Of a DNA stretch of 64,000 nt, positions 1 to 64,000 are shown one piece after another (position 1 is the stretch's first letter; each line of letters begins with the position of its first letter). Made by a program: the position numbers and the translations under genes. Below the pieces are notes generated by a model. It had not been told where the DNA came from and made no database searches. It saw only the letters and a program-made list of their open reading frames with translations. Source of the stretch: Pholiota molesta (lineage: Eukaryota; Basidiomycota; Agaricomycetes; Agaricales; Strophariaceae); the NCBI GenBank assembly GCA_014925825.1, contig JACGCK010000007.1, positions 434,001 to 498,000 of the forward strand, read 5' to 3'.

Positions 1-1549
1 AAAAGAGAAATAATGCATACAAACGCTCACTATTGTTGTTTCAATCGTAGCTCTTTACCAACTACAATGGCATTTCAGCATTACTTCGCGTGCTAACATT
101 GAATGAAACCTACAGGATCTGTTGAAATTTCAGATTAGAAAAAGCTCATTCGAAAACGAATTAAAATGCGACATACGTGTGATCGTTCGGATACAAAACA
201 GAAGTAATGGCCGACGCGCTGTTCGACGCTTCAATGGCACCCTCATAGTTTCCAGCTAAAACATAGAAAAATGAGACTATTTCCAAGACGATTACGAAAA
301 AATTTCATACCATTGAACGAATTCAAATCAAATCCTCGCTTGGGCTTGCTTTCCCAGAGCCTCAGGTTGTTCGTAGTGGGCGTACTATATCCAGGGATCA
401 TGACGTCATAAGCAACAGCGAGCACCTCTTGGCCCCCCTGCCACACGGCGCGAGGAGTGCCGTCGTTCAGCCTGTCCGCGTGTCCGTAGAACCTGACATC
501 GTAAGTAACGTCAAGACGCGGGAGCTCCCATGGGTTCTGGTTATCCAGCCACGGATCAGGCGCCTGATGAGATGTTAATAATGGATAAGATATGATTGAA
601 AGGTGCAGGCAAACCGACCTCGAGCTGCTCTCCCTCTGGAGAGATAAATTGTTGGAAGATACCGTACTTGTATCTCAATCCGTATCCCCACACTGGGAGT
701 TCCTGTGAGGCTGAAGAATCGAGGTAGCAGGCAGCGAGACGTCCCAGACCACCATTTCCCAATGCTGCATCACGTTCTTGTTCGAGGATGTCTTCCATGC
801 TGAATCCAAGTTTCTCAACGCCCTCTCTGAACTTGTCTTTTAAACCGAGGTTCAACAACTTTAAATAACATTTAGCAAGGCTTTCTTGAGAGCTTCCGAA
901 TGATTTACCGCGTTATCAAGCGTGCGACCCATCAAGAACTCCAGAGAAAGATAGTATGCGCGCTTCGGGGCTTTGCGGGTATATGTAAGCTGGGTATTGT
1001 TCCAATTCACCTAAAACAGGGAGATAAGTAGTTGCATGCAGATCTAATAATGTCGTTCGTACCAAGAGGTCATCTCGGGCAGATAACGCGGCTGCTTGGT
1101 AGGCACCGAGATCGTCTAGACAAGCGGAAATGGATGAGTTGCTAAAGCCCCTAGATCAGACATGACGCGCGTAAATCATACCCAGATTGTACGCCTGACG
1201 CGCCAGAGATGTCTGAACATGGCCTACGAAGTTCCTGGTGACATCTTGGACGTCTATGTTGTTGAATGTGAGGACCAAGCAGCACAATGAGCAACCGAAT
1301 TCGAACACATACCCTTATCAACGGTCTTCTGGCCGTCCTTCCAAGTCTTCTCGTCACCACGCGGCCATTTATCCTTTCCTGACGCGTCTTTCTCTGGGAG
1401 ATATCCTATATATCAAGGATATGGATCGGCTGGGGTCAGAAATACATCATCATTTGCGTGCGATCGTAGCAATCACCTGTAAGTGTACGAGCATGGCGAC
1501 GCGGACGCGCTGGCTTTCCGATGCTCTTGGGATCGATAGTAGAAGTCAT
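1..1549 (-). CDS. Glycogen phosphorylase, N-terminal part (gene runs off the left edge)
   Basis: Glycogen phosphorylase releases glucose-1-phosphate from glycogen in the cytosol. The chosen ATG is at 1549; the first exon reads [18 protein letters not shown] and splices into a segment starting [14 protein letters not shown]. Later exons give the family-typical [15 protein letters not shown] and [13 protein letters not shown] (about 660-790), followed near 350-540 by a stretch containing LRLWESKP. Several short introns break the reading frame. Only about the first 300 of the usual ~870 residues lie here; the catalytic and pyridoxal-phosphate lysine regions are outside the window. Family assignment is firm; exact exon borders are inferred. 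Confidence 0.93.
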
Positions 1550-2457
1550 CGCGGGCTACGACGGCGACGACAAGAAGACTAGAATGATGAAGGGGAGAGA
1601 AGGAAACGGACAGCATGGCAGGCGGGGGCCTTTATATGATCATGAGCATCGTCTAGGCTTCGCAGAACAAGACGTCATTTCACTTGAAAGCTCCCAAATG
1701 GGAAATATTTCGCCCAAAATCCGGGCCGTGCGAGCATTTCCCACTCAAATCGCCTTCTTTGGTCGAGGATTTTGTCCCAATTAGCAAGCCTAAACATACT
1801 TCGAAGTTCGCCAGCAGGGCAGATCAATGGCAGGTAAGTAAAGGATGAGCTGGACATCGGATCCGCGTAGTGCGAGGTCCAGGTAGGGCCGAGTTTCCCG
1901 TATCGTATTAAGATAGACTGGCAAAATTACAAAGCTCCTCTATGCGCTCGTTAGACGTCCAAATCAGTAGGCCTAAGCGTACGACCGAATGATTGTCTTG
2001 ATGCGCCTTCAATTCCCGAGCTGTATCAGTGTATCCTTCCATGACGATCACTGCAGGACTATTCCATCATCGATGTGTATGTTATCTGCAGGAATGTCCG
2101 CGCTATCCGCGCCACAAACATGAGAGCACCGAAACTTCTGGACCGTTTCGAACTTCCAGAAGTCTGAGTCCATTGGCTAAGTCCAATGTTAATTCGGTCA
2201 TCCAATCCAATTAACATAGGTTCTATAGGGTGACAGCGGAGCGAATCGGAGGATATAACAATAGAAGATATGAATATTAGTATCACGATGAAAGCAATAG
2301 ATGGGAATTAGGGTATACGATAATGCAGCAGGATGGTATCACGACAAGAGTCCTTTTTGCTTCAGATACTGTTGATGTTCTTCCCGATGTGCTCGAACCT
2401 GTTTATCCACGGACGAGCGCCATACCGGGATAGCGATCTTCATTATAAAAAAACCCA
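1550..2457. other. Intergenic region between phosphorylase promoter and reductase 3' end
   Basis: Apart from the phosphorylase TATA-like box, I see only short frames without recognisable motifs here. It should hold the phosphorylase promoter and the 3' untranslated region of the reductase. Confidence 0.5.
1631..1637 (-). promoter_or_regulatory. TATA-like box of the glycogen phosphorylase gene
   Basis: Minus-strand ATATAAA lies about 85 bp upstream of the phosphorylase ATG, followed by a pyrimidine-rich leader. This is a normal spacing for a fungal TATA element; it is sequence-only evidence. Confidence 0.5.
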
Positions 2458-3659
2458 TTAGCGGGGCTTCCCCACGGCACGAAGTGAAACAAGCAAAGCA
2501 CGCACAAAAGCCACCATATCAAACAACGCGTCCAACAGCCAGTTACTCCTCGGCGCAGCCCCACGCGTGCTGGCACAGAAGACACTCGTAATAAAATCGC
2601 CCGTGATATGTGCATTCCCCTTCACCACCCCTAAGCGACGTCAGCGTCAGCCCACACATTCAAAAACTGAACTCTGTAGCATAGAAAGATCCGCGTACCC
2701 TTATAGAGCGCCTGTGCAGCCTGCTCCGGCGTGACACCCTCGTCCGTGCTCTCGATCTTCCTCACAATCTCCGGCTTCGTCACGTTCTCCTCGTCGAACC
2801 CAGGCGTATACATCGTCGCCGGGAAGTAGATGTGCACATCAATCCCATAGAGCATCAGCTCCGAGTGTAGTGTATCCGCCAATCCTACAACCAATTTTGA
2901 GAGTTAATATTGGCTATGACGGAGCAACCCAAATCGGAGAGCTTACCCCGTAAAGCGTGTTTCCCTGGGGAATACGACGCCCAGCCCAGGAAAGACATAT
3001 AACCCAGCGTAGATGACACAAGGACAATTTTAGCGCCCTTCTTTTTCTCTTTCGCCATTTTCTTCGCGGCAGCCTACACAATCTCAGCCCTCAGTCCAAC
3101 ACCCCAGCAACAGAAGAACGGAAGAAAAACGCACCCAGGCGGTCCACGCCTGCACCCAATACGCATTCGACATCCCCTCCACTAAATCCCTCTCCTCCAT
3201 CTCCACGAAAAACATCGGCTTGGAGCTCCCAGCACACATAAACACCGCGTCGGGCGCCTCGCCTCCATACGGCTCGCACACCGCGTCGAGCGCCGCAGTC
3301 GCCTCAGACCCCGAGGCCAACGCGTACGAGTATACATGGAATTTTTGAGCCGGCGATATGCGTAGTTTCTATGTACAAATGTAATGTGAATAAGCTCCAG
3401 CAAACACGTCGATGGCAAACACTCACCTCGAGCGACTCGAGCGCCTCGTCCAGCTTCTTCTGATTCCGCGCGACAATAGAGATGCTCGCGCCCTTCTGCA
3501 CTAGGATATGCGCCAGAGAGAGCCCCAGACCCGAGCTGCCGCCCGTGATGTAGACGTGCTGGCACCAAGCGCAAACTAGTCGGTCAGCTGCTCGTTCCGC
3601 GCGCTGTGCTCGCTCACCTTCCCATCTGGATTCCACTTCTTGGAAAAGAGTCCGAACAT
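2458..3659 (-). CDS. 3-ketodihydrosphingosine reductase (TSC10/KDSR-type SDR)
   Basis: This short-chain dehydrogenase reduces 3-ketodihydrosphingosine to dihydrosphingosine with NADPH at the ER, the second step of sphingolipid synthesis. ATG at 3659 gives a short first exon (MFGLFSKKWNPDGK) that splices to HVYITGGSSGLGLS, the glycine-rich cofactor loop. A later exon carries SSTLGYMSFLGWASYSPGKH with the catalytic Tyr-x3-Lys as YSPGK. The exon around 2630-2890 has ELMLYGIDVHIYFPATMYTP and EEGVTPEQAAQAL-like sequence (written TDEGVTPEQAAQAL), characteristic of KDSR. The last exon ends LRAVGKPR at a TAA (2458-2460) and is hydrophobic, as expected for the membrane-associated C terminus. At least four introns. 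An upstream ATG at about 3735 is closed by a stop and was not used. Confidence 0.9.
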
Positions 3660-5132
3660 GATAGACAATGGTTAGAGGCTGAGAGGAAGAGGACAAGCCG
3701 CACGAGGCACTGCGCGTTCAGATGAGGAAGACATGTCAACAGTTGTGGAGAATGCCGGCCGCATTACATACGCGCTGCCGTTGATGGCACGGCGCTTAAA
3801 TTTCAACCTCGACGGCGAAGGGCATTCGAGGCCGTCCTGTCAACGTTCGGTTCTGTCTGATAACATGCCGCCTCTGAAAAATGAACATGCGGAGGCCGGT
3901 CAATATTTAGACACTATTGATGACAATGTGTGCCACCATTCGCGTACTGAAATTTAACGACAGTCTTGGTGGGTTTTCTGAGTTGCTTTTGAGTCACTTT
4001 TACTGTCTACTTGGACGATGGATTTATTAAAATTATTCATCTTGAACGCAAATGAAAAGTACTGGCTTAATAATTGGCTATCTGACCTCTGAAAAGGAAC
4101 AGAAGATCTGATTTAATCTACCGATTTTTACGAGCGCAATAGACCGTGTAGTTTTCTTGTCCCACACATCATAAAGTGTATAATCCTTTATAATTTTCCT
4201 GGCCCTGATTCCTCCGAGTCGGACCAAGTGAAGGTCATAAATAAACGAGGATAAGCAGCTCCTTATCTGTAGACAAAACTTCGGACTAACAATCCCTACC
4301 GTCATTGTAGGCCATTATCCGTCTAGATAACGTCTTCACTTCATGGTAACATAATAATCCAACAACTTTGATCGGACCTTGGCTGCCAGCTTCTAACCAA
4401 TTGATTCCTTGGGCGCCTAAATTCTTATGACTTTATCTGGGTCGCATCCCGTTGCAGCGTAGATCTTCAAAAGAGAAAGCATTTATTCGTCTCTATTTAC
4501 ATAAAAACGTTTAGGTAGATAACAATTGTCTCCAGTTGTCTCCCTATTCCCACCAATAATTACTTCGGATCAATAAGAGTGGAGACGAGCGGAGCAAGAT
4601 AATCCGCATGGGTGTTTCGTGCATGGCTTCCTCAAGGCTTCCTTCGAGTAAATTTAGTCAGCAGTCCCCACACAACTATTGCAGGTAACTGCTATGGCTA
4701 AAGACCGAGGTCCGAATGTCTGTTCAACCTTATAAGTAGTCTATTTCATTCTATTCATTTTCAAAGACCATGTGCGATATGAGAAAACACGCAAAATACA
4801 AGGGTAAAGACAGTAGTTTTCTCTATAGGCGTCATAATCTTCATCGACGACGCTGAGCGACCAACAATACCGGAAGTATAGCTCCACATCTATTATTTGA
4901 ACGACTCCAACGTAAAGATATTTTAGGGCTATACCCCTTCTTGGAGTGACCACCTCTACCTTTCTGCACATCATTTTTACCGAGTATAGACCATCACTAG
5001 CACTGCGTGTCAACAGCATTGCCGCCTGCGCCTTGTTTTCGCCTGACCAATGTATTATTTTGGCCTCGCTAGCATGGCCTACGAGAATCATATTCTTCCT
5101 GGGATAAACAGTACTTTTTCCGATCCCTCTAG
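3660..5132. other. Divergent intergenic region, reductase / AA9-1
   Basis: About 1.5 kb with promoters expected at both ends. A 116-codon minus-strand frame (4741-5091) has no recognisable motif, no intron signals and no homologous feel; I do not call it a gene. Confidence 0.4.
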
Positions 5133-5140
5133 TATAAAAG
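5133..5140 (+). promoter_or_regulatory. TATA box of AA9 copy 1
   Basis: TATAAAAG 56-63 bp upstream of the ATG. The tandem paralog has a TATAAAA at an almost equal distance, which supports both. Confidence 0.65.
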
Positions 5141-5195
5141 CAGCTTTGGATCTCACCATTAAATTCATTCTCTTGAATACCACAAGTAAATCGCT

Positions 5196-6129
5196 ATGAA
5201 GTTATCCAGTCTTTTCGCCTTTGCTACGCTGGCACACAGCGCCTCTGCTCATTGCGAGTTAATCAAATCATTTCTTTCGCCTCAACCCAGCTGACCTCAA
5301 CACGCCAGACATCTGGACCACTCTAATTGCTGGCAGCACCACCTCAGGCGCGGCCGTTCGCCTACCCACCAGCAACTCTCCAGTGACCGACGTGACCTCC
5401 CCGGATATTACCTGCAACATAAACACGCCTGCAACTGCCACCGTGAGCGTTCCGGCTGGAAGCACCGTTGGTTTCACGTTGGACAACACCATCTACCACC
5501 AAGGCCCCGCCGCCATTTATCTTGGCCTGGCACCCACCACTGCGGCGAGCTGGGACGGTAGCGGCGCTAATTGGTTCAAGGCAAGATATTGCGCTATTTA
5601 TAACCTGTGCAGCAGCTATTTATTACATTCCACAATTTCTAGATTGCGGAATGGGGCGCTACCTTCAATCCATTCACTTTCACCGATTACGGCGCAGCGC
5701 AGCTTACTACAGCAATCCCAGCCGCTACTCCATCGGGCGACGTACGTTTGTTTACCTGCAGGAGTGGTTATATTTCAGTCACTGAGCGCATCTATTTACA
5801 GTACCTGGTCCGCATTGAACAAATCGGTCTTCACGTCGTAGGCGCGCCTCAGTGGTACATCTCCTGCGCTCAAATTACCGTCACTGGTGGAGGATCCGGC
5901 AGCCCATCCAAAGTATCGATTCCTGGCTATGTCTCCGCTACCGGTGAGCTCCTGCACAACAGGTTTCCATCGTGTAATTGCTGATTATGCTTGGTAGATC
6001 CGGGCTTGACCGTTGACATCTATGACCCCGTACCGACTGCATACACTGTGAGTGGCTCGTTTTTTGAGCTTGATTCAGCCTATAACATCGTTGGACTAGG
6101 TTCCGGGACCTGCAGTTTGGTCTGGATAG
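5196..6129 (+). CDS. AA9 lytic polysaccharide monooxygenase, copy 1
   Basis: Secreted copper monooxygenase that cleaves cellulose or xyloglucan oxidatively. Modelled exons 5196-5253, 5309-5580, 5643-5741, 5802-5943, 5998-6047, 6100-6129 give 216 residues. The signal peptide is MKLSSLFAFATLAHSASA, followed by the mature N-terminal His ([10 protein letters not shown]) of the histidine brace. The second copper His lies in NTIYHQGPAAIYLGL; the axial Tyr lies in GAPQWYISCAQITV; the C terminus is PTAYTVPGPAVWSG. Each exon except exon 2 equals its counterpart in copy 2 in length, so the model is well supported. Introns 1 and 2 start with GC instead of GT (5254, 5581). There is no carbohydrate-binding module. 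It could be a decaying copy if GC donors splice poorly. Confidence 0.88.
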
Positions 6130-7078
6130 ATGCGATGGCAACAATACCAGTGGAGTTGGGGGGGACTCGGATCTAAGAGGAGGCAGATTGCATTCCTCGA
6201 CGTAGCGAAGCTGATGAAGTCTATTCTCATGAAGCCTGAAATTTGAAGTAGCTTATTGGACAGTATATAAACCACAAATTCATTGACATTGTAACCGAAC
6301 ACTCATTCCGCGGCAACCCCATTGCGTCAGAAAGCCATAAGATAAAGATACTCCGAAGACAATTTTGCCTAAGCTGATGTGATTATATATCCTTTCCCTC
6401 TCTTTAGTTTGTGAGTTGTTGGGCGCCTAAATGTAATTGGGTCTTTGCGAACCTTGTACTTTCGATCTTTGTTCATTGCCCCTGAAATATAGCTTTCTGA
6501 CTTGATTATTTAAATTACCAATGAACAATTAGCTACCTTCTATATTCTTTAGATCAGCCTATTCCTTGGATAAACACTTGTGAACGCGTAATACAAGAAG
6601 CTGCAAGGCGACATGCCAAGACTTTCCGCACTATATTTAGATCAGAGGCAATTCTTCAATCATACGTTGAAGACCATGGCATGCATATGAGCGACAGTCT
6701 GAAATATTCCACTTGGTGTAGTCAGACAGAGGAATAAATTGAGAATGCTGTTATATACCTTTACAAGTCCAGATTCAATAGTGTAGTTAAGCGAGGAAGC
6801 TAATTATCGCATCTCATGGTCCACAGACAAGCAAATTAAACAGAGGAAGACGAACTACCTCTCTCCGGCTCTCCCATTGATTTGAGTGGTCGTCTTGCCT
6901 ACTCCAAACTGTTTTCGCCGACTATAGACTCCTACCACATGCGCGAAGGAGAAGTCGTGTTCCTTTCATCCGCACCTTTGCCGCTCACGCATATTTTGCA
7001 TCCCATTGACCCTGAAAGGTTTAGCGCGAATTAAGATGACGATAATCCTCCATTGCTTTTCCTGCGGTCAACTTGAGG
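6130..7078. other. Spacer between the two AA9 genes
   Basis: AT-rich spacer of about 1 kb holding the 3' region of copy 1 and the promoter of copy 2. I see no coding or RNA feature. Confidence 0.4.
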
Positions 7079-7085
7079 TATAAAA
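7079..7085 (+). promoter_or_regulatory. TATA box of AA9 copy 2
   Basis: TATAAAA 46-52 bp upstream of the ATG; matches the position of the TATAAAAG in front of copy 1. Confidence 0.65.
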
Positions 7086-7130
7086 TCCACTCTGAACAGC
7101 TAAATTTCTATATCCTCACCTCATTTCAGA

Positions 7131-8057
7131 ATGAAGCTTTCTAGTATTGTCGGTCTCGTTGCATTGGCACACAGTGCCTCAGCCCATTGTACGTCAACAA
7201 GGCATCTCAACTAAACACGCTTCACACTGAACATATCCGACAGACATTTGGACCACTTTGATCGCTGGTAGCACCACCTCAACCGCGGCCGTCCGTCTGC
7301 CCGTGTCCAATTCCCCAGTTACCAGTGTAACTTCCAACGATATCACATGCAACGTAAATCCCGGCGCAGCGACTGCGACCGTCTCTATTGCCTCTGGAAG
7401 CACCATTGGATTCAAGCTCGACAACACCCTCTACCATCTCGGGCCTGCCTCCATATATCTCGGAAAGGCGCCGAGCACCGCGGCCACTTGGGACGGCAGT
7501 GGCGCAAACTGGTTCAAGGTACAGATAAATTATTCATGTACCTTGGGGAGGGATTTTGACTGATACTATCGTTTACCAGATTGCGGAATGGGGCGCTACT
7601 TTCAACCCATTCAGCTTCGCAGACTTCAACGCCGCACAATTGACCACTACAATCCCCACCAACACACCCCCAGGCGAGGTAAACCACCCAATACCTCGCA
7701 CTTTTGTTTTACTAAATCCTGCTTTAGTACTTGGTCCGCATCGAGCAAGACGCGCTCCACGTAGCCGGCGCGCCTCAATTCTACGTCTCCTGCGCGCAGA
7801 TCAAGATCACCGGGTCGGGAACTGGCACCCCGTCCAAAGTGTCCATTCCAGGATACGTTGCTGCCAATGGTACTCGAAATCTCTCTGGAGTATCAATCTG
7901 ATGCTCACAATCGTTTTCTTTAGATCCTGGCTTGACAGTCAACATTTACAACCCTGTCCCCACCGCGTACACTGTAGGTGCTTCGAATCTTCGATGAAAA
8001 ATCTTGAAAGCTTGATTGCGCTTATAGGTTCCCGGACCCCGTCCCTGGACTGGGTAA
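7131..8057 (+). CDS. AA9 lytic polysaccharide monooxygenase, copy 2
   Basis: Paralog of the preceding gene in direct tandem. Exons 7131-7188, 7244-7518, 7580-7678, 7728-7869, 7924-7973, 8028-8057 give 217 residues with all-GT donors. The 18-residue signal peptide is followed by His19 ([10 protein letters not shown]), the second copper ligand is about His84 in [15 protein letters not shown], and the axial Tyr is in [14 protein letters not shown]. Intermediate motifs [15 protein letters not shown] and [12 protein letters not shown] are AA9-typical. It ends [14 protein letters not shown] and has no CBM1. Secreted, acting on plant cell-wall polysaccharide. The stop is only 134 bp from the stop of the convergent amylase gene. 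Confidence 0.93.
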
Positions 8058-8191
8058 AGCCGATTGGAGTCTTCAATGTTCCATTTTATATGAACTGGTA
8101 GCAAAATACTACTTATTGTTACAGCAACACATGTTGCAATTATCCATTTCGAGTTATTGAAAAAGATCTTCTTTTCCTGCCATATTCCTCT

Positions 8192-10909
8192 TCAGCGCCA
8201 ACTAGTAGCGACCGTCTGTGTCGTTCCAGACGAAACAACAGTCGCCGAACGGTTAGGATCGGATTCCCAGTTGACCTGAACGAAAAAAGTTTAAATAAGT
8301 ACACGTCCAACTCCGAGGAGCAAGACCGAACATACAGTTCCATCAGTTTCCTTGCGGATAAATTTGTATTGGAAGGTTGTTCCAGCGGGCAAGGAGACTG
8401 AGACGCTCCATACAGGATACGCAGCAGCTGAAAGCGCGATCTACCGGGGATAGCAGCCTGAGTATTTAGCAAGGAGGAGCGTCATCAAGACTTACCGCTG
8501 ACGCCGGAGCCCACGTTCCGAGCTGCGAGATGCTTCCAGATAGGAAGATGTTCTACGCGTAACTCATGAGCGAGATACCGTACAAAAGTAAAAGCAATTA
8601 CCTCGCCGAGCGTCGTCGTCGCCGTTTCTTGGAAGGTAACAGAAACTGTCCCACTAGTGCTCGTACCAGAGCCCGTACTAGAGCCCGTACCAGAGCCCGT
8701 TCCAAGCGCCCCCGTGTGGATAGCAATAGCGCTCCGCGCAGCAACAGTCGCCGTAAACGTACCACCAGAGACAGTGATCCTACCGCAGCCCGCCGTATTT
8801 AACACACCGCACTTGCACGAAAACACAAAATATGGTGAATGCTCACCCTAATCCAGTACAAGCTCCCGACACGCTCGCGCCGCTGATCACGTCGCAATAC
8901 GACCCGGCAGGCAGAGAAGTGGTGAACGTTGCAGTCCATGCCGAATCGACGTTGTTGATCGCCACAAATCCAAGAGCACCTAAGCGCAAAAAGTTTAGGT
9001 GTGGACTCAGAGATAAGTTCCATGGTACAGCTCACCTCGTCCGAAAGCGATCTGCTGCGACTGGGGAGAGACCCAGTTCGTAAGGGCCGCCGAGCCGACG
9101 TTATTTCGGAACCCAACCATCCCAACTATGGCCGGGAAACGATGTTGGCACCACCATCCTCCGGTACCACCATTGGCTGTACAAGTACCCGCGCCTATAT
9201 AACCAATCCATCATAAACAAAGCGAACCCATCGATGCAGTGGAAGACACCTCACCTCCGTTGGGAGCTCCATCGTCGGTAGTGGAGAATGAGTAGCTCGA
9301 CAGGATCGTGGGCGTCCCATATGGGTGGGCAAGTGAGAAAATCGTGGCGGTGATGTAGGTGTTAGAGGGAGAGTTGATATTCAAGGAGTTCCCGTTCTGT
9401 TCGTGGCCCTTCAATCAGAGAGGTCTATTGACTCGTAACATGTGCAGCTCACTCTCTCTGTATCGTGATTTGCGACGAAAACATTTGCTTGCGTCCCAGA
9501 GATCCACCCTTGAATATAAATTAATTCAGAGTATCCATTGTATCGTTGAACACAACATACCTTGACTGTCGAGGTTTTCGAGGTTGGAGATTCCTCCACC
9601 AGAAAAAGCGCTCTGCACCGCAGTGGTATATCTGAATCTATAAATAGAAAGACGCTTCAAAACCTATTGTTGTCGAAACCATGAAATCTAACTGACTCCT
9701 GGACATCGCCTAGTTCACTGCTTCAGATTACATACTTCCAAAGGTAGTCATAATGTGCTCACCAATGCCGACATATTGTGCAGGCGTAATAGGCTCTCCT
9801 GCACCAAAAATGACCTCCTGGGTTAGGTAAGGTTTGCTAGTGAGTCGGGAAGTAATATTGGCAATATCCGTCGGATTGATATCTGAAAATTAGAAGTATC
9901 AGCACCCGACATTCATTCCCTAACCCCCGGAAATGGAACTAGAGCAACGTACGTTTTGCAGCATCCAACCGGAATCCATCAACACCAAGGGAAAGAAGAT
10001 CGTTTCCGTATGCTGCCAGACGCGAACGCACATATTCCGACTCAGTAAACAGACTTTCGACACACGATTTAGTAATCATGAGCTGAGATTCAGAAGGAAG
10101 CTGAAGGCTCACTCCGCCAAGTTATCGAGCTGGCAAGTCTGGACCTCGACTGCGTTGTCGTAGTTAACAATGTCGTCGTTTGGTTCAAGACCGCAGTGAT
10201 GGAAATCCTGGAGAGCGATATGAGTCCAAGGGAAGAGGTGCCATAGTGTCAAGGACTCGATATCCTTACCTGGTTTTGGTATATACCGGGATAGACATAG
10301 TGAGTGAATGTGCTTCCGGCAACTCCAGTGCCAGAGTCGATACCAGCCATGTGGTTCCATAAGGTATCTTTGAAATACAATTTAGCACACTTCGCAATGA
10401 ACGTAGTAAAAAGAAAATTTACCTGAAATCACTTTGACTCCAGCAGAATGACACGTGTTAATCATACTAGAAGACATAACTTCTTCAATTTTATTAGCAG
10501 GAAACCATGGGTTCAGCTCACCTTTGGAATTGAGCACGATTTCCGCGCTTAGATGTCAAGATGTAGGAAACTGGCTGATAATCTGTCCACCATTGAGCAC
10601 CAGCAATATGCTCCTGAGGAGGGCTGACTAAAAAAGAACATGAGTATCGTCTCGCTTCAACACACCGCGAAAGTTTGTTTTACCTTGAACAAATCCATAT
10701 CCAGCAGGGCCGATAAAATTCGTACATTCAGCAGCGACGCTATCCCAAGTCCATTCAAACATCTGGATGATGACATTTTTCGTGCTCCCAACCGGAGCCC
10801 GAGGATCGAGAGTTACATCAACATGAGTAGCAGAACGAGACTCAAGCGGGCCAGACAACGCTAACGGTAACAGCGCTAGCACCAGTGTCAAGTACGTGCA
10901 CGACAGCAT
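8192..10909 (-). CDS. Secreted alpha-amylase (GH13) with C-terminal CBM20
   Basis: Hydrolyses internal alpha-1,4 bonds of starch outside the cell. ATG at 10909 gives the signal peptide [20 protein letters not shown], then [20 protein letters not shown]. Catalytic regions: [13 protein letters not shown] with the nucleophile Asp (about 9960), [13 protein letters not shown] with the acid/base Glu (about 9800), and VANHDTER with the third Asp (about 9460). A Gly/Ser/Thr linker ([18 protein letters not shown], about 8660) joins a starch-binding CBM20 containing [20 protein letters not shown]-like sequence and [10 protein letters not shown]. The protein ends at a TGA (8192-8194). About ten introns break the frame. 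The minus-strand TTTAAAAAGG near 10967-10976 may be the TATA element. Domain calls are firm; exon borders are approximate. Confidence 0.93.
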
Positions 10910-11826
10910 GGCTGGGAGAGAAGGGGAAGCAAGTCAGAGATGGTTGCAGCGTGCAGTTGGGGCCGCCTTTTTAAACTGACAACGGGCGTCGAGAGATGTA
11001 CTGTCGTGTGATCCGTAGAACGGCAAAAATAGCGATAAGTACGATGCCTTCCCAGTTCCTTGTGGGACTCGCATGCGCGGCCCCACTGAACAATCGATTT
11101 TGGGAGGATGACTGGAGAAATCAAAATGCTATGAGAAAAATTATTTCTTATCTCGATCAAGATTGTAGCTGACCAGTTGGTAAACCTAGCTTCAATTTCT
11201 ACGACTGAACTTGATCAGTGCAGATTAACATTCGGCCAACAGATGCTGCGCCGGCGAACGTGCAGAACAAAATCCCGTCGAAAGCCTCAAAAATAACAAG
11301 TTAAAAATTTAAATAAGAAGAAGCCTTTGGGAGTGAGCGAGTCTCCGGCCATTCGATGACACGTGGCAACCAAGGCGCATGCTAGTCTTCACTGGTGACC
11401 AGGTCCTCGTGGAAGAGGATTTAGAAATATATGTAACGTCGAAGCGATCCATGTCCGGTGTCGACTATTTCATAAATAGAGGCATGCTATATAGGATGGC
11501 TAGGTGAAATTTCAGAGAGTGTCCTCCTAAATATGTCGAGAACGTGAAAACCAACGATGGATTCGAACGGGGGCCGGTGAGTGGTCAGGCTGATTCATCC
11601 AGGAGTTCTGCAAACAGTGATCATAGGTTCCAGCTTCGAAGGTTGTTCTCGCGGTAGAGCGGCGAGGAGGATTCAAGTCGTCGTTTTCTTCCCGCATCGC
11701 CATCATGAACGTTCAGGCCAGGGAAGGAGTTGTCGAACTTGTCCCCAACACGGCCCGGCAGCCCCGTCATGACATCATTGTCTGAAGTTGGTCTGAAGTT
11801 GGTCTGAACTGATCCACCGACCGTCG
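10910..11826. other. Divergent intergenic region, amylase / PEBP gene
   Basis: Promoter region for both neighbours. The TTCGAA-containing stretch near 11560 was examined as a tRNA and does not fold as one. No other feature seen. Confidence 0.4.
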
Positions 11827-12636
11827 ATGGCCTCTTTCTCCTTTGCCTTCACCCTTCGACGTCAACTCAGCACCATTTCCAAACCAAAAAACATGTCAGA
11901 CCCTCTTGTGAAAGTGGTAAACGCGCTCAAAGCAGAGAAAGTCATTCCCGACGTGATCCCAGCCTCCGCCAACTTCCTGCCCTCCGTGCTCTTCCACATC
12001 GTCTGGCCCTCCAACGGCACGGAGGTGGTCCTCGGCAACAAGGTTCCGCGAGGACTCACACTCGACGAACCGGAAATCAAGATCCTCCCAGAGGTAGCCC
12101 CGAAAGAGGACCAAGTGGACAGCACCCACCCCTCGACCCTATCCTACACACTGGTTATGACGGATCCTGACGCGCCCTCTCGCGCTGATCCCAAGTTTGG
12201 AGAGTGGAGGCACTGGGTGGTAAGCCTTGGTTTATCTCGATAACACGCGAGGCTTAAACAAGTATGAAATATTGTTCTATAGTTGCCTGGACTCAAGCTG
12301 CCCCCAGAGAAGGCTGGTGAAACGACAGGTGCCTTCGCCATCAAAACGCGCAAAGCAACCACGCCTTACTATCCGCCTGCCCCGCCTCCAGGCACAGGCT
12401 TTCACCGCTACAGTGCGTCCAAAAGCTGCCCATATCATGAATGACGTTACTAATGATTGTCTTTAGTCTTCCTCCTGTTCGAAGAACCCGCAGGAGGAAT
12501 TACCATCCCAGGCAATGCGGTGGAGCACAACGGGGATCCAGCCACTCGCAAAATGTGGAATGCCATGGTGTTCGCGAATGCGTATCACTTGAAGCTCGTC
12601 GGCGCGAACTTCTTCGAGACACAAGCTGACAAGTGA
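11827..12636 (+). CDS. Phosphatidylethanolamine-binding (PEBP/TFS1-like) protein
   Basis: Exons 11827-12219, 12283-12412 and 12467-12636 give 230 residues. The anion-binding pocket motifs are present: DPDAPSR at residues 113-119, GEWRHWV at 125-131, then [20 protein letters not shown] across the second intron. Family members bind phospholipid headgroups or inhibit proteases and kinases (yeast Tfs1 inhibits carboxypeptidase Y). The first 22 residues, [20 protein letters not shown] plus KN, are Arg/Ser-rich without acids and look like a mitochondrial presequence. An in-frame ATG at 11893 (MSDPLVKVV) would give the normal cytosolic start. I give the longer form; which start is used is open. Confidence 0.88.
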
Positions 12637-13810
12637 TTTGTCTGAAAGAGAAATAGAATTTTGTATGCCGTCACAATCGTATATCTTGAATTTGTAAATT
12701 AGAGAGATTTTGTTGCAAAGCGTCATACAGCGCAGGAGAATATAGACGAGCGTTTCCTCTTCTGTTGATCTCGATGAATAACATGAACGCGGTATGAGCT
12801 GATACGAGATTTCGATACCATCAGAATTGATTGTCTTCCGCGTGATCCTAGCTTTCTGGAGAGGATGTGGGAAGAAGCTCGAGAGCTTTCAAATAGTTCA
12901 GGGTACGGGAAGCGCCTGAAGGAGCGCATACCCTACATCAGATCCCTTCCCATACACCACGGGCTCTACAGGCACATGTTCTAGGTCTTCACACAGTCCA
13001 GCCCAAGGTGGCTAAGGCTCCATACTACTTCTTGGTCCCATCCAGAGGTTTGGCTGACCAAAGAAGAAGAGAAGATGACCAAACCATACGGGATGAACTG
13101 GAATCAGAACTCTCGAATCATATAGCATGCGTCGGTGTTATACAGCCTCAGCGCAGTCCACGCGACATGCTCTTCGTTGCCGCACCTTATACCTGGTAGG
13201 TTGTATCCGGAATATACACTGGCCAAACCAAAGAGAAGAAGACTGTATAAAACGGGGTTGGACTGGACAAGAGTGGTGACACAGCCGCGGGCTTTGGTGC
13301 TGTTCTCGAGCAACGATAGAGTCGTTCATTCAAAGAGAATAAGAACCCAAGAAGATCTACACGGCCCAAAGCTGCGGTATGAAGCTGTCGCACCGCATCT
13401 CAAACTCGGACAACGTAAACAGGCGACGCATGAGGCATTGAGGCTTCAGAATAAGTAACAGTCAATACCAGGTCAATACTAATCAGTCAGACGTCAAAGT
13501 TTCGACTGCATTCAGCTGGAAGGGGGGAATACGTGGAAAAGGTCAAGGGAAGGGGCGATCAAGAGGCGATAACGAAGAAAGAAGGCTGCTGTCGAAATTT
13601 GCAGATATCCAGATTTGCCTTGATCCTCAACAATAAATATGCACGGACCAAGCTCGAAGTTCGGCATGTCGTATCAATTTATTCAAAATCCATTACTTTA
13701 TCACTCCACAGGCGCTACAATTATCCAAAAAACCACTATGTATACCCGTTCATCAAGAAAGTTCGAATGCGTCCCAAATCTGTCCGAATTGTCTCTCAAG
13801 ACGTGCCCTA
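12637..13810. other. Convergent spacer with an orphan exon-like stretch
   Basis: Between the PEBP stop and the dehydrogenase stop. On the plus strand an open stretch (about 12788-12985) reads RDPSFLERMWEEARELS then GYGKRLKERIPYIRSL and stops. Its composition looks coding, but it has no ATG of its own, and I recognise no family. A second frame at 13008-13199 is also unassigned. Could be exons of an unrecognised gene or a decayed gene. Confidence 0.25.
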
Positions 13811-15639
13811 TTAAAGCCGACTTAGATGTCCACTCTGAAAAAATGATGTCAGCGCTAGAGCTTCATTCCAAATAACAAAAGAGAACACATACTTCAGAAC
13901 ATGTCTGTATCGCACACTATTATCTTTCACATTGCGAAGGGCTTTTCCGGCCTCTTTCACTGAAGTAAAATACTTATTAGCCATCGTCCTTCTCAGCAAA
14001 AAAGAACGAGATCTTACTGGGTAACATCTCTACATAAGATTTGACGCCCTTCTTCACGGCCAAATCGAGCATCTGGAGTACTTCTTTCTTGCTCCCACTA
14101 TTTAACACATTTTAGTCTGTCATACCCATGAAAACAGCGATAGTCGGGGGACTGACATGTGGCTTCCTCCCAAGAGGCAGGCGTTTTTGGAAAATTCTAT
14201 CATGCAGCATAAGGTGTTTTGAATCAAGTTTGAATACATAATGATTGAAGACCACTTACGGAAGGCATTCATCGAGGGTAGATTTTCATCGGGCAAGGCG
14301 ACCATGATAAGACGTCCTCCGACCGTGAGAGTCGACATCAGACCCTCCAAAGGAAGTCCTTTCGAAACATCGACAGTGCACTGTAGAAAACCCTTAAGTC
14401 TAAAGGGCCATTGTCATGAAAAGCAGAAATTACGATAATGATATCCAATTTTCCTTGCCAATCTTCGGCGAAACCTTTGTCGGTAATGACGAAATGGCTA
14501 GCTCCAAGTTCGCGGGCATCGTTCTAAAAGCACAAATACACATCTGTCGAATGGGATCCTCTAGTAAGCTGCTTCGATATGACTTACCTCTTTGTCAGGG
14601 GAATGCGAGAAGGACACGACTTCAGCACCGAGAGCTTTGGCAAACTGAATTGCGAAATGGCTGCCCAAAGACCATAATAAGTAATAGTATCGCCAAAATA
14701 AAATCAGGAGGGGATGTTGTTACCCGAGGCCGCCGATTCCTACCACTCCGACTAGTTTTCCGGGACTGCAAATATTTCAGATCGAAATTCACGTAGAAAA
14801 TATCAATTGCCTACCCAGCTCCATTGCGCACAAGTGGCGAAAATACTGTTAACCCGGCGCAGAGCATTGGTGAAGCTTGTTCCAATGGTATCTCCTTAGG
14901 AATGGGGAACACGAAACGTTCATGCGCACGAATAGCAGTAGAATATCCGCCATGGGCAATGTCACCCTAGTAAACATCATATTCATCAGAAAATATATCT
15001 TCAAAATATAGGCGCGCGTACGTTTTGGTATTTAGCGTTATAGGTATTGACTGCTTTCGGACAGCTGTATGCGCACTATATAAGCAAAATTTCGTTTGGT
15101 ATAGGTGAACCCGGGGAAACGTACTAGTTCTCGTTGTCCGTCTTGCAGAGCCTGCATTCGAAACAGGAGCATACTTGAGCGCTGGATCATTGTCAGAAGC
15201 GGTATAAATGGCCGTTTACTATAACGTCTTACCCAACGCCGACGCGATCTCCTACGTTAAACTCTGTGACTTTGGGGCCGACTTTGACGACACGCCCAGT
15301 GATTTCATGTCCAGGAATAACTGGCTTGAGCGAGGGTCAGTCTCCAAGATAAAGAATAAAAATAATGAAGACATTACCAGCATGGGTTTACCCCAACCGC
15401 CTGTAACGGTATGGACGTCTGATCCGCAGACCCCGCAGTACTCAATTTTGACGTCGACATCATAATCTTCGAACCGCTTTGGCTCAAAATCAATTAGCTC
15501 TGGCTGATCCCAATGCTCGGTGTCTTTAACGCTGTAAGATAGAATGCCCGCCCGAAACTTGTTAGTGATTCACGAAGCGGAGGCTTATAACTTACGCATA
15601 TCCTTTCCACTGTAAATCGGAACTCTTTATGTTGGACAT
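13811..15639 (-). CDS. Zinc alcohol dehydrogenase, cinnamyl-alcohol/ADH6 type
   Basis: Medium-chain, NADP-dependent alcohol dehydrogenase for aromatic or branched aldehydes. ATG at 15639 begins [15 protein letters not shown], splicing to VKDTEHW. Zinc ligands: [19 protein letters not shown] (catalytic Cys) and [16 protein letters not shown] (GHE motif). The structural-zinc lobe is [16 protein letters not shown]. The Rossmann loop is GVVGIGGLG (about 14745). Near the end [17 protein letters not shown] splices through [17 protein letters not shown] to VRYRHVLK. The C terminus then runs on to a TAA at 13811-13813, about 22 residues longer than I would expect, so the last splice could be different. 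Around nine introns. Its promoter abuts the Helitron array. Confidence 0.87.
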
Positions 15640-16043
15640 AATTTCTATGACTTGAATCTTTATCGTCGAAGTATGTGTGTAAAGGAGAAGAATGGATGTT
15701 GGGTTGATTGAGGACAGCCCAATCTTATATAGGTCTGTCTCTCGCCGCATTCATCCCCCAAGGTGGTGATGAAGCATATGACGACATAATTTCGGTATTG
15801 GGGTAAGCACCAAAGAAGAACTTGTGGGCGCATATATTTAACCACGGCCGCGGCAGATTGCGCGTATTGCGCGTCACTCGCGCGACAACAACGCGACAAG
15901 GATGTGTGAGCGCGTTGCAGACAGCGACCGCACAAGCGACCGCACAAAAGATAAACGACAAGCTGGGTCTACTTGAGATCGATCCTATAGCCTACAATTT
16001 GACCAAGCTCAATATTTATTCTAATATGTTTGGAAAATGATCA
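15640..16043. other. Dehydrogenase promoter region up to the Helitron array
   Basis: About 400 bp. Includes a GCGCG-rich segment at 15850-15950. No further gene seen. The base before the array (16043) is A, as expected for an A|T Helitron insertion site. Confidence 0.4.
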
Positions 16044-16964
16044 TCAAAGATATGAACAGAGGACGGGTTTTGATGGCAGCCTTAATTACGTAATAGTGGC
16101 TGTGCCTCAGCGCGCGCGCAGTGCGTGTCTGTGCGTGTTCGCGCAATATTCGTGTGCGATCTGTGCCAAATCTGCACATCTTTCCAACGTCGCATCCTCC
16201 GAGTCCAGTCTGTGGGCTCTATATACCAGTATTTAAATTATATATCAGTCTAAGCTGATAATTGACAATGTAAGGGCGGGTTATGACAAGATTATGGTTT
16301 GGTTGTGATTTAGACCTCTAATAAGATACCTGAGATACCCAAGAGATACCTCAGAGTAAACCCATTTTTATCTTTTCAGAAGGGTAGGTAAATTAGATAT
16401 GGGCAGCTTATAACAGGGCCAGGGCGAAGCTCTGGCCCAAAAATTTTCAGTATATATGTACTAATGGGAAGTTTTGAATTGGTTAAAATAGTAAAATAGT
16501 AGGAGTGAATTGTACTTATATCTTGAGCACTTCAGCATTATATTTAATTATTTTTGGAAGGATGGGCCAGGGCGTAGCTCTGGCCCACAAACTTTTTTAA
16601 AATATATAATCAGGCAAATCAATATGCTTCCAAAACTTTGCTTCTCTTTTCTTTTTACTTTTGTCCAACTTTGGGCTTATTGACTACAAGTACAGAGCCA
16701 TACTTAAGTATAATTCTGATAAGGTCTTAAATTAATTGACTCTGCTCAAATTTGGATCGATTCTAACTTTTTGTGTGCTTAATTCAACTGTGATTTAAAT
16801 CATGGAAACAAGTACTATTTAATTATAAGGACCAGGTACGGAGGCGCAAGGCGCCGACTCAAAGGGGTCCAGGGGCGTAGCCCCGGCAAGCTGTTGCCCA
16901 AAGCGAAGCAGGAGGAGAGCGCGAAGCGCGAGCCTCCGACGCGTAGCGGCGGGCATAAAGCTTG
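16044..16964 (+). mobile_element. Non-autonomous Helitron, copy E1
   Basis: 921 bp, from TCAAAGATATGAAC to ATAAAGCTTG. It is flanked by A on the left and T on the right. It shares its ends with the RepHel-bearing element E3, and its whole length with E2 and E4. No coding capacity. Internal hairpin pairs such as GGCCAGGGCGAAGCTCTGGCC recur in E2 and E4. E1 is the most diverged copy in its first 120 bp, so probably the oldest. Confidence 0.78.
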
Positions 16965-16967
16965 TCA

Positions 16968-17872
16968 TCAAAGATATGAAAAGACAGTGGGGCTCTTATT
17001 ACGTAATAGTGGCTGTGCACCCGCGCGCGCGTCTCACCATGGCCGCGTCTTCGGACAATGTTCGCGTTCAATCTGCGCTGAATCTGCACATTTTCCCAAC
17101 ATCTTTCTTGCGCATCCTCTGAGTCCGGTTTGTGTGTTTTATATACTGTTAGCTATTTTGAATTAAAATTATCTATTATAATGCCCCAGTCTAAGGTGAA
17201 TTTAAGCTGGAAATTGCAGGAAATTTGACAAATATAGCAATATTGGATAACATTGTTTGACCTGAGGTACTTCAGAGTCTTCTCAAAAGGGTACATAAAT
17301 TAGTAGATATGGATAGTTTATAAAGAGGGCCAGGGCAAGCTTTGGCCCAAATCTCTCAGAAGTAAAATAAATATAAGTAATGGGAAATTTTAATTGGGTA
17401 AATTAGTAAATTAGTAGGAGAGTTGTCATGTTTTCACACTTCAGTATTAATCTTGGAAGAATGGGCCAGGGCGCAGTTCTGGCCCACATATTTTTTTAAA
17501 TATATAAATTAAGTCAAAGCACCATCAATATGCCTTTATAAATTTGCTTCTCCTTTCTTTTTACTTTGGGCCAGTATAGAGCTGGAAATATAATTCTATT
17601 GAGATCTTGAGCCGGTTTACTCTGCTCAATTTCTTTTGGCTCAATTCCTACCATTTCCAACTTTTTTGCACCTGATTCAACAATGATCCAACCGTAAAAT
17701 CATAGAAGCAATTTTAAGCATATTCTGTTCTTTAAGGGCTATGTACGGAGGCGCAAGGCGCCGACTCAAAGGGGGTCCAGGGGCGCAGCCCCGGCAAGCT
17801 GTTGCCCAGAGCGAAGCAGGAGGTGAGCGCAAAGCGCGAACCTCCGACGCGTAGCGGCGGGCATAAAGCTTG
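16968..17872 (+). mobile_element. Non-autonomous Helitron, copy E2
   Basis: 905 bp, same orientation as E1 and separated from it by the three bases TCA. Starts TCAAAGATATGAAAAG and ends GCATAAAGCTTG. It is closely related to E4 over its whole length, including TGGGCCAGGGCGCAGTTCTGGCCC and the GC-rich terminal hairpins. Confidence 0.78.
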
Positions 17873-18942
17873 TCAATCAAAGATATGAACAGAGGGTGGG
17901 GCTCTTAGTTACGTAATAGTTACGTAATAGTGGCTGTGCACCGGTGCGTGCATCCCACAATGGCCGAGCTGCATGATGACAGCCTTAAGAATAAATAATA
18001 ATAAACACGTCGCTACTTCGTCGCTGCCAGTGCCCATTGCTATTTCCGCCACATTTGGACACGCTGTCACTGCTATTTCTGAATTCTGTGCTTCTATCTG
18101 CCAAAAATACACCTGTGAGGCCCTGTAGACCTCTCTAAAGGGTGTTTATACTATTTCTGCCCAAGGTATGATGTCTTATTTCGCTTTTTTGGCCTTTCCA
18201 TAGTGCTTACAAAATTTCCAGTGCTCTTTTGACCTGCTTTTGGCCTATCTCTGTGGGAATTGTTGGTGCATTGGTGGAATACTGGGATCTTTGAGGTGTG
18301 TAATTGGCCTGTTGCTCTATTGTGAATCTTCTAAAGGCCTGATATAGGATCTATTCTGTGTTCCTGTTGCTTCAAGACAAAAATTAGGATTTCTCCCTAT
18401 TGTTGGTATGTGTTCCTGCTATTTGGAGTGTTTTATATGATCTGATACTTTAGTCAAGATTCTTTGGGTTACCAGAGCATCTTCTTTCCTTCCTTCTTCT
18501 CACTTGGCTGCCTCTTGGATGTTTCTGGACCCTTTCCTCTGAGCTGGGGTACAGATTGTGCGTCTGCTGCTGCTGTTTTTGCATCGGATCATTGAGACAT
18601 TTTGGAGATCAAGGTGACGCCCTGAAAAGTCCTACCTCCCTGGCCTCTCTTGACAGAGTGTTTGCCGGTTGCCTAAAGACCTCTTGGGTCTGGACCTCTT
18701 TCTGAGCACAGTTTGCAGGAAGATTGGCTGGCGGGTTTACAGTTGCCTCCCCTTCCTTCGGGATTGAATCTTCATTATCAACTGCAGCTGTTATCACTGA
18801 ATTCACAATTCTTCTACTTTGATTGGATTGCACGGCAGGACCAGAATTGCTGCTATACCTCAGTTCCTGGCTGGCATTAATCTGTATCTACAATGTATGT
18901 CTGAATATAGTTATTTACAAATAAAATACATGGCTGATACAG

Positions 18943-21900
18943 AGTTCACAGGGCTGAAACACCTCCGAACACCCCGCAACGCATCCGTATTGCTGCCCAA
19001 AGACTGGAGCGTGATAATCGTATTCTGGATAGCCCTCAGACTCATCGATTACCTGTTCTGCATGTGCAACCCATTGAGCCACTACGGTTTAATGTGCCTG
19101 TTCCTCAGGCTCCACCTATTCCGCCAAACCCTAATCTGCCTGATCCATTTGGTCCACCTAATCCTCCACCTCCTCAACCCATCAACTTTGGTGGACATCA
19201 ATATACGCATCTTCCAGCTAATTTGCGTGCCATGATGGCTGCAGTTCCTCCTGCTCCTGCTGTTCGCAATCGGCAAGCTGCTGTTCCTGCTCCTGCTGTG
19301 CGTTTTATAAGTCTTTATAAGTCTATAATTTATGTAAATTTTGTTTATGCATGTTATAGGCACCTGCACCAAATCCACCGCAACATCGACGTAATAGAAA
19401 TGCCCCACCTATTGGTCCCCAGCCTTTTCCAATGCCTCCTCCTGTGAGTACATGTTAATTTAATGTGTTATCTATGGGTCTTTTTTAAATTTTGATTCTC
19501 TCAATCAGAATCTGCCCAATGCTCCTGTGCCTATTGCTATGCCACCCCCACCTGTTCCACCTGTGTTGCGACGACAGCACAGACGTGTCAATAATATGGA
19601 ACAAATTGCCCGCCAGCCCTTCAGTAATGCACAGCCAGTTCACTATGCGGAAAAGTTAGATGTCAAATGTGATCATTGTGGTGCACTTCATTGGCTGGAT
19701 GAACGACTTTCCAAGTCTACGCGAGCTTCTCCAAAATTTGGCATGTGCTGTTTCTCTGGAAAGATCAAGTTGCCCAAGCTTGAAGAACCACCCCCGAGCT
19801 GAAAGAATTTTTGATGGGTTCAGATGATGCTTCCAAAAAGTTCCGCGCAAATATTCGACGATACAACAATGCTTTGGCCATGACTTCTGTGGGCGTAAAA
19901 CAGGATCGTGCTATCAATGATGCTGGAGGAGGCCCTTGGCTATTCAAAGTTCAGGGAAAACTTTCACATTATGCGGGATCACTACTACCAATTCCCGGTG
20001 AAACTCCTCTTTATGCACAGTTGTATATCTATGATCCTATGGAAGCATTGAATTTTCGCATGGAACATGAGGCCAATCGGGAGTTGGATCGCCATACTAT
20101 GCAAGTTTTACAAGATATGCTATATCGTTGCCATCCTGGAGTCCAACTTTATAAACAGGCACATGAACTTACACGCAATCTCAATCCAGAAGATCAATGT
20201 AACATTGCACTACGCTTTGATAGTGATACCGATCGACGACGTTACAACCTACCAACTGCCAATGAAATTGCAGTCATATTACCTGGAGATGGTGATCAAC
20301 CAACAGATACACGGGATATCATTCTGCGGAGACGTGGTGGTGAAGGCAATGTTCGAATCAGTGAAATGCATCCATTTTACCATGCCCTTCATTATGTTCT
20401 TCTCTTTCCAACTGGACAACTTGGATGGCATCCAAAGCTGGAATTCAAAGATGGTGCTGAAGTAGGAGATAATCCTATTGAAAATATAGTGGCAGAGCTG
20501 GAAGAGGATGAAAATGCTGCAGGAAATCGAAAACCACGGAAATACTTATCCCAGACAGAATACTTCCGCTACCATCTACATCCTCGACATGAAGAAACTT
20601 ACCATGTCTTTTTATCTCAAAAGCTACTACAAGAATTTATTGTGGATTGCTGGGCAGCATCTGAGCAGAGTCGTTTAGACTGGGTTAAACATAACCAGCA
20701 TCTTTTCCGAACAGCCAGCCGACAAGGACTTATGGATGCCATAGCAGCTGATCCAAATTCTGATGGGGCTGATATTGGCCAACGGACCATTTTGCCATCC
20801 TCCTTTCCTGGAAGTACACGAAATATGATCCAAAACTGTCAAGATGCTTTAGCCATCAATCGCTATTACCATGGAGCAGATTTATTTCTCACGGCAACTG
20901 CAAATCCCAATTGGCCAGAAATCAAAGATGCTCTATATCCTGGGCAATCTTCCAGTGATCGTCCTGATATTATCTGCCGTGTGTTTCATTTAAAAATGGC
21001 AGCACTCCTCAAAGATATCTTTGAGAATGGGATTTTTGGACGTACTGTGGCACGTGTTTGGACCATTGAATTTCAAAAGCGAGGTCTTCCGCATATGCAT
21101 ATGATCATTTTTTTACATCCGGACCATAAACTTCGAACACCTGAGGATGTGGATAGCCTTCTATCTGCAGAGCTGCCAGATGAAGAAAAACATCCTGAGC
21201 TTTTTGAATTAGTCAAGTCTTTGATGATCCATACACCCTGTGGTGCAGCCCATGACAATGCAAATTCACCATGTCAAGTCAATGGAAAATGTTCAAAAAG
21301 CTTTCCAAAGGTGTTTCGGGAGCAGACCACCATTAACGAAGATTCCTATGCCAATCTCCGCAGACGCAACACAGGCAAGACATTTGAAGTTCGAGGAAAG
21401 CAAGTGGACAATTCATGGGTGGTTCCTTACTCTCCATACCTAATTTGGAAATACCGCTGCCATATTAATGTCGAGTCTATTGCATCCATAAAGGCAATCA
21501 AGTACATCTACAAGTATGTCTACAAAGGACATGATCGTACAACCATGGAGTTTGGCCGGTGCAAGGATGAAATCAAGTTGTATCTGGATGCCCGCTATGT
21601 TTCTGCCTGTGAGGGTGCTTGGCGCATTTTTCATTTTCATATGCACCAAGAACAGCCTGCTGTTGTCCGTCTTCAAGTTCATTTGGAGGGTCATCAATCA
21701 ATTACCTGGGATGAGAATCTTGCCCCAAATTTGCAAGCCGTATTGGGGCGCAATGCAAGCAAAGACACAACATTGATGGCATACTTCAAAGCCAATGAAG
21801 AGTATCCTGAAGCCAGAAATTTGCTCTACCAAGACTTTCCCTCAAAATTTGTTTGGAAGGAAAAAACACGCAAATGGCAACCACGACAACAACAATTTGC

Positions 21901-23868
21901 TATTGGTCGGATGTACTATGCTCATCCTAATTCTGGGGAGCGCTTCTATCTACGCCTTCTTTTAACCTCAGTCAAAGGTGCAACATCCTTCCAACACCTC
22001 CGAACAGTGATAGTTGATGGGCAAGCGATTGTTTGTGATACTTTCCGGGAAGCCTGTGTTAGGTTAGGGCTTCTGGAAGATGACAATGAGTGGATTCAAT
22101 GTCTGGCAGAGGCAGGAGAAATGGCAAGTGGGCGTCAACTCCGGAATTTATTTGTCACTATTCTTCGGGAAAATGCACCTGCAGATCCTTTGGCTTTGTG
22201 GCTCCAATTCCGTGATAAAATTTGTGATGATTTGCGCTATGCACTTCATAATGGCAATATTCACAGAGATCCACACCAGAACAGGTCTTCGATTATGGAC
22301 TCTACCTGATTGATCGTCTCCTTCACACAACCAACAAATCTCTCCAGGATTGGCCAACCATGCCACAGCCACAGGAAAACTGGGATGCCTTGGTGGGAAA
22401 TCGTCTTATTGCGGAACAACGGAATTATGATATGGCTCATGAAGAGGCATTGGCAGCTCAGCGCATGGAAACTTTGAATGAAGGCCAGCGTTCAGCCTTT
22501 GACAAAATTGTGGAGGCTGTTACAAATAAAACGGGAGAATGCTTTTTTCTACATGGACCAGGTGGAACAGGAAAGACATATGTGTATAATACCCTATGTC
22601 ATTATTTGCGTGGCAAAGGGAAAATTGTCCTTTGTGTGGCATCATCAGGAATTGCGGCTTTGCTTCTCATTGGTGGTCGGACTGCTCATTCCCTCTTCAA
22701 AATTCCAATCAAAGTTCATGAAACATCAACATGCAATATTGGAAAAAACACCAATTTGGCTGAACTGATCCGGATTACTGATTTGGTGATTTGGGATGAG
22801 GCACCAATGCAACACTGTCATATCCATGAAGCTGTTGATCGCACTTTCCGTGATATTCACAATTGTGACCAGAAGTTTGGAGGGATTCCATTTGTCTATG
22901 GTGGAGATTTCAAGCAGTGTTTGCCAGTTATTATCAAAGGATCACGTGCTGAAATTGTTGGTGCCTGTATGCAGCGCTCCAGGCTTTGGCAATCTATTAC
23001 AGTCTTACGATTGACTGAAAACATGCGGCTCAATACTGCTTTGGAACCTGAAAGACTCTTTGCACAATGGCAGTTGGATCTTGGACATGGAAAACACACT
23101 GATGAGAATGATAATATTATTCTTCCGGATCACTTCAAGTGTGCAGAAAATACTGTGGCATGCCTTATCAATAATATCTATCCTGGCGTCCATCGTGCTA
23201 CTGGCCAAAGTGACCAATATTATGCTGAGCGGACTATTCTCTGCAGTCGGAATGATGACGTGGATGAAATCAATCGCACTATTCTTGAAAACTTTCCGGG
23301 AAATGCACAAACCTTCCATAGTGCAGATTCTATTCTCAATAACCAGGGAAATGGAGCAGAAGGTCCTTTGTTGTATCCAGTGGAATATCTCAACACAATC
23401 AATTGCTCCGGTCTACCTTTGGCAAAGCTTATACTCAAAGTGGGATGTCCAATCATGATTTTGCGCAATCTCAATGCGAGTGAAGGAGTCTGTAATGGTT
23501 CACGAGGAATTATTACAAGAATGCGGAACCGGGTTTTGGAAGTGCGGTTGTTAACAGGAGAGCAAGCCGGACAAACAATATTTATTCCACGGATCAGTCT
23601 AACACCCACCGACACTCAAGTCCCCTTTGAATTTTGTCGAAGGCAGTTTCCCGTCCGGCTATCCTTTGCAATGACAATCAACAAATCACAAGGCCAATCA
23701 GTAAAGCATGTTGGATTAAACTTATGCAATTCTGTTTTTGCACATGGACAATTATATGTAGCTGTCTCTCGAGTGACTTCTGTTCACAATATCAAAGCAA
23801 TATGGGATGCAGATTCACAAACAACAAGTACAAAAAATATAGTATATCCAGAGGTTATTATTGATTAG
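18943..23868 (+). pseudogene. Helitron RepHel (Rep HUH endonuclease plus PIF1-like helicase), two frameshifts
   Basis: Rolling-circle replication initiator fused to a 5'-3' DNA helicase. Proline-rich N-terminal exons (about 18943-19297, 19360-19443) precede a zinc-finger-like CDHCGALHWLDERL. The Rep domain has the HUH motif RGLPHMHMIIFL (about 21080-21115) and the two-tyrosine motif KYIYKYVYKG (about 21495-21530). The helicase has Walker A HGPGGTGKT (about 22553), Walker B LVIWDEAPM, GGDFKQCLPV and the C-terminal motif YVAVSRV. The frame breaks twice: at the C-run 19791-19795 (PPEL frame lost by one base) and at about 22269-22275, where one base is missing before TPEQVFDYG. All catalytic residues seem intact, so decay is recent or the breaks are sequence errors. 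The true start codon was not found. Confidence 0.85.
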
Positions 23869-23953
23869 ATTTTATATTTTTTTTCTTTCAAGTTTTGTCT
23901 GAACAAATCAATTTTAAATAAATACAGTCACATCTTTAAATTTTTTTTTTAAG

Positions 23954-24090
23954 TCCACAGCGCGGAGGCGTGAAGCGCCGACAAGCGGGGGTCCAGGGGG
24001 TGCAGCCCCCGGCAAGCTGTTGGCCCAGAGCAAAGCAGGTTGGTGAGCGAAGCGAACCAACCGACGCGTAGCGGCGGGTCATAAAGCTTG
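23954..24090 (+). repeat. Hairpin-rich 3' terminal region of Helitron E3
   Basis: A run of short inverted repeats: GGCGTGAAGCGCC, GGGGGTCCAGGGGGTGCAGC with its CCCC partner, and GGTTGG...CCAACC around GCGAAGC. Homologous regions stand at the 3' ends of E1 (about 16840-16964), E2 (about 17744-17872) and E4 (about 24868-24996). Stems are kept although the bases differ, which points to a functional structure such as the transposition terminator. Confidence 0.7.
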
Positions 24091-24996
24091 TCAAAGATAT
24101 GAACAGAGGGTGGGGCTCTTAGTTACGTAATAGTTACGTAATAGTGGCTGTGCACCGGCGCGCGCGTCTCACCATGGCCGCGTCTTCGTACAATGTTCGC
24201 GTTCGATCCAAGTTCGATCTGCGCCAAATCTGCGCGTCTTCCCAACATCTTTTTTGCACATCCTCTGAGTCCAGCCTCTGTGTTTTATATAACATTGAAT
24301 ATGTGGAGCTTAAATCATCCATTATAATACCCAAGTCTAAGCTGAATCTAAGCTGAAAATTGCAGGAAAGTTGTCAAATTTAGCATTGAATGAGATTGAT
24401 TGACCTGAGATACTTCAGAGTCTTCTTAAAAGGGTACATAAATTAGTAGATATGGATAGTCTATAAAGAGGGCCAGGGTGAAGCTCTGGCCCAAAATTTC
24501 TCAGAAGTAAAATATAATGGGAAGTTTTGAATTGGGTACAATAGTAAATAGTAAATTAGTAGGAGAGTTGTCATATTTTGAACATTTCAGAATTATTCTT
24601 GGAAGAATGGGCCAGGGCGCAGCTCTGGCCCACATATTTTAAAAATATATAGAACAAGTAAAAGCACCATCAAATATATTTCTAAAATTTTGCTCCTCTT
24701 TTCTTTGTACTTTGGCCAGTACAGAGCAAAAAATATAATTCTTTTGAGATCTTAATTTAGTTTAGTTTACTCGATTTTTTTTTGTTCAATTCCAACTTTT
24801 TATTGCGCTTGATTTGACTGTAAATCATAGAGGCAATTTCAAGCAAATTCTATTTTTAAGGGCTATGTACGGAGGCGCAAGGCGCCGACTCAAAGGGGGT
24901 CCAGGGGCGCAGCCCCGGCAAGCTGTTGCCCAGAGTGAAGCAGGAGGTGAGCGCGAAGCGCGAACCTCTGACGCGTAGCGGCGGGCATAAAGCTTG
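24091..24996 (+). mobile_element. Non-autonomous Helitron, copy E4
   Basis: 906 bp, directly following E3. Starts TCAAAGATATGAACAGAGGG and ends GGCATAAAGCTTG, followed by T. Its first 85 bp match E3, including a doubled TTACGTAATAG that E1 and E2 have once. The rest matches E2. No coding capacity. Confidence 0.78.
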
Positions 24997-25901
24997 TACA
25001 ACATAATAGTACGTATGCAGACTTCTAGGGCCTACATGTATGCAAATATATAGCCCACAAAAACTATGACTTATTTAATTATGCTACCAGATTCGTTCAA
25101 TGGAGTCCTACCGAAGCGTGCGCCGTAAGTATTTCCAAGGCATTTTATCGGGAAGCACTTGCGGCGACTTTCGAAGTAGCTCACAAAGTTTGCACAAAGT
25201 TCATCATGACGCGAATACAAATCTGCTTAACAAGGACCCGATCACAGTTCTACCAAGATAATTCAAATTATTCTTTCATTGAAGACTATCAAGCCGCTGT
25301 TATGGCGTTTGTCGACTTCGTATCAGTGTATGGAATTCGTTGGGAATTCGCGCCGAGAAGAGCGGATGAGAGGGGCGACATTGATGTACAGCCACCAGTC
25401 ACATGATCGCCCAATTGGGAACGGACATACACCCGTCCAATTTCGGCCAACGCTCTTGACAGCCTTTCTCACTGTTACGCTTCCGCATTTGCTCGTCCCC
25501 TTGTGCTTGCAGGTCGATATCGGATGCTATATTCCCTCGTGTAGTGAAAGAACTCTGTCGCTACTGAAGGGACCTCTTTTCATTGACTAAGTCCTTGTTT
25601 CTAAAGAGGTAAAATCAAGGTAAAATATTATTTCAATACGCAATCAACATGAACCGGCGCTCGAAACACGCCTCCCGCGGACGCTCCATTCCCAATTCGT
25701 GTAAGTCCTTCTTTTTTTAATACTAGCCTAGTAAAGAAAAAAACGAATCCTTGTTCTTTGATCTTTAATATACAGCGGAATTTGAGCCCGAAATATCCAC
25801 CTCTTCGCCTCTTCGTTCTGGACACCGCTTCTCGTATTGAGCAGCGACTTCATCCTGTCTTCGTTCTTTCTGTCGTGCATCCCTCTGTAGGGGATACTTG
25901 C
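24997..25901. other. Spacer between Helitron array and receptor R1
   Basis: About 900 bp. An ATG at about 25649 opens a 17-codon frame that reaches a good GT donor, but it does not join the R1 frame convincingly. The R1 frame itself is open upstream to about 25758 without a clear start context. R1 promoter is expected here. Confidence 0.35.
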
Positions 25902-28002
25902 ATGATAATGGCTGCGACATCAGCTGCTTTGTCTTTTACCTGTGCTGCCCTCATTGCCGTATTTGTCCCAGTACAGCGTATACGCGCGAGCATTCCCCAG
26001 ATAGCGATTGTCGTATGGCTTGGTGGCTATAACCTCGTGCATGGAATCAACGCGCTGGTATGGGCAGGAAATACGGACATTCACATCCCGGTCTGGTGTG
26101 ATATGGGTAAGGTTCTCGTTTTTATGCACAAGCAATGGGGACTCATTGATATATTCAGTCACGAAACTCATGCTTGGAGCTAATATCGCCCTCCCTGGAG
26201 CATTCCTCTGCATTGCTATAGAACTACGACTCATGTCCTCTACGAAGGTCATCTCCATTAATCCCATAGTTCTGCGAAATCGTAGAATTCTAGAGGTCTT
26301 CCTATGTTATGTTTTACCCGTAATATTCATGCTTTCTCGTGGGTGATCTTTTCAACTTGCCGATTTGCATACTCAGTTTTACTTCACTATAGATTTGATT
26401 GTTCAGGATAATCGATTTGATATCGTCAAGGATCTTGGATGCTCACCTGCGACACATCCCTCCACCTTAGGCTTTTTGATCACATGGATCCCCCCAGTTT
26501 TTGTTTGCGTTTTAGTCTTTGTATTCTGCGGTGAGTATTCTCAAGTCATCTGTATTTATTTCATATTTTAACTGACGTCCAAAAACTAGCTATGTCTGTC
26601 CACAACTCAGGCCTTCATATCCTCACTCCTTTAAACGATCACCTTCAATCCCGCTCTATGATGACGTCGTCGCTCTTCTACCGCCGCTTGGCCACCTGTT
26701 TCATCATGACAGGCGCGCTTTCCATCCTGAACTTTTCTGCTCTGTTCTCCATTCCGAAATACAAACCCTGGATCTCGTGGGCGTCTGTCCACGCAACTCT
26801 GGCGCAAGTCAATATCGTGAAGGATGAGATTGACCCTGACCCAACGATGCCCAATAATGGATTCAAGAATATCCAAATTACCTGGTGGGGTATCTTTGCT
26901 ATTTCCGTTGTGTATATCGTTCTTTCTTTCGCGATTGGTGAAGAGGCTCGTGATGCATACAAGTGGATTGCCACACAGGCCTCACGGAAGAAAACCCTTC
27001 ACCGCAGCCTAGTTTTGCCCGTTTAGTGAGTGTTACTCCTTATTTATCCTTGGAATAGCATGCTCATTCAATGCTTTCTTTTACAGTAAAGTCCGCTTCA
27101 ATAAACCTCCCCCTTCGCCGGTGTCGGAAATGGTGACGCATTCTCCATCATCAACTAAATCCCACCCTCTCCCTCTTACGATCGATCTCAAGTCCGGATG
27201 GGATGATACTCTCAGAGAGAAGACACCGAGACGGATGGAATTCTTGCGCAGCCCCAGGTCGATTTCACCCAAACAAAGTTCTACGTTCAGCACCAGCAGC
27301 CGACCTACCAGTCCGAAACGGCCGTCCAGCCCGAGCGTCCGCTCCGTGAGCTCAAGCACCCAGTCCATGGCAGAGGACGACAGGGCATTCATGGAGTCGA
27401 CGCTGTCGTACCTCGGCTCTCCGACTGCGCGCACACTCGGCATCGCGCCTCTGCAAGTCCCCCCGCGCGCCCGCTCTCCCTCCGTCCGACTGGCGCTCGA
27501 GATACCGCCCAAGCCGAGCTCGCCGCCGCCCAGCCCTCCGACCCCGAGATCGACCCCGCGGCCCTCGCCCAGGCACGTCCCTCAGGACGTCGATGAGCCA
27601 GTGAACTTGGGCTCCGTGCTGAACGCGGCCTGGCCCGTCCCGCCGGAGTCGCCCACGCCCAGTCTATCGCCGTCGCGCCACGGCGCGCGGTCGCGGTCGC
27701 GGTCGCACTCGCCTGCGAGCTCCTCTGAATCGGAGGAGGCGGTGGCTGGACACCCCTCGTTCTCTGCAACCGCCTCTTCGCGCCGTAAGAGCGGGCGTCC
27801 GTTTGATTCTGCTGGCATCTCTCCGTGTGTTGTTTTTGGGGCTGTACCGCCGTTGCCTCGGACGTCTTCTGCCTCCTCTGGAAAAGTGGCTGCGCTGGTG
27901 AGCCGTAATACGCTTAGAAAGCAATGGAGCAAGGAACGTCTCAGGCAAGGCCAGTTTCCTTCCGAAATAATTCGTATGACCGTGGTTCAAGAAACGGTTT
28001 GA
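25902..28002 (+). CDS. STE3-type pheromone receptor R1 (divergent subclass, long tail)
   Basis: Seven-transmembrane receptor for farnesylated pheromones, coupled to a G protein at the plasma membrane. Exons 25902-26106, 26159-26338, 26393-26530, 26590-27025, 27087-28002 give 624 residues. Family marks: NALVWAGN and VWCDM after helix 2, GANIALPGAFLCIAIELR in helix 3, LIVQDNRFDIVKDLGC in the second extracellular loop region, PWISWASVHA, and the post-helix-7 GEEARDAYKW. The N-terminal PLPWH and AWNSGT motifs of R4 and R5 are absent. The Ser/Pro-rich cytosolic tail is about 300 residues. An ATG two codons downstream (25908) is an alternative start. R1 resembles R3 more than the other receptors in this region. 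Confidence 0.87.
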
Positions 28003-29520
28003 ATCTTCTTCGTTTTTCTTCTTTTTTTTTCTACTTTGCTTCCGTCATTTACGATCATGACCGCGGAGTAGTCTTTCAACGTCCGTTTCAGCTCTGGCTA
28101 TGCCTTCTGCCCTTCAAATTTACGACTGGATCTTTTCACACTTGTATCTATAGTCGGAGGGTGACACCACCCTCCACATTCGTGTTCTCCTTTCCCTTCG
28201 CTTTGTAGCATAGATATACCATGTAGCCTACCCCTGTTGACCGTTCCAATTATATATTATGCATATGCTGCTTTATATGTTGTTCTTTGATCATTCAGGT
28301 CACCCAGATAAAGCGTTGAAAAATAAATATCCCAACTCAGTCCCAACTGCTCTGTATCAGACTCCTGAAGCACTTCATGAGCTCTATAAATAGACTACTG
28401 TCAATGTACCATCATTTGAAGTTTCCCATGACCTCGTTCTCTTATTGTTCTGCTCTTTGTTATCACTTACGTAACTTCACCATAAACGTCGACGGTGTTG
28501 CAAAGACAATAAGCACGTCCTCCAAGGGATACTTAAAGACAGTTGCTGCATACACGGAGCCTGATCCTCTTCCTTCCTTCCTTTCACCTCGAATTGCTGG
28601 TCGCTCATGCCCCGCAAGCCCACGGAACCTTCGCAACCCCCAAGATGCAACGAGAAGCTGTGTGCCTTGTTACTTGTAGTGGAGTTTTGGACAAGGCTGG
28701 TTAGTGGATCTGATATGATGACCTAAAACTCTGGTGCGTTTCATCCCAATAAGCCTTCTCTTACTTGCTGATGATCTTCCTTCAGTTCAGTGTATCTGTT
28801 ATCTGAACTTCTGCGAAGAAATGTTCTGTTATCTTTGCGCCATACGCGTTCGACTTATCGCTCAGCGCATGGAATTGCGGCCGAATATTCATCACTCCAC
28901 TCCCCTTTTCGTCTTCAAATGCCCTCCCACCCGCTCTCACTTGGGCCATACGCTTTCGGGCGTTCACCTTGTTCTCTTTTCATTTTACGGTGGCAGAAGA
29001 TCCGACACGTGACCTTTATCTCACTGACGTTCTGTCACACGCGCGCTGGATTTGGGGTTGCCTTTCAATATTCCCCCAGAGCCCCGCCTGGCCGCATATG
29101 TTCCTCAAGGAGCGGTACCGGTCAGTGACAGTTATTCTCAGCCTACGGGGAAATCAGCAGCGCTGCCGGCATGGAGTGTTGACATCGTGATACTCGGATT
29201 TAGGTAAGGACAAGGTAGCGTCCTAATTTGGAGAACACCTTGGACGTTTGATGGCGACGGTTTTGGACGAGGACAAAGTGACGTCCAAATGCGGACGCGA
29301 CCTTCTGAAGGCGCCCACTTTGCAGAACAAGGGGACAGCCCAAAAAGCGTACACGTAGGGAACATCGGAGCACTTGCTCTTATAAACTCGGGGTGGCTTT
29401 GCAAAAAGCCACCCTCCAGTTGATCTACCTTCCGTGTACTCGAAAGTTGTCCCCTCCTCCTTCCCTTCGAGTTACCGGCCACCTCCCATCTACCAGCGAT
29501 ACCAGACAGAGGATCAGAAG
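28003..29520. other. Spacer R1-R2
   Basis: About 1.5 kb. I searched both strands for short frames ending in a CaaX box and found none. It contains ACAAGGGGA (about 29326), one mismatch from the ACAAAGGGA element seen elsewhere in the locus. Confidence 0.4.
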
Positions 29521-31048
29521 ATGACTTACCCAAACGCCATTTTCTCATTTTTTGCCTTCGTCGGCTTCCTCATGTGTTCTATCCCGTTCCCGTGGCACTT
29601 GGAGGGTAAATCGACCTTCTCTGGATTCGTATCGTGCCTTTAGCTAACTTGCTTTCGATAGCCTGGAACACTGGTACCTGCCTTTACATGGCGTGGACAG
29701 GCATTGCCTGCCTCACCCAGTTCATTAACTCAATTGTGTGGAATCGTAACGCAATCAACTGGAGTCCAATCTGGTGCGACATCTGTAAGTGCCTGCCAAC
29801 CCTCCTTCTATTCGATTGGGAACTCAGACATGCCTCTTAGCTGCGAGATACATCATCGGAACATCTTGGGGTGTTCCTGCCGCGTCTCTCTGTATCAATC
29901 GACGCCTGTACACCATCTCCTCGGTGCAGTCTGTGACTACCACCAAGGCTGAGAAGCGTAGGGCAGTGATGGTCGACCTTTCAATCGGTCTGGGTTTACC
30001 TGTCTTCGGAATGTTTCTTCGTAAGTCAGGTCACTTGAGATCAATAGACCTGCTCTAATTTGATTGTTCTACAGAATACATTGCCCAAGGCCATCGTTTC
30101 AACATCTTCGAGGATGTTGGATGCTTCCCGGCCACCTACAACACCCCCGTCGCCTATGCTCTCGTTTACTGCCCACCAGTCGCCATCGGCATGGTTTCAG
30201 CCGTATATGCCGTCCTGAGCATCCGCGCCTTCAACCAGAGCCGCGCGCAATTCAACGAGCTGCTCTCGAGCTACAGCAACCTCACATCCAGCCGATACGT
30301 GCGCCTCATGTGCCTTGCCGGCATCGAGGTCGCCTGCACCGTTCCCCTCGGTAGCTACGCCATCTATCTCAACACCACCGCCGGTATCCAGCCCTGGATC
30401 AGCTGGCAAGACACCCACGCGGACTTCTCGCGCGTGCTGCAGTTCCCGTCCCTCATCTGGCGCGCCGTGCCCACCAACCAGGCGTCCATCGAGCTCACCC
30501 GCTGGCTCGCGGTCATCTGCGCGTTCATCTTCTTCGGGTTCTTCGGGTTCGCGGACGAGGCGAAGAAGAACTACCGCTCCGCGTTCGAGAGCGTCGCGAA
30601 GCGCGTCGGGATCACCACGTCCTCGTCGGGCGGCGCGTCGTCCACCCTCAACTCCTTCACGCGGTCCAAGGGCTTCACCGCGTCCGGCAAGCTGCGCCCC
30701 ATCGCGCCCGTGTTCGTGCACAACGAGCTCCTGCGCCACCGCGGCTCGATCGGGTCGCTCACGGACATCTCGATCTCCATCGCGGACGTCAGCGGCTTCC
30801 TCGACGAGAAGAAGGCCGGCGGCGACGAGAAGGCCGACGAGTTCTCGCCGACGCTGTCGTACGGCGGCCTCACGCTGTCCGACGTGGGCGGGACGCTCGC
30901 GGACTACTCGGAAGAGCCGTACTCGCCCGCGCCCTCGTCCGGGTCGTCCTCGTCCGCATCGAGTGTGATGAGCTCGCCGACCTCCGGGTCCGCGCCCTCC
31001 CTGCCCGATCCGACACACGCAAAATCGAACACCCACGATATCGTATAA
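29521..31048 (+). CDS. STE3-type pheromone receptor R2
   Basis: Exons 29521-29605, 29662-29784, 29841-30020, 30075-31048 give 453 residues. The start MTYPNAIFSFFAFVGF leads into IPFPWH and AWNTGTCLYMAW, the canonical first loop; then SPIWCDI, IIGTSWGVPAASLCINRRLY, YIAQGHRFNIFEDVGC, SRYVRLMCLAGIEV, PWISWQDTHADFSR and FGFFGFADEAKKNYR after helix 7. It has a unique first intron between E and AWNTG and lacks the intron that ends the 138-nt exon in R1, R3, R4 and R5. The tail of about 150 residues is rich in Ser/Thr and GC. No pheromone gene lies directly beside it. Confidence 0.92.
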
Positions 31049-32297
31049 GATCGCGGACTATTTACCCTCCCTTATTTTCTCTTCTGTTGTTGTTCATATC
31101 ACTACCCCCTCTACACCTTCAGCATCTGTATCATTATTCTTATACACTGTAGCATTAGCGAGCTTCCACTCAGCATTTAGGTTCTTTTCTTGTTTATACA
31201 CTATTTGTAGCGTGTCGAGTAGAATACTCTCATAGGAGAGTTTTGGAATGGATACAAACTTAATACCAACCCTAACAACCTGGTGTGATCTGAGGGCTAC
31301 TGGCATTAACTGTCATTTGAAAACTTAAATTCACGCTGAGCACCGAAGGTGATGCCAATATTTGCGTTGCCTAGGACTTCACCGCAACGTGTATACGGGA
31401 AGGCGTCGTCTGCCTTACAACAGGATACCAATGAGACACGTATATTATTCAAGTTTTTGCTTCGAAGCTGATGAGGAAGCTACTCCATGGATCATGATCA
31501 AGATTCAAGGGATTCTATTGGACTGAGAACAAATTTTCTATCGATGATACCAGATCATCGAGAACTATATATTTAAAATGCTATTGCACGTAAATACAGA
31601 AGGGTTGGGTTGTCAACGGGGCACGATGCAGTACGGATGAGTGCAGAATTGGAGTCGCTACTGTACATATGCAGATGGGGAAAGGAATAATGATAAATCA
31701 AAGGGAGAATCCAAGGACGAAGTGAAATAAGGTGAAATCGAAAAGAATGTGTATGTTCCACTGGCATAAAGTGTCATTCAGAAAAGTTGACTTCGCAGGC
31801 TGTCCGACGAAACGATGATGGCAATGTCGATCTTTGATCAGGACTTCACAACTGTGTCTGGGAAGACATCGTTGATCTTAGAAGACACCACTGGCGCATA
31901 TTATGAATTTTTTTGCGAACTTGATGCAGAAGCTAGTCCATGGAAAAAATTCTATGGAAATCAGAACACTCAATTCATGAAGCTTTCAGATCGTAAACTT
32001 GCAATGGCCGTTCTACTCAACGCTTGCGCGTCGATCTAAACCGCCATCGCAACGGACACTCAATATAAGTACACGATTCTCTTCATGGGAATTTGGGTCA
32101 AGAAACATATATTTTTACAAACTGATATATCATAAAAAAGGACAGGAAGTGGCTACAAATAGTAATAACATTTTAAATGATTGTCGTGGTATGGTAGGTA
32201 TTTCAGCTCCTTTGAGAAGAAGTGTCTATAACGAATCGTGGACGGAGCGTCAAGCTGAATAAATACAGAACGTAAAGAAATGCACAGGTCGGCCCTA
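31049..32297. other. Spacer between R2 and R3 (convergent)
   Basis: About 1.25 kb. It holds a 74-codon frame (31815-32039) ending in NACASI, discussed as a doubtful CaaX candidate. No receptor or other gene seen. Confidence 0.35.
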
Positions 32298-33940
32298 TCA
32301 AAGCCTCCTCAGCTTAGCGGGGTCGATGTACTGGTGTGATGGATCATCCGAGGGAAATGTGAAAGGTCGTGGTGACGTAGGCAGGTCCGGGTCCGCTCTA
32401 TCCACCCTCGTCGCGAAATGCGACGGCGGAGGGGAAATAGGCGACGGCGGGGACAGAGGCAATGCCTTCAGATCGATATTGGCGGTGTATGCTGGCGCCG
32501 CAGATTTTGACGGAACAGGGGGCGTGAGGTCTCCCAGAGACCCGATGGCGTTGTATTGGCTGTACATGAAAGGCGTGCCGGAGGGGTATTGGGATGCTTC
32601 GGAGGCAGTGTCGTATTCAGAGTCTCGGAAAAATGATTCAGACTTCTTGATGGAGGATGGACTTGCGGGCATTGTGGATGAGATGCCTCCGTTCGAAGAT
32701 GATACCAGGGTAGGGGATGAGATAGGAAGGACGCCCTTTTCTTTCCGGCTGAGAGATATCTTCGTAAGTATTGGTCAGAGAAGCAATGGATGTTTCGGAC
32801 TAACCTTGACAAGTTTTGAAGCCTCTTTTCCCCTTTGAAATAGCGGGGAGGCGCAGGACGTGAGTTTTGAACCAAGAGAAGCATTTCTTATATTCTTCCA
32901 TGGCGTCTTGTCCAAATGAAAAGAATGCCACGAACAGAATTGTTGATGCAGGGACGAGCCACCATAGCGCATAGTACGTCTTCAGAATCATAGGCGGGGT
33001 AAACAGGGAGAGATAGGGATCGACGCGGAGGAAGTCCGAATGAACATCGGCCCACGTTGTCCAAGGTCGCATTGGAAGCGCAGTAACAGTGAACCACAGA
33101 GCGTACAAGGTTCCACCAAGGGACCAAAACATTTGAAAGACAGCCATGAGCATGAGGCGAAAGTATCGGGATGTTGTTAGAGCAGAATTGGACGCGTTAA
33201 GATGGGACGCAAAAGAAAGACGCCTTCGGATGAAATGCCTAAGGGCCAGGGCTGGCAATGAACGGGTACATCAACAAAAGGTCCATGAGATATACGAAGG
33301 AAAGCGGACTTACCAGAGAATACGAGAGCACCAATTGACATAATGATGGGGGGAATCCAGACGATAAATATCGCGGGGATAGAGAAATATGTCGTTGGGC
33401 GGCAGCCATAATCTTCGATGATATCAAAACGATGACCTTGAACAATATAGTCTGGGATAGCGATAAATATTCCGGCAATAGAGAGGTAGAGCGAAAGCCA
33501 CATACGCAAAATCATGAAAATGAAAGGAACTCCAAGGCACATAAAGGCTTCAAAATACTGCCTTCGGCGTTTGTCCGCGATCGAGGTACGTGCGAGTCGG
33601 AGAGAGGAAACTTGTTCTAGGTGTATCGCAATACAAAGACACGCGGCAGGAAGAGCAAAGTTTGCGCCAATAATAATCTTCGTAGCTGTGTATGCCAGTT
33701 TGTTAGGGGACCATAGAAGGTTATTATGGTTAAGTACGCACATATATCGCACCATACTAGAGCTCTAATGTTGACATTTCCTGCCCAGATGGCAGCATCG
33801 ACACCGTAGATAATATTAGACAAAAAGAGCCATCCAATGATGGACAAGGTTCCCATGTTTCGGGCACGCCAATGCCATGGTAGAGGTAGAAGGAGGGAGA
33901 AGGCGGCAATGAACGCGACGGGGACGAATTCAGGATGCAT
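32298..33940 (-). CDS. STE3-type pheromone receptor R3 (divergent subclass)
   Basis: Exons 33742-33940, 33506-33685, 33314-33451, about 32824-33250, then a tail exon ending at TGA 32298. Start MHPEFVPVAFIAAF, then LPLPWHWRARNMGT, DAAIWAGN, VWCDI, IIIGANFALPAACLCIAI, YIVQGHRFDIIEDYGC, TTSRYFRLMLMAVFQMF and PWTTWADVHSDFLR. Post-helix-7 sequence is GQDAMEEYKKCFSWF. The 180-nt and 138-nt exons equal those of R1. The splice into the tail exon is the weak point: I chose the frame containing SESFFRDSEYDTASEASQYP because it resembles STE3 tails, but another frame also stays open. ACAATGGG and ACAAAGGG motifs lie upstream. Confidence 0.87.
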
Positions 33941-34035
33941 GATGGTATTGGGGGGTTAAGGAATTGTTCGATAGGCTGTGAAGCGTATATTTGAGGTTTC
34001 GCTTGAGGCCGCATTGTGCGAAACTCGCTGCATAG

Positions 34036-34154
34036 GACAAAGGGCGGCAGAGGACAATGGGCCATGGCCAGAGATGGATGTCGTTCCAGCTTGGTTCCCA
34101 TTGCCTTTTTTGGCCGTCAAACAATGCACTGTGACAAGCTTCAGTGACCATTGT
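34036..34154. promoter_or_regulatory. HMG-box-type motifs upstream of R3
   Basis: ACAAAGGG at 34036-34043, ACAATGGG at 34053-34060, ACAATG at 34121 and CCATTGT at 34148-34154, all 100-215 bp upstream of the R3 ATG. They match motifs upstream of R4, R5 and the pheromone genes. Confidence 0.5.
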
Positions 34155-34990
34155 GCTGTGACTAAGGTTGTCACGACTGTGACATACACTGTGTGCCAAA
34201 TATAGTTATAGGCAGATGCGTATTGGATGCGTACTCGATATTCCGCGGCTTTCCACGAGTCTGAGATTGGGCGACAAAGAAATTTTGAGTAGGAAAATCT
34301 CTATAGACTACTGTAGCTCTTCACTTAATTTTCCAAAAATTATACATACTTACATGTCATGTCATTTGTGTATTCTACGACATTTTTGGTCTAATGGTGC
34401 TTGAAAACATTTCCCATCGTGCCATCGCAGCTACCTTAATACCGACATAATACAGTTCGCCACCATACCGTGCCAGTCGTTGCCATCTCAGAAGAGAGCA
34501 TTCATTGACTCTTGATACCATGGCAAACTAAATATTCGATTTTTGCTACCCACCCACAAGAGCGGAGGTACATAACTTAACATAGGAAGCTATATCGATA
34601 TAAGAAAAACAATAATTTCAAGCCATATTAATTAGGTTTAGAGCCTAGCGTCTACAGGACTAGAATACAGGAATGAATCTGATCATGAGCTAACGATACA
34701 ACCAAACGAAGGGCTATGTGTGGGATCCGAAAAGATGATGGTAAAGAGCGACGTAAGGTGAGGCGCAGAAAAAGAACTAAGGAATCATGAGTACAAGTAA
34801 TATATAAAGCGCGCAATTTGGAGGACTAACCATAACGAATACAAGAGAGATAATTTAATGCTTGCAATGTGGTGACTTGAGTAAGGGCGATACTGCAAAA
34901 GATAGGCTGAGCTGCTAAGAAATAGCCATCAGAGAGGGCGTAAAATTTGCATCGAGGGAGTCGTACCTCTACACAAGCCGCCGCAGATAT
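34155..34990. other. Spacer between R3 promoter and P1 3' end
   Basis: AT-rich stretch with no recognisable frame or repeat. It should contain the 3' untranslated region of P1. Confidence 0.35.
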
Positions 34991-35149
34991 CTATGCAATA
35001 ACGCAAAGACTAACATAATTGGGGTCTTGCCTATCGAGGTCAACTGGTGTCGATGAAGAAAATGACTCCAACGAGGATTGCGCTACGAGCGATGAAACCT
35101 CAGTCTCGACGGGAAGCTCTATAGAGAGTAGATCGATAAAGTTATCCAT
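34991..35149 (-). CDS. CaaX pheromone precursor P1
   Basis: 52-residue precursor of a farnesylated lipopeptide pheromone. Starts MDNFIDLLSIELPVETE, an acidic pro-region typical of the family, and ends in the CaaX box CVIA. A Ser-rich stretch and STPVDLDR precede the presumed mature part; cleavage after the Asp-Arg would leave QDPNYVSLC, with the farnesyl and methyl ester on Cys. The longer frame upstream of this ATG has no family features. Divergent from P2, 684 bp apart, with ACAATGG-type motifs between them. The cleavage point is inferred from the charged dipeptide found in other Agaricomycete precursors. Confidence 0.88.
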   Translation of the reverse strand: MDNFIDLLSIELPVETEVSSLVAQSSLESFSSSTPVDLDRQDPNYVSLCVIA

Positions 35150-35429
35150 AAGGGGTGCAGTGTTGATTTGGGTAGGGATGTAGTGGCTTGGTCGTTTATC
35201 AAGTGGGGGGTTCTGCAGTGGGTAACGTCGAATTTGCAGAGGGGAATTCGAACGGTGATGGTGGTGGGTAAATTTGCGCACGAATAATGCATCTTGAGGT
35301 ACTTTATGCGTTTTAGATTTAATGGCCCAAACTATTGCCAGAACACAATTGATCGTGCTTTGCACATTGTTCGATGTCTGCGCCGTGCGGCTTGGCCATC
35401 CTTTGACCGCTTAAGCGCTTACAGCTGAG

Positions 35430-35660
35430 CCCATTGTGACACTGCCACCTGGTCACACACACTCGCCCACCAATTCCGACCTGTGCTGGGCCCTGGCGCC
35501 TTCCTTCAACCTTCCTTCCAGCACAGTATCCTATCACTCGAACTCCTCATGTATACTTAAAAATATGAGAACGTAGGCTGATAGGGAATTGATCGGAGAA
35601 TGAATCCTTTTTGGTTCCATTAGTGGCACGATGATCTGTGCATTGTGCGACGAACAATGG
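35430..35660. promoter_or_regulatory. ACAATGG-type motifs between P1 and P2
   Basis: CCCATTGT at 35430-35437 and ACAATGG at 35654-35660, with looser ACATTGT copies near 35364 and 35784. They sit in the shared upstream region of the divergent pheromone genes. Confidence 0.45.
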
Positions 35661-35732
35661 CATCTCACCCGAATTTTCCCAAGCGAGCCAGGGCAAAAAT
35701 GGCGGACAATTAAAGTCCGAACGTCAGTGCAC

Positions 35733-35740
35733 TATATAAT
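35733..35740 (+). promoter_or_regulatory. TATA box of P2
   Basis: TATATAAT about 95 bp upstream of the P2 ATG. Confidence 0.55.
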
Positions 35741-35833
35741 GCGACAGAGCCCAGAGACAACCGGTAACGCATCCCTTCCAGCCCACATTGTGCAAACATC
35801 GCTCACAGCTATCACCTACACCTAACGCTTGCA

Positions 35834-36004
35834 ATGGATACATTTACATCTTTCTCTTTCGACGAGCTCTTCGGCCTATCGTCCTTTGACGACACCTTTT
35901 CGAACCCATTCTCTGAACCACAGCCAGAGTCCACACCTGCGGTACCGGTGGATCAAGAGAGACAGAGCGGGCCTACTGCGACCACCTTCTGCGTTATCGC
36001 ATAG
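35834..36004 (+). CDS. CaaX pheromone precursor P2
   Basis: 56-residue precursor starting MDTFTSFSFDELFGLSSFDD and ending TFCVIA, a CaaX box identical to that of P1. PESTPAVPVDQER carries the charged Glu-Arg at which family members are cleaved, which would leave QSGPTATTFC as the mature farnesylated peptide. A neighbouring frame in the same place gives a longer but featureless peptide. The gene is read away from P1 and toward R4, whose ATG is 1.1 kb downstream. The short acidic/Phe-rich start MDxF is shared with P1, P3 and P4. Confidence 0.9.
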   Translation: MDTFTSFSFDELFGLSSFDDTFSNPFSEPQPESTPAVPVDQERQSGPTATTFCVIA

Positions 36005-36794
36005 TCAGGTATGCTCGCCATTCCCGTCATATTTTTCTTAGACCTGATTGTTTCTTTTTCTAGTCATGATTTATTATCTTTACTTGGATCTCTTATCTAT
36101 TTAGAGATCTTTATTCAAGTAAGAATTGCATCTGCCTTCGTCCGTTTATCAGGAGCTCACAAACGCCAGTAGCTCCGTTCATCTCCCTATCATTTGTCGT
36201 CACTATACCCTTCCGCCACCATCTTCATATTTCTTTCGCTGTTTTTTTTATTCTTTAGTGATTATTGTTAGTTCACCCACTACCCATCGGCTTTGTACAG
36301 TGTACATCGCTAGCGTATCATTCCTTGACCTTCGTATATCATTATTTAGTTTTCCTTGGGTTTTTCACACCTTATATCCTGTCCTTATCTTAGTGACGAC
36401 TCTCTCATTGCATTGTTATACTCGCACAATATCGAATTGTATCAATAGTTTTTCATTGCAAATCACATTCCATCTAGTTTGCCAGTAACTCCTAAGAATC
36501 CTCAAGGCCGTTGGCAGGAAGAGACTTTATTTATAAGAAACAAACAAATCCGAACGAAAACCTTTGGAAACTATAGAGAGAGATACTTAGTCTGAATATT
36601 AGAATAGCTTTTGTAGCCTCCTACAAAATCAAACCCATACACAACAACAGAATTTGGCGACCAATCGCATATTCATTCCTGATATATTTCATTCTGGCTG
36701 AGGGGATGTCCAAGGGATGCGCTGCGTACCACGTCGATTCGCAGTCGACGCTTCAAGGTCGGATGGCGAGGCCGAAACGAAGATAGGCTAATGA
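36005..36794. other. P2 downstream region
   Basis: T-rich downstream region with long hydrophobic chance frames and no recognisable gene. Confidence 0.35.
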
Positions 36795-36992
36795 ACAATG
36801 CTATTGGAACGAACAATGGACTTGGTAAGAACCCAGGATAGAACAGTGCAGTGATGGCGCCCGCCAAAAAGGGGAAATTCGCTTACTGTTCAAACTCCGC
36901 ACAGCTGTAATCCCATTGTATGGCCTGTCACATGTCACAATGATTTCGCCAACTTTGTTACAGCGCGCTTTCAACGGTCTGGTACAAAGGGA
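36795..36992. promoter_or_regulatory. HMG-box-type motifs upstream of R4
   Basis: ACAATG at 36795, ACAATGG at 36813-36819, CCCATTGT at 36912-36919, and ACAAAGGGA at 36984-36992, the last identical to the Prf1 pheromone response element described in Ustilago maydis. They lie 107-304 bp upstream of the R4 ATG. Confidence 0.55.
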
Positions 36993-37098
36993 ACGTCCCA
37001 GTACTAGAAATGCACGAGAATAACCCAACGAAAGCTTTGTTCTACTTCCCCCACTTCTTGGCCCAACCCCCTGCATACCGCCGCCCTCAATCCACACC

Positions 37099-38603
37099 AT
37101 GGCTGACCCAAGTTACCCTGCCTTTCCTGTGTTTGCCTTCCTCTCATTCATTCTCGTCCTCATCCCTCTGCCTTGGCATTTTCAAGCATGGAACTCTGGG
37201 ACATGTCTATACATGATTTGGACTGCTATCGGTTGTCTCAATCTTTTCATCAACTCCATCATATGGCATAACAATGCTATCGACTGGGCGCCAGTCTGGT
37301 GCGATATATGTGCGTCTACATTTCCTCTTTCCCTCTACATTAATTCTGAAAGACTCTTTCGATCTTAGCTACTAGAATTGTCGTCGCCGTTGGGGTAGCG
37401 ATACCAGCCGCTTCGCTTTGTATCAATCGTCGGCTATATAAGATCGCTTCTTGTCAAACGGCAACAATCTCTATGGCTGAAGCAAGTGCTTTTTACTTCC
37501 CATATCTTCACGTCGCTTACAATTGAACAGAAAAAACGTGCAGTCTTGATTGACTTGGCCATTGGTCTAGGAATTCCACTTCTCCAGATACCTTTGCGTA
37601 TGTCGCTTCACTTGTCATTTCTGCGATGACGCTGATGATCCTGCCGCAGAATTTATTGTCCAGGGGCATCGATACGACATTTTTGAAGATATTGGCTGCT
37701 ATCCTACTACAGTGAACACCCCCGCCGCATATCCTCTCAGCTTCGTTTGGCCGAACATAATTGGCATCATTTCCGCTGTATATTGTAGTACGTCTTGGGC
37801 TCCTTTTCAATGTTGAACCTGAATTAACAGATATATCTAGTCCTCACTCTAAGAGCCTTTATGCAACGACGGGCAGAATTTAGCCAATTCCTTTCATACA
37901 CCACCTCACTCACGATGAATCGCTACTTCCGTCTGATGTCCCTTGCGACTGTGGAACTGCTCTTTAACCTCCCGATATCGAGTTATGGCCTCTATCTCAA
38001 TGCTACGGGTCGACCCATCTATCCCTGGACGAGTTGGTCAGATATCCATTCCGACTGGTTCACTATTGACACTTATCCCGCTCTTCTGTGGCGAGCGAGC
38101 CCTGTCACGGTGGTAACCTTTGAGTTGAGCAGATGGTCTTTGGTCTTCTGTGCCCTAGTATTTTTCGGCTTCTTTGGCTTCGCTTCTGAGGCAAGGAAGA
38201 ATTATCGTAAGGCATACTGGTCAGCTGCCAAACGTTTTGGTTTCGTTCCTCCGCCTTCCGCCAGCAGCAAAGTCTTTTATGGGTAAGTTTAATTCATGTG
38301 ATTCTGCTATTTACCTATGTCCTCATTAATCTTTTCCCCAGCTTCAAAAACTCGAAGTCAGACACATCCCGCCCTGTCTTTGTTTCCCCTCCACTCCAAC
38401 TTACACCCACCAAATACGATTCATTCAACGCCTCGACACAAACCTCCACCTACCACAAGACCGAATCAACGGCATCTCTCAGCCAGACGACTATCTATCA
38501 CGATCCAAAGGCGGACCATAATGATACGCCAATTTCGCCATGCGATACGTTTACCTTCTGTCCTTCTAGTCCAACACATACCCACAAGTCCGACTCGCCT
38601 TAA
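37099..38603 (+). CDS. STE3-type pheromone receptor R4
   Basis: Exons 37099-37309, 37369-37481, 37531-37597, 37650-37787, 37841-38282, 38342-38603 give 410 residues. Start MADPSYPAFPVFAFLSF, then LIPLPWHFQAWNSGTCLYMI, APVWCDI, VAIPAASLCINRRLYK, FIVQGHRYDIFEDIGCYP, NRYFRLMSLATVEL, YPWTSWSDIHSDWF and FGFFGFASEARKNYR. These are canonical Agaricomycete mating-receptor motifs. The tail is short (about 110 residues) and Ser/Thr/Pro rich. Intron 2 (37482-37530) has a GC donor, GCAAGT. The 113-nt and 67-nt exons add to the 180-nt exon of R1-R3. P2 lies upstream in the same orientation; HMG-type motifs lie in the promoter. Confidence 0.93.
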
Positions 38604-40722
38604 CCTGATGTCCCCGGATCTTTGTTCATTTTTACTCTTCAGCCGATGAGCTCTCGTAGGATAGCTCTGTATGGCACCTGTTCTTGCTCTCCAAGCCAAC
38701 AAAAAACGCTTGGAGATATTCCACCACACTCTTCAACTTACCTTTAGATCCTCCATTAAACCATGTATTACTATTTATGACGCTCTGAATATGTATTTCC
38801 ACTTTAGCGACAGTCATCGTGAATTCGACATGTGTATAATATAGATTTTGTGGACTTGACTCTGTTTAGTGAGCAAGGAACAACCTCATACGAACAGTGC
38901 AGCAGTGCAATCTGCTGTAGAACAGGGGACCAAACAATGGCACTCGAGAGAATGGTAATTTTCTGGTATTTTTACTGCTAGCGCATTGCCAATTGACCAG
39001 TGCAGCCTCAACCAAGTCAGTCCAAAGGCGACTTATTGACCATGAGACTGTTGGGACACCAGGGAGCAGAGCTGAAAGATCGAAGCCAAAGCACATTTCA
39101 GCGAGCAAACCATGTATGTATGTCCAAGAATTTACTTCGAGCCTATGCAAACCTTATTGCACTTTTTTCTGGATCGACTGATACGCTTATACGAATATGA
39201 TATAGCATTTATGTACACAATTTATTTAAGGCGTACTTTCGATGCCGAGGCCGGAGTGAAGCGTACATAGCAGATGAAAGATTCGAACATATATAATAAC
39301 GATTCAAATGACAGCCGAGAGAATACAAGCGTTCCCCAGCGTAAAATACAGCAGACAGAAATGAGTATGGGAGGTATTCAATGCTACGAAACTGGAAGAA
39401 AGGCAGAGAAGGATGAATATATCATAATGTTTCCGGTGATGGCATGGTGGGACTCGAGAGCACTGATGTACAACTTTTTGGCGTTGATTTAGCGTCTGGT
39501 TCATTCCAGTCACCCTTCTTATTGCGGGCACCAGAAAATGTGCGGGAGACTGCGCACGCCGACAGTGCTTGACCTGCCATACACAAAGAATTGTGCGTGG
39601 TATGTGCGTCCGAGTACGAGTAGTACTAGTGACTATGTAGTGATGTGCGGGAGATACCAAGATGGATGAGAGTCATTGCACCGTGTGAACTTGCCATCCA
39701 CGTCGTGTGATCCGATTTGACGACTGAGTACATACTTCTAATTTGTATAAACCCTTTCTATGTAGTTGTTGAGAAGGTGGACATCTTTGTGTTCAAAGTC
39801 GAAAGATCCCCATTTCGATGTCCCTCAGTCGGCTCTGGGGCATTTTAACTTTGGAACGAAATCTGAATCTGGGATGACACTTAAACAATGCTTAAACGTT
39901 AAGGAAAGGCATCTCCGAGTATGCATTAAAGAGTTTTTTCAGGTATATTCCCACTCGAATGCGCGTGCTTGCACCTGGGTTGTGCTATTCATGTTACAAG
40001 CTTCAATTTCTCCTCTTTTAGTTCTGACACTTATTTCTCCGAAGCGTTTGCTGTTGTGAACGTGCTCGACGTTGCTCCGAGCTGGGTCCACGGAGCCCGC
40101 TGGCTTTGATCATTTGAGCAACTCAAGATCATCGCAGTTCCCTTTCTATGGTTATGAGCTCGCTTTCGCTCACCAGGTTGAACTGCCATAATAAAAGTTG
40201 TATCTGACTTGGACTAGTATGCTAGCATTCTCGTACTCGCGTATTCAGGCTACTCGGATGACAATTCGAGATAAATAATGCATTTACAGTATCTACTGGA
40301 TAATAATACATCGGCGTTGGTGCTTTCGATACAAATTTTGTGATGGAAAGAGATGCGGAGCGTAAGTAATGCAATGGATGACATGAACAAATAATCAGGG
40401 GGGCGCAAATTTGAATAAAGAAAGTGTCGAAGAAGCGGTTGAAATGTGGAATGAGAGGAGGGAAGGGGAGAATGTGAACTCCGAGGTGGGTAAAGAAAGG
40501 GAAAGAGGGATAAAATGAATACTGATGAGAAGTAGATGAGATCATTGAAACGCGATATGGGGATCAAGAATAAACTGACGATAATGATTGGACGTCCTGC
40601 AGACCTTCAAGGCCGTAGGATGGGTATCGCAAAATGCATATGATCTGTCAATTCAATAAAAAGCGGCGGTTGGAATAAATAAGCCACAGATAATGGAGGT
40701 AGACATACAGGTACGTGCCAGT
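38604..40722. other. Spacer between R4 and P3
   Basis: About 2.1 kb without a recognisable gene. One ACAATGG stands at 38934-38940. Frames of 60-120 codons here overlap each other on both strands and show no motif. An intron-containing pheromone gene cannot be excluded. Confidence 0.35.
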
Positions 40723-40896
40723 CTATGAAATGACGCAGAACGCGCCAATTGAATTGGAGTTATAATGGTCTTGGTCCACAGGCGTAGACTCGGAGGAGTC
40801 GCGCTGCTCGGATTGTTGGTAGAGGGTTGGCTCATTGCCCATTGAGTCAGGCGACAAAGCCGCGAATTCGAAGTCGAATGTGATGAAGTCGTCCAT
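40723..40896 (-). CDS. CaaX pheromone precursor P3
   Basis: 57-residue precursor starting MDDFITFDFEFAAL and ending GAFCVIS, a CaaX box with Ser last, favouring farnesylation. ESTPVDQDH corresponds to the ESTP(AVP)VDQER of P2; cleavage after the charged pair would leave YNSNSIGAFC. The frame is open further upstream, but the family-like sequence begins at this Met. The strand is the same as P4, 1.3 kb away. A TATA element stands about 130 bp upstream. Confidence 0.88.
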   Translation of the reverse strand: MDDFITFDFEFAALSPDSMGNEPTLYQQSEQRDSSESTPVDQDHYNSNSIGAFCVIS

Positions 40897-41023
40897 TGGT
40901 AACAGGAGAGTAGGGGTTGGCTGCAACAAATGTGGGTGCAAAAAGCGACGATTTGGTAGCGAGCGAAGTGCGAATGTGCGATAGCAGGGGATGCGCGAAT
41001 GAGTGAATGCGTTGTGCTCCAAG

Positions 41024-41032
41024 GTTTTATAG
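41024..41032 (-). promoter_or_regulatory. TATA box of P3
   Basis: Minus-strand CTATAAAAC about 130 bp upstream of the P3 ATG. A CCATTGT (41055-41061) stands just upstream of it. Confidence 0.5.
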
Positions 41033-41061
41033 AGCTTTGGCTTCGCTTTGGCCACCATTGT

Positions 41062-42216
41062 TCGCGAACAACGCGTAGCAGCACAATGAGATAAATTTCA
41101 AACTCCGACAATGCACCATACAGCGACTCCCGTGCCGCATTATTGCTGTTCACACAGTAAGCTAACGACAGCGTAGAAAAGGCCCATTTGGAAGTTCGGT
41201 GGAATTGGTCCAAGTATGCGCCTTGTTGTATTTTGGGTCGGAATTTTGAGTGCCACAGTTACATAGGCCAACCTTCCCACGCAACTCCGAGCAAGGCGCG
41301 TCACCCATGTTGAGCGCGTTGAGCGCTCGAGCGCTAGCATTATTATTATCAGTGTCTGAAGATCCTGTCTTTCCGAATCAGCATTTAACGCACAAAATGT
41401 CCCATAGTGTGAGGTTTCGTGTAACTTTTGTTACGCTTGTCGCCTTTTTCGGAATTCAGAAATGTTGTCATCATTTAAGGCATTGTTACCCAAATAAGGC
41501 AATCAAACTTCTCATTGTGTTCGTTTTGAAACTCCGCTCCTCGCGGCATCCAGGGCCTGTGGTTTTCTTTGAATAAGTCATGGTATACGTTGTAAGGTCT
41601 GATATTTAAGTCATCGGAATGGAAGCATTCGTAGTGGAACCGATATAGAATGCAGTCGTCGGGCGTTGGCCAGGCGGCGCACTGGCAGCGATGAAGGGAT
41701 TTATTTCCCTTGATTTCCCCCCCGCATTTCTTTCTTCAAGCTCAAACACACAAAGGTCTTGACTTTGGGTACGAGTTGCGTTGCAAATGAATTTATTCCA
41801 AAAGCTGTCCTCTAGGGGACGAGCACACATTTCAGGCATTAAAATTTCGAAGCAAGTTCCACCTGCATTTACATTGTATGTATTTAAATCCAACAAAAAG
41901 CGAATAATAAAAAAGTGAGGGCGTGAATGTATATCGAAGCTGGAATTTAATGAGAGTAGTGATCGAGGCCATAATGATAGGGCTACATAGAGAGTGAAGA
42001 TCGAAGATGCCGCTGGAGACAATGAGGAAAGTTTATCATGACAGCTGAAAGAAGAAATGAGATGCTTGAAACGAGAACGAAAAGAGAAGACTGACGTTAC
42101 ATCGTATACACGGGGTGATACATAGAAATAAATATATGCCGAAGTTGCTGTTCAGCTAAACAAGAGAAAGGTCTTCCGAATGAGTGTCACAGTTTTGAAG
42201 AAAAAAGGCGTGATAC
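41062..42216. other. Spacer between P3 and P4
   Basis: About 1.15 kb. Short overlapping frames only; nothing recognised. Confidence 0.35.
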
Positions 42217-42390
42217 TTACGCGACTGTACACCAGGTAGCGGGCCTCCAGGCTGAGTCCTCGTCAAGAGGAAAATCGGGGAGATCGTCGAGAAACGATTC
42301 AGTGCTTGAAGATGAGGGTGGAGAGGTTTGGGTAGCGAAGCTCTCTGCTTCGACAGGAAGAGCGAATATGGCGGTAGCGAAAAAATCCAT
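42217..42390 (-). CDS. CaaX pheromone precursor P4
   Basis: 57-residue precursor starting MDFFATAIFALPVEAE and ending ATWCTVA, a CaaX box of the type C-T-V-A. The middle is Ser/Thr-rich and acidic (FLDDLPDFPLDED). No ER or DR pair precedes the C terminus; a cut near DEDS would leave AWRPATWC, so its mature end is less clear than in P1-P3. The TAA overlaps a GTAAGT donor-like sequence, so a spliced alternative end is possible. It shares a 432-bp upstream region with the divergent receptor R5. Confidence 0.85.
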   Translation of the reverse strand: MDFFATAIFALPVEAESFATQTSPPSSSSTESFLDDLPDFPLDEDSAWRPATWCTVA

Positions 42391-42511
42391 TGGATTGCGA
42401 TTGTAGTGGGATGTGATTGGGTTGTGAGGTGGGCGAAGGCAAATGCGAGCTGGTAAGTACACTCCAGGTGGTTGTAGAAATGCAAGTTAGGGATATGCAC
42501 GGGGCGGGCGA

Positions 42512-42536
42512 ACAAAGGGACGTCTGGCTTTTATAT
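42512..42536. promoter_or_regulatory. ACAAAGGGA element and TATA box upstream of P4
   Basis: ACAAAGGGA at 42512-42520 equals the Prf1 pheromone response element. TTTTATAT at 42529-42536 reads ATATAAAA on the P4 strand, about 140 bp upstream of its ATG. Confidence 0.5.
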
Positions 42537-42564
42537 CATCCAAATTTCGGGTCCTGGCTTTGGC

Positions 42565-42729
42565 CCCATTGTCAGTGGCATGGATTGCGTTCACACGGAC
42601 ACCAAATAGGGACGCCGAACGCAACAGCAAACAATGGAGAATGCAGAGTCACGCGTGACACCCATCATAAGTTGGCCCATTGTGACAACATTCTGGAAGC
42701 GAACGGCCATTGTCGCAGGAGCCCATTGT
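42565..42729. promoter_or_regulatory. Cluster of five ACAATGG motifs between P4 and R5
   Basis: CCCATTGT at 42565-42572, 42676-42683 and 42722-42729; CCATTGT at 42707-42713; ACAATGG at 42631-42637. Five 7-mers in 165 bp is far above chance, and they fill the shared promoter of P4 and R5. Known fungal pheromone-response factors are HMG-box proteins that bind ACAAAG/ACAAT cores; binding here is inferred. Confidence 0.65.
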
Positions 42730-42822
42730 CCTCCCAGAACGAACACCAGGGAAAGGATATTAAAGAAAACGACGAAAAGATGGCTTCAACTTACACTCTG
42801 CCACCCTCTTCTTCGAGCATCT

Positions 42823-44898
42823 ATGACTGTCTCTACCGATCCTACCTACCCGCTCTTCCAAGTCTTCGCCTTCCTAGGCTTCATTGCGAGCATCATCCCG
42901 CTTCCATGGCATATCCAGGCGTGGAATTCGGGCACATGCGCTTTCATGATATGGACAGCATTGGCTTGTCTGAATAGTTTTGTAAACTCTATCGTATGGG
43001 CCGGAAACGTCTCTAACCCAGCACCAGTGTGGTGTGATATCTGTGAGTGCTAGACAACTTCCGAGTTCTATTCAACCATATTTAATCATGGTCTCTCATT
43101 TTTTTAGCCTCAAAACTGATCATTGGAGTCAGCGTTGGAATCCCTGCGGCGACGCTATGCATTAGTCGACGTTTATATTATCTCACTGCAGGAAACACCG
43201 CTTCCATAACGCGCGAAGATGTATGTGCCGTTCCAAATGCATTCTGATGCAAGCATCTCATACCTTCCCTTTCACTAGAAACGTCGTATGGTACTTATAG
43301 ATTTGTGTATCGCAGTTGGAATGCCTGTTATCATTATGATCCTTCGTGCGTTTATTTTGCCACCTTTTCATGCTCGTTGCTCACCTTTATTGCAGATTAT
43401 ATTATTCAAGGCCATCGCTTTGACATTCTCGAAGACGTCGGTTGCTATCCAGTCGTCTACAACACACTGCCATCCTATTTCCTTTACTTCATGTGGTCTC
43501 CCATCTTCGGCTGCATCTCCTTTTGCTTTTCCGGTTCGTCTTCTCCGTTCCCCTTCACCTTTTCGTTTACTGATTTAACCTACAGCAATGACTCTGCGCT
43601 CCTTCTGGGTGCGCCGCGCACAATTCAACCAGCTCATCACCTCCAACTCCTCCATGAGCATCAGCCGCTATCTGCGGCTCGTCTTCCTCGCACTCATCGA
43701 TATGATGTGCACTCTCCCACTCGGCATCTACTCCATCTACATTGGTAACAAGGGTGTCACGCTCGCGCCGTGGATCTCCTGGGAGGACACGCATTTCAAC
43801 TTTTCCCATGTCGGGCTCGTCCCTAGTCTCATCTGGCGCCTCAACCCGTCATACCGCGTCTCGATGGAGTTGTCGCAGTGGCTCCCGATTGCGTGCGCAT
43901 TTTTGTTCTTCGGCCTGTTTGGCTTTGCCGCGGAGGCGAAGAAACACTACAAGCTTGTGTACTGGGCTGTGATGAAACGATTTGGCGTCAAGCCCGCACC
44001 GCCAAAGCAACCTTTTACTTACAAAAGCTACAGGTAACTATCCAGCCTTCCCTTTCTGCGTTTATTATCATTTCTGACACACTATACTCCCCTTTGTAGC
44101 TGGAACAAACCAGACGCAAACAGCCCCACCAAGCTCACCCTCGACTCACTCCCACCCTATTCCCCCAAATCAGAAACCTCTCCCACCTCCGTGATCAGCA
44201 TCACCAAGAAACTGGACCGTTCATCCTCGTTTTCCACCGCGGCCTCGACACGCGCGGGCGGCGAGTACGAGCTTGGCACATACACTAAGAAGCATGCGAA
44301 CTACACAGCCAGCGTCCTCGACATCGACATCGAGAAAACTGCGGGCCTGCGGTCCCCTGCTTTCTCTTACGCAGAGACAGAGACGGTTTACGACGCTAAT
44401 TCTCCAAACGGTACCCAGAACCATACGCCTCTATACAATATCCGCCCGCAGCTCGACACCCATGCGCCCGACAGCGCGGACGAGTTCACGTTCGTGCCTT
44501 CGCCTGCATCGCCCGCGTCAGGCTCGGGGTCTTTCGCACAGCAGCAGAGCACGCCGCCGACCGCGCCCGCGCATCCTCCTCCATCCCCATCTGTACCCTC
44601 AGCGTCATCACCTTCACCCTCACTGCCCATACCCCACCACCAGGCCAAGCAAAAGACGAGCAACTCCTCCATGCGCACCATCCTCTCCCCGGACCGCGAC
44701 CGGTTCTACATCTCGCCCCTGCGCAAGCTGAGCGCGGAGTCCGTGGCGTTCCCGACGACGCCGCCGCCATTCGTGAACGCTGCGGTGGCCGCCCCGGCGG
44801 CGGCGGCGGAGAGGGCGGGCTGCGGCCGGCATGTCATCCAGGTGATGGTGCACAAGACGGAGACGACGTCCACGGAGCCGCTGTGCTTTCGACCTTGA
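42823..44898 (+). CDS. STE3-type pheromone receptor R5
   Basis: Exons 42823-43042, 43108-43220, 43279-43345, 43396-43533, 43586-44033, 44100-44898 give 594 residues. Start MTVSTDPTYPLFQVFAF, then IIPLPWHIQAWNSGTCAFMI, APVWCDI, LIIGVSVGIPAATLCISRRL, YIIQGHRFDILEDVGCYP, ISRYLRLVFLALIDMM, APWISWEDTHFNFSHV and FGLFGFAAEAKKHYK after helix 7. Intron positions equal those of R4. The tail of about 280 residues is Ser/Pro/Ala rich with many Ser-Pro pairs. Divergent from P4 across the ACAATGG cluster, so the two may form one regulated module. An in-frame upstream ATG (42634) lies inside the motif cluster and was rejected. Confidence 0.93.
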
Positions 44899-45760
44899 AG
44901 AATGGGTGTCTGGGTGTGATTCGAGCGGTCTGCGACATCCCGCGGACGCTTGCTTTCGCCCTTGCCTTCCCGAATGAAAATGCCTGTATACTTATCCTTA
45001 TTTCCCTTCCAGTGCTTCCATCCTCGTCTCGCACATGCGCACTCCCTGCTCTTGGTCTCTCCTTTCCCTTTCTTGCTCAAAATTGTATCTGTATTATATA
45101 TCACGCCATCCCCTTCTGCTATACCCTCCTCGTCTGCGGCGCGGGCTACACGCATTATTCACACATCGCATCGGCTTCTGCACCTGTATCCTACTGCTCG
45201 ATTCCTCCTAACTCCAGCGTCATGCTCTTGTCGGACTGATCCCCAGACTGTTTCGGTTCCCTTCGTTTTAATGTCCTCATGCATAACTAGAATCTGTATT
45301 CGGATAACGAATAATATTATTGTGAATATCTCTACATACTAAAAACAAGGTTTTTCTAGCGCCCGATGATTCAATCACCATGATAGTACAGACACGTAGA
45401 AAAGGATCCAGGTCGTCTATTCTCCCGTGCGAAGCACGGATTCAACCTCTAGTAATATACATACCGCAAAGCCACAGCTACTCAACCTGGCGCCTAACCA
45501 ATTCATTTCTGCGCAGCATTGCATCTTAGCCTAGACGATCTCAAAACATTATTTCCCCCTCAGCATTAGAACCGAGCCCGGCCCTTGACAGAGGGAATTT
45601 GATTCATGATATACATAGCTAACAGGTATATGAGACTTACAAAGCAAAACAACAAAGGAACGCGATGAGCTACTGGGGAGAAAAACAAAAACTTGACAAA
45701 AAACTTGCAAAATTCTATAAATAACCTAACGAGTTGACGGGCGCCTTGTCAGCGCGGCGT
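44899..45760. other. Spacer downstream of R5
   Basis: Pyrimidine-rich 3' region of R5, then AT-rich DNA. No gene seen. Confidence 0.35.
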
Positions 45761-46709
45761 CTAAAGCAACCTCCTACTAATCTGTTTGCAGCGATACAGA
45801 AGCGCCGCAAGCGTCATTGCCAATACCATGAGAAATGTGGCACTGATGATACTTTGAGCCCTTCCGCCGCCCGAGATAGAGTCCGAAAGCAAGCTCCCAT
45901 CTTGTATATTCCATGCCAGAACGAGGACTGTTATTAGAAACAGAATCCCAGACCTAGATATCGACAATTAAAATTTGCAATGGGATAAGCGAGAAAGATG
46001 ACGTACCACATCAACAAAGACATTGGGAATGCGAGAAGCGACCAAAATTCGATTGATTCCGAATCTCCAAAGCTTCGCGACGCCTAGCATATGCATATAA
46101 ATTATTGCTGATCTGTTTTCGATAGAATAGACGACATACGCTAATCCACTGATTCCGACATTTTCTACGATTGAATTGATGAATATTTAACACAAAGCTG
46201 GCAGATAGGACGAGTCCCGCGACTGAGAACACAAATGCGGCAATGGACGACGTTCTTGCTAAGACGTCGTTAAAGACAGGGTTGATCTGTAACATTGACA
46301 TGGACAGACTGATATCGTAAACGTTAGCGAGATGGCTACACAAGAAATAATCGATTATCACTCACGGTGCAATTAGCGCACATCCTGAGCAGCTTATTTT
46401 CCATTCCTTGCTCAGGTGCTGTAACGCTAGATTCCATTCTGCGGTGGCAAGCGATACGAAATCGGATGGTGTGGTGAAAATGGGGAGGCCAGTGTCCCTG
46501 GCATGGTGGACATCGTCTGTGGCTGTCCTTTGTCCAAACCTCATTGCCTTGTATATGGAGAAAGGACGACCGAGTGTCGCTATCCGCCACGCAAGTGTTT
46601 GTATCCACCAGACGGATATCCACGACAAGAACAGTGGTCCGAACGCACCATTATCCGTTATGTTCAGCAAAGTACCCTGCGTAGAGATGTCATTTGTGAG
46701 TGTGTCCAT
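45761..46709 (-). CDS. Hypothetical membrane protein, about three helices
   Basis: Not recognised. Exons 46366-46709, 46140-46308, 46083-46007 (minus strand) and 45761-45953 keep one frame and give 260 residues. Hydrophobic segments: AFGPLFLSWISVWWIQTLAW near the N terminus (may be amphipathic), SIAAFVFSVAGLVLSASFVL, FWSLLAFPMSLLMW joined to SGILFLITVLVLAW, and a last helix around IISATFLMVLAMTLAALLY. A short basic tail (RCKQISRRLL) follows. No catalytic motif. A palindromic TTTATAAAG stands about 140 bp upstream. It is the first non-mating gene to the right of R5. The phase-consistent splicing of all four exons is the main evidence that it is real. Confidence 0.6.
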
Positions 46710-46916
46710 TAGGATCGTAAGATGGGGAGGGCTGAGTATAAGACTGTTTATTGAGCAGATAGAGCGATGTCCTAGAATAGTGGAGTCCTTGATTGAGTAG
46801 AGAACGTAAACGGGTTGGCTGGAGTCTACAAACCTATCTTCACTTTATAAAGAAAACAGGACCCACCGCATTGAAGAAATTTCTGGGGTGGCTCCACCGT
46901 ATGTTCTGAGGCCTGG

Positions 46917-47192
46917 TATATTGATGGCGTTTTCGACCACTGGCCAAGTTTTATTAACCTTCTGCATGATCACTTCTTAAGTGTCGATCAGTATATCACT
47001 GGCCAAGTTTTATCAACCTTCTGCATGATCACTTCTTAAGTGTCGATCAGTATATCACTGGCCAAGTTTTATCAACCTTCTTCATGATCACTGCTTAAGT
47101 CTAAGTGTCGATAGAGTGTATTGATGGAGTTTTCAACCACTGGCCAAGTTTCATCAACCTTCTTCATGATCACTTCTTAAGTGTCGAGTATG
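46917..47192. repeat. 59-bp tandem repeat, four copies
   Basis: Units begin ACTGGCCAAGTTT at 46939, 46998, 47057 and 47139; the first two periods are exactly 59 bp, the third is 82 bp because of an inserted segment. Units contain TCATGATCACTTCTTAAGTG or close variants. A 20-bp leader (TATTGATGGCGTTTTCGACC) before unit 1 recurs with two changes before unit 4, so the array was duplicated in steps. Confidence 0.85.
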
Positions 47193-47958
47193 ATGGAATT
47201 GGTGTGATAATAGTGCATAGCCTTTTCATTTAGCATGACATGGAATAATATACAGGCTCACAAAACCGTGTGCTTCAAAGGACTACTGAGAGTCTGAGCC
47301 TGACAGACCATCCGAGCCTCGAGGTCAACGCGTTTCAGCTTTGGCATTTACCCATGCGTAACTATCAGGCATACGTCTGTATGTATAACTGAAAAAATCT
47401 GGGACGACGTTGACAGAAACACACCTTTTAGGCATGTCGCTAACACAGCGATAATATAGGAATATTTAACATAATCTGTGCGCAGTGCAAGGCCAAATAA
47501 CGCAAATCCTAGATGACCGAAAGGGGTGATCGATTGATCATTGAATGGGCCGCATCCTACCATACAGTGAAGTTGGATTTTAGAGCTAGTAATTATCACC
47601 GTCGGAAAAAAACATAGTGGATAACAGGGTGGGCCGCTTATTAACCTGACGGTGTGAAGAGGCCTAGTTGAGTTTATCGGTGCTGTTCGTAGATGTTGAG
47701 TCCTTGATATGACAGCAGTTGATGTTTAGTGTTCATCGGCTGTCGCGAGGTACAGATCGCCTCGTTCCAACTGGCAGCCCTATGTTGTTCGTCTCGCCCA
47801 GTTAATGCACTGGAAGAGAAGATCACTCGCTAGTTCGGTATGCACTCGTCGCCAGTGAAGGAAAACGGCAAGTACACACAAGTTCATCTGATCCCTTAGG
47901 GTAGATTGGGAAGGATTTTCGATCTTGCCCATACCCAATACGGTTGAAAGGACAATGA
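47193..47958. other. Spacer downstream of the RG-rich protein gene
   Basis: No recognisable gene. It contains the 3' region of the next gene. Confidence 0.35.
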
Positions 47959-48925
47959 TTAGGAGAGAAGGTCGTCAAGGAAGTCCTCCATCTCTGCAAG
48001 CTGGGACTTGGGTGCCGGCGTGGCGCCTTCAGGCAGGGGAAGCGCCGGTGCTTCTTGATACTCTGAAAAGAATTTACATATCAGCGACTGCACACGTAGA
48101 TGGATACTGGCGAGGGAGGTCGATGGAGATGGTGGGGGGAAAGACAGTACACACCTTGCTTTCGAGATCGTGAGGCGGCTGAAGTAGTAGTAGGCGTTAG
48201 TGGTTTAGCGCGTAGTTTCTCTGATTTGGCTCTAAAGCGGCTTTTCAGATCTATGTGGGTTGATGTAAATCAAATGCCAATGCAAGAGAAAATCAGTCTG
48301 ACCCCATGTCGCTTCCGCAGCTTTCTTCTCTCGTGTCATCTCGTCCAGACTTTCATCCCAAGCAATTTCTTCGATTTTGCCTTTCTTAGGAGCAGTGTGT
48401 GCAGGGACCCTTGATGAACTGGAGGTTATGTGGGCTAGGGACGTGTCCACATCGTCATCGTCGTATTCTTTCTTTTCGGCTGCTCGCAGAGTTGGGCCTG
48501 CCTCATCCGATATCCGTTGCCTTTCAAGGAAAGATGATAAATCGACTTCAGGCTCAAGTATAGGTTCACCTAAGTAATCCAGTATTCATCTCTAGAAATC
48601 TAGGATTGCAAAACATATATGACAAGGACACACCATCTGAATCAAGCTCAACTTCCTCCTCCTTATATCGATCCGCATTCGTACCAAGCTGACGCCTGCT
48701 GTACTTCATCGCCGTCTCCCGCGCAAGCTCCGCTTGTTCTTCCTCGGTCAGAGCAGCCGTGCTCTCGCCCTCCAGCACCAAACGCGTCGTGAACTCAGCC
48801 GGGCGCCCAAACCCCCGTCCGCGTCCCCGCGAGCGGAGGTACTTGCCCAATCCGCCTCTGGACTTCCCCCGACCACGGCCGCGTGTGCTGCTGGAGGATG
48901 GGGATGCATCTGCGGGCTCGGCCAT
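47959..48925 (-). CDS. Hypothetical protein with RG-rich N terminus
   Basis: Not recognised. Exons 48634-48925, 48303-48569, 48155-48250, 47959-48062 give 252 residues in one frame. After MAEPADASPSSSST come Arg-Gly repeats (RGRGRGKSRGG and SRGRGRGFGRP), a low-complexity type often found in RNA-binding proteins. The middle is acidic and charged, with EEIAWDESLDEMTREKKAAE. A basic stretch DLKSRFRAKSEKL and an acidic end LAEMEDFLDDLLS follow. No folded domain is evident; nuclear or RNA-associated function is only a guess from composition. Confidence 0.72.
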
Positions 48926-49519
48926 GACGAGACTCGGTTGTGTGCAAGATCGTGAAGGTAAGGTCAGTGGGAGGAATGGACAAGGAGCAGACAAGGAGAT
49001 CAAGTCAGAATCGGGCGGCATGCCGGCGCGGAGCTTTTTCTCCACAGTACTGAGTAAGGAAATGATAATAAATTGATTGATCACATTCATTGTTCAACTC
49101 CATTGACAAGCGCTTGGCGCGACGCGACGCGACTCCGAGTTCGGGAAATGGAGGGTATTTCAAGAGTATCTAGACAGCAACCAGTGTTTCGTTGGCAGTT
49201 CCAGGTTCTTCCTCTTTTCGCTGTCCTCAAAGCATAATCTCGATCTCGACCTCAAGTTTCGCCCGTAATTGTGAACATTATGCAAATAAGTATTAGTGTA
49301 ATTACCATTCGGTACAGGTTGCAAGGAACACAGTAACATGAATGGCGAATGTCTAGTACTGATGCTATCTAAAAAGTATGCGTATCCTGTGTGCGTATCA
49401 ATACAAATCATAATCTCATTAAATCGCTTCCCGAGCGAGGAATTATCTCCCCTCCCCTCAAACCCAAGCTTGCCCCATTGACAGAAAGTGATTAAGAAGA
49501 AATACTTCGCGAATTAAAC
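48926..49519. other. Spacer upstream of the RG-rich gene and downstream of the permease
   Basis: Promoter of the RG-rich gene and 3' region of the permease gene. Nothing else recognised. Confidence 0.35.
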
Positions 49520-51704
49520 TTAGAGAATGTACTTGAAGTCGGGATGACGGTCGCCCAATTCAACCCATGCCTGGACGCCACCATCAGGCTGCGCAGAGTT
49601 AACATACGGCTCAAGTAGCTGGGCACGGTTACGTTGCTTCTGCTTGTTCTGATAGTGGAGATATCCAGCGTTTATCGCTCCTAACGCCATCATTCCTACA
49701 GAGCTGTGGGATAGCAAATGAAATTAGCGATGAAAAACAGGACGACAGATATTGGAAAAGCGACTCACAACACGAGGTTCAATATCGTCGTTTTACGGAA
49801 TCGGGGGCCTGCCGAAGAGGGATAGAGCCATGTGCTCAAGATTCCACCCTGGACAAGAGTTGATTAGCGCCAGGTTACAAGATTTCAAAAAACATGGAGG
49901 AGCACACCAGATTCGTAGCCACAAACCCGAGAGCAATGCTCGTCGCGCGCGTGTAATGCGGCTCAGAGTTGTTGGAGATCCACGCTGAAATGACAGGCGT
50001 GGTGGCGTAGATACCGGGGACCATGAGGTAGAGAGCCGCGTACGCAATGTTCTTTTCTCCGCTCGCTGTCAGCGAGCCGCGTCAGTTGCGTAGCGCAAAC
50101 GAGTAAAACGGCATTGCTCACCAAGGAACATGATGTATCCGACGACTGCGGGCACGAGGATGAGGATGAGTGGTATCGAGCGGCTCCTGATTCGGTCGGA
50201 ACCCCAAGCAGCAATCACGGTGACTGTTAGAATTGATTTACGGGTTAACCTTTTATCCTAGGAGAATTATTGGAACTAAGGTGACTTACAGAAGAATCCT
50301 ACAGCGAAGGGTCCGACACTGAGAAGTTGAGACCTATTGGCGGTGTGACCGAGCTCCTTGACGATGGAAGGCAGGAAGAGAGCAAGACCGTAGAGATTTG
50401 TGCCACCCATGAAGTAGACGACGAACATGATCCAAACGTGAACGGACGTGAACGCCTGCTTGACATATTTGAAGCTGAATGCGTCCAGTGGGTTGGTGAA
50501 TGGTCGATCAGCTGCCAGACGTGCCATAATGAGGCTATCAAATGAAATTAGAAAGCGCCACAGGTGAGATAACGAAAAGTACCCACTCTTTCTGCGTAGG
50601 AGTGAGGAATTTCGAGTGCCTAGGAGTCTTGGGTACTAGGAAGAACGTAACAAGCCCGACCAGAACGCTGAACAAGCCTTCCTATCAACGACCAAAGTAA
50701 CTTAGCACATTTTTTGACATATATAGCTGCAATACATACAAGGAAGAAGATCCAGGACCAAGAAGGTTTACCACCCAAACCATCCAAGTTGGAAATAGCG
50801 GCCGCGAGAAGACCCGAGAAAGCACCGGAAAGCTGTAAAGTAAACGTTAGAAATTGAATTCATGTCCCTGGGTATCGACCTACCGAAGCAGAAGAGAAAA
50901 AGAACGCAATCCTAAATTTACAGAGTCAGAAGATAAGCAGCTATGATGAAGCAACGAAACATACCGGATAGAGAGCTCCTTGCGGGTGTAAAAGCCAGAC
51001 AGATATAACACAATTCCGGGGAACATGGGTCCTTCTACGAGTCCAAGGAATGCGCGAGCTACGGAAAGTCCGGCGAAGGACGAAACGCAACCTTGCAAAG
51101 TAACGATAGTTCCCCAGACGGTGAGCAGCGTGGGCATTAGAAGGTTGGGACCAATTTTACGGAGGAGCAGATTCGACGGGAGTTCCGAAAGAATGTATGG
51201 GCTGAGAAAGATTGCGCTAGCGTTAGTGTTGTAACACAATAGAAGGCTATGGGACATACATATATGTGATGGTGACGGCGATCGAGTACTGTCGATCGGT
51301 CATATGAAGGTCCTTCTGCAAGCCAGCAACCCGTGCATTTCCTACGTTGTTGTAAGTTCATTGGACTCTAAACCAGAATCACGAGTTCGCATACCAATAT
51401 TAGCACGATCCTTAGGTGATGTCATTGCGGTTAGTACTGTCATATGAAGTTGAAGCAGAACCGAAATTGAACATACCAAGAAAGAAAGGAAGTAGAATAT
51501 CGTCATGATGGGGATGACCGTCAGGTCCATCTTCCGGACTGCGCGCCTAATTTCTTCCTGAGCCTCCGGAGTGTTGAGGGCAAAGGTCGGATCCTTCTCT
51601 ATATCATTCTGGGACACGGAGTCGGCGGCGAGGGTCGAGACGTCGACGATGGAGCTCTTCTCCGGAGAGATCTTTTCAGATATCTGTTCAATCGAGGAGG
51701 TCAT
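49520..51704 (-). CDS. MFS transporter, Dal5/allantoate-permease (ACS) type, copy A
   Basis: Twelve-helix plasma-membrane carrier of organic anions such as allantoate, vitamins or dipeptides; the substrate cannot be told. It starts MTSSIEQISEKISPEKSSIV with an acidic cytosolic N terminus, then RKMDLTVIPIMTIFYFLSFL splicing to DRANIGNARVAG, the family hallmark. Later segments: YILSELPSNLLLRKIGPN, ARAFLGLVEGPMFPGIVLYL, SFYTRKELSIR-like sequence (GFYTRKELSIRIAFF), GGTNLYGLALFLPSIVKELG and ISAWISNNSEPHYTRATSIA. It ends DRHPDFKYIL. About eleven short introns. Closely related to the second permease in this window, with which it shares order, orientation and intron layout. Confidence 0.9.
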
Positions 51705-52426
51705 GGCGGCGGAGAGTGATCACAGGCCAAAGAGACTGAAGCTTGCGAGAGGTGGACCGAAGAAACGCAAATCATTGGAGCATCCTTTTGAGCATTTCAA
51801 AAAGATCAGACGGTTGAGGCATGCCAACAACTGGAGTTAGTCGCCAAGAGGAGAGAGTTCCTAGTAAGTCTGTCCAAAACTGTGCTGAGTCCTAAAACGT
51901 CACGGCAGCCTGTATCAGTAATTCAGGCAAGTATCCAGTGCCTGTCATGACGATATATCTTGTTAGCGGTGCATATGCTACCCGTCGCTCTGGCGGGACC
52001 GTAGTAAAACATTGATGCTGTTGAGTTGGAGAGGACCAAGAGAGGATCGGCCAGAAAATCCTTTCACACGATCACCAAACAGTGCTTCACGTGCGACCCG
52101 TTTCGTGCGGGCTCGGCGTACTATATTTTGGACGATCTCTTTGAGCAAAAGCTGATCCAGGGACTGATACTGGTAAGTATTAGTTTTGAGAATAATTCTC
52201 AGTAAAAAAAATATGGGCTTATTTTTATCTTCTCTCGAGGAAGAACGGAACGCCAAATTGATGGCGCCCACCTTTAAACTCAACCCACCTTCTGTGGACA
52301 AGTATAGGTCCATCGATTGATGCAAAATGCCTTATGGAAACGTCTCCTTTCAGCCGACCTCCTTTAAATAAATTATAGTTCAAGTTTCTTGGCGACATGT
52401 GGATGAATATGAGTAAAATTACACTC
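51705..52426. other. Region upstream of permease A
   Basis: A plus-strand open stretch near 52010-52200 contains FHTITKQCFTCDPFRAGSAY and resembles coding sequence, but lacks a start and flanking exons. Unassigned; may be a gene remnant. Confidence 0.25.
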
Positions 52427-53736
52427 CTATATATCACTGGCAGCTCCGTCCGACATAAAAGTCAATAAAGACAGGCTCCTATACATCAATCGCTTCAGGC
52501 CGATAATAATACAAGCCAAGAGCAAAACGAAGAAACAAAAATACCCTAGCATGGTGATAACCAGGAGGGTCCACACGGTAATTTCATGTTGAGGCTCAAA
52601 TGCTGAGATACCATGGTGCTTGGAAGTAATGATTTCCCGCCGTTCAGTTTCGCGCGGGGCTTTGGCGGTTCTATACATACGCTGCTTCGCTAAGTCCGGA
52701 TTCGGTTCGACGCCAGAGTGGCATGCGTTTATCTGGTGAAAGAATGGGAGGGTTGCCGAGCGTCTGGGTAAAGCCGGTCGTATATCATCTGTGTCCACTG
52801 GCCGTTCAATTTCAAGCTCCAGCGTGCGTGAACGAGTTCGCGTCGGAAATCGCGGACGCCGAACATACGGACGAGCGGACTAAAAATAATACGTCAGTAA
52901 ATACAGGGAGAGATAGAAATCGCACCATGTGCACCTCAGAACGAGTATTTGAAAAGGTGTCGGAAGGCTTGGGCGTCTCAGATGCCGGCGTGGGCGCTGG
53001 TTGCGTTTCTACGGCTGGAATGGAGGGAGGGGTTGAAACGACCTTTGAGAAAGATCTTGTTCTCAGTCGCTGCCAACACTTTATATTAGCTAGCGAAAGA
53101 AGGTCCTTGATTTTGATCAAGTTCAGCATTTTCTGGGGAAATACGCGGCGGGCTTGGAGAATCTTCGAGGTCTTTTTCTGTACCATTGCCTTGGGCACTA
53201 GTGCTGGGGTCTGCAGATCGTTGGACTATAACTTTTGATTCGAAATCTTGAAGGAAATCATAGGTAGAATCTTTCTTACCCTATCTTGGTCCCTCTTCGA
53301 TTCGCTTTTATAACGCTTTCGTGGTGGTAGAAACTGCGCGTGAACCAGCCAACCTTCTACTCTCTGTTGTTTAGTCAGTAATTTATTCGCCATATATATA
53401 TCGTTAGCTATACTCACCAGTTGCGCTTCGTTGACCGGACCGAAAAGTTCAGGCTGTAGAAACATCGGGTTAGTTGATATTAAAGATAAAAGAAAAGTTC
53501 CATACGTCGTCAACACCCTCAACCATCTCTCGATCTGCGTTCTTTTCCCAATCAATTCGTGCTTCCTCATAGGTATCCGCAACCATCTGCATCAGCGTCA
53601 TTGTCGTAATAGCGCTCAACTGGCCTGCCTCGGTATCGAGAGGAGCCATGCGGTTCTGTGTCGTTTCAAAAATATGAGCCAAGGAACCAAGTTTGAGCGT
53701 TACACTTACAGCTCCATGAACATAGTAGTAGGCCAT
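52427..53736 (-). CDS. Hypothetical protein with C-terminal membrane helix
   Basis: Not recognised. Exons 53710-53736, 53506-53655, 53418-53453, 53280-53363 and about 52920-53209 and 52427-52875 keep frame. The N terminus MAYYYVHGA joins NRMAPLDTEAGQLSAITTMT, then an acidic helix EEARIDWEKNADREMVEG, PELFGPVNEAQL, and a basic RVEGWLVHAQFLPPRKRYK. A Pro/Thr-rich linker precedes an Arg-rich stretch. One hydrophobic span near the end (VWTLLVITMLGYFCFFVLLL and following) suggests a tail-anchored or single-pass protein. The N-terminal exons look conserved; the middle exon could be read in another frame. Confidence 0.55.
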
Positions 53737-56667
53737 AGTGTGCTCCCAAAACTGATATTCGAGTCTTGGAGTTTCAATAAATAAAAATAACCCGATAGAC
53801 GATGGAGGATAGCTGTCTGCCGGTCAGGCCAACATAGAGATGGTTAACACGAGGGAAAGGCCACCATGAATTGGAGGTATTTGAAGGGGACTGTTAATGC
53901 CACAAATCTTGAGAAGCCCTTTGAACGCATTTTGGGCCCACAAACAAAGGCTTTATTTGGACCATGTTTGTATTTTGGGCCACTGTGCCACTCGAAAATA
54001 TCCATATAAGGTATTCCTTCCACTGCCCACCCACATGCTCAACCTTCCCACGGGCCACCTTTTTCTTTATCATGGTGAACAAAGGGAAAATGTTCTATCG
54101 CATGCTTCTATCAAAGAAGTACATAGCTTTGCCATGTCGTCATATCTTCTCGGACTGCACACTACCGCCACCACGTTAGATTTTTCTGCGACATAGCGAG
54201 CTCCCTGTCAATGTCGACTTGGGTGGCTGAATAGTAGCATCAGCTAAAGTTTCGGGATCTAAATTAACATCACTGAAATTTGGCTAAAATACGGCACTGG
54301 TTCAGAAGCTCTGGCACCGGCACGCATATGTATGCGCATGCATGACAAGCGAGCGCTTATAGATTACGAGATCCGCATCGTACAGGTAACAGAAAATAAG
54401 CTAATCCTAGCTTCTGTAATTCACGCTCAAGGAGATAAGTAGTATAAGCGCTAGGTAGAGGTGCCTGAACTCTGTGCTCACAATCACCAAATTATCATTG
54501 TCGGGCATGTTATATGGTGCCCAATAGAATCGCCCAAGAGAGCCGGGCTTTCTTTGGTGAGTAATGTGCGGGCGGCCTAATGGCCGTCCTCGACCAGCTA
54601 CGAGGGGTGGGTATCCATTGAACGCGGTGGATCAACGCCGATGAGGCTGCGTACTCGGGGTAGAAAGTCTGATATAGAGACGGCGTGAAAATCAGGTCAT
54701 ACATTGACAATGGCGAATTAATCACCTATCAAGTTTTTTCAAATGCCATAATTCGAGTAATTTCGTTTATTTCATAGTTTCAATCGCGCTTTACGGTCAT
54801 GACTATGTATCTCCACCCGTTCCATAGGCACAATGAGAAGAGTTTAATCACTGATTGCCATTAGAGGAAATTATGTGACTTTCGAACGAAACACTTATTA
54901 AAGGACTTATTTTACAACGACTCGGACGTACAGGAGTAATGACATATAGAAGAAAGGACCCACAAGTGTATGAATAGATCGCTCGATCTCAACTCGGATT
55001 GTTCCGTTTGAAGCTCACAGATCTTGACGTAGATCGAATATGGGGAAAGGCTTCCTGACAATCATTAAATCAAGATGTGAGCATAGGCATATCCTGCTCT
55101 GTTATGGTGTTCTCAGGACCTGACTTTTTTGCGTGCGGTGAGGAGGCCGATGCCGAAACCCGAGGCAGATTCCCAAATAGTTTGAGTGGGTAAGCTACAT
55201 ACCTGGCAGACCACCGCTCTTAATGTTCACGCAGCATAGCTATGTTGAGGCGTTCAGGAATAGCGACATTTACCAATATTCGAGACGGCATTTGGTGACG
55301 AAAGCAAGAGCATAGTCAGTATAAAGGCCGGACGGAGGTGAACATTTCAGACATATGTCGGCGACACAGTATGAACAGAGTATTCGATAAAATATGAGGG
55401 GGAATAAGGCTACTGGTACCGACGATCCACTCGGAGTATATTACCCTGACGGGCAGACGCGAGCGACTCACAAGCCCCATCAAGACGATCTCCGGTCACC
55501 AACGGATGTCCGCCCAAGTCCATCCACATGCAATGTATATCTATATGTGCCTGACAGTCAAAAAAAGGTCGGCCCAAGAACAGGCGCCGAGAAGAGTTTT
55601 GAGCGCTTCAGCATCAAATGATTGCTTACCTGATCCGTAGGCAGCGCACTGAAGTTGGTTGACAATGAATGGCGTGGGGTCGCCCGGGGCAGGCGCAGAG
55701 CCGGCGATTCATCAGAACTATTCAGGAGTATACCTTGTGCTACTTCTGTCTCCCATTGATTTTCCCAAGTAATGTGTATATTACCTTGACAATGAACATG
55801 AAGGAAATGAGATTACATAGATCTTATTCAACGTTTCCCCACCTATGCGGCTATTCCGAAACTAGAAAGAACTTGGACTTCGGAGCCGCCAGTAAAGCGG
55901 CGAGTGGCATGGTGGCGAGTGCTATGCAAGTAACAGAGATGAAAGCATGGGGAAGCACATCAACGCCAACCCTCTTAGGATATTTTCGTTGGCTGCTCGT
56001 GCCAAGGGTTTCGAGTTACTCTGCGCAATGGGACTTAGTTGACGCCATGCCCACGCACGCACGACGACACCGACGGCACGCTCCCAGGACGCCTATCTAT
56101 GTCCACTTCACAGTACTTTAATAAGGCAACATCCCTAAATACTTACAGACAATGATTCATTTCCCAACTCCACGAGGCCGCAACGATACTCTGTGTAGCA
56201 CAGAAAAATGATGCAGCACAGCACCATTGAGTCTCCAGACGATGAAAATAAGCATTGCTACAAGGCAATAAGTGTGCTCGGTCAAACAATATATATATAC
56301 TACAAACCCTCCCAGCTAAAGAATAAGAAAATTATAGAAATCTGGCAGAGGTGAACAAATTGAGAGGCGTCAATAGTTTGTAAAAATAGTATGCGATGAA
56401 GATACGTTATAGCCACACGCCCGCCTCCTTCGCGTCGAAAAGATGATAAAAAGACATCGTAATAAATAAACACGACGATCTAAAGAATGAAAAAACCGGG
56501 TTGATGATACATCAGAGGTCGGCAGGCAATGGGCGAGGCGTTGGGAGTTGCGCTGGCGGGGAATAAATAGAACGAGGAAGACGGCAGTCTCAGAGAAGGC
56601 GTTGGCGAATAAAATAACAGTCATATTAATATCCTCGAGGGTTTTAAGCGTTAGGCACTAGGTCATA
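53737..56667. other. Long gene-poor stretch
   Basis: 2.9 kb. I see no gene, no repeat and no RNA gene. Frames of up to 150 codons lack motifs and overlap on both strands. The 3' region of the glycosyltransferase gene is at its right end. ACAAAGGGA occurs once (54079-54087). Confidence 0.35.
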
Positions 56668-58953
56668 TCACAGCTTCCCCGCCACCCGATCCTCAATGAG
56701 CTGCACAATCGTCGGCCCATGGGCGGGGATGCTATTCTTCTGGAAGCCGTCCGGGTAGTCCACATTCGGCTTATCAGGATACGTATGATGCCTTCAAAAC
56801 AAACACGGAAGTCGTCAGCACAATTAATATGTAATATGAGGGCAGGTGCGAGTGAACTCACGTATCGTTCCACACAGCGACATGGCTCATCCCGAGCGCC
56901 CGTGAGGTCCAGTAGTAGTCGTGCGCGAACCCGCCGGGGAAGAACATCTCGATGACGGTGGAGGCGCGGTTGGGCTTCATGAACACCAGATGGGTGAGGC
57001 CGTTCCCATGCACGCCCAACATAATCTACGAAGCATAACAAAACAAAGAATTAGTTACATCTGTCCCAGCGAAAAACACCACAAACATACCGTCGTCCGA
57101 GCAGCAGCCTGGATCTGCTGGTCATGCGTCAGCTTCTCCGCCTCCAGCACCGCCAGCTCCCACTCCAGCGGCACCTCCACATCCGGCGCCGGCGCCTCCT
57201 CCACCCCGCGCCCGCGCCGCCGCCGCTCATCATCGTCGAACCCAATCACCCGATTCGCGTCCTTGAAGAACCGCGCGCGCTCCTCGTTCTTCCGCGCCAC
57301 GAGCGCCTGCAGCGCCTCCACGAGCGCGTCGTGGTCCTCCGGGATCAGCTTGCGGTTGCCCGCGCTCTGCCGGCTGATATACGTGACCACGACGCGCTGC
57401 GGCGCCGGCAGCCGCCCCTGGTTTTCCGCGCCGACGTTCGCGACGTGCGCGGGGTCGAACCGCGGCGCGTCCGCGCCCAGCCCGCGCACCTCGCCCGCCG
57501 GCGCCCCGAAGTGCACCTGCGGCTCGTGCTGCATGTCCGGGTATTGCCCGCCGCCGTGCTGCCGCGCGCGGTCGCGCACGGGCGCCACGCCCTCCTCCGC
57601 GCCGGCGAAGCGCCACACCGCCTCGCGCAGCGGCGCCCACCACCCGCCGACGTGCAGCCCCCTTAGCTTCCCGTGCGCGCGCATGTACTCCCACGCCTCC
57701 GCGGCCGTGCGCTGCGTGTTCGAGCCGCACATCCAGCCGCGGTGCGCCGCGCTGCGGTCCGCGAGGAGCAGGAGCGGGAAGTGCCACGCGCGCTCGTCCG
57801 TGGCCGTGCTTGGGGAGGCGGCGGAGGCGGGCTTGGGGCGCGTGGCGGCGACGCGGTCCGCCCAGTCCTCCTGGTGCTCGACGGCGAGCGAGGGGAAGGC
57901 CGCGCGCATGAAGTAGCGGTTGAAGCCCGGGTTGTCGCGCCAGCCGTCCGCGTTGGCGTGCGCGAAGATCGCGCGGTGGATCGGGGGCGCGGGCGGGTGG
58001 TTTAAGGAGTAGTGGACGGCGGAGGAGGGCGAGAGGGCGTCGGAGGCGGATAGCGGCTCGGAGAAGGCGCCGTGCCAGAAGGCCTGGACGCCGAAGAAGA
58101 GCTCGGCTACGAGGTGGTAGTAGTGCCGCAGAAATTGGGTGGGGTCGTTGAAGAGGAGCTGCAGAAGAAGGGTAGAGTCAAAATTTCAGTTAGCCTCAGT
58201 TATGATGATGGGCGGAGTCAAATAATTAATTAGGCATAAGGAAGGGACGTGTCAAACGCCATTAAGGTGGGGTGAAGTGATAAGAATCATGGGGAATCAA
58301 ACTGAGCTTGAAGCCCTCTGTCCCAGGAGCAAAAGCAAAGATAAAAGAGAGGCATAACATACCGTGTTGCCCTCCACAGTCCACACGCGGTTGAGATCAG
58401 GCTGTCTCCCATCCGGGTCCATAGTCACCCATTTTCTCTTCGCCTCCCGCGTAGAGATAATTTGCATATTTTCGGGCCTCGGTTCCCTCGCCTCGATGTT
58501 TTCCGGTGTATTCTCCGCTTTCAGCCCCGTGCTGGTCATCATCCGAATCTCCGGAATGTTCGCCCGCTCGTCCTCGTCCGCCACGATGAAGATAGTCCCG
58601 TTGGACATATAGACATTGCGGAAGAGCGTCCACCCCGGCGCGTGCGCGAGAACCTCCGTCGAGGGCAGATTGTCGAAGGGCGCTATTGCGTGCGATTGGG
58701 ACGTCGGGGTCGATGTCTGCGTCACGGTCGCCGTAGCCGTCTGCGTCTGTGTTCGAGTCTGTGTTCGGTGATCTGTTGTGGTGAATGTCGTGATGCGTTC
58801 GATGACTTGGTCCTGGGACGCATGGTTGTTGATGACTATGTGGTCGGATTGGAAGTCTTGACTGAACAAGAGGGACCAGATGTGCATAGAGGACGCCCCT
58901 AGCAGGAGCAAAAATGCATCACGGCGGTTTAGTCCTCCAGGTCGGAATATCAT
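56668..58953 (-). CDS. GT61-family (DUF563) glycosyltransferase, type II membrane protein
   Basis: Predicted Golgi glycosyltransferase related to xylosyl/O-GlcNAc transferases of family 61. Start MIFRPGGLNRRDAFLLLLGA gives a short cytosolic end and a signal anchor (LLLLGASSMHIWSLLF). A Thr-rich stem (TQTRTQTQTATATVTQTSTP) follows. The catalytic region contains HYYHLVAELFFGVQAFWHGA, VVVTYISRQSAGNRKLIPED and the family motif MLGVHGNGLTHLVFMKPN, then FFPGGFAHDYYWTSRALGM. It ends IEDRVAGKL at TGA 56668-56670. The large GC-rich middle exon (about 57090-58160) has strong third-position GC, in contrast to its AT-rich surroundings. Donor sugar and acceptor are unknown. Confidence 0.85.
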
Positions 58954-59658
58954 GGCTTGTGACCGAATACGACCAGCGTGCTAGTGAGTATCGACGGTGC
59001 TCCAAGCGACAACGTTCTCTCCAAACTTCGAAGATGTAGTGGCCAACTACGGTCGAAAGGAAGGGGAAACTCCAAGCTGAGGGTTTTGGTCGGACTAAGT
59101 GATTGCAAGTGTGTGAGCAATATAGCCTGAAAGTGATGTGGGAGGCGGACAGTGAAAGTGAAGTTAAGGCGGGGCTCAATTATGCCTGTGTCACAGGTAG
59201 AAATAGGAGGTAGGGCGTCCGCCGCCGACGAAATGTAAAGAGCGACTGGAAGATATGTGGGAGGCGCGGACAAAGAGCTGCTAGCGCCAACGCCATGTCA
59301 GAATCCCAGGCATAAACTGCCCGACCGGCGAATAGGCCCGGCATCTGATGCCAAGCTCCCTTTGTTCTCACATGTCTTGGCGTGAATTCTCTTCAACGGC
59401 GAGCGAGTCAAAAGATTAGATTCAAATGTCATATAGCAGGTCAGTAAAACTTCAGCGGACGTTCTGCACTGACCAATTTACAGAAAAAAACGGTATTCAA
59501 ACCGAGAGGCGTTTGCCACCTCAGCCACTCACAGAGAGTTTTAACCCACAACTTCTCGGTCTACTTAATAGGCGTGTAATCGCGCAGAAAGGATATATTA
59601 CAGAAGGAGTGAAAAGACTGTACATAGTTCAACCAACGAGCGCGAGATATGAAATCCA
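58954..59658. other. Spacer between glycosyltransferase and permease B
   Basis: Promoter of the glycosyltransferase. A minus-strand stretch near 59480-59540 has tRNA-like box A and box B sequences and a T-run, but their spacing is too short for a tRNA. TCCCTTTGT (ACAAAGGGA on the other strand) is at 59357-59365. Confidence 0.35.
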
Positions 59659-61879
59659 TTATATAACATAGTGGAAATCCGGATGGCGATCTCCCAGCTC
59701 GACCCAAGCCCGCAGTCCGCCTTCTGGATTTTTATCCGTGACGTAGGGCGCCAAAATCTTCTCGCGCAGGCGTTCCTTGCGCTTGGTAAGGTATCGGAGC
59801 ACAATGGCGTTGAGAACGGCGAGTGCGATTGATACCACAGCGCTGAGAAAAAATAATGATAAATGAGTGTGTACGATGGAACTTTGATTGAGCGAAGCAC
59901 TTACAATGTCAGATTCATTATGGTCGTCTTCCGGAATTTGGGTCCTTCACTCGTAGGATACATCCATGTACTTAGAATTCCTCCCTAAACGACTGAATCA
60001 GAATTTCAACGCGCCGGAGAATAAAGGCTCAGGAGCATACAGCGTTCGTCAGGACAAAGCCCATCGCGATACTCGTCGCCCGTCGATAATACGGCTCCGA
60101 GTTATTCGCTATCCACGCCGCGATCACCGGCGTCCTGGCGTACACGCCCGGAACCATGAAATAGAGCGCAGCGTAGGATACATGCTTGTTCTCAGCAGCT
60201 GCAAGAAAACGGTCAGGCTTTGTACAACGCGATGGCTTGAAGGGACATGCGCACCGAAATACATAGCAAATCCGACGACCGCGAAAAGGCAAACACAGAC
60301 CAAGGGCACGAACCGGGTTTTGTAACGGTCAGAGATATGCGCGAGAATAAGAGTGACTGGCGCAAATATCACATCAGGCGCCCTTAAAGCAAACTATGTA
60401 TCACCACATAGAAATCTACGCACCAAAGAAGCCAACGGCATACGGCCCCACACTGAGCAGCTGACTCTTGTTTGCGCTGAACCCAAGCTGGTTGACGATG
60501 GACGGCAAGAACAGCGCCAGCCCATAGAGATTCGTGCCGCCCAGGAAGTACAGCACGAACATGATGAGCACATGCGGCGACGTGAACGACGCCCAAACTT
60601 GTCTCCACGTGAACTTGTCGAGGGGGTTCACGAATGGGCGGTCTTTCTGGAGGCGCAGCATGATGATTCTGATGTATGCAACGCTTGCTTAGAATTGGGT
60701 CAAAGAGAGAACAGGAATGCAACGCACTGTTTCTGCTCGTCCGTTAAAAATCGGGATTGCATTGGCGTCGCGGGTACGAGGAAAAAGGAAACAATGCCGA
60801 CGAGTGCGCTGAAGATACCCTCCTAGAAATATGCAGGAAATAATTAGCTCACAACTACCAGCGTCTCTGAAATGAGTTGACAAACCAGGATGAATATCCA
60901 CGACCAACCAGGCCTGCCTCCAATGCCAGCCATCTGAGAAATAGCCGCCGCGAGAAGCCCCGAAAAGGCGCCCGACAGCTAAACGTGGGGTGAGTGAGTT
61001 ATTAATACAGGTAGCATTATGCTCGAATTAAATATTAAACATCGATACATACAGAAGCTGCAGAGAAGAAGAACGCAATCCTAAGAATCGGTTGTAAGTA
61101 AGCATTAAAGCTTCTTGAGCCCTCTATAAATAAGGATAGGGATATCGCACCGCAAAGCCAGTTCTCGGCGAGTGTAGAATCCAGAAAGATAGAGCACGAT
61201 GCCAGGAAACATAGGGCCTTCCATGAGCCCCAGGAAGGCGCGCACGATGACGAGGCCGTGGTACGATTTGACGAAGCCCTGTGCGACGACGATGACGCCC
61301 CACAGGGTGAGGATCGTGGGCATAAGAATGTTAGGACCGATCTTCCGGAGCAGGAGGTTCGCGGGAAGCTCTGAGAGGATGTAAGGCCTATATTTGACGA
61401 GCGTCAGATTGTGTTAGCAGTCCGCTCTTTAAGATGAATGTCGTACACGAAAGTGACCGTAACCGCGACTTGATACTGATAGTCGGTCAAGTGCAAGCCT
61501 TTTTGGAGTCCAGCAATTCTAGCATTGCCTTTAGCATGCCAAGATGAGTATAAATATTTCAAAGTAGTCATCAGGAGGTCTTACCGATATTGGATCGATC
61601 CTGTCAAGGTTATGAGCAACCGAAAGAGAAAGAAGGTAGATGAAGAAAACATACCAAAAATGACAAAAAGTAAAACATAGTCATGATCGGCAGGATAGTC
61701 AAATCCAATTTGCGAACAGCTTCTTTGATCTTCTCCTCATCGACAACACCAATGGGCCCCGCCTTCTCAAGTTGCGAGCCGATGGAGCCCTTGGACAAGG
61801 ACGAAGTGTCCTCCGAGTCCAAGGTTTCCACAACCTCGATTTTCGAGCTATCTTTTTCGGAATGGTACTCCATCAGCAT
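59659..61879 (-). CDS. MFS transporter, Dal5/allantoate-permease (ACS) type, copy B
   Basis: Paralog of the permease at 49520-51704. Starts MLMEYHSEKDSSKIEVVETL; a second ATG (MEYHSEK) two codons later is possible. Then RKLDLTILPIMTMFYFLSFL splices to DRSNIGNARIAG. Further: YILSELPANLLLRKIGPNIL, VRAFLGLMEGPMFPGIVLYL, GFYTRRELALRIAFFF, GGTNLYGLALFLPSIVNQLG, VIAAWIANNSEPYYRRATSI and the end DRHPDFHYVI. Twelve helices are expected; about eleven introns break the frame. Substrate unknown. Glycosyltransferase and hypothetical genes stand between the two copies, so the duplication is not immediate tandem. Confidence 0.9.
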
Positions 61880-63814
61880 GGAAGGGCGGTGACGGAGTAA
61901 AATGGTCCACAGAGGATAGCCAAACAGAACTTTTTACTGCATCCTTTTGAATCTTTCCTCTCGAGGCACACCAAGCGTCTAAGGCGGAGCTATCACAACG
62001 CCAAACGAGTCTTCAATCCCCAATAGTCGAAGATCTATAGACCTAAGTCCGTTCTACCAAATTTTGAACGCAGCGGCCCCTACCCGAAGCTGAAATTACC
62101 CAATTGAATACGGGGCCTGGTGTGAAGGATCGTTGAGAGACTGCCGAAGACGACGAGGATCATGTCTAATCTCGGTGGATGCCTTATGCTTTCATCATTT
62201 CTTATACATAAGTTTACTCGCCTTCTTGAGACCCCAGTAGATGATATATACGTGCAATGCGGAAAAGATGACGGAGCAGCATAGAGGTTGGCAGGGCCGA
62301 GTCCAGTATTGATGAGATCACGGGTGATTGCCGCTGGTGGCAAATCTTGCGCATCCCACCGCAAAAATGTACTCTGGATATAAATCTTGATAAAGAATAT
62401 GACGCATAATTAACATAAACATTGAATGAGGCGCTCACTGCAGTGGTAATTTTAAATGGCCAAGAGGGTTTGGCCCCTATCAGGGAGATCCTGAGTATCA
62501 CGATGGTTCGCTGCTTACAATGAGCTGCGGTTGGCATGAGAGGCTGCCAACCTCCAGCTTTTTATTAACAGTTGGTGTGTATTGTATCATCCCCATTTCA
62601 CAGATGGATCGACAACGAGGGAACGGGGGAAGAAACAAGAAGAAAAACAGAATTTGACATCGGAAGATACGTTCGCTGGTCACGCATGTCACGCGACTGA
62701 ATTTCCCAGGCTGAGATTGCTCTGGACTTTCGTGACTTGGCTCCCAACTTATACCAGCTTATACCACTGCTTGCTTCGCCAGACAATCGCCAATGCTATC
62801 CATCACGGTCTTCCGTTTGACTGCAACCTTTCTCTCCTGTGGAGAATATTCGCCGTGCGAATGAATCGCTATCCCCCATCTGACCAACTTGGGCTTAGCC
62901 TAGGTTTACTTGACTCTTGAGGTTTACTGTGATTGGCTGCAACCGTCTCCCTCCTTGTATTGGTTGAGACTCTCTATAGGTATCTCACTCAACTGCTTGG
63001 ATCTTCAATCGTTGTAAGCTCAATTTGGGTCCGATTACAACAGGAATATTCCACTATGATTCTTTTTCTTTCCAGATTTCCGGCCAGTCTTTTGTTGGTT
63101 TTTTGTTCACTGTTCGGAGTCCGAATCTTAGCCGCTACGGTGGAGTTGTACATTGTCAAGGATAATGACAATAATCAGCCGAATTTCACTATTCTGTCTA
63201 TTGTCCAGTACATGTTGTACGTCGACGGTCAACCTAGCGAAAACGGTTCTTGTCATCCCATGTATGATGCATGTGGTTTGGACCGCAGTTGTACTATGTT
63301 CAAACTATGTTGTCGCTCATGGTGGGTTTCAACTTTCCATCTTTTGTTGCTATGTTTCGCTCTCGAAAAGTCCGCTTGGACCTCCTGGTTCTGCGCACCC
63401 GTATTCTTTTTCTTTTGTGATAGAATGAAAGGAGTCGCAACCGTACTATAGTACTACATCGCATCACATTCCATGATGTGACTATGCACTGGAGCGCTTG
63501 CTGTACCTGGCTTATGCATTTTTATCGTGATCACATGCGTGATAAATCAGCGCAAGCTTCCATCCATACCAGGAAAATGAAAGCAACCAAATTCCAATGC
63601 GTCCGCATCCATCCTATTGTGGTAACGCCGCTACGCGCCCCGAAGCAATTGTTGCCTATTCAAGAGGGAATATGAAATCGCTTCTTTGTTGCTGTGTAAT
63701 TCTGTCGATAAAAAGGCGCCTTTTGCTTGATTCTAAGCCCCCAAACGCCCTCTTTCTTTCCGCCCTCCTCTGGTCCACCAGCGCGAATATCTCCTCCTTG
63801 CCCTTGATCCAACC
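61880..63814. other. Spacer upstream of permease B
   Basis: 1.9 kb. It holds a 172-codon plus-strand frame (62933-63451) rich in hydrophobic residues and cysteine that I cannot assign, and overlapping shorter frames. I do not call a gene here. Confidence 0.3.
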
Positions 63815-64000
63815 ATGAATATCGTTCTCGAGACCAATATCCAGTCTGTTTCTACAGGCACTATACGCGACTCTCCGATTGGTCCTGATGTCTACCAGCC
63901 TTTGTCGATGAACAAAATGCTAGTGCACAAGAGACGCTACGTGTACAAGAGACTTCGCCCTTCGAATAATAAGTGCGTTTTACTTTATACATCTCTTATG
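63815..64000 (+). CDS. Possible start of an unidentified gene, cut by the right edge
   Basis: Open frame from an ATG at 63815 reading MNIVLETNIQSVSTGTIRDS and later KMLVHKRRYVYKRLRPSNNK, then a good GTGCGT donor at about 63973. A CT-rich leader (TCCTCCTTGCCC) precedes the ATG. It is basic and not recognised. The frame also stays open to the window end without splicing. Evidence is weak. Confidence 0.3.
   Translation, partial: MNIVLETNIQSVSTGTIRDSPIGPDVYQPLSMNKMLVHKRRYVYKRLRPSNNKCVLLYTSLM

Follow-up and report, generated by a model that had tools for sequence, protein, structure and literature searches.

Results

Receptor and pheromone precursor genes

The window, the whole 64,000-nucleotide stretch of Pholiota molesta (Strophariaceae) DNA analysed here (C593:434001-498000, in an assembly of 65.58 Mb and 625 contigs), contains five genes for STE3-type seven-transmembrane receptors (R1 to R5) linked to four short frames for CaaX pheromone precursors (P1 to P4), the two components that mark a B mating-type locus. 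All nine genes, in the order and on the strands given in a preliminary description made from the sequence alone, were recovered as spliced models, Pfam STE3 matches and CaaX frames (Table 1). Nearly the whole Pfam STE3 profile was covered by each of the five receptors, which were modelled by spliced alignment (E = 5.6e-56 for R1, 1.1e-109 for R2, 3.3e-95 for R3, 2.8e-111 for R4 and 2.1e-110 for R5), and the introns recur in consistent phases, as that description had held, with 1,1,1 at the start of R1, R2 and R3 and 1,0,1,1,2 common to R4 and R5. In the tree, R1 sits at the end of a very long branch (4.15), and R2 is placed as sister to the Rcb3 group.

Across the assembly, an STE3 search yielded 36 exon-level matches on three contigs only, namely C593, where they lie within R1 to R5, C17 and C13. 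The C13 receptor, at about C13:311.6-313.1 kb, may be broken or mis-modelled, its models carrying two internal stops. NCBI already holds models for R3 (P0122, 468 aa), R4 (P0241, 410 aa) and R5 (P0001), so these receptors are not overlooked genes. The first two map exactly to the window, and that of R5 ends at 329 aa; the frame beyond it, to 44898, closes with a motif that resembles the Crassisporium P0003 tail, and the GenBank model therefore appears to be cut short by an intronic stop. The R5 end at 44898 given earlier is thus probably right, while other ends had to be moved: R3 reaches ~32298, R4 reaches ~38603, and R1 has a tail frame to 28002, in which 292 of 314 aligned residues are identical between the two haplotypes compared below.

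The four precursors are single frames of 52, 56, 57 and 57 aa, matching the earlier range of 52-57. Two of the four exceed the cut-off of the Pfam pheromone profile (PF08015, 22 bits), and P1 and P4 match the profile end to end despite scores below it, P4 being the least certain of the set. Together they stand far above shuffled sequence. Among frames of 45-75 aa, the 16.2 kb core delimited below contains four that end in a CaaX motif, and each of the four begins with Met-Asp; 200 dinucleotide-shuffled versions averaged 0.28 and 0.01, respectively. For the whole window the corresponding counts are seven and four, compared with averages of 1.03 and 0.03 over 60 shuffled versions. By the Met-Asp/CaaX criterion, no precursor lies in the window outside the core. 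A wide CaaX scan gave 10 frames in the window and nine in C17:1-100000. The frames 31815-32039 (74 aa, ending CASI) and 36801-37100 (99 aa, ending CSFQ) were dropped as precursors, both lacking a Met-Asp start and being absent from the narrower count.

Table 1. Features of the window and of the corresponding region of C17 (window coordinates unless C17 is given)
Feature	Position	Strand	Description
9 kb insertion	16042-24996	+	Left of the locus, absent from C17; repeated DNA; Helitron-type frame 19784-22306, PIF1 helicase frame 22252-23865
R1	25902-28002	+	Divergent STE3-type receptor; 7TM part 25902-26106, 26159-26338, 26393-26530, 26590-~26990; tail frame to 28002, joining intron provisional
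R2	29521-31048	+	STE3-type receptor; exons 29521-29605, 29662-29784, 29841-30020, 30075-31048
Allele-specific (idiomorphic) core, B locus	31759-47962 (~16.2 kb)	.	Unaligned to C17 except short, mostly coding pieces
R3	32298-33940	-	Predicted mating-type receptor, Rcb2 group; exons 33742-33940, 33506-33685, 33314-33451, 32805-33251, 32298-32740 (stop included)
P1	34991-35149	-	Pheromone precursor, 52 aa, ends CVIA; single frame; Pfam 13.9 bits, E 0.12, under cut-off
P2	35834-36004	+	Pheromone precursor, 56 aa, ends CVIA; single frame; PF08015 38.3 bits, also matched in whole-genome search
R4	37099-38603	+	Predicted mating-type receptor, Rcb3 group; exons 37099-37309, 37369-37481, 37531-37597, 37650-37787, 37841-38282, 38342-38603 (stop included)
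P3	40723-40896	-	Pheromone precursor, 57 aa, ends CVIS; single frame; PF08015 37.7 bits, also matched in whole-genome search
P4	42217-42390	-	Candidate pheromone precursor, 57 aa, ends CTVA; single frame; Pfam 14.0 bits, E 0.11, under cut-off
R5	42823-44898	+	Predicted mating-type receptor, Rcb1 group; 7TM exons 42823-43042, 43108-43220, 43279-43345, 43396-43533, 43586-44033; tail ~44100-44898, introns provisional
b1	C17 50762-50920	-	Precursor, above Pfam cut-off
b2	C17 52218-52430	-	Precursor, above Pfam cut-off
b3	C17 53651-53809	-	Precursor, above Pfam cut-off
r3	C17 55586-56712	-	Receptor, Rcb2 group
Broken Rcb3-group gene	C17 56995-57482		Matches R4 residues 163-299 only; one in-frame stop
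b4	C17 59285-59467	-	Precursor, above Pfam cut-off
r5	C17 60298-61825	-	Receptor, Rcb1 group
b5	C17 62449-62631	+	Precursor, above Pfam cut-off
b6	C17 63523-63702	+	Precursor, above Pfam cut-off
r6	C17 from 64643	+	Receptor, Rcb2 group

An idiomorphic core between conserved flanks

Two haplotypes from one assembly were compared, that of the window and that of contig C17. The window was aligned by blastn to C17:1-100000, and the core was defined as the part with no alignment at E 1e-10 apart from short pieces in receptor exons. Both flanks are colinear, window 17-16041 and 24997-31737 corresponding to C17 26999-43096 and 43096-49881 on the left, and window 47963-64000 to C17 67431-83490 on the right, with an identity (gaps excluded) of 91.1-98.6% per kb except for 84.8% at 48-49 kb, at the right edge. 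The edges of the core are sharp, the longer alignments ending between 31758 and 47963, and a sensitive search of the core against C17 (word 7, E 1e-3) returned 12 short matches (33-251 bases), most of them in receptor exons or at the edges. The left edge piece, 31278-31758 (roughly 500 bases), has a second match of 82% at C17 51374-51889, which represents a duplicated boundary in C17. The locus thus takes divergent alternative forms between conserved flanks, as a B locus does.

R3, R4, R5 and all four precursors lie in the core of the window haplotype; R1 and R2 belong to the conserved flank on its left. The earlier description of a complete locus with five receptors is therefore sustained as to the B locus, but the allele-specific locus has three receptors in this haplotype, and the limits 25902-44898 are replaced by about 31759-47962. 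Its suggestion of several subloci or of a mixture of mating and accessory receptors finds support on both counts in the haplotype comparison, R3 to R5 sharing the core with the precursors and R1 and R2 being accessory-like. Of 20 flank frames, only some received a Pfam name: phosphorylase, AA9 and PBP frames, those of Helitron and PIF1 type, and a single weak match to MFS; the MFS-like gene lies right of the core at 50883-51299 and scores 26.6 bits, below the Pfam cut-off. Neither an Rfam scan of the window nor a 5.8S rRNA search gave a match, and a search for receptor relics beyond the known genes at E 0.1 turned up only a chance match of 18 residues on C17.

On C17 the order is r1 and r2 (the alleles of R1 and R2), b1 to b3, r3, a broken Rcb3-group gene, b4, r5, b5, b6 and r6. 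The C17 core accordingly holds six precursors, all six over the Pfam cut-off, three intact-looking receptors and the broken gene, of which only the TM5-7 end is left, 283 bases from the start of r3. The set of intact receptor groups hence differs between the haplotypes, C17 having two Rcb2-group receptors, one of the Rcb1 group and no intact one of the Rcb3 group. A PF08015 search of the whole assembly, in which P1 and P4 were not recovered, gave nine matches, two in the window core (P2 and P3), six in the C17 core and one on C74; that eight of the nine sit in the two cores is an observation in support of the main reading given in the Discussion.

Divergence and phylogeny of the receptors

The preliminary description had expected mating-specific receptors to be far more polymorphic between alleles than accessory ones, and between the two haplotypes R3 and R5 proved highly divergent, against a dS of 0.09 for R1 and R2. 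R1 and r1 share 308 of 319 residues (96.6%; dS 0.093, dN/dS 0.18), and R2 and r2 share 446 of 453 (98.5%; dS 0.091, dN/dS 0.09). By contrast, only 175 of 318 residues are identical between R3 and r3, 164 of 321 between R3 and r6 (dS saturated for both pairs) and 196 of 327 between R5 and r5 (dS 2.68), and the sole C17 counterpart of R4 is the broken gene. R1 and R2 thus behave like the flank, and R3 and R5 do not.

Protein searches and the tree place the core receptors of the window in all three Coprinopsis groups, R5 in Rcb1, R3 in Rcb2 and R4 in Rcb3. R5 is 84% identical to a Flammula alnicola protein (over the 329 aa GenBank model) but only ~60-62% to r5, and R3 is 78% identical to a Pholiota conissans protein but 55% to its best C17 match; R4 is 85% identical to a P. 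conissans protein, 76% to Coprinopsis Rcb3 B43 and 74% to Pholiota microspora RCB1. A first tree combined 11 of our own models with 83 of 354 fetched non-P. molesta proteins, hand-chosen for named species and spread. In maximum-likelihood trees of 30 and 38 rows, in one run of which the bootstrap had not settled, Flammula was the partner of R5, Agrocybe pediades that of r5, P. conissans that of R3 and Hypholoma that of r6 (100/99 in each case), and r3 fell in a set with Agrocybe salicacicola, Galerina and Gymnopilus (100/98). Forcing window and C17 counterparts together gave trees that were rejected (AU p 1.75e-18 for R5/r5, 9.6e-56 for R3/r3 and 1.9e-5 for R3/r6), the tested groups having been named after the first tree was seen, though position and group also dictate them.

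That R3, R5 and the corresponding C17 receptors join those of other species or genera and not one another is the pattern that long balancing selection gives, and they may represent old allele lineages common to several species. For the Rcb2 group a different history is conceivable: two Rcb2-group proteins occur on apparently one contig in each of P. conissans, Crassisporium, Galerina, Gymnopilus junonius and Pluteus, so R3, r3 and r6 could belong to paralogous lineages, present or absent by haplotype, and would then not be alleles.

The HD (A) locus

Homeobox_KN matches were found on C68, C614, C112 and C408, those on C112 and C408 adjoining MIP-type peptidase genes; none lies on C593 or C17. 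Between flanks of 94.9 and 95.2% identity, the HD stretch aligns poorly between C112 and C408, which points to two divergent forms. The B core lies >460 kb from the ends of C593 and the HD locus >460 kb from the ends of C112, suggesting, as judged from the contigs, that HD and P/R are not closely linked. The system is probably tetrapolar, both loci being heterozygous and carried by separate contigs, which is what a tetrapolar dikaryon should show.

Discussion

Taking these observations together, we consider it highly probable that the window carries one haplotype of the Pholiota molesta B (P/R) locus, comprising an idiomorphic core with subloci for non-self signalling and, beside it, two non-mating receptors. 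Because the core holds the precursors together with R3 to R5, and R1 and R2 lie outside and are nearly identical between haplotypes, the region reads as a B locus with one receptor per Coprinopsis group plus two non-mating receptors. We infer the mating role of the locus from these sequence features, and likewise a non-mating role for the STE3-like R1 and R2, which are conserved between haplotypes, lie outside the core and have no precursor of their own.

In the B loci of agarics, precursors are farnesylated at the CaaX motif and trimmed, and activation is non-self. On this scheme, the subloci would by position be R3 with P1, P2 with R4, and P3 and P4 with R5. The precursors would be farnesylated at the CaaX cysteine and then trimmed to the mature peptide; after fusion, a peptide from one nucleus would activate a receptor of the other haplotype, self pairs being inert, and receptor activation would lead through a G-protein/MAPK pathway to nuclear migration and clamp-cell fusion.

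A reading in which all five receptors, R1 and R2 included, determine mating type draws on their linkage to the core, their intactness in both haplotypes and their common family, but we give it almost no credence and reject it: R1 and R2 track the flank in identity and dN/dS, the window has no precursor outside the core by the Met-Asp/CaaX criterion, and non-mating receptors beside the locus are described as common in Agaricomycetes in the sections cited of PMC8305134 and PMC8161036. It is also very improbable that C17 represents a paralogous or foreign region (a duplicated locus, a second strain or a contaminant) and not an allele. The assembly is partly single-copy, C593:384-394 kb and the C13 receptor region having no long second copy, and is therefore not an evenly phased diploid; however, C17 is colinear with the window across both flanks, which leads us to reject a foreign contig, C593:554-564 kb also matches C17 at 95%, and a mixture of two strains would still yield two haplotypes of the species.

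More serious, though still improbable in our judgement, is a P/R locus without a mating role, as in bipolar mushrooms, in which HD alone sets mating type and the cores are old alleles still segregating. B data for P. nameko were reportedly given by Aimi et al. in 2005. This species, of the same genus, is described as bipolar in the cited part of PMC11856836, so a P/R locus in Pholiota need not determine mating type; its RCB1, the Pholiota microspora RCB1 that is 74% identical to R4, is an Rcb3-group receptor, the very group of which C17 carries a broken gene, and the PR locus of Agaricus bisporus has lost its mating role by the account excerpted from PMC8305134. Against this, old cores that do not align, intact-looking receptors on both sides and full precursor sets are what continuing balancing selection predicts, whereas an unselected locus would be expected to approach the roughly 6% difference found in the flanks. 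Within the favoured reading of a B locus, we offer tentatively, as a rather doubtful extension, that P. molesta, in a genus whose most studied member is bipolar, retains three subloci under long balancing selection, that sublocus number is itself polymorphic and that C17 lost its Rcb3-group receptor by deletion and gained a second Rcb2-group receptor, a step of B erosion toward bipolarity.

As a B mating-type locus it is thus real, looks complete and is of an ordinary kind, and its limits are now better defined. A single dikaryon-like assembly proved enough for allele comparison to separate mating-type from accessory receptors, and for pairing tests it offers six core receptors that look intact and ten candidate precursors, of which the window has four and C17 six. 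The point worth following is the difference between haplotypes in intact receptor groups.

Comparison with known systems

Our literature searches on mating found no title naming P. molesta. The window haplotype resembles the Coprinopsis cinerea B locus in having one receptor each of the Rcb1, Rcb2 and Rcb3 groups, from which C17 departs with two Rcb2-group receptors, one Rcb1-group receptor and no intact Rcb3-group receptor; an MFS gene, reported for C. cinerea in the part cited of PMC13108863, has a possible parallel in the sub-cut-off match right of the P. molesta core. The P/R locus of Hypsizygus marmoreus, given in the cited excerpt of PMC8686365 as three STE3, two STE3.s and three PHB genes in 22 kb, is alike in architecture and in having two receptor intron classes (five and four introns there); against its three precursors, P. 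molesta has four in the window and six on C17, along with the broken Rcb3-group gene. For Pleurotus ostreatus, the portion cited of PMC13108863 describes matB alleles likewise variable in gene number, with receptors ranging from three to five and precursors from four to six, and non-mating STE3 genes >96% identical outside the locus; its loci span 40-150 kb, compared with ~16 kb in P. molesta.

R1 and R2 have parallels in the brl genes of Schizophyllum commune, which the relevant passage of PMC8161036 describes as STE3-like, beside the B locus, without pheromone genes of their own and conserved between strains; one more such receptor elsewhere in that genome may be compared with the C13 receptor. 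The excerpt from PMC8305134 also records, for the four other species compared with Agaricus, a pair of non-mating receptors close to the PR locus. In Trichaptum, compatible types arise from mating proteins <86% identical according to the section cited of PMC8970355, and the P. molesta core receptors, at 51-60% between haplotypes, lie below that level.

Given the reports on Hypsizygus and Pleurotus and in the Agaricus paper, as far as the cited sections go, neither the architecture nor the variable receptor number is new. P. nameko is bipolar, and by the part cited of PMC11856836 the 2025 genome paper did not recover its B locus; knowing both haplotypes of this locus in another Pholiota is therefore of some value, making the loss of a P/R mating role open to study within one genus.

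Sequence features at and beyond the B locus

The GenBank model of R5, the Rcb1-group mating-type receptor, is 329 aa long, and the stop codon that closes it probably belongs to an intron; a conserved-looking C-terminal tail (window 44034-44898) extends on to 44898. Within the core, the allele-specific part of the locus, the gene-poor right end holds 2.8 copies of a tandem repeat with a 59-base unit (window 46938-47100).

The insertion beside R1, a receptor of the conserved left flank, contains a Helitron-type frame and has near copies elsewhere in the assembly, with 98% on contig C229. About 90 kb from the locus, C593:554001-561713, on the window's contig, and C17:134204-141960, on the second haplotype, are 95% identical but run in opposite orientations, while the adjacent sequence keeps the same orientation in both: a small inversion between the haplotypes.

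Features outside the allele-specific core
Feature	Location	Strand	Remark
Transposon-rich insertion, 9 kb	window 16042-24996		0.9 kb left of R1; window haplotype only
STE3-type gene away from the B locus (L019)	C13:about 311600-313100	-	similar to R2
Orphan pheromone precursor, 58 aa (L036)	C74:18775-18951	-	

The models built for the STE3-type gene on C13 carried two internal stops, and the gene may be broken or else mis-modelled; a search of the assembly found no second copy of this receptor region. The STE3 search of the assembly gave no match on C74, the contig of the orphan precursor. This precursor contains a tandem pair of near-identical cores, EDTGSGGGGNAYCVVS and EDTGSGGGGNAYCVVA, alike at 44 of 48 bases, which resemble the non-mating pheromone-like peptides GGGSGNGAYC and GGGSGNNAYC given for Coprinopsis and Laccaria in PMC8305134.
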